Shown here piece after piece: positions 1 through 64,000 of a DNA stretch of 64,000 nucleotides (positions are counted from its first letter, which is position 1; every line of letters starts with the position of its first letter). The notes beneath the pieces were generated by a model. The model had not been told where the DNA came from, ran no database searches, and was given only the letters and a program-made list of their open reading frames with translations. Made by a program: the position numbers and the translations under genes. Origin of the DNA: Chrysophaeum taylorii (taxonomy: Eukaryota; Sar; Pelagophyceae; Pelagomonadales; Pelagomonadaceae); assembly GCA_029834535.1 (NCBI GenBank), contig JAQMWT010000437.1, positions 1-64,000 on the forward strand, read 5' to 3'.

Positions 1-299
1 ATTTTTTCGTTCTTGGGTTAGGGTGGGTACCCTTTTCCTTCCTTTCCGTTGCGCGAAGCGTTCTGGGGGTTAGCGTTATGCCTGATTATTTTCGGCTTTG
101 CGTTTTTTGCGGATGGACTATGAGATGGACTATGAGATGGCGGATGGCCGCTTTGTTTAATGGAGTATTTCATTATAGACAATAGGCGCCGGGGTGGCGG
201 CGGGCGTAGTGAGAAGGAGGGCGTCGCGCATAATCCATAGATAGCGGACGCGCCGTCGCGGTCGACGGTCCAGAGGTTCTCGCGGCGAGGACGGCCGCA

Positions 300-1440
300 G
301 CGGGAAGAGCGAGGCGTGGCCGCGGAAGCGGGCTTCGCCGTAGACGCGAGCGGAGAGGTCTTCGTCTCCGTGGGCGATGGCCGATGGCCACGGGCGGTCG
401 TGGTGGACGCGCGCGGGCGCGCGGCCGGTCGTCGGCGCGCGAGCGCGCGGCGCGCTCGTAGAGTCCGAGGCCGCGTCGCGAAGGCGGTGGCCGCTCGCAG
501 CGGCGATGAAGACGCCGGCACGCATCGTATCGAAGCGGCGACGAACGCCGGCACGCATCGTATCGAAGCGCTGGCAGACGCGTCGAGCGCCGCCGCGCCG
601 CGGACTTTTTATTCGGCTTGGTCGACTGGACACCGCGGGCGAGTCCGAGTCCGCGGGCGAGTCCGAGTCCGCGGGCGAGTCCGAGTCCGAGTCCGCGACG
701 GCGGTGGCCGCTCGCAGCGGCGACGAAGACGCCGGCACGCATCGTATCGAAGCGCGGGCGGACGCGTCGACCTCGACGCGCCGTCGAGTTTTTATTTCGG
801 GTTGGTCGACTGGACGTCAACCCGCGGTCGCGACGGCGGCGACGAAGACGCCGACACGCATCGTATCGGTGCGCTGCCCGGCGGCGCACCGGGGTGCGCG
901 GGCGCGCGGCCGGGTCGTCGGCGCGCGCCGCGCGCGGCACGCTCGTCGCGGTCGTCGCCGCGTTTTTCGTGGTCTTCGATCCGTAGCGGGGGCGAGTCCG
1001 AGGCCGCGGTCGCGACGGCGGTGGCCGCTGGCAGCGGCGACGAAGACGCCGGCACGCATCGTATCGAAGCGCCGGGCCCGGCGGCGCGGAGCGCCGCCCG
1101 TCGAGCGAGCCGCCGAGTTTTTTTTCGGGTTTGTCGACTGGACGTCAACCCGCGGGCGAGTCCGATACCGCGGTCGCGACGTCGATGGCCGCTCGCAGCG
1201 GCGACGAAGCCGGCGGCACGCATCGTATCGAAGGTGAAACGACACCGAGTCGACGGTCGAGTCTCGTTCGCTCTCGCGCGTTCTCGAGGACGGCCCGTCG
1301 GAAGATCGAGTCGTAGCCGTGGAAGCGGGCTTTGACCGCAGACGCGAGCGCGGCAAGCCCTTCTCGATTTCGGTGGCCGCTCGCAGCGGCGACGAAGACG
1401 CCGGGCAGCATCGCGCGCGTACCGAAGAGTTCGCGCGGAA
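300..1440. repeat. GC-rich degenerate tandem repeat array
   Basis: A block of about 50 bp (core GCAGCGGCGACGAAGACGCC followed by GGCACGCATCGTATCGAAGC) recurs near 495, 711, 835 (partial), 1030, 1190 and, more degenerate, 1380. It alternates with a second block containing GTCGACTGGACGTCAACCCG and GCGGGCGAGTCCGAGTCC. Spacing varies from about 120 to 225 bp. A further segment near 312-350 (GGAAGCGGGCTTCGCCGTAG) recurs near 1320-1350. Long open frames on both strands are by-products of the high GC content. The repeat falls in different frames from copy to copy, so I do not call a gene. Confidence 0.75.
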
Positions 1441-1622
1441 AAAAGGCGAAATCGCGTCGCATTTTTGCGCGCGCCAGAACCCCGAAAGAACCCCGAACGT
1501 AAAACGCCGGCATGCGATGCCGGCGTCGAGGCTCGCGTAGCGTCCCTGGCTCGAGCGCGTCGTCCCGTTTGCCGGGCGAAGGCTCCATCGCCGTCGCACG
1601 CGACAACCTTACTTCAAAAAAA

Positions 1623-1732
1623 TTTTTTTACGACTACAACCTTACCCTGATCGCTGACTGCGGGCGATGGAGGACGGTTTTTTTACGACTACAACCTTAC
1701 CCTGATCGCTGACTGCGGGCGATGGAGGACGG
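1623..1732. repeat. 55-bp direct repeat, two copies
   Basis: A 55 bp segment starting with a T-run and ACGACTACAACCTTACCCTG is repeated head to tail; the ACGACT word begins at 1630 and 1685. The copies are essentially identical, indicating recent duplication. No coding function is seen. Confidence 0.85.
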
Positions 1733-1767
1733 TGCCTCACGAATCCTGAGCCTTGCGAGGCCCATCC

Positions 1768-2945
1768 CACAGGGGTATATATAGCCCCGGGCACTCGCAC
1801 ACACCAGGACCGGCATTCCTACCCTCCCTTTTGGTTATGGGCCCTTAAAGCGCTCGAGGTGGTTCACGCGTTCGAATCCGCCCCACCGCTGCGCCGCAAG
1901 GAGTGTGTGAGTGCCTTCGAAGCAGTTGCCGTCGCCAACTGCTGGAGCCCCATCGTCTAGCACACACCCTAGGCCCCCCTCATCTGGGCGTTTGCACTTA
2001 CCAGGACCGGATGTTCATCTCCGACGCAGATGTTCATCTTAAGCAGATGGCGTCGTCGCCTGCTGCGTCCCAACCGTCTCGCATACATGCTTGACTCGCC
2101 CCAGATGTTCACGTTTCACTATGATGAGGAAGCACAGGGGTATATATAGCCCCGGGCACTCGCACACACCAGGACCGGCATTCCTACCCTCCCTTTTGGT
2201 TATGGGCCCTTAAAGCGCTCGAGGTGGATCGCGCGTTCGAATCCGCCCCACCGCTGCGCCGCAAGGAGTGTGTGAGTGTCTACAAAGCAGTTGCCGTCGC
2301 CAACTGCTGGAGCCCCATCGTCTAGCACAAACGCTAGACCCCCCTCATCTGGGCGCTTTCACTTACCAGGACCGGGTGTTCATCTCCGACGCAGATGTTC
2401 ATCTTAAGCAGATGGCGTCGTCGTCTGCTGGGTCCCCATCGTCTCGCATACACATACATGCTTGACTCGCCCCAGATGTTCACGTTTCACTATGATGGGG
2501 AAGCACAGGGGTATATATAGCCCCGGGCACTCGCACACACCAGGACCGGCATTCCTACCCTCACCTTTTGGTTATGGGCCCTTAAAGCGCTCGAGGTGGA
2601 TCGCGCGTTCGAATCCGCCCCACCGCTGCGCCGCAAGGAGTGTGTGAGTGCCTTCGAACCAGTTGCCATCGCCAACTGCTGGAGCCCCATCGTCTAGCAC
2701 AAACACTAGACCCCCCTCATCTGGGCGCTTTCACTTACCAGGACCGGGTGTTCATCTCCGACGCAGATGTTCATCTTAAGCAGATGTCGTCGTCGTCTGC
2801 TGGGTCCCCATCGTCTCGCATACACATACATGCTTGACTCGCCCCAGATGTTCACGTTTCACTATGATGGGGAAGCACAGGGGTATATATAGCCCCGGGC
2901 ACTCGCACACACCAGGACCGGCATTCCTACCCTCACCTTTTGCAT
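1768..2945. repeat. 365-372 bp tandem array with TATA palindrome
   Basis: Three complete units and one truncated unit start at AGGGGTATATATAGCCCC, at 1771, 2136, 2507 and 2879 (periods 365, 371, 372). Each full unit carries the TATA-containing palindrome, a GGGCCCTTAAAGCGCTCGAG block, a hairpin GGTGGAT/ATCCGCC enclosing GTTCGAATC (resembling a Pol III B box), and two ATCGTCT-type segments. Units differ by scattered substitutions. Sixty-odd-codon ORFs recur in each unit but nothing supports translation. It could be a satellite or an array of short transcribed units; its identity is unknown. Confidence 0.7.
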
Positions 2946-3320
2946 CCGCCCTCCCGGCGTAGGTTGGCACCTATTCGCCTCCCGGGCGTGCCGGTTGGCA
3001 GCCGGAACGTTCGCTGTGGGACGGTGCATGGCCGGGGGGCGAAGACGGAAGGTTAGGGTTTTCTTCCTCGAAATACTTGCGATCTACGACTACGCCAGCA
3101 TACAGCCAGCATAGAAATCGACCATCCGACAGGGTTTTCTTTTCAACGAATACTACGGGTTTCCTTCTTCGAAATACTCACGACTAAGGGTTTTCTCCTT
3201 CGAAATACTAACAGGATCCGAACTCGAGACGTACGTACAGCAACTACCCCAGATTCTCGCTCAAACTTCTACGGTCTCTCCGATACTCCAAGGGTCGCCG
3301 TAGATAGCAAGAACAAAACA
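2946..3320. other. Intergenic stretch without recognised gene
   Basis: The fourth unit of the preceding array breaks off abruptly into unrelated sequence. Short imperfect repeats of CTTCGAAATACT occur at about 3066, 3166 and 3198. I see no gene. Confidence 0.5.
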
Positions 3321-3755
3321 TTTTATAAACATTAATGCTTTTGGCGCATACATTACCAAAAGAACAGAAAGTAGGCCTCGAGTGAAGCGTTTTGAAATGA
3401 ATCGGCTTCACAAAACGCAGATTTTGTGTGGCCGTTTCGCACATACATAGGGAAAAGAACAGAAAGTAGAGTTCCGTTCATGTGTCGGGACACACACACT
3501 CACGTTTCCCAATTAATTATTGTGGAAGAAAGTTCGTACGAGCCGTTAACTATGTTTCAGTTTTATAAACATCAACGCTTTTGGCTCATACATTTAGCAA
3601 AGAACAGGAAGTAGGCCGCGGGTGAAGCGTTTTGAAATAAATCGGCTTTACAAAACGCAGATTTTGTCGGCCCGTTTCGAGCATACATAGGGATTCGAAC
3701 AGAAAGTATAGGTCCGGTAATCTTTCCTCACACACTGACTGACATTTCTGGATTA
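3321..3755. repeat. 240-bp direct repeat, two diverged copies
   Basis: Two copies begin TTTTATAAACAT at 3321 and 3561 (period 240). Both contain GAAGCGTTTTGAAAT followed by an AATCGGCTT word, then ACAAAACGCAGATTTTGT, then a CATACATAGGGA word. The segment is AT-richer than the neighbouring genes. No coding potential is supported. Confidence 0.75.
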
Positions 3756-4024
3756 ACAAGTGCAGGCCAGTAAGTTCACCTACTCCATGTTAAGTTCACC
3801 TAGTCCCAATCTCTAACCCCAGTAAATTCGGCGTAAACCCACTCGTGCTCACATCCACTCTCCTTTGAACTCGTCGCCGTCACCCCCGCCAATCTAAGCT
3901 GCTTTGATCCGCACACGCCGCTAACCTTTGAGTTTACTCAAAAAACCCCAGTAAGTTCACTTGGTCTCAGTAAGTTCGCCTTGTCACTAATTTCACCTAG
4001 TCCCAATCTCTAACCTCCGTAAGT

Positions 4025-4640
4025 TCACCTGGTTCCAGTAAGTTCACCTACAGTGCGCGTGTAGACGCCGGGAGGGGGCTTATCGGTATTGCGCAGCACG
4101 TGTGGGGTAGGGTGGAGTCGTCGACTCAGAAGAGCACATCCTCGGGGTTGCCGATCGACAGAGAGCCACGTAGAGCTGGACGTGGCAGAAGACGGGCTTG
4201 GGCAAGAGGACGCCGACCTCGCGGGGCGTCTGGCCCTGGCTCTTGGTGATCGTTTGGCGTCGGCGGGCCTTAAGGGATACAGGTTGGAGCCAGCCTCGGT
4301 GACACGACACGATCGATCATGTATCTGGTACCGTTGCAGTGGCCGTGCGACGGGTCGAGGTTTCGAAGACCTTAAGCTCGCGCTCAATGTCGGCATGCCG
4401 TAGGTTGTCAGGAGTTGAAAACTCTACTGTAAAGAGCGAGGCGTCGTCTTCCGACCCAGCCTAGTCAGCCGAAAAGAACTCCGACGCCTCGTCTCCGGGA
4501 AAAAAAGGCCGCGGTCATGCGCGCGTTGTCAGCATCGACAACATCGTTTCGACGGGGCGTGAGAATGGCGCGCTGAAAGAGCCGCCGCGGGTCGTGGAAA
4601 TAGTCTGCGAGGTCGCCGTAGACGGTTTGGAGGATCACTG
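4025..4640 (-). pseudogene. PIF1/Helitron-type helicase C-terminal remnant, copy A1
   Basis: Read on the minus strand, broken frames give RAILTPRRNDVVDADNARM (in sister copies), then a Tyr/Met-rich stretch, then [18 protein letters not shown], then [19 protein letters not shown]. These correspond to the late motifs of PIF1-family helicases of Helitrons, where the usual text is close to NKSQGQT...QLYVALSR. The frames are interrupted and the N-terminal ATPase motifs are missing, so it is a remnant rather than a gene. A second, almost identical copy follows at 4881-5500. Confidence 0.65.
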
Positions 4641-4654
4641 TCTGGCTCTCGCGC

Positions 4655-4880
4655 CTACCTGATCCTTACTCTCGCGCCTACCTGATCCTTACCCTCGTGC
4701 TCACACCACTCCTTCGAGCTCGTCGCTGTCGCCTCCGCCAATCTAAGCTGCTTCGATCCGCACACGCCGCTAACCTTTGAGTTTACTCTAAAACCCCCAG
4801 CAAGCTCACCTGGTCCCAGTAAGTTCACCTGGTCACTATATTCACCTAGTCCCAATCTCAAACCCCAAACCCCAGTAAGT
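4655..4880. repeat. Iteron cluster between helicase remnants
   Basis: Repeated AAGTTCACCTGGTCCCA and CCTAGTCCCAATCTC units match those at 3763-4050 and at the ends of the copies at 22.2-22.5, 35.1-35.4 and 43.7-44.0 kb. They are the subterminal repeats of the composite element. Confidence 0.7.
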
Positions 4881-5500
4881 TCACCTGGTCCCAGTAAGTT
4901 CACCTACAGTGCGCGTGTAGACGCCGGGAGGGGGCTTATCGGTATTGCGCAGCACGTGTGGGGTAGGGTGGAGTCGTCGACTCAGAAGAGCATATCCTCG
5001 GGGTTGCCGATCGACAGAGAGCCACGTAGAGCTGGACGTGACAGAAGACGGGCTTGGGCAAGAGGACGCCGACCTCGCGGGGCGTCTGGCCCTGGCTCTT
5101 GTTGATCGTTTGGCGTCGGCGGGCCTTAAGGGATACAGGTTGGAGGAGCCTCGGTGACACGACACGATCGATCATGTATCTGGTACCGTTGCAGTGGCCG
5201 TGCGACGGGTCGAGGTTGCGAAGACTTTAAGCTCGCGATCAAAGTCAGCATGCCGTTGGTTGTCAGGGAGTTCAAAACTCGACTGTAAAGAGCGAGGCGT
5301 CGTCTTCCGACCCAACCTAGTCGGCCGAAAAGAACTCCGACGCCTCGTCTCCGGGAAAAAAAGGCCGCGGTCATGCGCGCGTTGTCAGCATCGACAACAT
5401 CGTTTCGACGGGGCGTGAGAATGGCGCGCTGAAAGAGCCGCCGCGGGTCGTGGAAACAGTCTGCGAGGTCGCCGTAGACGGCTTGGAGGATCACTGCCTG
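4881..5500 (-). pseudogene. PIF1/Helitron-type helicase C-terminal remnant, copy A2
   Basis: The minus strand encodes MILQAVYGDL..., [37 protein letters not shown] and [14 protein letters not shown], spread over overlapping frames. It is nearly identical in sequence to the copy at 4025-4640, so this composite carries a tandem duplication of its helicase end. Early helicase motifs (Walker A and B) are absent. It is most likely non-functional. Confidence 0.7.
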
Positions 5501-5534
5501 GCTCGCGCGCCTACCTGATCCTTACCTTAAATCG

Positions 5535-7995
5535 AGGGACAGACAGACAGACTCTGAGGCACTGTACCCGATCAACGTTGCCGTCGGGGTCAAGGGCGAC
5601 CCCTCGCGCCTCGTCTTTGGCGTCCGCACCCACGCGGAGCAGTACCCCGACCAGGTCATCATCAAGCTGGACAAACGCAACGCCTTCAACGAGCTCAAGC
5701 GCCGGACCGTCGTGGACAAACTCGCAAACCACGCCAACGCTAAGCTGCGTGCCTTTGGCCACTTTATGTTCAAACAATTGCGGCCGGCATCCTGGGTGGC
5801 CCTCCACGGCCCCACCGGCCTCGATCGTGCCCCCTTCGACTCTCAAGAAGGCGGCCAGCAAGGCGACCCCACCTATCCACCGGCGTACTGTCTGGCAACG
5901 CATGACGCCGCTCAGGCCCTTGACACCCGCTTACGTTCATGTGCCGGCTACGCCCGATTTGGCATGGACGACGGCGTGATCTCTGGTTCCCCTCGTGAGG
6001 TTGTCGACGCCCTCCTGCAGTACGCCCGCGACATCCAAGCTAGCGGCGAGGAGCTCCGCCTCGACAAGTGCGAGGCGTTCTGTCCGGCACTTGGCATGGG
6101 GCTTCTCGACCGCCCCGATGTTCACGACCACGTCCAAGTTGCGCCTGATGGCACGCGTACTCTTGCTGGTATCCCCGTTGTCGCCGACGGCCTCGTAATC
6201 TACGGTGAGCTACATGAGCCGTATTCGCACCAAGCTCCAGAACGTCTCCCTCCACTGCATGTACTCGTTGGGCCGCTACTGCATCGCCCCGCGCATGGAC
6301 TACATCGCGCAACACTGCTACCCCACCAATGCCTTGAGCGCGCTCCGCCGCTTCGACGTTGCCGCCCTCAGCTTCGTCGCCACAGCACTTGGCGCAGATC
6401 CGCGTCAGGTTTTTGACTCCAACGGCATCGTCCTCCAACGCCTCCGTCTTCCTGCTCGAAGTGGGGGTGGCGGCATTCGCTCCTGCGCCGACCTCAGCCC
6501 CGCCGCCTTTGTTGGCACGGCGGCCCAGGCCCTCCCACACCTCGTCGACCTTCGCGATCCTACGGGTGCCTTGGAGGTCCCTGGCTACCTCCCCCGCCTC
6601 GCCTCGGTCCTGGGTGCCACTTCTTTTCGCACAGGTAACGAGTTGCACCGTTGGCACCACCTCCTCGCATCCGGTTGCCGCCTGGGGCGGGCACTCGAGA
6701 CTGCGTGGGACGGACTTCGGGCTGATCTCCGTACCACGCTGGCTTCCCACGGCGGCGCTGGTTCCGGCGACCCCGCCAACGTTCATCTCGTCGACGGTCC
6801 TCTCTCCCACGAATTCGTCTCCATGGGCGTCCTCGTCGACCCCACCATCTCGACACCCGTGCTCATACCCCAACTCCAGCGTGCTCTAACCTCCCAGCGC
6901 GAGACAGCTCGGGCCACTGCACTCCAGCGCCTTGCGGCCACCCTTCCCATCACCGAAGCACTTCGAGTAGCGGCGTCCTCATGGGATCGCTTCTCGACCA
7001 CGTTCATCAGCTCGTGGCCCAGCTCTGGCCTTCAAATCCCCAACCGCTGCTGGGCTGAGATGTGTGCCCAGTACTTTGGCTACCCCTCTCCAGCTTGTTT
7101 GGGCCTCGTGGGCACTCGCATTCTGGGCACTGACGTCGTTCTCGACGCTCACGGCAAGGTGCTTCTCACGCAGGCCAACCTTGTCAACCGCGGAGGAGCG
7201 CGGACCACCTGGCATGACGGCCAGCTCGACTGCGTCCACGGCAGCGTCAAAGAGGCCGGCATCCCAGCCCTGTCCGAGGTTTTCGGCATCTTTGCTGACG
7301 TCGTCGCCCCTACCATTCGCACGCGCCTCTACGGCCGGTACCGAGGCAATCTCGCCCGACGTCAAGTCGTCCCAGACATCCTCACCACGCTCGACAACAA
7401 GGAGCAACTCTACGACATCAAAACCCTCGCTTGGGGTTCGTTGTACACCGCCCACGCCCTCCATCCCTCCCACCCGTCGCCTGTCGATCGGCGCGCAGCG
7501 CAAGTCCACTCCGAATACCTCGCTCACGCCCGCGGCATCGACGCCATCATCCCCCAGCCGGGTACAGCACCACCGCCTGGCTTCTTGGGCCCTGTCGAAC
7601 AGCGGCTACGTAGCTACGGCACCGTCGCCGGCCTCGTCTTTGGTGCCTTCGGTGAGGCCAGCGCGGCGTGCCACGCTCTCGCCCAAACATGCGCAGAGCG
7701 CATCGCTGCGCGAACCTGGGTGACAAGCGGCTGCGCCAACTTCACGGAGGCAAAGGCGGCCCAAACTCGCCGCATCTACCGTGAGTGGGGGATCGCCAAC
7801 GCATTAGGCCGGGCTCGCTGTGCCCTCACCGCCCTCACCCATGTCGCCGCCTCGGGGAACCCCGCCCAGGCCGCCCGATCCCAGCAGGACGTCACCCTTC
7901 GTCGCACATACGTCCGGCGGCAGCATGCGTACGACCTACGGGCGGGGCCCGTCCTCTCTTCGCCTGCCCCACGCCTCGGCGATGACCCCGACTAG
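5535..7995 (+). pseudogene. 5'-truncated, frameshifted retrotransposon reverse transcriptase
   Basis: An open frame enters without a start codon just after the composite junction. It carries RT motif A (VIIKLDKRNAFNEL), motif B (GGQQGDPTYPPAYCLA), motif C as FGMDDG (usually [FY]xDD) and the KCE-containing motif D (LRLDKCEAFCP). Between about 6199 and 6225 the reading frame changes; the downstream 596-codon frame continues as the RT thumb and a long C-terminal extension ending at 7995. The fingers domain and any ORF1 are missing, so it is a dead 5'-truncated non-LTR copy. Its last 510 nt and 3' tail are almost identical to the insertion at 32637-33262, showing recent activity of the family. 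Confidence 0.75.
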
Positions 7996-8185
7996 GTCCC
8001 GCGTACTTATCTCCGCCCGTCAGGCACATCCCTCATACCCCACAAACCCACCCACATCCTTCATGCTCCCCACACACACCCCCCTCTTAGCAGTCGACAT
8101 TTAAAGACAAACAAACAAACAGACAAACAAACAGACAAACATCTGTCGATTAGTAGTAAGGACTAGATTGGATCGCGCGTTGTTC

Positions 8186-8235
8186 GGTTAGTTTCGGTTA
8201 GTTTCGGTTAGTTTCGGTTAGTTTCGGTTCGGCGT
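8186..8235. repeat. Decamer tandem repeat (GTTTCGGTTA)n
   Basis: About five tandem copies of GTTTCGGTTA lie between the composite element end and the stop codon of the ankyrin gene. The array therefore lies in or near that gene's 3' UTR. The unit is not a known telomere motif. Confidence 0.8.
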
Positions 8236-8242
8236 AATAAAA

Positions 8243-11200
8243 TTAGAGTAGATTGGATCGACACCAGCAGCCGGTACGCGAGAGGGCCTGGGCCTCAGAA
8301 AGGAGGCGGTGGACTTGAGGTGTATTTGCAACGTCGCGCGGGGTGTGTCGGTGGTCTGTCTTTGCCCTAAGGTCGGCGCCCTTGGCGACTAAGAGGCGAA
8401 CGCAGTCGAGGTGGCCGTGAAAGGAAGCAAGGTGGAGGGGGGTGGAGCCATCGTCGGTGGAGGGTTTGTTAAGTTTGGCGCCGTGGTCGAGGAGGAGCTT
8501 GACGCAAGCAAGGTGTCCCTCCCTGGCGGCGACGTGGAGGGGGGTAGAACCACCGATGGCGGTGGGCTTGTCGACGTCGGCGCCCTTGATGATGAGAAGG
8601 TAAGCGCAGTCGACATGACCATAGAGAGAGGCGAGGAAAAGAGGCGTGGATCCGTCGTCGGGAGCTGGTTGGTCGAGGTCGGTTTTTTGTTTTTTATAAT
8701 TATTATATTTAATTTTTTTTGTGTCGTCGAGGAGGAGGCGGAGCCAGTTGAGGTGTCCGTTCTGGGAGGCGAGATGGAGTGGCGTGGAGGGTTCGCGAAG
8801 CATGGTGTCCTCGGCCTCTGACAAGATCTGTTTGAGTTTGCGGGTTTTGGCGAGGGCTCGGGGCGTGCGGTCGCTTAGCTTGGTCTGGGCGAAAAGGTCA
8901 GCTCCCTCGATAATTAAGAGGCGGACGCAGTCGACGCGGTCGTAAAGGGAAGCGATGTGAAGGGGGGTGAAGCCATCGTGGGTGGTGGGCTTGTCGAGGT
9001 CGGCGCCCGCGTCGATCAAGAGCTGGAGCGAGTCAACGGCGCCTCGGAGCGCGGCGAGGTGGAGGGGGGTCCAGCCGTCGGGTCTGGCCGAGGCGACCTC
9101 GGCGCCTTTGTCGATGAGGAGTTGGACGCAGGCGAAATCTCCGCCGACCGAGGCAGAGTGAAGCGGCGTCGATCCGTCTTTGGTTCTGGGCTCGTTGACG
9201 CGGGCGCCCTCGTCGATCAGAAGTTTGGCGCAGGCGAGGTGGCCGCGGCGCGAGGCGGCGTCGAGGGGCGAGGATTCGGCCGTGGGTTTGTTGATCTCGG
9301 CGCCGTTGGCGATCAGCAGGCGGACGCACTCGAGGTGGTCGTGCTGCGACGCGAGGAGAAGCGGACTCGGGTCGCCGTCGCGGTCGTCGTCGTCGTCGCG
9401 GTTTGGGGGTGGGTCGACGTTGGCGCCGGCGGAAATCAAGAGTCGCGCGCAGTCGAGGCGGCCGGCGCGACACGCGACGTGCAAGGGCGTCGCGCCGCGA
9501 AAGTTGGTCATCCCGAGGTTAGCGCCCCTCGAGGTCAAGATCCGGACGCAGGGCGCGCGGCCGAACTCGGCGGCGAGGAGTAAAGGCGTCGAGCCGTCGT
9601 CCTTTTTTTTTTTGTTCGGGTCGGCGCCCTTCTCGAGCAAGAGCTGGACGCAGGCCGCGCGGCCCTCGCGGGAGGCCGCGTGGAGCGGCGTCTCGCCGGA
9701 GACCGCTGCCGTCTTGTCGACGTCGGCACCCTCGTCGATCAAAAGCCTCGCGCACTCGACGTGGCCGTATCGCGAGGCCCAGACCAGGGGGGTCGGGCCG
9801 TCGCGCGTTGTTGTTTTTTTTTCGTCGTCGTCGTCGTCGTCGTCGTCTGTCGTCGCGAGTCGAGAGCAGTAGTAGTTCGAAGAATTCGAAGAATTCGAAG
9901 AAAAGGAGGAGGAGGACAGAGCCGGCTTATTGGTGGTCGTCGTTTTCTTCTTCTTCTTCTTCTTCTTCGAAGGAGGAGGAGGACGAGGCGGGCGCGGCCG
10001 CTTTGGTTTTTGGTCTCGGTCGTCCGCCCGGCGGTCGACGTTGGCGCCGGCGGAAATCAAGAGGCGCGCGCAGTCGACGTGGCCGCGGCGACACGCGACG
10101 TGCAAGGGCGTCGCGCCGTCGGCGCATCTCGGTTTGTCGACGTCGGCGCCCTCGTCGATCAAGACGCGCGCGCAGTCGAGATTCCCGCGGCGCGCGGCGA
10201 GGTGCAGCGGCGTATCGTTGGTCGGCGCCTCGTCGTCGACGTCGGCACCCTTGTCGATCAGGAGCCGGAGCCATTCGGCGCGGCCGTCCCTCGAGGCGAC
10301 GTGGAGGGGCGGGAGCGCGTCGTCGCCCTTCGCCTCGGCTTCCGAGAGAATATCTCGAACCTCGCGCGTCTTGGCGACGTCCCGCGGGGTTCGCCTCTGG
10401 TGCGTCTTGGCCTTGACGTCGGCGCCTCCTCCGATCAAGAGGCGGACGCAGGCGACGTGACCGTTGAGGGCGGCCGCGTGAAGAGGCGACGCGCCCTTGT
10501 CCTTCCGAAGCGCGTCGACGTCGGCGCCCTCGGAAATCAGAATCTCGACGCACGCGACGTGGCCGTTCCACGCCGCCATGTGGAGCGGGGTGAGTCCCTT
10601 GTCGTCGGTCGTCGTCTCGTCCAAGTTTGCGCCGTTGGAAATCAGGACGCGCGCGCACTCGACCTTCCCGTACCGCGAGGCCGCGTGCAGCGCCGTAGCT
10701 CCCGCGTCGTCTGGGGTCCGCTTGTCGACCTCGGCGTCGCCGAGCTCGACCAGGACGCGCGCGCAGTCGACGTGGCCGTTCCGACACGCCCAAACTAAGG
10801 GCGTCGAGCCGCCCTCGTCGGCTTTGTCGACGTCCGCGCCGTGGATAATCAGGAGTCTCGCGCACGCGACGCGGTCTCGGCTCGCCGCGATCCCGAGCGG
10901 CGTCGCGCCGTCGCTCCTCCGAACCGCGTTCAAGTCGGCGCCCCGCTCGATCAGGAGTCGCGCGCACTCGACGCGATCGTGCGAGGCGGCCGCGTGCAGC
11001 GCCGTCGACCCGCCGCCGGCGTCGTCGACTCCGGCGCCCCTCGAAATCGCGACGCGCGCGCACTCCAAAGATCCGAATGTCGCGGCTCCGAACAAAGCAG
11101 CCGCTCCGAGAAGACTCCGGGATCCTCCTCGGAGAGATTCGTCGTCGAGCAATATCGCCAGAGCCTCGGCCCGGTTCAACGTCGCCGCGAGGGCCACCGA

Positions 11201-14200
11201 CGTCAAATCAGCCTTCTTCTTCTTCTTCTTCTTCTTCTTCATCATCTTCTTCTTCTTCTTCTTCTTCTTCGTCGAGAACGCGTCGTCGTCGTCGTCGTCG
11301 TCGTCGTCCTCCTCCTCCTCCTCCTCCGAAGACGCATAGTCGTCGGCGCGGCGGCGCGAGAGGAGCACTTTGAGGGCCTCCGTGCAGGAATTGGCGACGG
11401 CGAAATGCAAGGGGGTGCTGGCGCCGAGGCGGGCGTTGGGGTCGACCGAGGCCGCGAGCGTCGCGGCCGCGCGACCAAAGCCGCGGCGACAGGCCTGGGC
11501 GAAGGCGTAGACCCGCGTCTGGTCGTCCCAATCATCATCATCGTCCTCCTCCTCATCCCGTCGTCGTCGGGACATAATCGGTTCGTCCTCCTCGAGGTGT
11601 TCGAGCCATTCGACGAGGCCGTCCCTTCGGGGATGGGCGGCGAGGTCCCGGTCGCAGGCGGGGGGGTCGAGGACCCTCATTAGGTCTGCCCGGCGCGGCG
11701 CGGAAAGGGCGGACGAAAAGGCGAGATCGAGGGGCGTCGCGCCCGTCTTGTCTTTGGCGCGTTTGGAGGCACCGGCCGAGAGAAGGGCTCTCGCCGTCTC
11801 GGCCCGGCCGTTTCGCGCGGCCGCGTGGAGGGTCGACTCCTTGGAGACTGGATCGACCGGAGTCGCGAGGTCGGCGCCGCGCTCGAGCAAGCCACTCAGA
11901 AACTCTGTCTCGCCGTCCGAGGCCGCGCGGAGGGCTAGGGCCCAAGTTTTTGAGGACGTATCGCGGCGCAGTCGCGACACGTCGACGAGTCGCGAGGAAC
12001 GCGTCGAGTCCCACGAATCGAGCTTGACGCTCGCCCACTTCTTCCGCTCGTCCAAGGCGACGAGCGTGCGCGGGACGTACCGCGTCTCCTCGTCTTCTCC
12101 TTCCAGGACCTCGACGGCCTCGCCGGCGTAGAGGTCGGGGATACGGATCTCGTCGAGGACGCGGTCGCGGACGACCCGATCGGCGATGCCAAAAGCAAAG
12201 AGGGCTGGAGCGTGCCACTTGCGGCAGTCTCGTATTTTCGAAAGAAAAAGTTCCTCCGCCCCGAGACGCGCCGCGACGTAGTACTCCTGGACGGATAGGT
12301 GCACGAAGCCTATTCTTGGCTCCGTCCCGCCGCCGCGAGCCGCGAGGGGAGGCAGCAGGCCCGACCGCGCGAGGACCCACGCCGCGGCCGCGAGGCGCGG
12401 GGGGGCGACGCGTCCCAAGTCCGAGGCGCACAACGTCTCGTACGCATCCTTTTTTTCGTGCGCTGCGAGGGCGAGATCTCGGAAGAGCTCGCTCGCGCGC
12501 GCCGCGCCCGCCTCGACGAGAACGAAGCGCGCCACGCCCAGCACGCCGTCGCCGCGGGCCTTCTTCTCCTCACACCTGGTGGCCGCTAGAGCCGCCCACG
12601 CCGAATCCGCGCGACCGTATACTTCGGCGGCACTCCTCCTCTTCGCCGCCGCCGCCGCCGGCCGAAAGAGCATCGTCTCGAGGCGCGCGGCGAGCGGGAG
12701 GTTGTCGTCGACGGCGCCGCACTCGAGGAAAACAAAGCCCTTCAGATCGTCGAGATTTTTCGGGTCGGGCCTCGACGTCACCAGAGTAAAGGCCGCGTTC
12801 TCGCGCCTCGCGCGTTCGACGACCTTCTCGCGTCGGACGACTCGGTCGAGACCGTCCAGGCAGAGGACGAGCCGCCGCGACCGTCTCGCCGCGCGGAAGG
12901 TTCTGGCATCGAGAGACTCTTCTTCGATCCACCGTCCGAGCCAGTCGTCGTCGTCCTCCGAGATGGCGACGCTCGCCAGACAAATCCTCGCAGGCACCAA
13001 CGCCGATTCGACGTCGACGCCCCGCTGATACCTACACAGCGTCGCGACCAAGGCCCGCGCGAGCCACGTCTTTCCCGCGTCCCCTTCCAAAACGACGCGG
13101 CCCGCGCGCGCCGCCGCCTCTGATTCCTCGCCAAATACCTCGGCCAGAGCCGCTCCGAGAACGCCGCCGCGGCGATAAACGACTCTTCGTTTCTTCCCGA
13201 AAAACGCGACCGCCTTCGAGTTACGCCGCACCTTGGGCGCGAGCTCGCGAAAACGAGCGGAGACCGACACCACCTCGTTATTCGCTCCGTCCCGTACCGC
13301 GTCGGCCTCCAAAAGAATCGACTCGAGCACGCCGTTCGCCGTCTTCGCCGACAGCTCGACGTCCTCGATCCGGGCGCGCTCGAGCACGTCCAAAAATCCT
13401 GCTACGTCTTGCTCGTCCCTTCGGAACCGGGCCTCCGCCAGGGCGAAGAGGGCTCCCCCGTGCGTGGGGTCCCGCTCCAAGGCCCGTTCGCTCGCCGCCA
13501 CCGCCGCCTCCAGAGTGCCTCCTCCTCCTCCTCCTCCTCCCGAGGAGCAGGAGGAGGAGCGGCGGCCGCCGAGGTAAGCCCGAGCCAAGAGCGCGTCTCG
13601 CTCCGAGTTACTTTCCGTCGACAATCCCAGAATCCTCTTCGCGTCGCACACCTCGTCCAAATCTACGAGCGCTCGCCCCACGTTCAGCAGCACACGCTCC
13701 TCTGTCCTCCTCGTCGTCGTCGTCGTCCTCCTCTCGCCCCGCGTCGCCTCGCCCATCATCGCCTCTACGAGCGCCGCGCCGCACTTTGGACGCAGAGAGA
13801 CGTCGCGGGCGAGACACCTTTCGAGGACGAGATCGCGCATCGCAAGCGACGGCGCCAGCAGCAGTCGTCGGAGCTTGATTCGTTTCCTTTTCGGACACTC
13901 GAGGAGCCGGTTTGGCCACAGCTCGAAAAGCGCGCGGCCGTCGAGCCCCAAACTCGCGACGCCGTGCTTTCGCGCCCAAACGTCCGCTCGCGCTCTCGTC
14001 CATCGCGATTCCGGCGGCTCCTCGAGCCGCGCATTCTTCGAAGGAAACATCTCTTCGTCGGCGTGGTACACGTGGACAGCGACCATCCCAAACGCCCACA
14101 CGTCCGTCTCCGACGGCGACGACGAGGCCCTCCTCCTTCCAGAGTCGGAGAGAACCGCCGTCGCCTCGGGCGAGGCATATTCCGGCGTCCCGCCCTCGAG

Positions 14201-15553
14201 GACTGCCACGAGGCCCGCGCCCCTGCCCTCGCCGCGCCGCGCGACACCAAAATTACGCAAATAGGCGCGTCCCGCCGCGTCGACCAACACGTTTTCGAGC
14301 TTGACGTCGCCGTGCAAAACCGACCGATCGTGGCAAAACGACAGGGCCGAGGCAATATCCAACAGAATCGAGCTCATTTTCCGTCGCACGCTCTTCACGC
14401 GTCCCTCGTACAGATCGCCGCTCGAAACCAGACGTTCCAAATCCCTCGCCCCCTCGCAGAACCTCGTCATCATAAAGTAATCCGAAGCGCCGCCGGCCGC
14501 GGCGAAGTATTCCATCGCCTCGACGCATTCGTGCGATCCCAGCTCTGCCAGCACCACCGCCTCGCGGAACATGGTCGACGACCGCCGCATCGCCAGCACC
14601 CTCCTCGACGTCTTTTCGACCACGGCGTACACCTGTTGACCGCGCGATCCTTTCCCCACAAACTCGACGACTTGGAATCCGCCCGGCACGACGTGCCCCG
14701 CCTCCAAGAACGCGGCGGCCGGAGGCGACTCCAGACTCCCCTCGCAACAGCAGGAGGAAGACTCCTCTCGGACCACCACCACCTGCGGTCGCAGCGAAAC
14801 TTCGTCGCTTCGCGAAATAGCAACAGCAGGCTCGGACGGACTTCTCTCCTCCTCCTCCTCGCGCCGCCGACGCGTCGCCGTTCTCCCACCCCCCACGCGT
14901 TGATCCCTCGGGTTAAATTTTGACCGGCGCGCCCCCGACTCCTCGAGGTACACGACGATGTCGATGTGACCTCGCGCGAGGGCGAGATCGAGGGCTGTCT
15001 CCGTCCCGTACCCCGCGTTTATCACCGCTCCTTTCTCCACCAACAGCTCGACCGCGTCGACGAATCCTTCGTAGCTCGCGCGCATCAGCGCCGTCCAATC
15101 CCGCGCGTCTCGCGCCTCGACGTCCACCCGAGCCACCAAGTACTCGACCACCTCCACGTGCCCGTGCCCAGCAGCGAGGTGCAGCGGCGTCCGCTCGAGC
15201 GCGTCCTTTCCTCGCGCCGCGCTCGGGTCCTTCTCGACCAACATCTCCAGAGTCCGCAAATGGCCCCGCGACGCCGCCACCTGCACCGCCCACGCCACCT
15301 CCTCCTCGACCACCTCCACCTCCCCGACAAAGCTTGCAGCGACCAGCCGCAGCTCGCCAAGCCCGGGGCCATCCAGTCGCAACCGCCGCACGGCGCACAC
15401 GTCCCCGCGCTCCATCGCGCGCACCAAAGCCCCCTCTTCCTTTCCAACATAACTCGACACCCGGCCCACAATTCCCGAACACCTAGACTCGGACTCGGAC
15501 TCGGACTCGTCGATGATCAGGTCCACCACCTCAAACACTCGCTCCTCGCGCAT
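8243..15553 (-). CDS. Ankyrin-pseudokinase-NACHT-ankyrin STAND protein
   Basis: A single uninterrupted ORF of about 2436 codons; I chose the ATG at 15553 (MREERVFEVVDLII) because the frame opens earlier only with GTG. Residues ~87-210 hold three to four ankyrin repeats. Residues ~292-600 form a protein-kinase fold with a Gly loop (GKGSRG), HGDVKLENVLV and SPE, but the VAIK lysine is Arg (VLAMRR, ~323) and DFG is NFG (~434), so it is predicted to be a pseudokinase. Residues ~620-760 contain a TPR-like helix pair. Residues ~817-1100 are NACHT-like: P-loop LEGDAGKTWLAR, Walker B RLVLCLDGLD, sensor FTLVTSRPD and the signature FVHLSVQEYY. About 30 ankyrin repeats follow to the C-terminus, interrupted by acidic and poly-Lys tracts. 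In known STAND proteins such layouts mean ligand sensing by repeats and nucleotide-gated oligomerisation; a receptor or immune-like role here is inference. Confidence 0.85.
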   Translation of the reverse strand: MREERVFEVVDLIIDESESESESRCSGIVGRVSSYVGKEEGALVRAMERGDVCAVRRLRLDGPGLGELRLVAASFVGEVEVVEEEVAWAVQVAASRGHLRTLEMLVEKDPSAARGKDALERTPLHLAAGHGHVEVVEYLVARVDVEARDARDWTALMRASYEGFVDAVELLVEKGAVINAGYGTETALDLALARGHIDIVVYLEESGARRSKFNPRDQRVGGGRTATRRRREEEEERSPSEPAVAISRSDEVSLRPQVVVVREESSSCCCEGSLESPPAAAFLEAGHVVPGGFQVVEFVGKGSRGQQVYAVVEKTSRRVLAMRRSSTMFREAVVLAELGSHECVEAMEYFAAAGGASDYFMMTRFCEGARDLERLVSSGDLYEGRVKSVRRKMSSILLDIASALSFCHDRSVLHGDVKLENVLVDAAGRAYLRNFGVARRGEGRGAGLVAVLEGGTPEYASPEATAVLSDSGRRRASSSPSETDVWAFGMVAVHVYHADEEMFPSKNARLEEPPESRWTRARADVWARKHGVASLGLDGRALFELWPNRLLECPKRKRIKLRRLLLAPSLAMRDLVLERCLARDVSLRPKCGAALVEAMMGEATRGERRTTTTTRRTEERVLLNVGRALVDLDEVCDAKRILGLSTESNSERDALLARAYLGGRRSSSCSSGGGGGGGGTLEAAVAASERALERDPTHGGALFALAEARFRRDEQDVAGFLDVLERARIEDVELSAKTANGVLESILLEADAVRDGANNEVVSVSARFRELAPKVRRNSKAVAFFGKKRRVVYRRGGVLGAALAEVFGEESEAAARAGRVVLEGDAGKTWLARALVATLCRYQRGVDVESALVPARICLASVAISEDDDDWLGRWIEEESLDARTFRAARRSRRLVLCLDGLDRVVRREKVVERARRENAAFTLVTSRPDPKNLDDLKGFVFLECGAVDDNLPLAARLETMLFRPAAAAAKRRSAAEVYGRADSAWAALAATRCEEKKARGDGVLGVARFVLVEAGAARASELFRDLALAAHEKKDAYETLCASDLGRVAPPRLAAAAWVLARSGLLPPLAARGGGTEPRIGFVHLSVQEYYVAARLGAEELFLSKIRDCRKWHAPALFAFGIADRVVRDRVLDEIRIPDLYAGEAVEVLEGEDEETRYVPRTLVALDERKKWASVKLDSWDSTRSSRLVDVSRLRRDTSSKTWALALRAASDGETEFLSGLLERGADLATPVDPVSKESTLHAAARNGRAETARALLSAGASKRAKDKTGATPLDLAFSSALSAPRRADLMRVLDPPACDRDLAAHPRRDGLVEWLEHLEEDEPIMSRRRRDEEEDDDDDWDDQTRVYAFAQACRRGFGRAAATLAASVDPNARLGASTPLHFAVANSCTEALKVLLSRRRADDYASSEEEEEEDDDDDDDDDAFSTKKKKKKKKMMKKKKKKKKKADLTSVALAATLNRAEALAILLDDESLRGGSRSLLGAAALFGAATFGSLECARVAISRGAGVDDAGGGSTALHAAASHDRVECARLLIERGADLNAVRRSDGATPLGIAASRDRVACARLLIIHGADVDKADEGGSTPLVWACRNGHVDCARVLVELGDAEVDKRTPDDAGATALHAASRYGKVECARVLISNGANLDETTTDDKGLTPLHMAAWNGHVACVEILISEGADVDALRKDKGASPLHAAALNGHVACVRLLIGGGADVKAKTHQRRTPRDVAKTREVRDILSEAEAKGDDALPPLHVASRDGRAEWLRLLIDKGADVDDEAPTNDTPLHLAARRGNLDCARVLIDEGADVDKPRCADGATPLHVACRRGHVDCARLLISAGANVDRRADDRDQKPKRPRPPRPPPPSKKKKKKKKTTTTNKPALSSSSFSSNSSNSSNYYCSRLATTDDDDDDDDEKKTTTRDGPTPLVWASRYGHVECARLLIDEGADVDKTAAVSGETPLHAASREGRAACVQLLLEKGADPNKKKKDDGSTPLLLAAEFGRAPCVRILTSRGANLGMTNFRGATPLHVACRAGRLDCARLLISAGANVDPPPNRDDDDDRDGDPSPLLLASQHDHLECVRLLIANGAEINKPTAESSPLDAASRRGHLACAKLLIDEGARVNEPRTKDGSTPLHSASVGGDFACVQLLIDKGAEVASARPDGWTPLHLAALRGAVDSLQLLIDAGADLDKPTTHDGFTPLHIASLYDRVDCVRLLIIEGADLFAQTKLSDRTPRALAKTRKLKQILSEAEDTMLREPSTPLHLASQNGHLNWLRLLLDDTKKIKYNNYKKQKTDLDQPAPDDGSTPLFLASLYGHVDCAYLLIIKGADVDKPTAIGGSTPLHVAAREGHLACVKLLLDHGAKLNKPSTDDGSTPLHLASFHGHLDCVRLLVAKGADLRAKTDHRHTPRDVANTPQVHRLLSEAQALSRTGCWCRSNLL
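11217..11325 (-). repeat. Trinucleotide tracts encoding poly-Lys and poly-Asp/Glu
   Basis: Long CTT/TTC runs followed by CGT and CCT runs encode, on the minus strand, acidic then lysine tracts inside the ankyrin protein, between its sixth and seventh C-terminal ankyrin units. A similar low-complexity insert lies at about 9810-9990 (Lys, Thr, Ser, Asn and Asp runs). They look like slippage-prone linkers between ankyrin blocks and remain in frame. Confidence 0.8.
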
Positions 15554-15756
15554 TTTTTGCCAGCCACTCACTCTCAGTCAGTCCTTTTCCAACTTTCCAA
15601 CTACAGAATTTTACTACTATTTCCTCCTACCTGTATGATGACGCGAATGTCGCACGAAAATGCGGGACCGTTGACGGAAACACTGCAACTCTCTTCAACA
15701 TGCCCTTCGACCAACGAACTGACCGGGAAGGAGCAAGTCGCTGAGTGAGTCGCTGC

Positions 15757-15838
15757 GATCACCCCATCGATCGATCGATGGGGGTGATCGATCGATCGAT
15801 CGATCGATCACCCCATCGATCGATCGATCGATCACAGG
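15757..15838. repeat. GATC-rich palindromic microsatellite
   Basis: Runs of ATCG tetranucleotides alternate with CACCCC and GGGGGTG blocks, giving large inverted repeats that could form a cruciform (for example GATCACCCC against GGGGGTGATC). It lies about 200 bp upstream of the ankyrin-NACHT start codon. Function is unknown. Confidence 0.8.
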
Positions 15839-15839
15839 T

Positions 15840-16292
15840 CCGCCGCGAAAACTAACCGACCAATCATTCTCGCGCGACGACCAACATCCGCTATCGCCAA
15901 AAAAACATTGAAACATATGAAACTTCATTTCTTATTAATTCGATTTTATTACTTATGACGTAAGCCCAGAACAATTTTTCCTACTATTTCTGGGAGACGG
16001 ACGAACAGAAAAATTATTAGGACGTCGTAATTGGCCAATTATAATAATAATAATTGGCCAAACGAAACGAGTACTCAGTATTTTCTTCCGATAATAATAT
16101 AACAACTCAAAGTGTGGGCGTACCTTGTACTACATACAACCTTGAGTAAGTATGTCACGACGTACTGACTACCAGAAGTGCCCGCGCGGGACAACGACGG
16201 CGTCCTTTGTGGATGCAGCGCTTTACAGCGAGCGCCTCTCACGATTCAGCAGCATCGACCAGCTCGAGACTTCGGTCTCCGAAATTAATTAA
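15840..16292. other. AT-rich intergenic stretch without recognised gene
   Basis: It contains an inverted pair of TTGGCCAATTATAATAATAA-like words around 16030-16060 and no supportable reading frame. Confidence 0.5.
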
Positions 16293-16568
16293 TTAACGCG
16301 CATCACCCATAATAAGCCCAAAATGCACGACCACCCTCGCGGCCATCGCCAAGTCAAGCCCTACACCAAATACGTCGCCATAAAGGTCGCGATCCACCTT
16401 CATCTTCGGCCGCCATTCGGCGTGGACGAGCCCAACAAGGGACACCATCGAGGCCAAACCTGACGCCCTCAGGGCGGTCCAGTCGACCGTTACCGGCTCC
16501 TCGGACGGGACGCCGACCCCGGCGACGACAACGACGAAAAATTGGCCGCTTCTTTTTCTTAATTAAGG
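16293..16568 (-). other. Unassigned stop-free stretch, possible exon or relic
   Basis: The minus strand is open for about 90 codons between a TAA upstream and a TAA at 16293-16295. It contains VTVDWTALRASGLASMV and later YGDVFGVGLDLAMAARVVV, which read like ordinary globular protein rather than low-complexity translation. The first internal ATG leaves only about 50 codons. I recognise no family. It could be an exon, a decayed gene or chance; the LINE immediately beyond may have disrupted it. Confidence 0.25.
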
Positions 16569-16749
16569 CTGGTTCTTCATTATTTCGGCTTCACTCTAGA
16601 GGAGATGATGGAGCACGTCGATGATGGTGGAACACGTCGCTTCTCGCGTGTCTTTTGCCGAACTAATCCACTTACTTAGTAAAGAGTGGCCTGCCGAATG
16701 CATGGGGGGGTAATTAAATTAATTAATCCTCGTGGCGCGCGGGATGAGA

Positions 16750-18300
16750 GTTATTGGGCGTTCAGACGAGGGGGTTAAAGTGGAAGATTGAGGGCGAGTT
16801 GGTGGTCTGTCGCCGGTTGTCACAGTTTTGAGCGCGGGAGTACCTGATCTTCGTTGGTATGTGGAATTTGCGGAGTGCCTTGTTGAGACCCCGGCCGTGC
16901 GCAAACTGCAGGACCCGACCCGACCCGACCCGATCCGCGGGGCGTTTGGAGGCGCACCACGTGGAGAACATCTTGAATCCGAGGGAGGCGGTTCCAGGGC
17001 GTGCGGGCAATATGCGGAGTTGTCGGCGAGAAACGCAGGCATCGATAGTCTCCAGGCCAAGGCGCCGGAGGAGGGTTAAGGTTTTGAGACGGCGTTGCTT
17101 TTGATGTGACACACGTCTGGTGACGTGTAACGCGGCACATCGCGCGTGCGCACTATGCGTGTAAGCATCGCAGGCGACTGCAGACTACCTCGGTTAGGGA
17201 CCATAATTCCGCACCGTGGAAGATGGCGAGAACGAGACGTATCGACAATTCCCTCGGCTCTATCACAGACGTAGCTCGAAACAAAAACGAAATGCACTAC
17301 CAAAAGCCGCTGCTACCTTCTTCCGACGAGAGTCAACGTCCTCAGAGTTGAAAGAGAGTACCGAGCCCGGGTATTTGAACGTCGCCACCATTTACCGTCT
17401 AAGTCGGCGAGGCCAGCACCGTCGTAGGTTGTCTGGTCATTGTAGAGAATGCCTGGCTTGGAAACACACATCTCGGGTTTTGACTCTTTTACCTGCTTGG
17501 CGGTCACCCGCGTGGACTTCCATACCCCATCTGGCAAAGCGCCTGATGAGCTCATTATTCACAGCGCGACGGTCGGAAAACGGAAGCTCCGTCTGCATAC
17601 GCGGACTCTCCGAGTGCGACTTCATCAGTGCCGCGTTGTAGCGCGACGCCCCCAGCGAGTTCATCGTCTTTGCTTCGTCTTGGAAAGAAATGCATGCTGG
17701 TTCCTTACCTTCGCGTCGTTGCCGCGAGATGATGATCGAGGCCACCGCGCGTAGATCACGCTTCGTGGTCTCCATCCAACGTAATCGTTCACCTGGCACT
17801 CAGAAGAGGACCTTCTCGACGGCCGCGGCGGCGGCGACGGTGCTCCTTCGGCGCCTCCCGGTGCGCGGCATCCTGCGCCTTATGGTTTTTTACCAATCGC
17901 GACGAACGGCCCGTATCAACGCTCCTCGAACGTCGTCGTCGCTCAACCTGGCGAGGCGTTCGACTCGATCGCGCCTTTTGGTCGTCCTTCGACAAGCGAC
18001 CTCGTCGGCGACACGTCGCTGCGCTTGACCACAAAACTGCTGCGGTGTTCCCGTTGGCGCGAGACGACACCGGCGCAGCTTTCGACACTCGTGTTGAAGA
18101 AGGCGGCGTTGTAATACTTCAAGGTGCCGAACTCGCCTTGACCGAGTTCCGCCGCGCGCCAACAAAGAAGGCCCTCTCGAGCTCCGACGTCTGGTTTGGT
18201 CGACCCGCTTCGGTCGAAGAAGAACAGCCTCTCTCTCTCTCTCTTCTTCGAGAGGACGGACTAGTTTTTTTTCAACCAAAGGATATCTATCCCCCCCCTT
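16750..18300 (-). mobile_element. Decayed non-LTR retrotransposon (LINE) 3' half
   Basis: Minus-strand frames, shifted many times, give late RT text: ELIRRFARWGMEVHAGDRQA with GKRVKT, then MCVSKPGILYND, then RRLGLETIDACVSRRQLR, then STWCASKRP and YGRGLNKALRK-like text. The order and wording match the better preserved copy at 54960-55515 (GAESWCLTE, RRQLRWAGHVARMP, PRKMLSSWVRSKRP). No frame is intact for more than about 120 codons. It separates the ankyrin gene from the zeaxanthin epoxidase gene. Confidence 0.6.
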
Positions 18301-18365
18301 ATTATTAGTGCGTTCGTTCAATACATTAGAATTTAGATATAGTGTGAATGACTGACCTGACGTCT

Positions 18366-18410
18366 TTAAATGATGTCGACTGCTAAGAGGGGGTGGGTTT
18401 GACATAAAGG
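18366..18410 (-). mobile_element. Retroposon 3'-tail fragment
   Basis: GTCGACTGCTAAGAGGGGGT is the reverse complement of the conserved 3' end of the RT element seen at 8085-8107 and 33235-33258, with a small insertion before TTTAAAGAC. Only the tail is present here. Confidence 0.6.
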
Positions 18411-18596
18411 ATTGTGGGAACGACTGACGTCATTCATCCCGTTGTAAGAAGACCCTATTGAAGAACGGAGGAGGAGGGCTACGACTACGGTCATCAATGA
18501 AATAGAATAGTACGAGTAGTAAGTAGTAAGGACCCCCCCCCCTTGATTGAAAATTAATTGAATTGAAGCGACCCAGACAGAGACTTTGAGTTGACG

Positions 18597-20300
18597 ATGA
18601 TATCCTTGAAGGAAGGCAGGTCCGAGGTCCAAGTGTTGTTGTTAGTTTTGGGTGCGGTGTTTGGGCTGTCTCCAAAGGTGGGCATCGCCGGCGGGGGCGT
18701 CGGCGGGCTGACTGCGGCCGTTGCGCTCCAGAAGCGTGGATTTGAGGTGAGCGTGTACGAGAAGACGGGAAAATTCGCGCGGTTTGGGGGACCGATCCAG
18801 TTGGCGAGCAACGCTCTGTCGACGCTCAAGGCGATCGACGAGGAGGTGTTCGAGGAGGTGATGGCGCAGTTTACGTTTACGGGAACGAGGCGGTGCGGGA
18901 TAAAGGACGGACTTCGGTCGCGGGGGTTCAAGACGTCTGGCGTGTTCGAAACGTCGTACTTTTGGGACGAGGAAACGCCGCACGATTGGTACGTTACGTT
19001 TCCGCTGAAGGAGTGCGCCGATGCGTTCGAATTGCCGTACACGGGGGTCGTCGATCGGCCCGTCTTGCAACAAATTCTTCTGAAAAGGGTCGTCGAGGCG
19101 AACGTTTTCCAGAACAAAACGGTAACTTCGTACCGGAACGACGCGGGGAATGGCGGCGTCGAGGTATGTTTTGCCGACGGGTCTCGGGATCGGTGCGATG
19201 TTCTGATCGGGGCGGATGGGATCTGGAGCGGTGTGCGCGCGCAGATGTACTACGGAAGCGACGACGGAAGCGCGGAAGCGAAAAAGAAGCGGGGGTGTGA
19301 TTATTCGGGTTACACGGTGTTCGCGGGCGAGGCTGTCCTGGATCTTCCCGACTACTACCAGGTCGGGTACAACGTGTACCTCGGTCCGCGACGGTATTTT
19401 GTCAAGTCGGACGTGGGGGATGGGCGGGTCCAGTGGTACGCGTTTTGCGGCATGGAGCCGGGTACGAAGTTTGCGGGAAACGCGTGGGAGGGCGAGGAGA
19501 CGGGAAGCAGCGACGTCGTGGACTACATCCTCTCGCTCCACGAGGGCTGGACGCCCGAGATCGAGTTTATCCTCCGGAACACGGACCCCTCTACGGTCGA
19601 GCAGCGCGACCTCTACGACCGGAATCCGTTGGGGGTGTTGTTCCGGCCGTGGGTCGACGGGAGCGTCGTTTTGCTCGGAGACGCAGTTCACCCGATGATG
19701 CCCAACCTCGGCCAGGGCGGGTGCCAGGCGATCGAGGATGCCTACGAGCTTGCTGTTGCCTTGGGGAACAGCGACGGGGATATCGCGACGGCCCTCGGCG
19801 CGTATCAATCGAAGCGCAAGCCTCGCGCGGCCGCCGTGACCTTCCTCTCTCGGCTCGCGTCGGACCTTATTATCCACGCTTTCGATACGCCGTGGTCCTG
19901 GGTGGACGACAAAGGCACCTCCTGGCAGTCCTACCTCACGACGGTATGGAAGCCCTTGTTGCAGCTCGTCATTTTTCCAGCCCAGTTTCTTTTCCTCTAC
20001 TCCTACTCCCCGACCGGTCCGACGGGCGACCTTCCGAAGAAACTGGAGAAAGAATGGCGCGACCGCCACAAACGAGCGGCCGAACAAGCCTTTAGGCTGC
20101 GGCGAACGAAACAAAAGTGCAGCAGCAGCAGCAGCAGCCAAGGTGGTGGTGGTGGTGTTGTTGTTGGGGGGAGGTCCTTCCTCTCGCGAGACGACGACGA
20201 CGAGCAGGAGGAGGTCGCCGCGGCGGTAACGACGACGACGACGGCGGCGACGGCGGCGACGACGGCGGCGACGGCGGCGACGTCGTCGTCGTCGTCTTAA
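18597..20300 (+). CDS. ZEP: Zeaxanthin epoxidase
   Basis: FAD-dependent monooxygenase of the xanthophyll pathway that epoxidises zeaxanthin to antheraxanthin and violaxanthin in plastids. From ATG 18597 the protein has 567 residues; the frame opens at a TTG two codons earlier. The N-terminus (~12-24, VLLLVLGAVFGL) is hydrophobic and signal-peptide-like. It is followed by the dinucleotide-binding motif VGIAGGGVGGL (~28-38), IGADGIWSGVR (~204-214) and the second FAD motif GDAVHPMMPNLGQGG (~361-375) with QAIEDA. The tail from about residue 505 is low complexity (Ser, Gly, Asp, Thr and Ala runs). Heterokonts usually have several ZEP paralogues, so the precise substrate is uncertain. The gene is convergent with the kinase that ends 6 bp away, so the two share a 3' region. 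Confidence 0.9.
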   Translation: MISLKEGRSEVQVLLLVLGAVFGLSPKVGIAGGGVGGLTAAVALQKRGFEVSVYEKTGKFARFGGPIQLASNALSTLKAIDEEVFEEVMAQFTFTGTRRCGIKDGLRSRGFKTSGVFETSYFWDEETPHDWYVTFPLKECADAFELPYTGVVDRPVLQQILLKRVVEANVFQNKTVTSYRNDAGNGGVEVCFADGSRDRCDVLIGADGIWSGVRAQMYYGSDDGSAEAKKKRGCDYSGYTVFAGEAVLDLPDYYQVGYNVYLGPRRYFVKSDVGDGRVQWYAFCGMEPGTKFAGNAWEGEETGSSDVVDYILSLHEGWTPEIEFILRNTDPSTVEQRDLYDRNPLGVLFRPWVDGSVVLLGDAVHPMMPNLGQGGCQAIEDAYELAVALGNSDGDIATALGAYQSKRKPRAAAVTFLSRLASDLIIHAFDTPWSWVDDKGTSWQSYLTTVWKPLLQLVIFPAQFLFLYSYSPTGPTGDLPKKLEKEWRDRHKRAAEQAFRLRRTKQKCSSSSSSQGGGGGVVVGGRSFLSRDDDDEQEEVAAAVTTTTTAATAATTAATAATSSSSS

Positions 20301-20306
20301 TAACCC

Positions 20307-21275
20307 TCAGGCTGCGGCTGCTGCAGAAATACGGGCCTCGAGGGCCGCAGAGATCTGGGTCGAGGTGGGTCGGTCCATAGGGGCCGTGCGGAAAACGCGG
20401 CGGAGGGTCGCGTCGAGGCGGAAGATGTGGTAGAAGGGAGACTCGACGGGAATGAGGGGCCGGATCTGGCCGTCCCCGATGTAAATGCCGAGGCGGTCAT
20501 CGTCGGTCATTTTGTAGGGGGCCCAGGGATCCGCATTCCAAGACACAATGCACACAATAACGAGGCCGAGGGACCAGCAGTCCGCGGGCACGGGGTCGTA
20601 AGGAAGTCCGCTCCTCTTGCACCGAATAACCTCGGGAGCAAAAAAACCGGGAGTTCCCCGCGCGCGCAGGCTCGAGGCACCAGAAGACAACAAGACCTGG
20701 GCTTCGCCAAAGTCGCAGATCCGGATCTTCTTCGCAGCGTCCACCAGGACATTCGCCGGCTTGAGATCGCAATGCGCGACGCGACGCGAGTGCATGTACG
20801 CGACGGCGGCGGCCACGTCAACCAAAACGTTCGCGGGAAGTTTCTCGTGGTCAGTCGCGAGAATCTCTTGAAGCGACCTCCCCCCAAACTCCATCACGAG
20901 CAGTCCCGGCGCGAAGTCGATCAACCGAACGATGTGCGCGTGCCGGAGCGTCGCCAACGTCTCGGCTTCTTCGCATCCGCCGCGATGGCGCTTTACCGCG
21001 ACAAGCCTCGTTCCGTCCAGCGACTGGAGCCACACTCTCCCGAACGACCCCGACCCGAGGACTTGTAGAGGCTTCCCGAGCCTCGAGTCCAAATCATCTC
21101 CTGCCGACAGAGAATCCTCGCTCAACGCGGCGCATGCGACAGCCTGGGCAAGCGCAGCCACCTCCTCTCCGTTCGGATCCCACGGCTCCAGCACGCTCGT
21201 CGGGGACGCTGGATCGCTGCTTTTTGCTTCGTCCACCTCACCCCACCAAAGGCAGGACCAGACATCCACCAGCAT
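20307..21275 (-). CDS. Small serine/threonine protein kinase (paralogue 1)
   Basis: 322 residues from the ATG at 21275. The N-terminal ~65 residues contain VAALAQAVACAAL and DSRLGK, a motif pair repeated in the paralogue at 23234-24901. The kinase domain (~70-312) has an intact Gly loop GSGSFG (74-79), VAVK lysine (95), HCDLKPANVLV (HRD arginine replaced by Cys; Asp 170), DFG (188-190) and APE (213-215), so activity is plausible. HCD is typical of kinases not regulated by activation-loop phosphorylation in the usual way. It ends in a short Ala run. Substrate and pathway are unknown. A composite mobile element begins about 210 bp upstream of the start codon. Confidence 0.85.
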   Translation of the reverse strand: MLVDVWSCLWWGEVDEAKSSDPASPTSVLEPWDPNGEEVAALAQAVACAALSEDSLSAGDDLDSRLGKPLQVLGSGSFGRVWLQSLDGTRLVAVKRHRGGCEEAETLATLRHAHIVRLIDFAPGLLVMEFGGRSLQEILATDHEKLPANVLVDVAAAVAYMHSRRVAHCDLKPANVLVDAAKKIRICDFGEAQVLLSSGASSLRARGTPGFFAPEVIRCKRSGLPYDPVPADCWSLGLVIVCIVSWNADPWAPYKMTDDDRLGIYIGDGQIRPLIPVESPFYHIFRLDATLRRVFRTAPMDRPTSTQISAALEARISAAAAA

Positions 21276-21484
21276 CGAGTGTTGTTTGTTTGAGCGTTGG
21301 CTCTCGTCCTTCGGTCTTTCCGCGCGAAAATTTCAAACACATACATACCCGATTTTCACACCTTTTCTCCCGGAACATCTCTTAATTACTATCATCTCAT
21401 TTCCCTTTCAGCTTTTGCTTTCGTCGGAAAAATAACCAACAAACACAGAGGGTTTTTAATTAATTAATTCATTAATTAATCCTA

Positions 21485-21504
21485 ACTACTAATCGACAGA
21501 TGTT

Positions 21505-21535
<31 letters not shown>

Positions 21536-22520
21536 TTGTCCCTCGATTTAGGGTAAGGATCAGGTAGGCGCGAGAGTAAGGATCAGGTAGGCGCGAGAGA
21601 GCCAGACAGTGATCCTCCAAGCCGTCTACGGCGACCTCGCAGACTATTTCCACGAGCCGCGGCGGCTCTTTCAGCGCGCCATTCTCACGCCCCGTCGAAA
21701 CGATGTTGTCGATGCTGACAACGCGCGCATGACCGCGGCCTTTTTTTCCCGAAGACGAGGCGTCGGAGTTCTTTTCGGCTGACTAGGCTGGGTCGGAAGA
21801 CGACGCCTCGCTCTTTATAGTCGAGTTTTCAACTCCCTGACAACCAACGGCATGCTGACTTTGATCGCGAGCTTAAAGTCTTCGCAACCTCGACCCGTCG
21901 CACGGCCACTGCAACGGTACCAGATACATGATCGATCGTGTCGTTGTCACCGAGGCTCCTCCAACCTGTATCCCGTAAGGCCCGCCGACGCCAAACGATC
22001 ACCAAGAGCCAGGGCCAGACGCCCCGCGAGGTCGGCGTCCTCTTTCCCAAGCCCGTCTTCTGCCACGTCCAGCTCTACGTGGCTCTCTGTCGATCGGCAA
22101 CCCCGAGGATATCCTCTTCTGAGTCGACGACTCCACCCTACCCCACACGTGCTGCGCAATACCGATAAGCCCCCTCCCGGCGTCTACACGCGCACGGTAG
22201 GTGAACTTACTGGGACCACGTGAACTTACTGGGGTTTGAGATTGGGACTAGGTGAACTGAGTGACCAGGTGAAACTGGGACCAGGTGTGAACATACTGGG
22301 GTTTTTAGAGTAAAGGGTTTTTAGAGTAAACTCAAAGGTTGGCGGCGCGTGCGGATCAAAGCAGCTTAGATTGGCGGAGGCGAGAGCGACGAGCTCAAAG
22401 GAGTTGGTGTGAGCTGGGTGAACTTACTGGCCAGGTGAACTTATATGAAACTTACTGGGACCAGGTGAACTTACTGGGGTTAGAGATTGGGAGTAGGTGA
22501 ACTTACTGGCCTGCACTTGT
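21485..22520. mobile_element. Composite helicase/RT mobile element, copy B (inverted)
   Basis: It lies in the opposite orientation to copy A: it begins ACTACTAATCGACAGATG plus GTCT repeats, has the CCCTCGATTTAGGGTAAGG junction, a plus-strand helicase remnant, and ends in AGGTGAACTTACTGG iterons with GGCCTGCACTTGT at 22520. The RT part has been lost except for the tail repeats. Confidence 0.7.
21600..22170 (+). pseudogene. PIF1/Helitron-type helicase C-terminal remnant, copy B
   Basis: Plus-strand frames carry the same helicase text as copy A (a [18 protein letters not shown] stretch followed by [14 protein letters not shown]), split between two frames. Early helicase motifs are missing. Confidence 0.65.
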
Positions 22521-22544
22521 TAGTGCCTAAGTAAGGGTGCTTGG

Positions 22545-22645
22545 AGGTTTTGGTGCGTTGTGTGGGGGGCATCAAGGATAAGCCTCAAGGGCCTAGATGG
22601 GTATGCGGGGCCTAGTCGGGGTCATCGCCGAGAGAGACCGCGGCG
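22545..22645 (-). mobile_element. Retroposon 3'-UTR fragment
   Basis: GGCCTAGTCGGGGTCATCGC and GTGGGGGGCATCAAGG are reverse-complement matches to the RT element's stop-codon region and 3' UTR (about 7975-8075), with an internal divergent stretch. It abuts composite copy B. Confidence 0.55.
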
Positions 22646-22649
22646 TAGG

Positions 22650-23233
22650 GAGGACGGAGGTCGAGGTTCGTCTGCGCGAATTCGATAGTGGCATCAGCTG
22701 GTGGAAGAGGAGCACCTAGTCACGCTGCTCCACCAACCAAATCAGCTTCTACTCCCGCGGTCGAATGATGCTCCTTTTCGACCCCTCTTCACGACGATCG
22801 GCTGGCTGGTCAAAAAATTGCTCGCCCTTCACGATCATGCGGGCGGTCACCTACCTCATCCGCTCGTTCCCCGTCTTCTTCTTCGGGTTCGGAACTCGGC
22901 GATGGGCGCGGCGGGTGGTCTTCCGCCTCGCGGACGGTTTGTCTCGTCATCCCGAGCCGCGTGGCGGTCCGCCGTCGCTCGCCAACAAGGCGCGAGCCAT
23001 GACGCTCGGACGTGCAACTTCTAGTTTCATCGCTACAGATACGAAATACGTTTTCTTCTTCTTCTTCTTCTTTCTTGTACCTAAAGAGAAAATACGGAAT
23101 AACACCTTCCCGTTTTTGAGATCCGTTGAGTATCCAACATACGGAAAAACTGAGCTGGCGACGACGGTTTCGCCAACACGCATTATTATTAATCACCCGA
23201 AATCTTTGGGTCAACACCTTCTCTTCGAGAGGG
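22650..23233. other. Intergenic stretch without supported gene
   Basis: Frames of about 100-160 codons exist on both strands but none shows a recognised motif, and they include a TTC run at 23053-23075. GGGCTAGTTTTTCAACCAAA at 23231-23250 resembles GGACTAGTTTTTTTTCAACC at 18254-18280, suggesting remnants of the same repeat family. Confidence 0.4.
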
Positions 23234-24901
23234 CTAGTTTTTCAACCAAAAACTAACTTCAGACCTCTCGCGAGCATGGGAGCCAGGCCGGACCGACAGG
23301 TGCCAGTCCGGAATCACGGGCCTGTAGACGAGGAGCGCCGAAAGGTCGGTCGGCGGAGAGTGACCATCAAGCTTGTCGCCATGCGACGATAACAATACCC
23401 TAACTCCTTTCAGGGCAACGGCAATTTGGGCCGACGTGGGTCGGTGCAGAGGGTCCATGCTGAAGAGGTGGCAAAAGGGCGCCTCGAGAGAGGTGAACAT
23501 GTCGTAAAACGGCGAGTCGGTGGGAAGCAAAGGTCTGATTTGGCCGTCCCCGATGTACGTGTCGAGCCTGTCGTCGTCGTCGTCGTCGTCGTCCATTTGG
23601 AAAGGTGCCCAGGGATCGGGGTTAAAGGTGACGATGCACACGAACACCAGGCCGAGCGACCAGCAGTCGGCGGGTCTGGGGTCGTAGGGGGTTCCGTTCC
23701 GTCTGCAGCGGATCACCTCCGGCGCCCAAAACCCAGGGCCCCCCCTCGCTTCTTTGTTCAATCTGCCGAACTGGGCTTCGCCGAGGTCGCAGATCCGGAC
23801 GTGTTTCTGGGAGTCGACCAGGATGTTGCCGGGCTTAAGATCGCAGTGAGCGATGCGATTCGAATGCATATAACTAAGTGCCGACGCGAGATCCTCCAAT
23901 ACCGACACGGGCAGTTCCTCGCCGGTCAAGAGAACATCGTGCAGCGAGCGCCCGCCGAATTCCATGACGAGAATGCCCGGCGCAAAATCGACCAATCGAA
24001 CAATGTGCGGGTGTTTCAGCATCAGCAACGTCATCGCCTCCTCGCATTCGCCACGATGGCGCTTCACAGCGACGAGCATCTTGCGATCGAACGACTCGAG
24101 CGAAACCGTGCCGAACGTGCCGGACCCGAGAAGCTGCTGCGTCTTGCCTAGGCGAGCGTCGATGAACGTCACCGGCGCCGTCTCTTCGCGCGCGACACGC
24201 ATCGTCGGCGAACCCATTGGCGGCGGCGTCGGCGGCCCGAGCGCGGCGCGCGCGACGGCGCGGGCAAGAGCGGCGACTTGGGATTCTTCTCTTGGCGCGG
24301 GAGCGTTTCCTTCGGACTCGCCAAGGCGTGAGTCCAGTTCCGTGTGCGGCGCGACGCGCACCGTCGGCGAACCCATCGGAGGCGGCGGCTCCAGCGCGGC
24401 GCGCGCGACGGCGTTGACGAGAAAGGCGAATTCGGCTTCTTCTTCCTCGGGCGTAGGGGGTGCTTCGTAGGGCTCGACGAACCACTCCTCTGCTTCTTCT
24501 TCTTCTTCTTCTTGGGGCATAGGTGGGGCTTCGTAGGGCTCAACGACCCGCTCTTCTTCTTCGTCGTCTTCTTCATCATCATCGAGAGCCGGGACTTCTC
24601 CTTCGCGCGCTGCGGATTCGGGCTCGTTCACCCATTGCTCGAGCTGCTCGACGACGCTCGTTGGCGACGGCGGCTTGCAGCGAGCTTCGTCTTCGATCGC
24701 GATTGCGAGCAGAGTCTTCGTCGTCGTCTGCGGCAGCGCGAGCGTCGTCGACAGCCGCGCGTCCGACGTCAGCGACGCGTCGATCGTTTCCTTCGGCGCG
24801 ACCGTCGGCAGCACGGGTGTCTCCTCGTCTTCCTCGATATCCGCCCACAGGCACGAGCACAGCGTCTGCTCAAGCATCGCATCAAGCATCATCATCATCA
24901 T
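23234..24901 (-). CDS. Serine/threonine protein kinase (paralogue 2) with LINE-derived tail
   Basis: 555 residues from the ATG at 24901. The long N-terminus has duplicated acidic units containing VEPYEAPP (~120-150) and two units of the NAVARAAL/ARAVARAAL plus SRLG/ARLGK motif (~162-195 and ~209-252), which occurs once in the kinase at 20307-21275. The kinase domain (~255-500) has GSGTFG, VAVK (Lys 280), HCDLKPGNILV (Asp 354), DLG in place of DFG (372-374; Asp retained) and APE. It contains an eight-Asp run not present in the paralogue. The last ~24 residues (23254-23323) are encoded by antisense sequence of a LINE 3' end, so the original stop has been lost or moved. Activity is plausible; targets are unknown. 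Confidence 0.85.
   Translation of the reverse strand: MMMMMLDAMLEQTLCSCLWADIEEDEETPVLPTVAPKETIDASLTSDARLSTTLALPQTTTKTLLAIAIEDEARCKPPSPTSVVEQLEQWVNEPESAAREGEVPALDDDEEDDEEEERVVEPYEAPPMPQEEEEEEAEEWFVEPYEAPPTPEEEEAEFAFLVNAVARAALEPPPPMGSPTVRVAPHTELDSRLGESEGNAPAPREESQVAALARAVARAALGPPTPPPMGSPTMRVAREETAPVTFIDARLGKTQQLLGSGTFGTVSLESFDRKMLVAVKRHRGECEEAMTLLMLKHPHIVRLVDFAPGILVMEFGGRSLHDVLLTGEELPVSVLEDLASALSYMHSNRIAHCDLKPGNILVDSQKHVRICDLGEAQFGRLNKEARGGPGFWAPEVIRCRRNGTPYDPRPADCWSLGLVFVCIVTFNPDPWAPFQMDDDDDDDDRLDTYIGDGQIRPLLPTDSPFYDMFTSLEAPFCHLFSMDPLHRPTSAQIAVALKGVRVLLSSHGDKLDGHSPPTDLSALLVYRPVIPDWHLSVRPGSHARERSEVSFWLKN
23254..23325 (-). mobile_element. LINE 3'-end fragment inside kinase 2 coding region
   Basis: CATGGGAGCCAGGCCGGACC and neighbouring bases match the LINE end at 54964-55020 (CATGGGAGCCAGGCTGGGCC), including the preceding CTAACTTC(A/G)GACCTC. 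It lies antisense to plus and in frame with the kinase. Confidence 0.65.
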
Positions 24902-24909
24902 ATCCTTGA

Positions 24910-25960
24910 CGAACGTCTTGTGTTGTTGTTGTTGATGTGTCTTTTTTTGCCTTTTTTTTCGGAGCGGTATTCAAACATACATACCAAATAATAAAAAGGT
25001 ATCACAGTTTCTTCTTATAAGTCCCTTGTATTCCGGAACAGATTTGCCATTATTCCTTGTACAAGCCCAAATAAAACAAGACTTGCTATGGCTAACCCGC
25101 ATATTGAACGCTTTCGCGCTCAGCGATGGATGGCGCCTTGCGTCGAGCGAGCGAATCCACCCGAGCACATCGGGAAGCGCCGCCGCGGCAGTCACCTAGC
25201 CGCGGATACGCCACCACGTCCTTCTGAGCTCCCACGCTCGCAGACCCCGTCGGCTCGCTGCCCGCGCCGCACGGCTTTACTTTTGCTTGTCGAATGTAGA
25301 GGCGGTCGGTGCGTTCCACCAATCAAATCGAGGGTTCCATCCCGACACACGGCAGGACTCAAAACTTGCCACCCGAGGACATGATCGTCGGCAGGTCATA
25401 CGCTACTCGTTTCAACACTTGCTGTCGAGTGCTACGGTCTCGAGCCTTGGCTTCTTCGCGGTTTGGAAGCCGCTCGAGATAGATGATGTGCGCGTCATAT
25501 ACGCTGGCTATTCGTCTCCAGCATGCGAGAGCCTCGTGGCATTCCGGGCGTGCTTCTCGACGCCAACGGTCGCACCCCGAATCTGGCGGCGACTCCGCCA
25601 AAGCTTTCTTCTCAGGTTGCCTCTCCTCCCGCTCTTCGCGTCGGCGTTCGCTGTCGTCCGACCCACCGCCCTGTCCAATGAGTCCAGATGTCACTTGGCA
25701 GAAAATTTTTTTCGTGCGCGAGAATTGTTTACTGCTCAGGGACAGTCGCTCGAACAACCACACACCACAAACTTGTGAATGAATCAGCCGCGCTCGCACG
25801 GGCGAAGGCAGCGTTGCTACGCTCTTCCGGTTTGGCAAAAAGATATAGGCTGCGACGTGCAGACATGCGCGTTCTAATCGTCCCTCAAGCCGTTGAATAA
25901 TGACCTCTATAGTTGCTACCCGCGCAGTAACGCACGCGAAAAGCAGCGCCATGCTCACGA
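24910..25960. other. Stretch without supported gene
   Basis: The part nearest the kinase start is AT-rich and probably holds its promoter. From about 25090 the sequence is GC-moderate, with frames up to 217 codons on minus and 163 on plus that overlap each other and show no motif. It appears decayed. Confidence 0.4.
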
Positions 25961-25965
25961 TTGAT

Positions 25966-26260
25966 GATGGTGAGCGCGAGCGAAAAAGATAGGCGCGATG
26001 ATGACGAACCAAGGTGCTTTGAGATGGGCGGCGGCGAGCGGCTCGGGGATGGGCGTGGTCACGGAGATTTGCGTGAAGGATGTCGTTGTCGCGAGCTCTT
26101 GTGTCGCCAGGGCAGAGATAGTCGGTTAGACGCCCGAATGCCCGCGCGCGTGCTGCCGGTCGCCGCTCTGCTCGACGCAGAGACGACGCCGATTCTCGAC
26201 GAAGGATGAAGACCTGTCTCGACGGATAATACCAGCCTCTGCTGCTGCTGCTGCGCGAGT
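25966..26260 (-). pseudogene. Tail fragment of a surface-protein paralogue
   Basis: On the minus strand one frame reads ALATQELATTTSFTQISVT, then PEPLAAAHLKAPWFVIIAP and a stop near 25966. This matches the C-terminus of the protein at 29527-30924 (AATEELATVTSFTQTSAPT and PLDAAVALEAPWFALAAV). Further upstream the similarity continues only at DNA level and in a shifted frame. It is a truncated, frame-broken duplicate about 3.5 kb from its relative. Confidence 0.6.
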
Positions 26261-26279
26261 GGTGGTGGTGAATGGCGTT

Positions 26280-28960
26280 TTACTGCTTCTGAGATGAATT
26301 GGCACTCTCATGAGTCGTTCGATCTTCTGTTGGGCGCTTGGCGATGGCGGCGCGCGAACCTATAGGAACGAACGAACTTCTATGCACGTCGGGGATCAGC
26401 CTAGAGACGCTCCCGACGCGGCGGATCCGCCTGGGAAGCGCTTGCTTGAAGCCGAAAGGCGTGAGAGACGCATAGATCTGGTTGATGGAGAGTGCGTCTG
26501 TCGCGTGGCCAAGCTTGAACGACGTTTGGGAGGGAGAGCCGCTGGACGACGTGGGGCGCGACACGAAATCACGGCAGCATCGAGTTTCATGTTAGCTCAC
26601 CCTCTCGTAGGCGAGACTTCGCACCCGCGAAGCGTCGTAAAGGTGGTCCGGTGCAAACTATCCTGGCATGCGCTGACAAATGCATCTCAAGACGCGGATT
26701 CGGCCGGACGTTTAGATCTGCGTCGCTCGAGACTGACTATTCGAGCGGTCAAAGAAGAGTGGACGAGAGAGGTCGGGGGTGGTTCAGAAGATGAGTTTCA
26801 ACCCCGGGACGGGGACTGTGACGCTCGCCGTCGAGTCGTTGTCGATAAGGTGGTGGATACTGTTGGCCTCGCATACCGGCGTTCGCAAAAGCGCCGAGAA
26901 AGAAGACACAGACTATGGTCCCGCGGCACGCGAAGAGGCGCGCGGAACAACCCGCGACGACCGCTTCAACCTCGACCAACCAACAGCGCCCATCCCGTAC
27001 TTGCCATCATCTCAGCAGGTAGCACAGAAGAAGGACAAGATCATCGACAGTCTCGTCGAGGTGGCCAATGGACGCAGCAGCGGCGCGCTGTTGTTGCCGA
27101 GCACGAGACAGAGATGTCCCACGCCATCGCGGCCGAGGAGGCCTTGGCTACGGAGACGGAGGATGAGCGACTCCGGGTCTTGATCGAGCGCCACGATGCC
27201 GCGAGGGAGAAGCAGTGCGACGCGGCGAAACTGCAACCCGCGATGGACAAGTTAGAGGCGGCGAAGGTAGGTGCCGCGGCGGTGGCGGCCGACACGACAG
27301 AACAAACAAAGGAGTTGTGCGAAAGCAGTGTGACTCTGCCGACTACTGCGACGCTGCTGTTAATCGCAACGCGAAGCGAATGACGCTCAAACTTGACACT
27401 ACCAATTGCCGCCGCCGCCTCGAGGCCCACGACGAGTAAATCGAGCGGCTCCGAGAGCGCGCGTCGAGGAGCTCGAGGAGGAAAGTGCAGCAGGCTAAGC
27501 TTTTCATCGCGCTCACCGCAGCAAATGAGGTCATTTGCGCCTTACTAGGCCGGGGCGTCATCCAAGACACCCTTCCGCCTCCACGACCTCGGCGACTGGT
27601 CTTCATATCCTCGAAATGGCTCGAATCAACGAGCCCTCGTTATTCTGGACACGACTCGCAGATCGTGGCGACAGCGGAGCGCACAGCCGTTCGACGTGTC
27701 CGTGGAGGCCCACGCCAAGTTTCTCGCTCGGCGGGCGGCCTGGATCAGGCTGCCTGTCGGACGAAGAGCTCCGACGTCGCGGCCGCGAGTGCGAGGCTCT
27801 ACGACGTCCGCCTCGACGTGGTCTAGAATCCGAAAACCAAGACCGTGCTCCTAGAGGTAATCGCAGCCCGGGGCCGGGACCGCATCCGCACCTTCGAGAG
27901 CAGCCAGGCCATGCGCTACGTCGACGACGGCGACCTCGCCGCGGCCGACAAGACACGAGAGCTCGCGTCGTGTCGCTTTTGTTGGGGGTAGAGAGCGAGT
28001 TCAGAGCTCCCTCCATAACTACTTTGCCGGTATGTTCTCCAACACGCATGTCGAAAAAGCGTCGTCTCGTGACAGCGTCTTCGATCGCGGCGCCGATACT
28101 TATTAGGCCGTGAAGCGTCAGAAGAGTGTGTTGTCCGACACCGAGGCCAGCGACGCGACGGCGAAGAACGAAGAGAGAAGGTCACGTCGGATGCAGGCTG
28201 GCCGTCATCGAAGCAGCTCGTATCGGCCGCGCGCGGTATACGTGGCGGAGGCCGATGCGCGTCGTCGTCGGAAAGCCAACGGTATCGACCACCACCGGGC
28301 CGATGACACGCCAAGGCCGTCGAAAAGGTGCTCGAGCGGCAGATCGCCGACTAAGGCTCGAGGATGCCACGCACGTCAAACCCCTCGTCGACCAGGCCGC
28401 GCTCGCGCCTGGCAACAAAACGAAGACATCGACCGTCAACGCTCGCCTCAACAATTTCTCCCTCGAGCAGTTGCCCAGTTATGTGGTGCGGACGACGAAC
28501 GGTAGAGCATCGGCGCGGCGGACCTCAAGCCCGAGTCCCCCGACGCATCCACGCAGGACGCGACCATCGGCCGACACCGCCGAGAGCGTGGGCACCTGAA
28601 GCACATTTACGACGTGATTAGGTCGGAGCGCTGCGAGGTTTTGACCGAGGCGATTGTGCCCCGGGACGGCAACTGCCAATCCTGGGTACCGCGACGGCGC
28701 CTCGACCTCTCGAGTCTCGACGGCTCGCGAGCGACGAGGAGCGCCGCGCCGACGAGCGACGAAGAAGCGGAGGCAACGACCGAATCGTCGCTCACAACTT
28801 CCGATGACGCGTTGGTTGGTACGAGGTTCGAGGTGCTCCGGGAGTTGGCTGCCCGGCTCGACGGTAAAGGCTAAAGACGGTCGCCGAATTGAAAGTTGGG
28901 CTGGTTTGAATATTTTTTCAAGGACGGCTTCGCTGGATGGCTCCTCAAAGCGGTTCGTCC
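26280..28960 (+). pseudogene. Decayed coiled-coil protein gene or element, unassigned
   Basis: The plus strand shows protein-like text in successive shifted frames: coiled-coil EEALATETEDERLRVLIE and LQPAMDKLEAAKVGAAAVA near 27120-27300, FIALTAANEVICALL near 27500, HNYFAGMFSNTHVEKASSRD near 28015-28060, and LTEAIVPRDGNCQSWVP near 28640-28690. The last resembles the DGNC motif of OTU-type cysteine proteases, but no His partner could be placed. Stops and shifts interrupt all frames. The stretch could be a host pseudogene or a dead element; I cannot name the family. Confidence 0.3.
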
Positions 28961-29526
28961 AATGTTCTTTGAAGGTACCCAGCTCCTGGCGCTTTAAAAG
29001 TCGGCGGACAATGAATACGATGATAAGGGGGACGACGAGGGCGAGGAGAACAAGGACGAGGGACTCAAAGGTTTATGAATGGATGGATGGATCGACGAGG
29101 CGGCGATCGCGCCGCGGACTTGCCTCACCAGTCCAATTGGTCCAAGTTCGACGCGAGCGACGTCACGTTGACCCCCCGTAAACCCTGGGCGCGCGGGTCC
29201 TTCAAAAAAGAATCCTATTTTTCCTCGGGATTTTCGGCCCCGGCTCTCTATCATCCGACCCCCTATTTTATGGTGGTTGCTGCAACTTATACCCATGCAA
29301 TAATAATAATAATAATAATAAACGTCGTTTCAGGCAACAACAACAACAACAACGACGACGAGTTGCGCGCGTGGTTTGTTTGTTTCTTCTGGGGAGCGCC
29401 ATTATTATTGATCGATCGAATACAAGTAGAATACAAGTAGAATAGAAAAGATGGGCGGCGGCGGCTTTGCGACGACGACACCACCAAACGGGAGGGCGTC
29501 CTTGCAAAGATGGAAAAAGTCGTAGG

Positions 29527-30610
29527 TCAGAAAAAGAAGGGAGAGGCGCAGACGGCGGCCAAGGCGAACCAAGGCGCCTCGAGGGCGACGGCAGCGTCGA
29601 GAGGCTCGGCGGTGGGCGTGATCGTGGGAGCGGAGGTTTGCGTGAAGGAGGTGACAGTCGCAAGCTCTTCCGTCGCTGCGGACGAAAAGGTCGAGGAGAC
29701 GCCCGCAGCCGAAGCCGCCGCTTGGAGCTGGGCGTCGACGTCGTCGGTCGTCGTGCTGCTCATCGTAGAGACGATGTCGGTTGCTTGGCTGGGGTTAACT
29801 TGAATGTAGTAGTCGACGACGATGTCCGAGGTGTCCTCGAGGAGGCGCCGGCGGGACGTAGAGGCGGAGATTTCGACGGTGACGACGTCTTCCTCGACGT
29901 CGGCGAGATTCGCGACCGTCGTCACGAAGACTGATTCTTGGGCCATCGCTTCGGCGTAGCTGATGCCAGAAAAAGTCATCGATGACGTCACGACCGTCGC
30001 CTGCGTCGGTTGCGGGGTCGGCGCCGCGTCGTCGTTTTCGTAGGCGTACGAAAACATGGCACCGCCTCCCTTGGTGCCGCCCCCTCCCTTAGTCCCGCCG
30101 CCGCCTCCCTCGTCGCCGCGTTCGTCGTCGTCGTCGTCGTCCCAGGCGTCGCTGCAAATGTTCGAAGTGAAAGCGTCGAGGAAGTCGTCGCGGACGACGA
30201 CGTCGTAGGAATAGGAGGATGTCTTGCAGTAACACGAGTCGTGGCAACAGCATTGTCCTCCTGCCTTGTTCAAATCGACGGCGACGACGGCGACCGAGCC
30301 GTAGGTTTGCGCGCAGTCGTCGAGGCAAGCTGAGGTGTTGGTGTAGTTGCCCACGATGCACGAGTCCATTCGGGAGTAGCATTTGCCCATCGAATCATCG
30401 ACGCTCGTGTAGTTGTAGTCGACGAATACGGTCGGGGCTGGCGTCGAAGTCGGCGACGCGGTGGGACAGTAGAGGGAACAATTCGTGTACCAGCTGAAGT
30501 AGCACTCGAGATAGGAGGTCCATTCGGGGACGCAGTCGGCGCACGTATCCTGGGTGACGTTGGCGCAGATGGGTTCAATGCCGTATTCCTGGTAAATCTC
30601 GCACGTCATT

Positions 30611-30644
<34 letters not shown>

Positions 30645-30924
30645 AGTCGTCGTCGTAGCCGAACCAGCACGCCGGGCTTGTCACGAAGCAGGTGTAGTAG
30701 TCGATCAAGGACGACATGCAGATCTCCGGGAAGACGTCATCGTAGCTATAGCTATAGCTATAGCTGGCGTCGTGCGAGAGACGTCTGTTGTGTGGTGGTT
30801 TTTGCTGGTGCTTGAGGAGGTCGTCCCGGATCCGATGTTTGAGGCGCTTTTGCCAATTTGAAGAAGAAGGAGACTTGCGCGCCGCGGCGACCACCACCAT
30901 CACGAGGGCGACGAGCCTCGCCAT
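29527..30924 (-). CDS. Secreted/surface Cys-rich Asp-rich protein
   Basis: 465 residues from the ATG at 30924. The N-terminus is hydrophobic (MARLVALVMVVVAAARK) and signal-peptide-like. A first Cys-rich region (~68-165) includes a ten-Asp run; a second (~185-235) has QCCCHDSCYCKTS; a Gly/Lys linker repeats GGGGTKGGGG; then a domain (~310-400) contains MTFSGISYAEAMAQ, VFVTTVANLADVEEDVVTV and STSRRRLLE, a style I associate with large repeat families of surface proteins in stramenopile algae. The C-terminus is hydrophobic (APWFALAAVCASPFFF) and could be a GPI-anchor signal. Function is unknown; cell-surface location is inferred. A decayed relative lies at 25966-26260. Confidence 0.75.
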
Positions 30925-30981
30925 GCCGCGTAACGCTTCTCGTCGTTACACGTCGAAATATCTAAGGATTATTATTATTTA

Positions 30982-32274
30982 TTATTGTAGTTTATTAGGG
31001 GGTAGCCGAAAAGTATCTCCCAGGAAGAGGGTTCTGGTGTCGAAGCCGGCCGACAACTTGCCGGCGTCGGCGAGGCGGCGGAGGTTATTGAGACGGCGCC
31101 CCACTTCCCAGGCCTCGAGCATTTTTGAGGTTTGGGTCGCTTTTTTGGTGCGTTCTAGGCGTTTGAGTCGAAGAATCTCGTCGGCAACGTGAGCTATAAA
31201 GCGCCTCTCCTCGTCCAACGCCTCGTCGCGCTTTTTGCGGAAGTTGGACTCGTTTGCCGCGATCTGTGCCTCGAGGTCCCCCTTAATTTGCAGCGAGCTG
31301 AGTTTTGTGGCGCGACCGCGGGTTGCCCCTCCCGTAATCGCTCGCAGCTTTATGGGACCGGGGAGTTGCTCTGCTCGCGTCGGTTGATTCAACGCGTCGG
31401 CGACGCACCGCGGTCCCCTGGGTGGTGTGGTGAGTGGCGTCTTTTTTGCCTCGGGGGCTTTCATCTGACTTACGAGGAAGGTCTGGACCTCTTTCGCCAT
31501 TTTTTTTTTCTCCTCGAGCCGCCGTCGATCCTCGGCTTCGTCGCGTTTTGTTCGCTCCTCGAGCTGCCGCTCCTCGGCGGCGCGTCGAGCCGCGGCGGCC
31601 TCGACCTCGGCCACGCACCGCTCGTAGGCTTGGCCGATAGCGCCCGCGGGGACGCGCGGTTTTATCACGCCTTCAATTTCTTCTTCTTCTTCTTCTTCTT
31701 CCCGCGCGGGTTTTGTCGGCTCATCTTCCTGCGTCGGGATTCCCTCTTCTTCCTTGGCGGGAACAGGCTCCTCTGCAACCTCCTCCGTCTTGGCCTCGGC
31801 GATGGACGGGAGAAGCGGGGGCCTCAAGGCCTCCGAGTCAAACGCGAAGGAAATTGTCCCCTTGAGATCCCGCGCCAGTACCCCAACGCTCGTCTTCACT
31901 TTGACCTCCCGCGTCGCGAGCCGCGCGCCGAGCGCTCGCGTAATATCTCTCAACGCCCAAAACATCGTATCTTTCGTCAGTTTAGTCGAATGACGAAGCG
32001 CAACCGTCGAGTAGTCCAGTTCCGCGCACGCCACGACCCGGGGCTCGCCGCGCCTGTCGTACGGCAACCCGTGGGCCCTGCAGCACGATTCGGTCAAGAA
32101 GAACACCGGACGCGCCGTCTCCTTGCCTACGATCTGCCAGCTAAACCGGGCGAACTGCGGTACGTGAGCGCCCTTGCGCCGCCGCATCTTCTCCAATATC
32201 CACCTGTTCACCGCCGCCCACGCCTCCTCGTGGATTTCCTTCTTCTTTCCCACCTCGCGCAGGATCTCCTCCAT
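30982..32274 (-). CDS. CCDC81-like HU-domain and coiled-coil protein
   Basis: 430 residues from the ATG at 32274. The N-terminal ~160 residues resemble the paired HU-like domains of CCDC81: ILREVGKKKEIHEEAWAAVN, KGAHVPQFARFSW and a second unit with VALRHSTKLTKDTMFWALRD. An acidic linker follows (~165-205), then an Ala/Glu/Arg-rich coiled coil (~225-270) and a C-terminal helix-rich segment. CCDC81 proteins are associated with centrosomes and cilia, which fits RSPH9 nearby. Assignment is by pattern recognition; moderate confidence. The surface-protein gene starts 58 bp downstream on the same strand, so the 3' region of this gene probably overlaps that gene's promoter. Confidence 0.65.
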   Translation of the reverse strand: MEEILREVGKKKEIHEEAWAAVNRWILEKMRRRKGAHVPQFARFSWQIVGKETARPVFFLTESCCRAHGLPYDRRGEPRVVACAELDYSTVALRHSTKLTKDTMFWALRDITRALGARLATREVKVKTSVGVLARDLKGTISFAFDSEALRPPLLPSIAEAKTEEVAEEPVPAKEEEGIPTQEDEPTKPAREEEEEEEEIEGVIKPRVPAGAIGQAYERCVAEVEAAAARRAAEERQLEERTKRDEAEDRRRLEEKKKMAKEVQTFLVSQMKAPEAKKTPLTTPPRGPRCVADALNQPTRAEQLPGPIKLRAITGGATRGRATKLSSLQIKGDLEAQIAANESNFRKKRDEALDEERRFIAHVADEILRLKRLERTKKATQTSKMLEAWEVGRRLNNLRRLADAGKLSAGFDTRTLFLGDTFRLPPNKLQ

Positions 32275-32394
32275 AGCAGCGCGCTTCTCTGGAGGATACG
32301 GTATCTATTTCGACATATTATTAGACTGTTCTGGTACTTGGGGGGAAATACTATTATTATTGCGAGGAGGAGGCCTGCCTGGCCATCCTCAATG

Positions 32395-32395
<1 letters not shown>

Positions 32396-32428
<33 letters not shown>

Positions 32429-32430
32429 GG
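32396..32430. repeat. (ATC)n microsatellite
   Basis: About eleven to twelve tandem ATC/CAT triplets in the upstream region of the CCDC81-like gene. Confidence 0.85.
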
Positions 32431-32590
32431 GCGCGCTTCTTCCTCTTCTTTACCACGCGACTTTAAACGAGGTCGCGAGCACACACACCGACCGCAGGAC
32501 CTTTGTTCCTTCAAAAAAAAGAGAGTCGTCTCCTTTCGCATAGGCTCACGGCTCATATCACACTACGGGAGCGAGCTCTGCGGTCTTCCC

Positions 32591-32612
32591 CCCCCTGACT
32601 GACTGACTGACA
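32591..32612. repeat. (TGAC)n microsatellite
   Basis: CTGACTGACTGACTGAC just before the retroposon insertion. The same tetranucleotide forms the 5' end of the intron at 42793-42892. Confidence 0.7.
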
Positions 32613-32622
32613 CAGCTTGAAG

Positions 32623-33274
32623 AGACATACGAAAATGTCGATCGGCGCGCAGCGCAAGTCCACTCCGAATACCTCGCTCACGCCCGCGGCATCGACGCCA
32701 TCATCCCCCAGCCGGGTACAGCACCACCGCCTGGCTTCTTGGGCCCTGTCGAACAGCGGCTACGTAGCTACGGCACCGTCGCCGGCCTCGTCTTTGGTGC
32801 CTTCGGTGAGGCCAGCGCGGCGTGCCACGCTCTCGCCCAAACATGCGCAGAGCGCATCGCTGCGCGAACCTGGGTGACAAGCGGCTGCGCCAACTTCACA
32901 GAGGCAAAGGCGGCCCAAACTCGCCGCATCTACCGTGAGTGGGGGATCGCCAACGCATTAGGCCGGGCTCGCTGTGCCCTCGCCGCCCTCACCCATGTCG
33001 CCGCCTCGGGGAACCCCGCCCAGGCCGCCCGATCCCAGCAGGACGTCACCCTTCGTCGCACATACGTCCGGCGGCAGCATGCGTACGACCTACGGGCGGG
33101 GCCCGTCCTCTCTTCGCCTGCCCCACGCCTCGGCGATGACCCCGACTAGGTCCCGCGTACTTATCTCCGCCCGTCAGGCACATCCCTCATACCCCACAAA
33201 CCCACCCACATCCTTCATGCTCCCCGCACACACCCCCCCCTCTTAGCAGTCGACATTTAAAGACATACGAAAAT
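32623..33274 (+). mobile_element. 5'-truncated retroposon insertion with target-site duplication
   Basis: 32637-33262 is an almost identical copy of 7484-8107, the last 510 coding bases plus 3' UTR of the RT element, with only a few substitutions. It is flanked by AGACATACGAAAAT at 32623-32636 and 33261-33274, a 14 bp duplication that partly overlaps the element's TTTAAAGACA end. Severe 5' truncation plus flanking duplication is the signature of target-primed reverse transcription. The right duplication ends 6 bp before the ATG of the next gene. Confidence 0.85.
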
Positions 33275-33280
33275 AGTACT

Positions 33281-34306
33281 ATGGTGTGGTGGTTGATGGC
33301 GGTGGTTGTGGGCGGCGCAGGGCGACTAGAAGTGCACGAAGGGCTCGAGGTGGTGTGGGAGTCGCCCGCGGAGCCCAGAGCGGTGGTCGTGCTGTTCCAC
33401 CGCGCCGGGCGATCGGCCAAAGTGTGGTACGAGCATTCCGCCTCTTGCGATTCCTGCAGCGGTCTCCCCGAAGAGAGGTCGATCGTGGCGTCGGCGCTGG
33501 GCGCGGGGTTCGCGACCGCCGCCGTTAGCTGCCGCGACGTGCGGACGAACCGATGGGAACAGCGAGACGGCCAGTTGGTGGCGCACGGGCTCGTGTCGCT
33601 GGTCCGGTCGCGCGAGTGGAGGGAACTTCCGCTTTTCGCTTTGGGAGTGGGATGCGGCGCCGGTTTCGTGGCGACCGTGCTGCCCGCCGCCCTCCCGCCG
33701 TCGATGATCATTCGGGGGGTCCACCTCCAATTGATGTCGGATCAAGCGGGGTTGACGCCGTCCGTCGTGGCCAAAGCGTTCAAGGGCGGCCAGGGCGTGA
33801 TCGGCGCGGGTTGGTTTGGTCGGGCCAAAACGACGCTCGCGACTCCACCCGCAAAATTGGTGGCGATCCTTCACATGCCGCGCGACGACACGGTGGCGAG
33901 AGCCGCTCGTGCGATTAGAATGGCGTGGGAGCACGCCGGCGCGACGATTCTCGAGCAGCGCGCCGTCCCTCTCGCGCTCCACGACGCGTACTTTTCCGAC
34001 GCGATTTCGGGAATCACCGCGGCCGAGTCCGCTGCGCTCGTGGACAAGTTGCGCGAGTCGGGCTACTTGTCGGGGGGTGGGTTCCTGGTCTCCGACCCCC
34101 AGCGATCCGCGTGGCGGTCGGTCGCGTCGGCGCCCGTCGGCCGCCGCGGCGGCTACGAGCTCGGCATCCTCCGCGCAGTCAAAAGAGACTCGATGTCCCC
34201 GAGTCACTCCCCGATCGCCGAGGAGATAAATCGCGCCTTTGCTCTCTCCGAGACGACGGCGCAGTTCGTAAACGAGACCCTCGAATTTTTTATGTCTAGA
34301 GCATAA
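33281..34306 (+). CDS. Alpha/beta-hydrolase-like secreted protein, probable nucleophile loss
   Basis: 341 residues from the ATG at 33281. The N-terminus (MVWWLMAVVVGGAG) is signal-peptide-like. VVVLFHRAGRSAKVWYEH resembles the first strand and oxyanion loop of alpha/beta hydrolases, and FALGVGCGAGFVATVLP sits where the nucleophile elbow GxSxG is expected, but reads GVGCG with Gly at the Ser position. A later AILHMPRDD fits the acid-residue strand. It may therefore be a non-catalytic member, or Cys may substitute. The promoter region has been displaced by a retroposon whose duplication ends 6 bp before the start codon. Its 3' end overlaps the convergent RSPH9 gene by 11 bp. Confidence 0.7.
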   Translation: MVWWLMAVVVGGAGRLEVHEGLEVVWESPAEPRAVVVLFHRAGRSAKVWYEHSASCDSCSGLPEERSIVASALGAGFATAAVSCRDVRTNRWEQRDGQLVAHGLVSLVRSREWRELPLFALGVGCGAGFVATVLPAALPPSMIIRGVHLQLMSDQAGLTPSVVAKAFKGGQGVIGAGWFGRAKTTLATPPAKLVAILHMPRDDTVARAARAIRMAWEHAGATILEQRAVPLALHDAYFSDAISGITAAESAALVDKLRESGYLSGGGFLVSDPQRSAWRSVASAPVGRRGGYELGILRAVKRDSMSPSHSPIAEEINRAFALSETTAQFVNETLEFFMSRA

Positions 34307-35027
34307 ACGCCAAATCCGAGTTTGGAAGCCCGTCCCCAAAGTAAAAGGACCCGTAGTTGCGGGTGTTGATTTTGTGGACGAATACGGCGCCGGGCCAGTA
34401 GAGGCTCCGGAGAGTGACGGCCGTGGCGTCGGGGGTCAGGGAGAGCGCAAAGACCCCCTTGGGCATGTCGTCGGCGATGGGGTCGAGGAATTCGGTCGCG
34501 CGGACGAGGCCCATCTTCGTCGTGGCATTTTTTGCCGACGAGCTCCGCGGTTCTCGCGAGTGAAAGTAACTTTTCAAATTCAACGCCGCCTCGTGCGAGA
34601 GCCCTTGGTAGCTCGCGTTCGGCACCACCTGCCGCGACGCGTCGACGAGCCACGCGCCCGCGGGAGCGATGTTCGAATCAAAGTCGATTTTTTGGACCGC
34701 GAACGCCAGCCGGTGCTCCTCGCGGAATTCCGGATCTTCTTGGATTGTCGAGGGATCCCCCGAAAACGGTGCGAACTCCGCCTCCTTTGCCTCGGCCATT
34801 TGCGACAACTTCTCGGGCTTGTGACTCGTCGTGTAGTAGAACTTGCGATTCAACTTCTTTTCGTCGCTTACCGCGATCAGGTAGTCGGCCGTGTCGCCGA
34901 AAATGCGGCCCCAGAACCTCAACTTCAACCCCTCGGCGTTCGCCACCTGGAGCATCGCGCCCTCGAGCCCCGCGCGCTCGCCGACGCTCAGGCAGCAACT
35001 CGTCAATTCCAACAGCTCGCAATCCAT
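34296..35027 (-). CDS. RSPH9: Radial spoke head protein 9 homologue
   Basis: 243 residues if started at the ATG at 35027 (MDCELLELTSCCLSVGERAG); the frame stays open 33 codons further upstream but that text is iteron sequence of the adjacent mobile element. Family landmarks are LRFWGRIFGDTADYLIA (~38-54), the central segment ending with GLSHEAALNLKSYFHSREP, then FLDPIADDMPKGVFALSL, LRSLYWPGAVFVHK and the C-terminus NYGSFYFGDGLPNSDLAFML. RSPH9 is a radial-spoke head component needed for 9+2 ciliary beating. The length is close to that of homologues (about 270). The stop codon lies inside the last codons of the convergent hydrolase-like gene. Confidence 0.92.
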   Translation of the reverse strand: MDCELLELTSCCLSVGERAGLEGAMLQVANAEGLKLRFWGRIFGDTADYLIAVSDEKKLNRKFYYTTSHKPEKLSQMAEAKEAEFAPFSGDPSTIQEDPEFREEHRLAFAVQKIDFDSNIAPAGAWLVDASRQVVPNASYQGLSHEAALNLKSYFHSREPRSSSAKNATTKMGLVRATEFLDPIADDMPKGVFALSLTPDATAVTLRSLYWPGAVFVHKINTRNYGSFYFGDGLPNSDLAFML

Positions 35028-35092
35028 TATCCGCGTTAACTTTTTCCTTCCGTTAGACCCGCCGTTGCAACCACAAGATACTACTATATAGT

Positions 35093-36356
35093 ACAAGTGC
35101 AGGCCAGTAAGATCACCTACTCCCAATCTCTAACCCCAGTAAGTTCGGCGTAAACCCACTCGTGCTCACACCCACTCACCCCACTCTCCTTTGAGCTCGT
35201 CGCTCTCACCCCCGCCAATCCATGCTGCTTTGATCCGCACGCGCCGCCAACCCTTGAGTTTACTCTAAACACCCCAGTAAGTTCACCTGGTCCCAGTTAG
35301 TTCACCTGGTCCCAGTTAGTTCACCTGGGCACTCAGCTCACCTAGTCCCAATCTCTAACCCCAGTAATTTCACCTGGTCCCAGTAAGTTCACCTACAGTG
35401 CGCGTGTAGACGCCGGGAGGGGGCTTATCGGTATTGCGCAGCACGTGTGGGGTAGGGTGGAGTCGTCGACCCAGAAGAGGACATCCTCGGGGTTGCCGAC
35501 TCGACAGAGAACCACGTAGAGCTGGACGTGGCAGAAGACGGGCCTTGGGCAAGAGGACGCCGACCTTGCGGGGCGTCTGCCCCTGGCTCCTTGTTGATCG
35601 TTTGGCGTCGGCAGGGCTTAAGGGATACTGGTTGGAGGAGCCAGCCTCGGTGACACGACACGATCGATCATGTATCTGGTACCGTTGCAGTGGCCGTGCG
35701 ACGGGTCGAGGTTACGAAGACTTTAAGCTCGCAACCAAAGTCAGCATGCTGTTGGTTGTCAGGGAGTTGAAAACTCGACTGTAAAGAGCGAGGCGTCGGC
35801 TTCCGACCCAACCTAGTCGGCCGAAAAAAAGAACTCCGACGACTCGTCTCCGGGAAAAAAAGGCCGCGGTCATTCATGCGCGCGTTGTCAGCATCGACAA
35901 CATCGTTTCGACGGGGCGTGAGAATGGCGCGCTGGCTAAAAGAGCCGCCGCGGGTCGTGGAAATAGTCCGCGAGGTCGCGCCGTAGACGGCTTGGAGGGA
36001 GGATCAAAGGGAGGATCAATGTTTGGGTCGCGCGTCTACCTGATCCTTACCCTGAATCGTGGGGACAACAGCCCCCCCCCCACACACCCCCCTCTTCGCA
36101 GTCGCAGTCGACCTTTTTTAAAGACAAGAGACTTATCTACTACGCCCGTCAGGCACATCCCTCCTACCCCACAAAACCACCCACATCCTTCATGCAGCAC
36201 ACACACACACACCCCTCTTAGCAGTAGTCGAGCTTTAAAGACAAACAGACAATCCCTCCTACCCCACGAAAGCACCCACATCCGTTATGCACCACACACA
36301 CCCCCCCCCTCCTGTTCAAAGACAAACAGACAAACAAACATTTGCCGATTAGTAGT
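35093..36356. mobile_element. Composite helicase/RT mobile element, copy C
   Basis: It begins ACAAGTGCAGGCCAGTAAG, 66 bp upstream of the RSPH9 start codon. It has the iteron cluster to ~35390, a minus-strand helicase remnant (35395-36000), the CTACCTGATCCTTACCC junction, and three degraded retroposon tails (around 36080-36120, 36185-36245 and 36250-36330), ending CCGATTAGTAGT. The RT coding region is absent. Confidence 0.7.
35395..36000 (-). pseudogene. PIF1/Helitron-type helicase C-terminal remnant, copy C
   Basis: Minus-strand frames preserve RRQTINKEPGADAPQG-like text and the QLY-containing end, but this copy has more indels than A and B; the NKSQGQT motif is destroyed by an extra base. 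It is non-functional. Confidence 0.6.
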
Positions 36357-36393
36357 TTAAAGACATGAGCCGAGACGTCCGTCCGTCCGTCCG

Positions 36394-37548
36394 TCAGACG
36401 GGGCAGGTGCCGGCGAGGTAGGGTCGGATTAGATGTTGTTTGCCGATGCCAGCGATGTGATCTTGGAGGTAGTAGGATTCGAGGTCGTTCCGAGTGCCGT
36501 TGATGCCGCGGCACTGGACAAATCTGATGTGGGCATCGGTGCGGCGGAGGGTGTGGAATTCGTCGTCAAGGATGACGAACTCCCAGGTTTCTGCGAGGAC
36601 GATTTCGGTGCAGTCTGCGCGCGAGACCGTAGGCATTTTCTCGACGCAGCCGCACATGGGCGCGCCGGGTATGTTTTGGACGTAGCCGCGGTCGCGGAGA
36701 TGGTCTTGAAAGAGGATGTAGAAGAGATTGGTCCCTGCGTAGCGATAACTCGAGTGTAGGTCGTCGTCGGACCACGCAGTGCCGTGGCAGTGCGTTGGGC
36801 CCTCGACGTCGCCGTCGAAGTACGCCATGCCTCCCCGGAGATGCGAGGAGGGAGCGGCGCGCGTGAAATTGACGTGGCAGAGATCGGTGTTGTCGGCGGG
36901 GTCCTCGTCGAAGCACTTGGTGTCGTAGGGTTCCCGGCACGAGCCCTGGTTGTTGTCGGCCGACCGGTCTCGCGCGTAGCAGCACATCATCGCGTTTATC
37001 TCGCAAGAAGGACCCAAAATCTCGTCGATCGGAGGTGCCTTGCAGCAGTCGCCGTCGTCGCACTCGGCGTCGTCGCAGTCGAATCGAGGGTAAGTTACTC
37101 CGATCTCACCAGTGTTCATTTGGTGCTGCGTCGGCCAGAAGACGTGTCCCCCCTTCTCCACGAAATTCGAGAAGACGTCGTCCATGAACATGGTCTCGGC
37201 GCGCAAACCGTGTTTTCCCGCGACCGTTTCCTCCGTCAGAGAGTTGTAGTCGCCGAGGCCGTCGAAATGCAACATCAAGTCTTGGGAGCTCATCCCGAGC
37301 AGGTACTCGAGGTCGCGGCCGTTTTCGTAGTCTGTCTGGCGCTTGGCGGCCGCGCACTTCTCGTCGAGGTACGCGAGATCAGGAAATACGTCGCGGCACG
37401 TGCGAGGCATCGTCTGCCGAAGCTTTGACCCCGTGCACTCGCCGGCGAAACTATACGTTGTTGGCACGTCATTCGACCCAAAGCAGTAAGAAGTGGTGCT
37501 CTCCTCGGCGGACGCGGCCTGCAGCAGCGAAAAGACGACGAGAAGCAT
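36394..37548 (-). CDS. Secreted Cys-rich protein of an algal family of unknown function
   Basis: 384 residues from the ATG at 37548 (MLLVVFSLLQAASAEES), which gives a clean signal peptide; the frame opens 22 codons earlier with GTG. Conserved-looking blocks are GPSCEINAMMCCYARDRSAD, DEDPADNTDLCHVNFTRA, GPTHCHGTAWSDDD, FYILFQDHLRDRGYV, IPGAPMCGCVEKMPTVSRAD and a Cys near the end. This wording, especially NTDLC, HCHG and GAPMCGC, recalls a family of secreted proteins in diatoms and other ochrophytes; I know of no established function. The His/Cys/Asp density hints at metal binding or a disulphide-rich fold, which is inference. Confidence 0.7.
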   Translation of the reverse strand: MLLVVFSLLQAASAEESTTSYCFGSNDVPTTYSFAGECTGSKLRQTMPRTCRDVFPDLAYLDEKCAAAKRQTDYENGRDLEYLLGMSSQDLMLHFDGLGDYNSLTEETVAGKHGLRAETMFMDDVFSNFVEKGGHVFWPTQHQMNTGEIGVTYPRFDCDDAECDDGDCCKAPPIDEILGPSCEINAMMCCYARDRSADNNQGSCREPYDTKCFDEDPADNTDLCHVNFTRAAPSSHLRGGMAYFDGDVEGPTHCHGTAWSDDDLHSSYRYAGTNLFYILFQDHLRDRGYVQNIPGAPMCGCVEKMPTVSRADCTEIVLAETWEFVILDDEFHTLRRTDAHIRFVQCRGINGTRNDLESYYLQDHIAGIGKQHLIRPYLAGTCPV

Positions 37549-37971
37549 GATTGTTTCTGGCAACAATAATAGTAAATTGAAAAAAGGCACCAACCCTTTC
37601 TCGAATTTCGTCACCTCCTCGTCGGTAGCCGCCGAAACCCGGGAAGATGGCGAGAAACACCTACTAGGTTGCTTGCGTCACAAGTCCGTTGACACGTCGT
37701 CGACTGGAGGTGGTTCCGATAATATCGGCGCCGAGGCTCGTGTATGTCTCACCTCTCTCGTGGAGGAGTCCCGGATAACGAGACGAAGATCTGACACGCC
37801 CCGCCCTCGAGCAGGTGGTGCCCAGCTGTTTTGAGGACGTATGAGGATGAGCCCAAGGCGAAGGAGGTTGAACACACACCACCACCACCACCACCACCAC
37901 CACACGAGCATCATCACGGTTCTAGACGGATAGGTGGGGAAAAAGGAGGCTCCTACATAATAGTAATATTC
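37549..37971. other. Intergenic region with (CAC)n tract
   Basis: Promoter side of the secreted-protein gene and 3' side of ChlD. It includes about nine CAC/ACC triplets at 37876-37905. No gene is supported. Confidence 0.5.
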
Positions 37972-40185
37972 CTACTTGAGCTGGCTGATCGCGCCGGCCG
38001 TCAGGTCAGCGATGGCGGCGTCGGTGGTTTTGGGCAGCTTGAAGTATCGTCCCGCGGCCGCGTCGGCGATCTCCTTCGCGAGGCCGGTGCTGATAAACTT
38101 GGACTCGGTGTCGAGCATGAGGAGGGAAAACCCAGGGAGAACGCCGAGCTGCTTGGCGGTGTCGAGGAGTTCCTGCTTGAGCTTGGCGCGGTCGGGCTTG
38201 TCTTGGGGGGGTTCGGTGCCGAGGGAAACGGAAAGGGGAACGTTGGCGCGTCCGTCGCCGATGCAAACGACCACGACTTTACCGACGTCGCCAGATTTTT
38301 GCGCGTTGAGGCCCGTGCGCGCGGCCGTCGAGAGGGCGTGGGCGAGGGGCGAGGCGCCGCCGCAGGCCATAGTCTCGAGACGACGCTTGGTTAGGGCTAT
38401 GGATCGCGTCGGAGGGACGAGGACCTCGGCCTTGTCGCCTTGGAAGGGAATGAGGGAGATCTGATCGCGGGACTGGTAGGCCTGGGTGAGCAGCGACAAG
38501 GCGGCGCCCTTGGCAGCTTGCATTCTGTTCAAAGCCATCGAGCCCGACGCGTCCACCACGAAGATTATGAGGCTGCCCGCCTTCCTGGCCATGCGCTTGG
38601 TCCTGACGTCGCCCTCCTCCACGAAGACCGAGCGGCCCTTGAACTTGGGGTCCTTCTTGTACCGCTCGCGTCGCGCTTTCTGGTAGGGCGCGGCGGCGCG
38701 GAGCGTCGCGTCGACGGCCAGGCGCCTCGCGCGGCCGCGCGGGAGCTGAGCCTTGATGTACCGGCCGCGGTCCTCGGAGAAGATAAGACCCCTCCCGCCC
38801 GACTTGCCAGTTTTCTGCTTTGTCGCGAACGCCAGGAGCTCGGGGTCGATAGGGACGCCTTCCGCGTCGAACATGAACTCCTCCGGCAGCTCGTCGGGGG
38901 CTTCGTCGGGCGGGGGTTCGTCATCTTCTTCTCGCTGTTCCTCGGGCGGTTGCTCCTGGTCTTGTTCCTCCTCCTCCTGATCTTCGTCCAACTGCTGTTG
39001 CGGCGGCGGCGGCGGCGGCGGCGGTGGAGGGGGCGTCATGTCCGCCTCCCGGTCCGGGTCGTTGACGAAGGAGCTGCGCGGCAGAATCGCGAGTCTCGCC
39101 GCGAGCTTGAGGTCGTCCGAAGCTACTTCGGAACGACTCTCGAGCGCGGCCGAGGCTCGCGCGACCTCCGCGGCGAACAACTCGGCCCTGTGGCCCTGGC
39201 ACCCCGCCCGGATCGCCTCCTCGCACAAGTACAGCAACTGCTCCTTCTTCAACCGAATATCCTTGATGTCTTCCCTGGCAAAAACGATCCTCGTCCGCAT
39301 CGCGTCTTCCGTCTCTTCCGCTTCTTCAGAAGTGGAGGAAGAAGAAAAGGCGAGGACTCCGTCGACGGCCTCGACCCGTTCTTCCACCGACAACGGGGCT
39401 GCGTCGGCGCTGAGGGTCACCGCGATCCGGTCCAAGACGTGGTCCCTGATCTCGCCTTCTTCGGGATTAAACGTCGCGACGAGCAGAGGCTTGCACGGAT
39501 ACGATACCGAAATACCCTCTCGCTCCACCAAGACCCTGCCGTCGCTCAAAACCTGCAGCAGAATGTTGGTCGCCTCCGAATCGAGGAGATTCAGGTCGTC
39601 CACATACAGAATCCCGCGATGGGCGCGCGCGAGGAGCCCGGGTTGAAACAAGGACTCGCCCGTCTCGACCGACCGCTCCACGTCGATCGACCCGACAAGC
39701 ATGTCGTCCATCACGTTCAGGGGAATCTGCACAAAGGGGGCGGGCACCACCTCGGTCTCGACGGTTCCCTCGACATCCGCCGCATCAAGGTTATAATACG
39801 ATCCGACGACGCGTTCGATCGGCGGCAGAAGCGCGTGCAATCCGCGCGCCATCACCGACTTGGCCGTCCCGCGCCCCCCGCTGATCAGCACGCCCCCCAT
39901 ATCCCTGTTCACGGCCGCCAGCAGCAGCGCTTTCTTTATCGATTCCTGGCCCACCACCTTGGACAAGGGCAACACTCCTTGACTATTAAACGCGCTGCTC
40001 GCCGCGGCGCGCGTCGGACTGCTTTCGTCGAGGGCGGCGGCCATCTCGGCGCGCGCCTCGGCGTCGGCGACGGCGGCACGCATCGCCGTTGGCGTGCCGC
40101 GCATCGGCGGCGTACCCACGAAAGCGCCAACGCCGCCCAACATCAAACACAACACGCGCATTTCTCGGCGCCCCCTCCTCATCAT
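37972..40185 (-). CDS. chlD: Magnesium chelatase subunit D
   Basis: Subunit of the ATP-dependent chelatase that inserts Mg2+ into protoporphyrin IX, the first committed step to chlorophyll. The likely start is one of two ATGs at 40185/40182 or the one at 40161, giving MRVLCLMLGGVGAFVGTPP, a signal peptide followed by a GAF cleavage motif with Phe as in secondary red plastids. AAA+ domain: VVGQESIKKALLLAA, P-loop GGRGTAKS, and ILYVDDLNLLD. Then come a polyproline and acidic linker (11 Pro in a row, then Glu/Gln/Asp-rich) and a C-terminal von Willebrand A domain with MIDAS VVDASGSMALNRM and GDGRANVPL. About 737 residues, normal for ChlD. Partners ChlH and ChlI are not in the window. Confidence 0.95.
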   Translation of the reverse strand: MMRRGRREMRVLCLMLGGVGAFVGTPPMRGTPTAMRAAVADAEARAEMAAALDESSPTRAAASSAFNSQGVLPLSKVVGQESIKKALLLAAVNRDMGGVLISGGRGTAKSVMARGLHALLPPIERVVGSYYNLDAADVEGTVETEVVPAPFVQIPLNVMDDMLVGSIDVERSVETGESLFQPGLLARAHRGILYVDDLNLLDSEATNILLQVLSDGRVLVEREGISVSYPCKPLLVATFNPEEGEIRDHVLDRIAVTLSADAAPLSVEERVEAVDGVLAFSSSSTSEEAEETEDAMRTRIVFAREDIKDIRLKKEQLLYLCEEAIRAGCQGHRAELFAAEVARASAALESRSEVASDDLKLAARLAILPRSSFVNDPDREADMTPPPPPPPPPPPQQQLDEDQEEEEQDQEQPPEEQREEDDEPPPDEAPDELPEEFMFDAEGVPIDPELLAFATKQKTGKSGGRGLIFSEDRGRYIKAQLPRGRARRLAVDATLRAAAPYQKARRERYKKDPKFKGRSVFVEEGDVRTKRMARKAGSLIIFVVDASGSMALNRMQAAKGAALSLLTQAYQSRDQISLIPFQGDKAEVLVPPTRSIALTKRRLETMACGGASPLAHALSTAARTGLNAQKSGDVGKVVVVCIGDGRANVPLSVSLGTEPPQDKPDRAKLKQELLDTAKQLGVLPGFSLLMLDTESKFISTGLAKEIADAAAGRYFKLPKTTDAAIADLTAGAISQLK

Positions 40186-40421
40186 TACCAACACAACAAG
40201 CAAGATCCCCTGACTTCTTCAATGCCTCCTCAATCTTACCACACACTACACCTCTCGACCTGTCGCGCCGGCACCTGCAGGTCCGAGGACCTAAAAGCCT
40301 GCGGGGGGGGGATCGCCATCGCTTCGGGGGTGGGCGAGGTGCAAGCGGTGGAACTAGATGTGCTCGGAAGACCTGCGTGGTGGCGAGCGAGCGAGCGAGC
40401 GAGAACCCCCAATTTTGGAAA

Positions 40422-40817
40422 ATGGCTGATTCGGTTCGTACGCCGGAAGAAGCGATTGTTTTGGTGATGCAGACGCTCCGTGCCCCGCTTAGCGAGTGGG
40501 CGCGGCGGCGGTGGGTGCCGTTTAATTTTGTCGCTGCGAGTGCCGGAGTCGACGACCCTGCTGCCGTCAGTCGTGCCGTCGACAAACGTCCGGCGGAGAT
40601 AGCGATCATCCGGGCAGTCGGCGCCACCAAGCTGACGCACCACCTGGCCATACGGTCCACCTGCGGGGGGTTCGAGCCGCCGAGGCCGGAAGCGCTGCAG
40701 GACATTACTGCGCAGGCCGCGGCCTTCTCGCGGAGTCGAACGCGAAACGGGAGAACCGGTCGCGTAAGGGCGTCGCGACGAGAAGAAGAAGGAGCGCCGT
40801 ACGGGCGACCACCCTGA
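40422..40817 (+). CDS. Hypothetical protein, divergent from ChlD
   Basis: The ORF from the ATG at 40422 gives 131 residues: MADSVRTPEEAIVLVMQTLR, then WARRRWVPFNFVAASAGVDD, AEIAIIRAVGATKLTHHLAI and a basic tail. The first ~110 residues read like globular protein; no family is recognised. It may be the first exon or intact start of the decayed coding stretch that follows. It shares a ~240 bp upstream region with ChlD. Confidence 0.35.
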   Translation: MADSVRTPEEAIVLVMQTLRAPLSEWARRRWVPFNFVAASAGVDDPAAVSRAVDKRPAEIAIIRAVGATKLTHHLAIRSTCGGFEPPRPEALQDITAQAAAFSRSRTRNGRTGRVRASRREEEGAPYGRPP

Positions 40818-42265
40818 CGAGAGTGCCGACGACGTAGCCGCCTCGAGGCAACTGCGCGGTGAAAATCGTTGAAGCTCCAGGAAGCGGCGTTGAAGTTGCG
40901 TGGCGACGCGCGGCCCCGCGTACGATTCTCAGAGCTACGGATCGACCGGAACCTGCAGAAGCAGGAAGCGGAGCGCCACGTCAACTTTTTCGGCCCTGAC
41001 GACGACCGGGACGTCTGCATCGTTCGCCTCGCTTGAGCCCGCCCCGCTCGGACGTTGCTGTCCGCGGCGTCCGAGACGACCGCGCGCGCTCGCGGCTTCG
41101 GACGATCGTCGAGCAGCGCCGCTTTAGTTGCAATCGGGACGACGTAACGGCGCGAGGGCCCTACTTGCTGTAACTTCGCGCTACTACGTTACGTTTCTAC
41201 GTAGCGACAACAGCTCCGCCTTTTGCGAGCGCGTACTTCATCTGTCCTCCGTACGTATCGCCCTCGGGGTCTCGCCCGACTCCCGCCGCGGACTCGCGCC
41301 TTCGTCGTTGACGACCTGCGGCAATCGACCTTGCAGACCAAGAAGAAGAGCTCTGGGCTGACGCTAATGCAGATTCGTGTTTTCTATCGACATCGACGAC
41401 CTTGCCATATCTCGACTCCATCATCGACACCTGCCGTGCCCTGGGCCGTCCGTCGCGACCGCTTCGCGAGGTTCCATCGACTATACGACAGAGGCTAGGT
41501 GCCCGCTCAATCGTCGGCCAGTCCGCCAAGCGTTCGGCGACCAACTCGAGGTCATTCGTTGCCTAGCCGTCGTCGGCGAGGAAGTGGGATACGCGAACCT
41601 TGGCGCGCCTCGAGAGCTTTTGCTTGCTCGAGGTCTTCCCGTAGATCTCAGGACATGTGTGGCGCCGTACGCGTGAGCTATAATATACTGCAGCAATGCC
41701 TCGTTCAACAGATCCGGTGGTTGGAGGCGTCCTGCCCGCGGTCGCGTCGTCTTCTGGGTAGCGTCGTCGTCGCACTCTCACTTAGTGTACCCCGGATCTA
41801 AATAAAGGAGCTGCAATTATAATTCGTTGGGGCAGCAGGAGCTGTAGTGCCAAAGCGCCGAAGCAGAATTGGGAATTGTTCGTCCTCCATGAAGTGCTTC
41901 AGGACCCGGACGAAGGGATGCGCAGGAGTAAGGACGTTCGCTGGGTCGCCAAAAAAACACAGGAGCCAGTCGCATCAGGGCCACCATCGCCACCCCCGTG
42001 TCAACACCCGCCTCCATGATGACGTGGTAGCGTACATAATTACATTACCCCCGTGACAACAAGGGGTATCAACTCGCTCAAAACGCTGGCGCCACCGTCG
42101 CGAGCTCGTAACTCAGCGGTTTCGTCGAGTTTCGAGGTCGCTCTTGGCCGGTCCAAATGAAGGCCAGAAAAGATCCCGACATCGCGGGATAGCTAATTCC
42201 GACCAGCCCCAAAATGCCTCGGAAATTGGGTTTTCCACTACTACGCTCAGTCCCGGGAGAAACGC
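40818..42265 (+). pseudogene. Decayed coding-like stretch, unassigned
   Basis: Plus-strand frames show protein-like pieces interrupted by stops and shifts: LRIDRNLQKQEAERHVNFFG near 40930-41000, GDQLEVIRCLAVVGEEVGYA near 41535-41600, and WELFVLHEVLQDPDEGMRRS near 41870-41930. No motif was recognised. Its style resembles the decayed region at 26280-28960. Confidence 0.3.
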
Positions 42266-42327
42266 GTAGCTAAAAATAACCTATAACTAATAAATACACG
42301 CGAAGGAAAGGGAAGATGGGAAGGGGA

Positions 42328-43666
42328 TCAACTACCCTCGGCCGCTGTATTAGCGCGATATATGCAGTGCGTTCCTTCCTTGGCAATTCGCTCGGAGCAC
42401 ATGGGCAGGCGGTAGATGGATTTGTCGTTTGAATCACGACCGTTGATTGCGTCGATAGAATGGGCGCTGATTGGGCCGATAGAGCGGGCGCCGACGAAAT
42501 CGCCCGTTTGGGAGACGAGCTCGCACCAACACTTGCCCGTGGTCTGAACAACTACCTCTTCCATAAAGAAGCAGGCTTCGGTGACCGTCGCCTCGAACCA
42601 AATCCGACGTCGGGCGTTATGGTCCACTATGACCTCGCATCGCTGACCAATCTCGAATCTGCGCCAGTTTCCGGTCATGCTGTGAACTTTCTGAATGCGC
42701 CCCTCGTTGCACTTGGAGATCCACTCGTCACAGTTGGATGGCCACCCCTTGAAGTGAACGAGGATGTTCCAAGGGCAAACACCAACAACGACCTGAGGTA
42801 ACAAACAACACGCGCCTCACTTCTCGAAAAAAGCAAAATCGCATTCTACAAAAGAAAGACGCGTCTGTTGGCTCACTGACTGACTGACTGACACGTTGAG
42901 ACACATCCCAGACGCTGGACGCAACCGAATCGTACCACTTGTTTTTCGAGTTGCGCGCGTCGATCAAGTCCCCCACTTTGAGAGCATCGCGCCAGTTATT
43001 GCCGATGTCGACTTGAGTGGCGCGATCCACCAACAACTTGTCAACATTCGTCGCATGGTACAGGTCTTCGCGAAGCTCCTCGACTTCCTGAACAAGGCGG
43101 CGCGACTTGGCGAGCAGCTTGGCGAGCGGTCTCGCCAAGACCTCTTTGCGCCGCCAGGCTGCTTGAATGGTCGTGGCTGCCCGACGACAAACAAGTAAGG
43201 CGAATCTCGCTTTTCGCCCGCGGCCAAATTTCTGAAGCGCGCACACGCAATGCAACAGGTGTTTACGCACACGTCGAGCCAGCTCGCGCCGAAAGAGTGT
43301 CTCGACGACGACTGCGGCTCGACTCGAACGCACAAACGCGCGGCGCTGGCGCCTCATCCGCTCGCACGCCTCGACGACGCGCGCGGACGCGACGGCGCGA
43401 GCGCGATACCGAAACGCCAGAAGCATCCTCGCCACGGCCTGGAGCCCCACGACCTTGACGACCGCGCGCTCCACCCACCGACGAACCAAACACCCGCGCA
43501 TGAGCGGCTGAACGAGACGCGCCAGCGGTTCACGCATCAGAACACGTACTCCAACCATTTGCGCGCGCAGAAGCTCGTTCTGCGCCCGCAGCGCTTGGTT
43601 CTGCTGCTCGAGCTCTTTGTGTGTGCTACCCAATGAACAAAAATCGCTCATATCTTCGTCCTCCAT
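42328..43666 (-). CDS. IQ-motif, coiled-coil and Tudor-knot/MBT-like protein (two exons)
   Basis: Exon 1 runs 43666-42893 and exon 2 42792-42328, giving about 412 residues. The start is the ATG at 43666 (MEDEDMSDFCSLGS); the open frame upstream is transposon sequence. An N-terminal coiled coil (ELEQQNQALRAQNELLRAQM) is followed by Arg/Val-rich helices with an IQ-like motif AATTIQAAWRRKEV. Next comes LKVGDLIDARNSKNKWYDSV, completed across the intron by NILVHFKGWPSNCDEWI, the two halves of a Tudor-knot/chromo-barrel-like domain. A second similar unit, FEIGQRCEVIVDHNARRRIW plus EEVVVQTTGKCW, is near the C-terminus. Such domains bind methyl-lysine or mediate protein contacts; IQ motifs bind calmodulin. 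The combination is unusual and the function unknown. Confidence 0.75.
42793..42892 (-). other. Spliceosomal intron, 100 bp, phase 0
   Basis: On minus, the donor is CAACGT|GTCAGT at 42892 and the acceptor TTACCTCAG|GTC ends at 42793. Removing it joins the frame containing GDLIDARNSKNKWYDS to the frame containing VLVH/ILVHFKGW, restoring a complete domain. The 5' part of the intron is a (GTCA)n microsatellite. This is the only intron I can support in the window. Confidence 0.75.
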
Positions 43667-43692
43667 GGTCTGTCCTGAGCCTTTGGACGAAA

Positions 43693-44952
43693 CCAAGTCC
43701 AGGCCAGGAAGTTCACCTAGTCCCAATCTCTAACCCCAGTAAGTTCACCTGGTCCCACTAAGTTCACCTAGTCCCAATCTCTAACCCCAGTAAGTTCGGC
43801 GTAAGCCCACTCGTGTTCACACCCCCTCACCCCACTCTCCTTCGAGCTCGTCGCTCTCACCTCCGCCAATCTAAGCTGCTTGCATCCGTACACGCCGCTA
43901 GCCTTTGCGCTCACTCTAAAAACCCCAGTAAGTTCACTTGGTCCCAGTTAGTTCACCTGGTCACTAAGTTCACCTAGTCCCAATCTCTAACCCCAGTAAG
44001 TTCACCTGGTCCAAGTAAGTTCACCTACAGTGCGCGTGTAGACGCCGGGAGGGGGCTTATCGGTATTGTGGGGTAGGGTGGAGTCGTCGACTCAGAAGAG
44101 GATATCCTCGGGGTTGCCGATCGACACAGAGCCGCGTAGAGCTGGACGTGGCAGAAGACGGGCTTCGCCAAGAGGACGCCGACCTCGCGGGGCGTCTGGC
44201 CCTGGCTCTTGGTGATCGTTTGGCGTCGGCGGGCCTTACGGGATACAGGTTGGAGGAGCCTCGGTGACAACGACACGATCGATCATGTATCTGGTACCGT
44301 TGCAGTGGCCGTGCGACGGGTCGAGGTTGCGAAGACTTTAAGCTCGCGATCAAAGTCAGCATGCCGTTGGTTGTCAGGGAGTTCAAAACTCGACTCTTGA
44401 GAGCGAGGCGTCGTCTTCCGACCCAACCTAGTCGGCCGAAAAGAACTCCGACGCCTCGTCTCCGGGAAAAAAAGGCCGCGGTCATGCGCGCGTTGTCAGC
44501 ATCGACAACATCGTTTCGACGGGGCGTGAGAATGGCGCGCTGAAAGAGCCGCCGCGGGTCGTGGAAACAGTCTGCGAGGTCGCCGTAGACGGCTTGGAGG
44601 ATCAATGCCTGCCTGGCTCGCGGGCCTACCTGATCCTTACCCTAAATCGAGGGACAACACGCCTCGGCGATGACCCCGACTAGGTCCCGCGTACTTATCT
44701 CCGCCCGTCAGGCACATCCCTCATACCCCACAAACCCACCCACATCCTTCATGCCCCACACACACCCCCCTCTTAGCAGTCGACATTTAAAGGCAAACAT
44801 CCTTCATGCTCCCCACACACACCCCCCCTCTTAGCAGTCGACATTTAAAGACAAACAGACAGACAAACAAACAGACAGACAGCGCCACACACACCCCCCT
44901 CTTAGCAGTCGACATTTAAAGACAGACAGACAAACATCTGTCGATTAGTAGT
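43693..44952. mobile_element. Composite helicase/RT mobile element, copy D
   Basis: It starts CCAAGTCCAGGCCAGGAAG, 27 bp upstream of the IQ/Tudor-knot start codon. It carries iterons, a minus-strand helicase remnant (44030-44600), the CTACCTGATCCTTACCC junction, then the RT element's stop-codon region and three successive TTAGCAGTCGACATTTAAAG tails (~44775, ~44833 and ~44902), ending ATCTGTCGATTAGTAGT. The repeated tails suggest serial tail-on-tail insertion or slippage. Confidence 0.7.
44030..44605 (-). pseudogene. PIF1/Helitron-type helicase C-terminal remnant, copy D
   Basis: One minus frame of 182 codons gives MILQAVYGDLADCFHDPRRL, RAILTPRRNDVVDADNARM and later text; an overlapping frame gives [18 protein letters not shown] and [14 protein letters not shown]. 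It is nearly identical to copy A2, with a 20 bp deletion near 44070. Confidence 0.7.
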
Positions 44953-45164
44953 TAGGATACCTGTTCTTGTTGATACATTCCTGTTCCGGTACCTTCGGAC
45001 ACTGTATCCGGTACCACGTGTTTGTACTTGAAGAAGCCAGTACTTACCCCTCAAGATAGCGGTTTTGGGACAACGCTTCCAACATTGCTAGCACCGATTC
45101 GTCGTCAATTCAAGGGTCGCAATCCCAATGATCCCAAAATCACCCTCGACGGGCATTGTGGCAA

Positions 45165-45515
45165 CAGGAGTGTGTGCGGGGGGCATGAAGGATGTGGGTG
45201 GGTTTGTGGGGATTGTCTTTAAACAGGAGTGGGGCGTTATTCTAGCGATAAGGGAAATGACGAAGGGGTACTGGATACGTGGTGTAAGTGTCATAGCTTC
45301 CTCACACAGGTGCTGGAAAAGAAAGAAAGGGGAAAGGGGGTAAGTGAGGAAAAGAAAGAAAAGGGAAAAGGGGTAAGTGAGGTCCTCACACAGGTGCTGG
45401 AAAAGAAAGAAAAGGAAGAAAAAAAAAAAAAAAGGGGGTAAGTGAGACGCTCACAGAGGAGAAGCTTGAAGGAAGACGTCACACACCCCCCTCTTAGCAG
45501 TCGACATTTAAAGAC
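45165..45515. repeat. Retroposon tails around a purine-rich duplicated segment
   Basis: 45165-45225 is an inverted retroposon 3' UTR (GGGGGGCATGAAGGATGTGG). 45300-45450 holds repeats of CTCACACAGGTGCTGGAAAA with GAAAGAAAAGG and GGGGTAAGTGAG words. 45485-45514 is another plus-oriented CACCCCCCTCTTAGCAGTCG tail. No gene is seen. Confidence 0.65.
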
Positions 45516-45565
45516 GTCAGGAGAGGCATAGTGGCAGAAAGAGACAGGGATATCGGGCGATGTCG

Positions 45566-48075
45566 CTAAGTGAGGTAACGAGCACGAAGCCGGATAAAGG
45601 AAGGAGCTTCCATACTGCGGGTGAAGATATCGCTAAGGTTGTCAAGGCGGGGAATGTGTTGGAGATCAATGATGTGGTTGCGATGATATTCGGCGGTGCT
45701 GTAAAAGCGAATGTCAATATGGCGGGTGCGCCGTGTGAGACATTGGAGACGGACTTGGGTGACGGTGGTGCTATTATCGATATACATTGGTACCGTGTGA
45801 CGAGGGAGATCAAAGTCATCAAAAAGTTTGAGAAGCCAAGAGAGCTCAGCAGTAGCGGCGTAAAGAGCGAGCAATTCAGCTTCAAAAGAGGAGCGGGCGA
45901 GGAGGTACTGCGAGCGAGAACAGTAGGCTATCATAGAGCCAGCAAGGAGAAAACAGAAGCCAGTAGTGGAGTGGCGGTCATCAGGGTCGTCGGCCCAGCT
46001 GGAGTCGGAATAACCACAGAGACGAAGGGTAGAATCGCGACCAAGAACAAGGGCAAGATGTTGAGAACCATTGAGATATCGTAGGGTATGGGATAAAGCG
46101 TGCCAGTGGGGTTTACCAGGATTGTGTGAAAAACGCGCACACTGATTGACGGACCAAGTGATATCAGGGCGAGTCATGACGGGAATGAATAAAACACAGC
46201 TAACAATACGACGAAAAGGGATGCGTGCCATGAAGACGTGAGCGGGAGAGCCAGGAGCAGGACAATCAGCCGCAGAAAGATGAAGACGCGTAATGCGGAG
46301 ACCAACGTAAGTGGTTAGATCTAGCTCGTTGACGTCAGTGAAGGTTCGGAAACGGAGGAAGAAGGCTTGGTAATGGCCAAGGCAATGACGAGGGTGCGCC
46401 ACAAGAAGATCATCAACGACAAGAACGAGACTTAGGACAACGGTAGAATTAAGCACGAGCTTGTAACTGCAAATGTCACCAGATCCGCGGACGAAGCCAC
46501 AATCATTGACAAGGAAGCGTTCCAAATAAAGCCACCAATTACGACAAGCTTGTTTGCAACCATACCAAGAGCGACGGAGCTTGTAAACGATTTTGGAACC
46601 ATCGGTGGGTTGGCGAGGAGCATACCTTCGGGTAGCCAGACATAGATGTCTTCGTCAATGGGAGCTTGGATAAAAGCGGAGCTGACATCCAACTTGTGCA
46701 AATCCCAGTCATGAACAGCAACAAAAGTTAGAAAGAAACGGATGGTGACGATGTTGGCAACTGGGGGATAGGTATCGTGATAATCAATACCGTGAACCTG
46801 GGTGTAACCGCGGACAACGAGGGGAGCCTTGTACGATTTGAAGCGGATTCATACTTCTTGCGGAGGATCCACTTGAGGGTACAGATGTTGCCAGAAAAAG
46901 TCGAAGGAACGCGAACAACATCCCAGCAACCAAGCTGACCGAGGGAATGATAATCTTTGGCGATGGCGTGCAACCAGCCAGGACGCTCAGGATTTGTCTG
47001 AGCTAAAGCTTCGCGTAATTGGGTGGAAGTGATAGCCCCATCGTCAATGTATGAATACTGAGAGGTTTCTTCAGAAGCAGAGTAATGAACATGGACAGCA
47101 TGGGGATCAACAATGGTATGAGCTAGACAAAGGGGGAGGAAGACATAATGAACTAACAAACGAAAGCTAGAATAAGAGACATACAGAGGGTGACAGGAGG
47201 AAATAGAATCGACATTATGACAGGACGAAACAGAATCGACATTACGTTGGGGACAAACAGAATTGACGTTGCGTTGTGGACAAACGCTAGAATGAAAGTT
47301 CGATGGTTTGTTTGTGTGTTTTGGTAATGCGCTTTGGTCGACTTTGCGCGGTCGGCCCCGTTTGGCTCGACGTAATAGTGCACTTTTCGTATTGCCCGTT
47401 GACGGTTGTGGTATTGTTTCTGGGGTGATCAGTTCCGATAAGGCCGGCTCCTGAGCATCTACAACAGAAGACAAGGGAGCAACAGCGGAAGACAAACGAG
47501 GGTCATAATAAAATAAGTCAGGGAAACGAGAATTCACAAGAGGAGGAGGAAGGGGTTGGGAGGACAGAGACTTACGCATGGCAAAATTTTCGTCAAAAAC
47601 AACGTCAATAGATGTATGGATGACGGGACCAGTGGTGCGTTGAAGCAATATGCGATAACCAGGTCCGGCAGAGGGATACCCAATGAAGATGCCGGTTATA
47701 GCTTTGGTAGGCCATTTGTCGCCAGTAAGAATAGCAGCAGGACAGCCCCAAACACGAAGAAAATCGACACGGGGTAGAGCCTTGTGTAGCATTTCATATG
47801 GCGTCATGTAACCAGGGTTAGAGGCGTTTGGCATGCGCTCGGAGATGAAGTCAGCCGTTTCCATGGCCCAACGCCAAAAATCAGGTGGACGGTGCGCATG
47901 CACCAATAGAGTGCGAGTAATATCAGCAGTTGCGCGATGAGAGCGTTCCACAACACCAGAAAAAGCGTGCGCCTGTGAAATTTGCATGATACTAATCGTG
48001 CGGATATCCGTGAAAACCGCGATATGAACTTCACGCGGCTTTACAAGCGCATTACCGATGTTTACATGGGCCATG
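45566..48075 (-). pseudogene. Ty1/copia polyprotein 3' part: integrase, RT, RNase H
   Basis: Read from 48075 downwards on minus: integrase C-terminal text FSGVVERSHRATADITRTLL, TPYEMLHKALPRVDFLRVWG and FDENFAMRKSL; then a linker with repeated NVDSVSSC-like units; then RT WDLHKLDVSSAFIQAPIDED and YVWLPEG, the metal motif as LVVDDLLV, and RNase H with GYSDSSWADDPDDRHSTTGF, SRSQYLLARSSFEAELLALY and DNSTTV. Order and motifs are diagnostic of copia pol. At least two frame changes (around 46720-46860 and 46430-46530) break the ORF. Sequence upstream of 48080 on this strand is antisense to gag and not part of the gene. Confidence 0.85.
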
Positions 48076-48084
48076 GGGATCGTG

Positions 48085-49480
48085 TCGCTCAGTCTGCAAT
48101 TGCTTCCTTGCATTCCTTGGTATGCAACACTATCGATGAACTTTAGTCTTTTCTTAACAAGTTCATCACCGGTGTTCAAGTTGCTCCGCATCATCAAGAT
48201 TTCCCTGACACTCTTGCATTGCAATTGCTTCAGACAAAAATCCCCGACTCGATCTTGTCTAAGGATCTCATTGCACTTGACCCTAAACTGTGCACATATG
48301 ATGGTTTCGTTGATCGCCTCAACAGTAAAGTCTTCGATTATCTTCAGACCAAGTCTGCGCTTGTCCATGCTACGCTCCGTGAGGGTCCCTGCCGTCGTGA
48401 ACGTTGCAACTTTTGCGGTCGTACCAACCATCCTTTGGATAAATGCCTTCATCGTCTCAATGATTTGCGCTCCCAACAGCGTTCCCGCCCCCGCCCACCT
48501 TTCCGTTCTAGGCCTTCGCCTCCATTTTCCCGTGGCTCTTTCCATCGCAAGCGCCCACGCGCTACTGACCTTTGTCACTTTTGTGGTATTCCTGGCCATC
48601 ACCAGAAGGATTGTCGTAAGCGCCAGCGCTATCTCCTCTCCCAAGCCGCAGCCCTCCCTCGCCCTCGTCCCCAATACCCACCTCGACCCCATCCACCATT
48701 CTACCAAAACTATCTTTCCGCCCCCATCCCACTCTTGCCCCCCTCTCAACCCTCTCCGCCGCTTCTTGCGTTGCCACCCTCCACCACACCCTCTGTCCCG
48801 CCTTCCACTACCATATCCCCTCCTGACCCATCTCTTTCTGCACCCACCTATCCGTCTTTCAATTTCCATCTTCTTTCCATCTCCCCCTCCATTCACCAAG
48901 TCCTTTCCTCCACCAATGCCCTTACCGCTCTGCTCACCGCCCGTGAGCGCGACTACCTTCACTGCAACAATCTTCGCCTCGTCGTCTACGATACCGGTGC
49001 CAACGTCAATCTCTTCAATTCCCCTGCTGGTTTCACTGACCTTGACAACACTCAACAGCACTAAATCACTTCTGCTATCGGCACTGGCTCTGTTTCTGGT
49101 TCTGGCACTGCTCACTTAACGCTCCCTACAATTGGTCCTCTTGACAATCGTGGTCTTCCTTCTCCTGCGCCCACTCTTTCCGCCCCTCATGGCATCCATG
49201 TCGCGTTCCCGCATACCCTCATCTCTCCTGGCCTTGGTCACAAACGGATTCTTTCGGATCATGCTCTTGAGCAAGTTGGTTACGATTGTCATACGATTCA
49301 GGATGTTGGCCCTACTCATCCGCAACGAATCTTACGTCATCGCCAAACGCATCACGTTATTCCCCTGCTTCGTGTCGCACACCGTGCTGCTCTTTGTGTC
49401 GTTAGAGGACAGGACGAAAGGCAGCACTACCACTGCCACCATTCTCTACCAGAGGCATAGTGATTTTTACTGTTCTCTAG
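48085..49480 (+). pseudogene. Copia gag and protease part, opposite orientation
   Basis: The plus-strand frame carries gag helices (FITGVQVAPHHQDFPDTLAL), two CCHC zinc knuckles (CNFCGRTNHPLDKC and CHFCGIPGHHQKDC) and the protease active site YDTGANVNLF followed by GTGSVSGSGTAHLTLP. A stop (TAG near 48146) precedes the main frame and another (TAA at 49062-49064) lies just after the protease site; the text continues into a pre-integrase zone until 49480, where an insertion begins. This half runs opposite to the integrase/RT half next to it. Confidence 0.8.
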
Positions 49481-49487
49481 GTTTGGA
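49367..49487 (+). repeat. ~115-bp direct repeat, left copy
   Basis: GTCGCACACCGTGCTGCTCT through TGATTTTTACTGTTCTCTA recurs at 57258-57363 with about four differences. The left copy is inside the copia pre-integrase frame. The pair brackets 7.8 kb of compositionally different DNA. Confidence 0.8.
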
Positions 49488-49703
49488 CCCAGTCCGGTAC
49501 TGGTAGAGAAACGTCCTCCGAAAGACATCGATCTCGATCGACGTCTCGGACAAAGAAACAGGATTTCCAGAAAAGAGCAATTTCCTGAAGTTCCTGAAAG
49601 TTTTAAGACCGTAGTCAAGTCTCATCGCTTGCTACTGGTGAAAAAGTGTGAAAAAAAAGTGTGAAAGGCAACCAACAACGCGCAAAACGCAACCCCGAAA
49701 ACG

Positions 49704-52700
49704 ATGGCGACTCGCGACCCACAAGTCCTGAGTCTGGAAGTAGCGACGCAATTCGCTACACAACAAGCTCTCGTTCAACAGTTCAAAGCCGATTTATTTG
49801 CTCAGTTCGCCGCTGATTGCCAACGGCGCAAAGCTAATTTCTTGGATCAACTCGCCGCTGATCATGCTATTCTCAAAGCCAGAATCGCCGCTGATTACGC
49901 TGATCTCAGAGCCAAAATCACTGTAATCGAAGCTCAAGATGAGCAACTCGATCAAGACGTGCAACTCGATCAAGACGAGCAACTTGAACAAGCTCCCCAA
50001 CCAGCTGTTCTTCCGGCAACTCCTCTCAAGCACAAGCAAACTTCTCACGAAGTCGCGACCCAAGACCCGATCATCTCGATGGTCACCCCCCCTCATGCCG
50101 ACAACCCCACTGGATGTCAAACACCCCACGGCAAAGTCTCAGACCCAACTGCCTTCCCTCCGGACCCAGGCATAGCCTTCCCTCCGGACCCAGGCATAGC
50201 CAAGGTTACTCCACAACCTGGCACACCCCACATCCACGAGGACACTCCAACTTGTTCAAATATCGCACAAGCAATGTTGAACACTCCACCACCACTAAAC
50301 ACTATTCCCTTCACTCCGCCAACCCCACCGGAGCCTCCAACTCCTTCACTGGAGCCTAACTCCCCACTATCGGCGACTCCCGCTACACCACCTATACAAG
50401 TTCTCCAACATCCTCGTCAACCCCCTCGCCGCACCACTCATCTCCTTGATGATCATGCCATACACGGCCATGACGGCCCCGGCACCTTCATCCCTGACCA
50501 AGCCCCCACCGCGGCTCAAGCTCATGCCGCTCCACTGTCGGATTCCCTTGTCCGATATCCATCATCTTCCGCAAGTCACTCTCCTCAGGACTTTCCTCTC
50601 CATCCACAAGACCATGCCACCTACGGCCACGACGGCCCCGGCACTTCCATTTCTACCACAGCTCCTTCCGCGGCTCAAGTTCCTGCCGCCCAACCATCGC
50701 ACCCTCATGACCGACCTTCATCACCTTTCGAAAGTCGCTGTTCCCCCGATTTGCACCTCCACCCGCGTGACTATGCATTCTACGACTACGACCATTCCTC
50801 CGTCCCCACTCGAGTCCCCATTCAAGCAACACTCCACCTCCTTTCTCAAAGTTTCAATGCACCCCCGTCCGCGCCCCAACGCGAGTTGGCCGCCACTACG
50901 GCTGCATTCCGCTCCCAAACCGCTGAATTCGCCGCAACCAAGGCCATGCTCATTCACAAGGATGACGCTTTGTCCTCCACAGCCAACAAACTCAACATCA
51001 CCGACGCCGCCCTGGCTTTCGCCACTGCCCAGCTCGCCATTCAAGCCGACGAACTGGTCTCCACCCAAGCCGAACACCATCTCACCCACACCCAGCTCAA
51101 GGCACTCGAAACTGCCCACGCTGACATCCGCAGCTCCCACCTTGAAACCAACGCCGTCCTCCAAACCATTCTTACCTCATTGGATGCCACTCACCCCACC
51201 CCAGATGCTGCATCGCATCTTTTACCTCCTTTCCCCATCCACAACCAACCTTCATCCCCTTCCGAACCAACCTCCAAAGCCTCTCCCCCGATTCTCCCCG
51301 AGTATCATCACCACCTCCACGGATGCCCCGGACCTGGTTCTCCTGGTTCACCACCCACTCCGTCTCTCTGTTCTCAACCCCCCGCCATCTCTGGCCCCTC
51401 CTCTACCCACTCACTCTTCGCCTCTTTGGCACCCCCTGAACCCCTTTGCACCCACTCGCCTTATCAGCTACCTGGTTCATTCCAACTCGACCACATCCCC
51501 GCGTACGAGTTGCGAGGGCGTACATTCAACACCGGCGACCGTACCCCTACCACCAGCGACGATCACCACGTGCAAAGTCCCACCAAGAATCAAGACCACC
51601 CACATCAAGAGTCGACAAGTTCCGAACTATCAAAAGACAGCTCTTTGCCAGATGGTCATGCTCACCATCATGCTGCCGAGACATGCATAAGGGCTTCTTC
51701 TCTCCTCGGGCAGAACGGCCCAGGAAGCAATCTTGTCGAAGAAACACCAAGCCATCTCGTTCCCACTTTCGACAAGTCAAAGAACAAGACACCTCGAGAT
51801 GTTCCCGAGTATTATGCCTACATCGACTATGGCAACCACATCCAAGAATCTAAAGCTCCGCCGTATTCCATGCACCGGGCACAAGAGCCGCAGGCCACTG
51901 ACAACATCCCCTCTGATTCAGTCCCCTGGTATGATGCATACAACGAAGTGGCAAGACCCACTTCACAAGCCTCGAAGATGGTTTCCTCGACCATTCCAGA
52001 TCAGCCGCCTGATCCAAGCACCACCATTGACCCCGCAATGCCGAATCCACAAGGACAAGACACGCTGTCAACGGTCCCACGGTCAACATACTCGCAGGCA
52101 CTCACCGCACCTGCAGGTATCAGCTTAGATTCACAAGGCATTCCCGCCTTATTCGATATCTATCGATCAGCAGCTCCCGATCTCGTCGAAGCTGGTTCCG
52201 CCTCGCCGCCTCCCCTCCTCGAAGACAGGCGCGCACTGCCGCTCACCGGCACTTGCTGCTGCACCCACCATCCACCTTCTCGGTTGGATGCACTGGATGA
52301 CACGGCTCAGCAGGTTGCATGGACCCATCTGCGACCACCGTATAACGATTTGATGGATGTCTTCGCACGAGCACCAGTCGCAACACCTGATCACCCGCTC
52401 CCCAACTCTCAGTCAGAGGACGCACTCCTTTCGACTACCGATCCTTATGTCTCACCGCGACCAAGCCTCTGGAAACCTTTCCCCATGGCTGCAGTAATAG
52501 ACACAGATTTCGAGAGTTCTGAACGACCCGATCAGCCGCAAACTATGCACGATTCCATTGCGACCACTTCGGTCCTGTGTGTCCCCTTGCATAGCTCTCT
52601 TCTGGATGCCACACGCTTGCGCTGCCTCCGGAAAATCGACGTTGCGCTCTCAGGAAACATTCTCCTCGCACTATGCACAGACTTGCTTCAACTGAACCAC

Positions 52701-53858
52701 TTCTGTAAGCATTTTCGCATCCCTACCTTGCAGACAAGTCAGCCGCGAGCCACACTCCTTTTGGCACTGACTTCGGACCACCCGCATCACGCGCTTTCGC
52801 TCTTGGAGCATGACACGCTTTTCGATGCTCTCCGCGTCACCGCCTTTAACACCAAGACACTCGTCATTTCCACCGACACTCCGCGCCGCTACGTATCTCA
52901 CGACCTTCAGATCACCAACCTAAGTCGCTCGCGCCCGCACCACGTCGCGCACGCCTTACGAGGGCGTATTTCAATTGGTGATCTCACAGGCCTTTCGATG
53001 CATTTTCCGACGTCCGACTTTGAACTTACGAGTTACTTTATGGCAATCCCCAATGCCAAGACGTTTGAAGCTGCGCAATCATGTATCTGGAACTCCAAAG
53101 CCACTGAAACTGCCAGACAAGAGAGGACTCAGCTCTCAACAAAGGCTCAACAGCTACTTAAAGTCTCGCACATAGCAACGAGTACTATCTCGCAGTCTAT
53201 ATTAGACGACAAGACGAAAGATAAGACCACAACGGCCAGCTACACCAGCCAGCTCATTGATGTAGCAGACGAGACAACGCAAACCAACTGCACAGCACGA
53301 TTCCAGACTATGCAGACGATGCTCAGGTCCAACGCTCAATTACTCGACCACGCAAACGCTCTGTCACCTCACCTTGCACTGCTACTGACTCCTGTCTCAT
53401 TCATAGCTGATGCACCCCATCCGATGGACCAATCCCTAAGAAATGTCCCGCTCGCAGAAGCACCACCACAGGACACAAAGGTACATCATGAAGACACAGG
53501 TAAGCGCACCACGATAATGCGCACAAGCTCATTGCGCCTATCCGATCACGACGAGACGAAGCTACAGCTTTGCTTGACCCCTTCGCCTCTGGAATACAAA
53601 GGCCGCCTCTCAGCCCCCCAGGCACCTGACCCTTCCCTGTCGCTGCAATCCGTATTAGCACAGACGATCTCGCCTTCCTGCACGACTTCAGATCAGGCAC
53701 AAGCCAATGTCAGCACTCTGCAGAGTTATGCGCACCCGCTGGAATTTTACCAGCACGGCTACCTCACTACCTCAGCCAGTCAGGTCACTGCACCACCTCG
53801 GTCTCCCCTGACACCAGGTCGACGTATCGCTCATTCGCGACCACCTCAAGTCATCTAA
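49704..53858 (+). CDS. Giant Pro/Ser/Thr/His-rich ORF, possible element ORF1
   Basis: 1384 residues from the ATG at 49704. An Ala/Gln/Asp-rich N-terminus (~1-110) with helical repeats of LDQD is followed by a Pro-rich region with in-frame duplications (FPPDPGIA twice; units containing HGHDGPGT/YGHDGPGT twice). Next is a coiled-coil segment (~385-495; ELAATTAAFRSQTAEFAATK, AHADIRSSHLETNAVLQTIL), more Pro/Ser/His-rich text, and a C-terminal third that looks more globular (RLRCLRKIDVALSGNILLAL, LSMHFPTSDFELTSYFMAIP). No CCHC knuckle, RT or other motif was seen. In-frame peptide repeats favour translation, but the strand is very poor in G, which makes stop-free frames likely. It could be a gag-like ORF of an unclassified element. 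Confidence 0.45.
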   Translation: MATRDPQVLSLEVATQFATQQALVQQFKADLFAQFAADCQRRKANFLDQLAADHAILKARIAADYADLRAKITVIEAQDEQLDQDVQLDQDEQLEQAPQPAVLPATPLKHKQTSHEVATQDPIISMVTPPHADNPTGCQTPHGKVSDPTAFPPDPGIAFPPDPGIAKVTPQPGTPHIHEDTPTCSNIAQAMLNTPPPLNTIPFTPPTPPEPPTPSLEPNSPLSATPATPPIQVLQHPRQPPRRTTHLLDDHAIHGHDGPGTFIPDQAPTAAQAHAAPLSDSLVRYPSSSASHSPQDFPLHPQDHATYGHDGPGTSISTTAPSAAQVPAAQPSHPHDRPSSPFESRCSPDLHLHPRDYAFYDYDHSSVPTRVPIQATLHLLSQSFNAPPSAPQRELAATTAAFRSQTAEFAATKAMLIHKDDALSSTANKLNITDAALAFATAQLAIQADELVSTQAEHHLTHTQLKALETAHADIRSSHLETNAVLQTILTSLDATHPTPDAASHLLPPFPIHNQPSSPSEPTSKASPPILPEYHHHLHGCPGPGSPGSPPTPSLCSQPPAISGPSSTHSLFASLAPPEPLCTHSPYQLPGSFQLDHIPAYELRGRTFNTGDRTPTTSDDHHVQSPTKNQDHPHQESTSSELSKDSSLPDGHAHHHAAETCIRASSLLGQNGPGSNLVEETPSHLVPTFDKSKNKTPRDVPEYYAYIDYGNHIQESKAPPYSMHRAQEPQATDNIPSDSVPWYDAYNEVARPTSQASKMVSSTIPDQPPDPSTTIDPAMPNPQGQDTLSTVPRSTYSQALTAPAGISLDSQGIPALFDIYRSAAPDLVEAGSASPPPLLEDRRALPLTGTCCCTHHPPSRLDALDDTAQQVAWTHLRPPYNDLMDVFARAPVATPDHPLPNSQSEDALLSTTDPYVSPRPSLWKPFPMAAVIDTDFESSERPDQPQTMHDSIATTSVLCVPLHSSLLDATRLRCLRKIDVALSGNILLALCTDLLQLNHFCKHFRIPTLQTSQPRATLLLALTSDHPHHALSLLEHDTLFDALRVTAFNTKTLVISTDTPRRYVSHDLQITNLSRSRPHHVAHALRGRISIGDLTGLSMHFPTSDFELTSYFMAIPNAKTFEAAQSCIWNSKATETARQERTQLSTKAQQLLKVSHIATSTISQSILDDKTKDKTTTASYTSQLIDVADETTQTNCTARFQTMQTMLRSNAQLLDHANALSPHLALLLTPVSFIADAPHPMDQSLRNVPLAEAPPQDTKVHHEDTGKRTTIMRTSSLRLSDHDETKLQLCLTPSPLEYKGRLSAPQAPDPSLSLQSVLAQTISPSCTTSDQAQANVSTLQSYAHPLEFYQHGYLTTSASQVTAPPRSPLTPGRRIAHSRPPQVI

Positions 53859-54040
53859 TGGACGACTATGATCTCGAGCATGAACTCATTGCAACGCTTG
53901 AGTCATACCCAAGAAGGAATCCTACTTTGGAGTCACCTCAACCACTCCCACAGGAACTTTGGCCACCAGACGCCACCCATGTGCTCATGGTTTCTCCATT
54001 GGTTTCTCCAAAGCATTTGACTGCAGCAGAGACAAAATGA
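53858..54040 (+). CDS. Small ORF overlapping the preceding stop (TAATG)
   Basis: The ATG at 53858-53860 shares its A with the TAA stop of the 1384-codon ORF, giving TAATG, an arrangement used for coupled re-initiation in some two-ORF retrotransposons. The ORF has only 60 codons (MDDYDLEHELIATLESYPRR) and no recognised motif. It may be the truncated start of a second element ORF or coincidence. Confidence 0.25.
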   Translation: MDDYDLEHELIATLESYPRRNPTLESPQPLPQELWPPDATHVLMVSPLVSPKHLTAAETK

Positions 54041-54950
54041 AACCTCCCCATGCGACTATAACCGCATTCTCGTTTGGGACACAAGCATTTACTTCATGTC
54101 ATTTGTTTACGCCCATAGTACCGCGACACACGGCAACCAAGATAGAAGTGGACTGCGTTCCACCCTCATCTCTGAGCACCACCCCCGACATGCTGCTCCC
54201 GGCACTACTAGCCAGTCCCATCACGTCTGATTCAGCTCCCATCGCTTTGTATGACGTCATATGTATTATTCGATTAAAGCCCAGACACCGCACAGGCTAC
54301 AATGCACTCGCGACGGCACGCTCACCGCCCCTCTCGGTTTAGACTACAAACATTGCGCCATACCCATGGTACACTCGCAGTCAACTGAGACGCACGCTCG
54401 CTTGTCGCACAGTACGATGCCCAAACACCTTTCGATTCATGATACGCAGAACACTGTCGTCTCAGCCACCGCTGAAGCGCCTCCTCCGACCGCCGCCCGG
54501 CTCTGCGCTCGTTTCGCAATCATGGTCTCTCGGTCTCACCGGCAATTCGAAGATTTCACCCAGTTCGAATTACGAGGGCGCATTAGTATTCCACCGACGA
54601 CAAGATTCGTTTCGATTCGTATCAGTCATACCTCCTATGGCTACTCTGGCTACATCGGAACACAATTCACGGCATGTACCGAAGTCCCTCTTTCTAAGGA
54701 CCTCTGTCACACGCAAAGACCTGATAAGTATTCATCGTTCCTCTCCGCTTCAACGCGACTCCCGACGATCCAATCCCCGACGATTTGTGATGACACTAAG
54801 TTCCGTCATCAATGCAATTCAGATCCTCCCACGCTCTTCCGTCAATCTCTCGCAGGTCAGACCTCTCAGGTTTCAGCATTCCACCCTCGCTCGATTTTAT
54901 CCAGCATGCTGCCATATGCAAACGAAGTTCAGTCACGCCAAAGCCACTAA
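54041..54950 (+). other. C-rich stretch with overlapping open frames
   Basis: Frames of 127, 171 and 229 codons overlap. One contains FELRGRISI, matching HALRGRISI and YELRGRTFN in the preceding large ORF, so this is probably decayed continuation or duplication of the same element sequence rather than separate genes. Confidence 0.35.
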
Positions 54951-55515
54951 CTAACTAACTAACTTCGGACCTCCCGGGCATGGGAGCCAGGCTGGGCCGG
55001 TAGTAGCCGGTCCAGGATCACAGAGCAAAAATCACAGTTGGGGTAGAAGCTTGGGAAGAAATTGCATGGATGGCGGACCGCCACTGCGCGCGGTCTTGTG
55101 CGAGGTCGTGCCACGAGTTGAAGGGGATGTCGCATTTCCGGAGTGCCTTGGCGAGCGACCTCCCGTACGTCATCTGCGGAGCCCCCGGTGGGCGCTTGGA
55201 GCGGACCCAAGACGAGAGCATCTTGCGAGGGAGTCGGGAGAAGGGCATGCGGGCGACGTGACCGGCCCAGCGGAGCTGGCGGCGCGTGACGTAGACGTCG
55301 ATGGACTCGAGGCCGAGGCGCCGCCGCAGGATCTCCGTTGAGATGTGGTGGGACCAGGGTGTTTCCGGGTCACGACACATGACGCGGGCGCACTGCGCGT
55401 GGAAACACCGCAGCCGGCGGAACAGGACCTCGGTGAGGCACCACGATTCCGCACCGTGAAGGAGGATGGCCAGGACGAGCGAGACATAGACGAGGTCACA
55501 GTTATCGCTAGTCTC
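54951..55515 (-). mobile_element. LINE 3' end, best-preserved copy
   Basis: One minus-strand frame (to 55018) encodes VYVSLVLAILLHGAESWCLT, RRLRCFHAQCARVMCRDPET, RRQLRWAGHVARMPFSRLPR and MLSSWVRSKRPPGAPQMTYG, then LAQDRAQWR, the C-terminal region that follows the RT in a LINE group. The 3' tail is (GTTA)n, seen on plus as CTAACTAACTAAC at 54951-54963. It is 5'-truncated and inserted into the C-rich element. The copies at 16750-18300 and 23254-23325 belong to the same family. Confidence 0.8.
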
Positions 55516-57245
55516 GCGCAATAAATGCCCGCCACCAAATGATAGCCGCACGCAGAGTACTTTGCTCACCTCTTTTCACGTCCCTCCCAGCACTATGCTT
55601 GACGTTGAAGCTCTGCACCATTATGGTTCGGTTACAACACAACTTCACACGAAATCCTCGTCCAGTTCTGATCATATCTCGCATCCGTCGACATTGTTAT
55701 CAGAATCATGCTTCGGACACAACTCAGACTGCACTAGCGTATTACGCTCCTATGACGCACTCGGTTCGCTCCTCTCCGTTCGCACTGCAGGTTCCATCTT
55801 GCAGAACTCTGAGGCCAACAGCCGCCATTGCGATTCGCACCCAGCCGACGCTTCCCGTAGCACCCGCGAAGATAATCCCAATCTCCACAGGTTGGACACG
55901 CGCTCTGCTCTCAGCATTCCACCGAATCTCACTGCCGCACACCGCTAGCCCCACCCAGTTGTGTTACTAATCAAAGGATGTCAACTGCCATGCCTATCCA
56001 CTTCTTCATTCCCACGCACTCGCTGCTTGCCACAGTCTCACATGACTCATTGCCGGACAGTTCTCGCATTATGGACAGGACCTCACATCATGTTCATTCT
56101 TCGGACATCCCCCGTCCACAGATTAATCCTCTCTTGCAACATACGCTCCCTACACGTTGTAAACTGTACAGCTCTCGCATATCGACAACACCCTTCTGTC
56201 GAATGTCTCCTTTCAGTCACTGCACGATTCACCAGGGATGCACCACGCTCCTCGCGCTTGTACATCAAGGGAAGTTTGATTCTGGTGAAAACGCTTCGTT
56301 TGATTCTGATGAAAACGACTCCGGACATGAAATGAATGTATTAGTCGATTGTAACAGTTCAGGATCACTTTACAACATAGAACACGAAAGATGCGACTTC
56401 GACCATACCTTCGAAGTCAACCTCCCCTGGCACGGACACTATCTTCAAGCAGTCCATCGCCTTCAGGCATTCTCTTCTGTTGCCCAACTCTTCTGCATTT
56501 TCTGCACGTGGCACCGACTCGTCAGCATCTCATCTTCCAGAAACAGCTCCGCCTTACTCGCTCTCATTACGACGATTACCTTACCATGTCGAAACCGATT
56601 TGGTTAAATGGTCATATCTCTTCATGGGATCACGCTAGCGCTCCGTCACATCGTCCAATCTTTACTAGTCCAACATTAGCCACAATAGACTCACATCCCT
56701 ACGGCCACTCTCATTATTCGCCTTTCGATCAACCATTGCTGCTGCACAATTCCCGACTGCCTGACCCATGATCCCTCCTGTTATTATTCGTTAGATCACC
56801 TGCTCTACTCAAATGCTCCCCCAGACACTTAGGATTTATCCACCGGCACGCACCGTCCCCTATATCATTAGCCACCGAGCAAGATGACGATCTGATCTCG
56901 CACAACATTCGCCATACTTCATCGCTAGCCTACTTAGCATCTTCCTCCACTTTTCTTCTTACTCACGATCGATGCTTTCCTTTCTTTGATCTTCCGCTCT
57001 TCTCCTTTCTCACTTCACACACCACCTGCGTTTCGTTTTCCTCTATCTCTTTCATGCACTTCGCTCACTTTCCTTCAATACCTCCTCACGACTCGACATC
57101 CCTTTGTCCTTGGCCAGACATTTGTTTTGTTTGTCCCAGATTTCGCTCATCCCGAGTTCAATCTGCCGAGGGCGTCGAGGTAGAAAATCCCACTTAGGGT
57201 TAGGAACCCCCTCCCCTTAACCTCATCGCATTCACACTTACAACC
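55516..57245. other. C-rich, G-poor region without supported gene
   Basis: The plus strand stays poor in G, so frames of 120-210 codons arise without motifs. Its composition matches 49.7-54.9 kb, so it is probably the other flank of the same insertion, split by the LINE. Confidence 0.45.
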
Positions 57246-57257
57246 ACTAAATCGCTG

Positions 57258-57363
57258 TGTCGCACACCGTGCTGCTCTTTGTGTCGTTCGAGGACAGGAC
57301 GAAAGCAGCACTACCACTGCCACCATTCTCTACCAGAGGCACAGTGATTTTTACTGTTCTCTA
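57258..57363 (+). repeat. ~115-bp direct repeat, right copy
   Basis: Second copy of the segment at 49376-49487, ending TTTTTACTGTTCTCTA and followed immediately by the (AAT)n-type tail of the RNase H-encoding LINE. Confidence 0.8.
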
Positions 57364-58035
57364 ATTATTATGGTTTGCAACTCCCAGGCTCAGAGAGCCA
57401 GAAAAATGATCGCTCAAAGGAAGAGAAACACAAAAGAAGAGAAGACCAAAGACGACCGCAGAGGAAGGCGATGGAGCAAAAAAGAAAATGGCAAGGCAGA
57501 CGGGAAAAACCGGAAGGGGCGGTAACGCAGTGAGACGCGTGGTGAGCGACAAAAAGAGCGCATTGTAGGATGAGGTGCAAGAGAGGCGTAGACTGGAGGA
57601 GACGGCAAAAGGCGCATGGTGGGATGAGGCGAAGAGAGGCGGAGGGGACAGCAAAATGAGCGCAGAGCACGTAGGTTGGGAAGGGGCCAGAACGAGTGTT
57701 TGGGGTAGAGAGATGGGACTGGTTCAGAGGCAGGGCCGCCGCGACCGCCGTCGCCGCCAATACCACCCATGTTATGGGGCGATCCAAGTCCGCCGCTTGT
57801 AGTCAGGCGGGAGAGTGATCCTGCTCAGCGCAGGTTGAACGCATGTGGTAGAAAGAGAACCCATAGCAAAGAACTGGAGAAATGGAGCAGGAGATGGGGC
57901 AATACAAGGAGGCCGTTTGTACGAAGGCGGGAGTGAAATCTCGCTCAGCGCAACTTGTGGAAACAGAACTAGAGGCCAAAACGGAAACCTATGTACCAAC
58001 GGGGGAGACGCGTCCAGTGTATTATTATTACTATT
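57364..58035 (-). mobile_element. RNase H LINE 3'-UTR fragment
   Basis: GGTTTGCAACTCCCAGGCTC after an ATTATTAT tail matches 58041-58062 and the edge copy at 63893-63915. Internal near-repeats (GCGATCCAAGTCCGCCGCTT versus GCAATACAAGGAGGCCGTTT; GCTCAGCGCA twice) are present. No coding sequence. Confidence 0.65.
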
Positions 58036-61000
58036 ATTATTATGGTTTGCAACTCCCAGGCTCAAAGAGCCAGAATAGATGAGCGCAAGGAAACAAGGAA
58101 GCACCAAGAATACAAAGGATATGCGCGCAGAGGGGAAGACGGATGAAGCAAGAACGCACATTCTCATCAGAGGCAAAGGTAGGAAGAAGGGAGCAAGGCA
58201 AAAGGAGTGACGCAAGGAGCTCAAAGAGGGCGAGGGGAAAGAAGAATAGAGAGTAGCGGCAGGCGTGGTGATGAAAATAATAAATAAATAAATAAACAAT
58301 AAAAATAGACACGAGGAGACGACGCTAAGCGACCGTTGCAGCGCATGATGCGAAACCTCCCAAACAGGCCTCCATAATTTTGTCCGGGCGAGGCAGCCAA
58401 ATGTCGCGAGAAGACGAGATAACCACACGTCATCAGCATCGACGTCACGAGCAACAAGGACGTCAATAAGCGCCGCCCGCAAACGACCGCGCACGAAGTC
58501 ACATGCAGCGTCGGTGCCATATGCGAAGGGTAGGGCAGACGAACGTCGTGGTCGTAGATCAAGCACAAGAGCAGTGTGGGAAGCAGAGGGACGTGAAGAC
58601 GACCGGTCCTGTAAAGTCAAGCTGGCAAATACAAGCGGATCGAGCAGCAGAGTAGCCAATAACTCTGTCTCGCCGTCGTCAAAATGGGATGTGGGCAGGT
58701 AGTCAGAAGATGGTGAAGGGACTCGGAAGAACCAGGGCGGCGACAACAGCGACACGTGTGATCAGGGACAACAAATCTCCAGGCAGCAGAGCGCTGTCGG
58801 GTGGCTAATTGCGCCACGAGGAACTTGACCTGCATGGCACGCGTCATGAATGACTTGCACGAGCCGACAAAAGACGTCCGGAACAGCAAATTGAGAGGAC
58901 GGACGTCGGCAGGCTCATAAGCACGAAGGCGCGCAATGCCAAGCTGCGTCAGCAAAGTGGAGCGAACCCCATCAAAGAGACGGCGCCGCTGGAAGGTGAC
59001 GAACAAGTGTCGGCCATGGCAGAAAAGCATGCGAGAAGGTTCATCCGCACTCGCTCCACACCGGCCATGCGCCGCAAGGCCATCAACAAGATGATGTTGG
59101 AGAGACTCGACAAAGGTGAACTGGGAAGAAGATTTGCGACGTTCGGGTGGCCTTGCACCCACTCGAGGTGAAATGAACCAAAATGTGTCGTTGAGCGTGG
59201 AGTGAAGTGCGCAGTCTCATCCCAAATATCGCTGGATGTGACTGGCACGCGCTGCGAGAGGCCAGAATGTGCGAGCACAGCGCCTTTATTGTCAAGAACA
59301 GCTTTGACAGGTAGCCGAGGGAGTACATCACGTAGGGACCAAAAGTGCAGCTTGTGCGGCGGCATAGATTCTGCCTATGACCTCAGCACGATACGCAGAT
59401 AGAGTTCCAGGACCGGGAGCGACCCGCAAAGCGAAAGTGTAGAGGCGAGGGGCCGAAGGATCGAAAATGGCTACAGCGGCTCCGCCCCACCTTTGAACAC
59501 GGATCCGTCATTGGCCACGTAGAGATGATTGATGGGCGGTCTAGGACCACAGCCATCAAGCGCAGAACGAGGCGTTGCCCACATACGAAACCGGGCGGCG
59601 ACAGTCGGCAGCGTAGGTGCCGGAACCGAGGTCGGGGGAAGAGTGGAGGACGTGGGAGGCGGGGTTGGATGCGCGGCGGCGGGTATGGAAACAAGTAATA
59701 ATTTCGTTACGCATTGCATCGGGATTTAACGGCAAAGAGAAAGGTTCCGATGAAACTCGCCAGCGGGGCAGCGGCGTTTCACGGGAAGGCGACGCATACC
59801 GACGCAAGAGACCGTAACGGCCGTGGCTTGCGGGACAAACCACGCTGCAGGATCCCAGTCAAGTGACAAATCATAGGGAAGCACACGAAACGGTCGCACA
59901 GCCAGGTCAAAGGGGGTCAAAGGGTATTGGTCACCGCCAGCGCAAAAAAGGATGCGTGTGTGTGTGTCTGCCGCGGCCCGTGACACCGTGGATACGACAC
60001 TCGTACCAAACCCCTTCGAGTTTACCGTCAGCTGTACCTGGCTGCAGCTCGCGGTGATACGTCCGGAATTCCAATTCACAGACGAGCGCGATTTATCACC
60101 GTCCGTGTCTTGCACCTCAACTATGCGCAGGTGGCCGTCAAACATGCACAAGGCAGTCACCACGGATGATACCTGCCATGGCGCGATCGGCCCGAAATTC
60201 GGACCCAACAAGACCGGCAGCATCCACGCGGAGTAATGTCTTAAAGCGCGCGACGAACCAAGCACGGTCCACCGCTGAACGAGGAATACATGCTTCATGG
60301 AAGGTACATCCGTCCGCCGCGAGGAAGGAAGTGGACCACCAGACCTCGTTCTCGAGGCACACCCGTTGCAGCTTGATTGTATCAGGGACAGGCCAACCAA
60401 CAGCGAGCGCGAGATCGACAACAGTGCGATCGGATGGAGCAGCGGAGCAAGGGAGCGGACCACCCCCAGTAAGTTGCACGTCATTTGAACTGGCCCATAC
60501 GATGGTGCCCTCCACCCACCCGAAACGTGTGCGGTCCGTGGCAATAGAGGTGATCTATTTGGCATTTGCAGCATATGGCTGGATTCGAAGACGGGAGAAC
60601 TGGCGCCAGAACGCATTCGAGCCTGGCGAATGAGCGCCTCAATCAACCGTGTCGCGAGGCCACCCCGATGCAACAAACGCGCCATCCATTCCAGACGATC
60701 CGCATGAATTTTGTCAACCCAGGATGGTAAGCCGGCATCACCTCCGAGGTTTGCGGGTGTTCGTATAAAACCAACCGATTAGTTCGTTCGCCCGAACGTG
60801 CTCGCTTCAACAACAGAGAACAGAGACTCCACTTCACGTTGAAGTAAATCCACAAAGCACTGTTCGAAACGGTCAAAACGAAAGCGATAGGCAAGCTTGC
60901 TCCAGAGCACTTGGTCAAGAAGGTATGCTATCCGGGGATACCGGAACGGCGCGGAGCTTAGCCACAAAATCGTCGACAATATGACGAATTGAATCTGCAA

Positions 61001-63600
61001 CGTAAACGTCAAGATACTCGACTGCGGGAGGCCACTGGATCCCCAAGTACCGCACACCGTGGTCAAAAGGAATAACAGAAATTTCACCACGTTTGGCTGA
61101 TCGAGGCTCAAGGCTTGGCGACAGCCGCATCCGAGGAGGAGGGGGCGCGAGAGCAGCGTTTTGCTGGGCGGGCCCCCAGCACTAAAGTTTTGTGTCCGGG
61201 GAGTCTGCGACCTCCCAGCACGAAAGTTTCGTGCAAGGGGTGTCTGACCTGACCACCGCGCGCGCTCTAGAAGTGCCTTAAATGCGCCGAGCGCCCAGGT
61301 GGTCAGCATAGCAATAGAACTAGGGACGGCCACGGACTGGGCCGGCGACTCGGCCGGGAGGGGCGCCTCTGCTAGCCTCGCGCTCTTTTCGGGCATAGGC
61401 GTAAAAAAGGACCCGAGGGAGCGCGGCTGCAGGAAAATAAATCACTGTGCCATAGCCATACGCGCGACTTCGAGCCAGAGTAAAACTTGTCGTCGGGATA
61501 TTGTACGCGTCCTGTCCTCAAGACGACGATGATGACGTCAACGAACCGCCCCGGTGGACATGGCGAGGCCTACGAGCCAGACTCCGTCGACGAGCCCGCC
61601 CTCGAGGAGGAGGAGGAGGAGGAGGAGGATGAGAGCCTAGCTCCCGAGGAGAACCTCCGCGACTACCGGACCTCGGAGACGCCATATTCTACCATGAGGC
61701 CGCCACATTCCTTGCGACCCATTCAGCGTCGCCAAACACCTCGAAATCCAATTTCCCTACCAAACTGTAGCCTATACCTTGTACAGCCACTCAGGTACTG
61801 CGGTGCGTCCTAGGGTGGGTGGGGGCGATCCCCAGCGCTATAGGAGAGCCCTAGGTGAGGGGACACCGACCCCCAGCGCTAAGCTGTCGTGATGGGGGTG
61901 CGTTCTCTTCCTGTTCTCGCGCGGCACCCCCCCCCCCCCGGATGCGGCTGTCGCCAAGCCCAATGTGACCCGGGTCATCAACACCGAGCTGTAAGCGTCC
62001 ATTTCACGGCGGTATCGTACACCCAAGGCCGCCAGCCAGCACTGTGCCGCGAGATCGAGGGGGCCCTTGAACCACTCGAGTCCCAGCGCTTTGGTTTTCG
62101 TTATGTTGAGTTTTCGTTATGTTGAATTGGATTGCGAAGAACTCAAAGAAGAAAGGTTGCCAATGTTGACCCGTAGCTCTAAGCCGCGGCGCGTAATCGA
62201 ATACCACAAAGCACCGTCAACAAAGCATAAGCCGGCCGTGGTGCGAGGGAGGTTGTAGGTAGTAGTCGGTAAAAAGTCGGGTAATCCAAAGGGACGTAAG
62301 GCCATCCATCTCCTAGCCTAACCAAACAGGAACACTATCGTAGGCCTTCGAAATGTCTTGGGCAACTGCAAGCAAGGGCACATGCATGGTCCGCACATTC
62401 CAATTCAGACAAAGACGCAGCGATTGCGAATGGCGAATGAACGTCACTACCAGCCCGTGAACCATATTGCCTTGCATCGAAAATTTTGCAATGTTCCCAG
62501 ATAGGTGTAATGCGGCCGAAGATAGCCGACCAGTAGGCCTTCATGATGGTGTCGTGTCCATCAGCGTGATAGGACGCGACATCTCTACGATTGCCAGGGA
62601 TCTTCGGGATTGGAACAGTAGCCCGCTCCTTCCGCTCCGAGTATACAACGCGTCGCGCAAGCAGCAATGAGTAGACGCAAAGGTCGTCGTGTTGCTCTGG
62701 ACGAAGGCCTTAAACCATGTCAACCATGACACCAGAGGCCTGGTGTTTTGCCGAAACGCCGCCACCGCGTAGACCAGTAACGGTCCCACTCCTCGTATAA
62801 GAGGAGCCAGGACATTTGCGTAGTGCGATTCATCCGCATTTGGCTTACGGTGCGAATGGTGTCGAGAGTACAGGGGCGAACTTTGCGGGGATATCCGCAG
62901 CAGCTGCAAGGTCGGTGTTAGAACTAAACGCCGGCGTAGACGTCGTCCACGAGGGCCCGGGTCATCTAGAGCTGTGGGCACCAGAAATGCCGTGAACCTC
63001 CGCCCATCCAGCTGTGGACACGGCGGACCAAAACGCGGGCGACACCGGCTGGTTCGCTGTGGATCCGCAATTCGTCGGGGTGACAATCGAAACGTATTTG
63101 ACGCCCCCTATTTCGGCGGCCTCGCGCCAAGACGGTACGAGAACCAGTTACGAACAACGAACGCAATCGGCACGTGGAGCCGTGAGCGGTACTCGGCAAC
63201 CATGAGTCTGTTAGAAACGTGGGGTCGGACGCGGATGCTAATTCTCGCTGTTTCACCGTGCACGTCACGTATACGTCGACCAGAAGAAGATCAAGAAGGG
63301 CCTTAGGATCGATCGTCGACGATAGCACAACCTGCATAGAATGGAGAAGAGACCAACAGGCGATAAGATGTTCCAGACCCGTTACAGTCATTGGAGGTAA
63401 ATAGATCCCAGCTAAGCGACGTAGGAGAGCGCCTTTTAATAAGCTGTGGTGGATGCCTTTGCTTAGTCTGATTATGGCTGCGCGGACATGAGCGGGGGGG
63501 ATGGATCTTCTGAGCATGATAGTCGATGTATGTCTAAAAGTGACTGAAACTTTGAAGTGCCATGGGATGATACCATACAAATATTGCAGATAGCCAAATA
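58021..63600 (-). pseudogene. Decayed LINE with RT, RNase H and zinc-finger tail
   Basis: Reading from high to low coordinates on minus: RT start ERATVPIPKIPGNRRDVASY (~62600); the RT metal motif as LCFVDGALWYS (~62210; normally FxDD, here DG); VIPFDHGVRYLGIQWPP (~61060); an RNase H start HLYVANDGSVFKGGAEP (~59500) and its HLEWVQGHPNVANLL (~59160); a Cys/His tail CRCCRRPGSSESLHHLLTTC (~58700); then the 3' UTR and an (AAT)n tail at 58021-58042. Frames shift repeatedly, so it is dead. About 5.5 kb; the endonuclease is not recognisable. A GC-rich segment with inverted-repeat ends interrupts it at 61112-61960. Confidence 0.75.
61112..61960. mobile_element. GC-rich insert with inverted-repeat ends
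   Basis: GGCTTGGCGACAGCCGCATC at 61112-61131 is the exact inverse of 61941-61960, and similarity continues inward through a G-rich run and GCGCGAGA(A/G)CAG. The insert is ~850 bp, contains several CCCAGC(A/G)CTA words, a GACCACC/GGTGGTC inverted pair (61250-61300), and a 108-codon plus ORF with eight Glu in a row. It lies between the RT metal motif and the RT thumb of the LINE. It could be a MITE-like element or an inversion scar; no clear target-site duplication was found. Confidence 0.5.
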
Positions 63601-63860
63601 CGCCATATGGGGAATAATATTAAATCTGTGTTTCTTATATGATCATCATCATCATCAGATGTACGGTGAGTTTTGACTAGCTCCATACTGTCGTCAGATG
63701 ATTTCACGTCATCTTCAGAACCTGTAGTGTGATCACAAAAAAAAGGCGCGTGCCAGGGGCAGAAGAGTCTTCCAGCAGACAGACAGACAGACAGACATAT
63801 AGTGCAGAGAAGAGAAATTTAAGGAGCTCCCATAAAAGGAAGATGCACCATGGCACGAAT
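63600..63860. other. AT-rich stretch without gene
   Basis: It contains an (ATC)n run at about 63641-63657 and (CAGA)n at 63778-63797. No gene is seen. Confidence 0.5.
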
Positions 63861-63872
63861 GCCTTCGTTTGT

Positions 63873-64000
63873 TTATTTATTTATTTATTACGGTGTGCCA
63901 GGCTCAAGAGAGCCAGAATGGATGAGCGCAAGGAAGCACCAAGAATACAAAGGATATTATGCGCGCAGAGGGAAGACGGATGAAGCAAGAACGCGCAAAT
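63873..64000 (-). mobile_element. RNase H LINE 3' end, running off the window
   Basis: After a (TTTA)n tail, GTGCCAGGCTCAAGAGAGCC and GGATGAGCGCAAGGAAGCAC continue nearly identically to 58053-58160. The element continues beyond the right edge on the minus strand. Confidence 0.75.

Follow-up and report, generated by a model that had tools for sequence, protein, structure and literature searches.

The window analysed here, a 64,000-nucleotide stretch of a contig of Chrysophaeum taylorii, contains a single unbroken open reading frame (ORF) on the minus strand at positions 8243..15553, which runs for 2436 codons from an ATG at 15553 to a stop codon ending at 8243. An alternative start, GTG at 15571, adds six codons, none of them a stop, and gives a frame of 2442 codons; residue numbers in this work are counted from this GTG and are six higher than those counted from the ATG. 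The uninterrupted frame of the initial annotation, for which no strand had been given, was thus borne out and lies on the minus strand. Shuffling of the DNA of the ORF region (200 shuffles) gave a mean of 60 stops and a minimum of 38, and these counts, together with the matches to Pfam profiles, rule out a chance or misread frame. In addition, the protein collection contains a 2436-amino-acid protein (P0002) from a 65,350-base contig, which is the window's own protein.

Just beyond the 3′ end of this gene lie reverse-transcriptase-like ORFs (5712-7995, plus strand), which gave no Pfam match at E 0.001 and contain a GGQQGDP motif that we take to be reverse-transcriptase- or retrotransposon-like. 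A Pfam retroviral polymerase SH3-like domain was found at 46728-49115 (minus strand), and this segment is therefore probably a retrotransposon remnant. A 1384-amino-acid ORF at 49704-53858 (plus strand) is strongly GC-skewed and matched nothing in Pfam at E 0.001, and two more protein kinase ORFs are present on the contig at 20307-21275 and 23234-24901 (both on the minus strand).

The number of ankyrin repeats in the protein was determined with a small profile built from three of its own repeats. The profile gave 28 matches, of which the one at residue 1017 was dropped as a chance match, leaving 27 repeats, 2 before and 25 after the kinase-fold domain; Pfam Ank marked 25 stretches. The initial estimate of about 30 ankyrins was therefore a fair one. 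The N-terminal repeats occupy about residues 93-215 (14927..15295, minus strand; Pfam Ank and Ank_2), and the C-terminal array of about 25 repeats, as delimited by Pfam and the repeat profile, spans 8357..11899 (minus strand) and includes K- and D/E-rich low-complexity inserts. Triplet tracts (TCG, CTT and CGT) at 9822-11308 insert in-frame K-, D/E- and S-rich runs within this array. A PDB profile search with query A2 was dominated by ankyrin matches. The roughly 25 C-terminal ankyrins provide the repeats expected at that end of an NLR, with a predicted role as sensor. The window protein (8243-8300, minus strand; ALSRTGCWCRSNLL) and protein P0004 (AMSQTGCCLIR at its C-terminus) have a cysteine-bearing tail in common, which, as a guess, might be a lipid attachment site.

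Pfam Pkinase matched residues 300-597 (13781..14674, minus strand) with an E value of 3.5e-21 in the whole protein, and with 6.2e-23 and 82 bits when this piece was searched. The closest solved sequences in the PDB were kinases of the AGC/CAMK type, AKT2 among them (E 1.8e-10). The motifs of this kinase-fold domain are VLAMRR at residue 325 (14582..14599, minus strand), HGDVKLEN at 420 and LRNFGVAR at 438. VLAMRR aligns with AMKR/AMKC of five of the eight members of the family described below and places Arg at the position of the beta-3 Lys, while the DFG retained in three of the eight is replaced by NFG at residues 440-442 (14246..14254, minus strand). The domain thus has the kinase fold and lost catalytic motifs of a pseudokinase through K to R and DFG to NFG, with the HxD Asp and the Asn retained, in agreement with the altered Lys and NFG initially annotated in a kinase at about residues 292-600. 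Such changes of catalytic residues need not always abolish kinase activity; an active kinase would nevertheless not be the favoured reading of the window copy.

Between the kinase and the next module, at about residues 640-790 (13202..13654, minus strand), lies a putative TPR-like helical segment, whose profile matches in the window (TPR_19, E 0.0045) and in a paralogue on contig C529 (TPR_16, E 2.2e-6) are each below the cut-off. It is followed by a NACHT-type module at residues 790-1190 (12002..13204, minus strand), which was assigned by homology to paralogues and not by Pfam. Pfam NACHT gave no match in the whole window protein at E <= 0.1 and none in the 401-residue piece covering residues 790-1190 at E <= 5, the sole match there being AAA at E 0.044. 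The assignment was made because this piece is 42-45% identical to six paralogues that match Pfam NACHT: at E <= 1, PF05729 matched six of seven aligned members (best 3.7e-8), all but the window copy. In the genome scan, the NACHT matches of C27, C324 and C534 were above the cut-off alone and those of C309, C538 and C73 with neighbours in the same frame. A PDB profile search with the NACHT module gave nothing significant, its structure model was poor (pLDDT 39.9, pTM 0.32), and neither NB-ARC nor LRR was matched by Pfam in the window protein.

The nucleotide-binding motifs of this module are unequally preserved. Instead of the Walker A pattern GxxxxGK[ST], the window copy has a remnant, GDAGKT (13067..13084, minus strand), which is two residues shorter than in the paralogues, as seen in the alignment and as a gap in the DNA; the other seven core members have a longer loop and then SGKG (GSGKG in six, CSGKG in one). 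The Walker B motif, LCLDGLD at residue 903 (12845..12865, minus strand), keeps its acidic residues, and LCLDGL is invariant in seven sequences, with the E that follows DGLD in most kin changed to R in the window. The sequence FVHLSVQEYY at residue 1089 (12278..12307, minus strand), mostly FFHLTFQEYY in kin, lies in the late NACHT/winged-helix region. The latter two motifs are present as initially annotated. No profile places a NACHT domain at about residues 817-1100, where it had been put, although the homology to matching paralogues does support one. Likewise, the annotated succession of ankyrins, kinase, NACHT-type module and ankyrins stands, but it had overlooked the TPR-like segment, the gap in Walker A and the absence of an N-terminal domain that is dealt with below.

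The C. taylorii genome (70.8 Mb in 697 contigs, the window being on contig C437) was searched with the NACHT piece (E <= 0.01) and the kinase piece (E <= 1e-5). The published genome comprises 71 Mbp in 702 contigs, and the main text of that paper contains no words beginning with ankyrin, NACHT, immun or kinase (PMC10366177). The NACHT piece matched 14 contigs, and in all 14 the kinase piece matches upstream on the same strand. The window gene is therefore a member of a 14-locus family with kinase→NACHT order in C. taylorii. In seven paralogues (C309, C324, C27, C538, C529, C73 and C534, named by contig), the core from kinase to NACHT was read from end to end. Those on C309, C324, C27, C538 and C73 lie in open frames that are 2339 to 3406 amino acids long; in C529 a stop interrupts the frame between ankyrins and kinase, and in C534 the frame breaks within NACHT. 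Further family loci are broken by internal stops (C207, C551 and C358) or fragmented (C366).

Core identity between the window and the seven paralogues is 44-46%, compared with 51-93% among the paralogues themselves, and the window has the longest branch of the eight-member tree (0.90, the next being C73 with 0.50). The beta-3 Lys is retained in five of the eight members and is Arg in the window and C27; C73 reads SAMRR, which is a gap in the eight-member alignment. The HxD Asp is retained in all eight. DFG is found in C529, C324 and C534, GFG in C309, C27 and C73, and NFG in C538 and the window. Two distant relatives, C489 and C74, matched Pfam NACHT below the cut-off (E 2.9e-5 and 2.5e-4) with GTGKS and GAGKT as Walker A, and Pfam recognised no kinase in either at E <= 0.01. 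Taken together, the kinase fold of the family has lost catalytic residues repeatedly, and NACHT stays recognisable except in the window copy.

Of the seven paralogues, five (C529, C309, C534, C73 and C27) carry a helical domain N-terminal to the first ankyrins, and C538 carries part of one. In C324 (76300-78150, L061), LRRs and an unrecognised N-terminal segment stand where the helical domain would be expected, as if swapped. The helical domain of C309, which is in the same 3406-amino-acid frame as its kinase and NACHT, matched MLKL_N with 29.5 bits against a curated cut-off of 27; the matches of C529 (21.9 bits, E 4.9e-5) and the broken C207 (20.7 bits) were below it. The helical domain of C529 also matched RPW8 (E 0.0025). 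At E <= 1, MLKL_N and RPW8 each matched two of five aligned helical domains (best MLKL_N E 1.1e-6), and that of C73 gave MLKL_N at E 0.079 in a separate scan. As a control, 14 named genomes were searched; one of them gave an MLKL_N match, and none gave a match above the cut-off. When the helical-domain profile was compared by hhalign with C. taylorii proteins that match MLKL_N strongly, the profiles being shallow, the probability was 0.6%, which is not significant and no better than for a NACHT control, and a PDB profile search with the helical domain returned no MLKL and nothing relevant. Its structure model was all-helical but poor (pLDDT 51.4, pTM 0.40). On these profile matches, the N-terminal domain of the paralogues is likely MLKL/HeLo-like. 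The order of the predicted domains in the family is [MLKL/HeLo-like helical domain]-ankyrins-kinase-TPR-NACHT-ankyrin array.

At C565:114223, C25:18620, C309:112598 and C8:41495 (L066, L067, L069 and L070), the genome also encodes MLKL_N (63-67 bits) and, behind it in one frame, a kinase with HRD and DFG; the layout of these proteins appears MLKL-like, with a kinase that looks active, and was checked with Pfam for L066 and L067. At C359:238513 (L073), MLKL_N (28.5 bits) directly precedes an NPHP3_N/STAND NTPase with GFGKT and LIDALDE.

The helical domain is absent from the window: over 1,352 six-frame segments of the 64 kb its profile gave a best E of 2.1, and tblastn gave no match. Homology between the window and P0004 begins at P0004 residue 210, at window position 15427. 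A hidden upstream exon carrying the helical domain was considered and rejected, as none was seen in the three minus-strand frames at 15300-18700, which were inspected by eye, or in the profile and tblastn searches of the 64 kb, which cover the contig up to its last 1,350 bases. The window copy thus has neither the N-terminal effector expected of an NLR nor an MLKL_N domain.

Relatives elsewhere were sought in protein searches, each of which scored 8000 candidates that fell in a given length range and had words in common with the query. With window residues 283-1220 as query, 4 of the 8000 scored candidates had E <= 1e-10, namely the window's own protein and three from C. taylorii; with the part of P0003 that includes NACHT, 4 of 8000 had E <= 1e-3, namely P0003 itself and three others from C. 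taylorii. When shorter proteins were searched with a core profile, 89 of the 8000 reached E <= 1e-5, and these entries carry kinase domains, with one NACHT (P0020), one NB-ARC (P0054) and five AAA_16; domain layout was checked in P0020, P0034 and P0054. The P0003 query missed the window's own protein (about 44% identical over the region searched), and the core profile missed P0095 (1231 amino acids), a close C. taylorii paralogue. Since the searches missed known members, absence from other species is weak evidence. Within these incomplete searches of the protein collection, the full ANK-kinase-TPR-NACHT-ANK order was not found outside C. taylorii.

The initial annotation knew of no standard description of such an architecture, which is too broad a statement, as kinase-NLR fusions have been described in moss (PMC3352924) and fungi (PMC4986451) and occur in bacteria (P0020 and P0054). 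In the moss Physcomitrella, the PK-NBS-LRR (PNL) family has 45 members in one genome, 39 of them shortened (PMC3352924). As described there, PNL proteins resemble the window protein in having a kinase N-terminal to a STAND nucleotide-binding domain and then repeats, but they have NBS and LRR and are described without leading ankyrins, TPR or an MLKL-like domain (PMC3352924); the window protein does not have the NB-ARC followed by LRR that marks a PNL. The bacterial Pkinase-NACHT (P0020, Polyangiaceae) and Pkinase-NB-ARC-TPR (P0054) proteins also place a kinase before a STAND module, but have no listed ankyrins, and their best local alignments cover 13% and 23% of the query. A table that annotates the domains of fungal NLRs lists both PKinase and HeLo-like, as N-terminal domains to judge by the table's place in the text (PMC4986451), and no effector superfamily is more abundant in fungal NLRs than the HeLo/MLKL-related domains (PMC9815663). 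The C. taylorii family would differ from fungal NLRs in uniting an MLKL-like domain with a kinase and NACHT in a single chain; the first of these is missing from the window copy. Like animal and plant MLKL, the paralogues have an N-terminal domain, here of a putative four-helix type, and a kinase fold that in several has lost catalytic residues; unlike MLKL, they have intervening ankyrins and then NACHT and an ankyrin array, and the window copy has no helical domain and a kinase that is closest to the AGC/CAMK type. In the literature, for the most part titles and the beginnings of abstracts in the broader field, no report was found that joins NLR and MLKL in stramenopiles, or NACHT, a protein kinase domain and ankyrins in a microalga.

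Comparison of the window gene with the seven paralogues by NG86 gave dN of 0.55-0.63, dS of 1.38-2.26 and a ratio of 0.25-0.46, with dS near saturation and the ratio averaging both lineages. The gene has been under purifying selection as averaged over the divergence, within which a recent loss of constraint is possible. The description of the product as an algal receptor-like protein holds good in that it is NLR/STAND-like and combines ankyrins with a NACHT-type module that has a degenerate kinase at its side, in the ochrophyte C. taylorii. Because the window copy lacks the executioner, both kinase residues and a proper P-loop, yet remains open with dN below dS, it was read as a non-executing partner. 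Our leading reading, offered tentatively, is that the window gene is a strongly diverged, stripped STAND/NLR-type member of the family that may work as a non-executing modulator partner. In full members, sensing would fall to the C-terminal ankyrin array, oligomerisation to NACHT and execution, probably at a membrane, to the N-terminal domain; the kinase, in many cases inactive, would serve inside the chain for regulation or as a scaffold. The window copy would bind the same ligand or co-assemble with full paralogues and so damp or tune them, as do NRG1C and NRCX. These modulator NLRs have no working executioner and damp their paralogues (PMC12315475, PMC9851556). As in the window copy, their N-terminal executioner is gone (lost or inactive) while paralogues are intact; unlike it, they are plant proteins whose modulation has been shown, whereas that by the window copy, like immunity, oligomerisation and execution throughout this family, is what we infer.

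The main rival, which we regard as somewhat unlikely, is slow decay, in which a former full receptor is now needless and is degrading without present function. The missing helical domain, the altered kinase residues and P-loop and the longest branch of the tree are all in keeping with it, as are the broken siblings (C207, C551 and C358 with stops, C366 in pieces, C534 with its frame break and C529 with its stop) and the retrotransposon-like ORFs just past the 3′ end of the gene (5712-7995). In addition, ADR1-L3, a plant NLR that is likewise truncated, is described as likely non-functional (PMC12315475). However, decay would have left 2442 codons without a stop although dN is about 0.6, and dN/dS is 0.25-0.46, read with dS near saturation.

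A bolder form of the modulator reading, which seems to us rather unlikely, is a single-chain necroptosis-like system that fuses an MLKL-type executioner, a drifting kinase and a NACHT-ankyrin sensor, with the window copy as a dominant-negative or modulator that selection would have kept although all three active sites are gone.

The initial annotation took the pseudokinase itself, in the effector position instead of a death-fold or TIR domain, as the signalling or adaptor output of an NLR. In the window, ankyrins alone are recognised before the kinase, whose fold is well preserved except for its catalytic residues (Pkinase, 82 bits), and PK-NBS-LRR genes are known in moss (PMC3352924). However, five of seven paralogues put the helical domain first and the kinase inside the chain, and C489 and C74, in which Pfam recognises NACHT and, at E <= 0.01, no kinase, are not what a conserved kinase output would lead one to expect. 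With a likely executioner first and the kinase internal in the paralogues, the pseudokinase is probably no substitute for the effector; the effector reading is probably wrong, and a kinase output is improbable. Least probable of all is an ankyrin-rich signalling scaffold outside immunity and cell death, whose STAND module would switch, for example, development or symbiosis: STAND proteins serve many roles and the immune or cell-death role of the family is itself a prediction, but the family has expanded, some of its copies are broken, its ankyrin arrays diverge and its first domain resembles MLKL_N/RPW8, a pattern that we would regard as usual for immune-type receptors.

MLKL-type domains and NACHT receptors have been studied in animals, plants and fungi. 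If the first domain of the paralogues is of the executioner type, a bloom-forming heterokont would have it in one chain with a receptor and a kinase, which would raise the question of whether a pathway of separate proteins can exist as a fusion. The repeated loss of kinase residues across the family may also offer a natural series for the role of the kinase fold after catalysis is lost.
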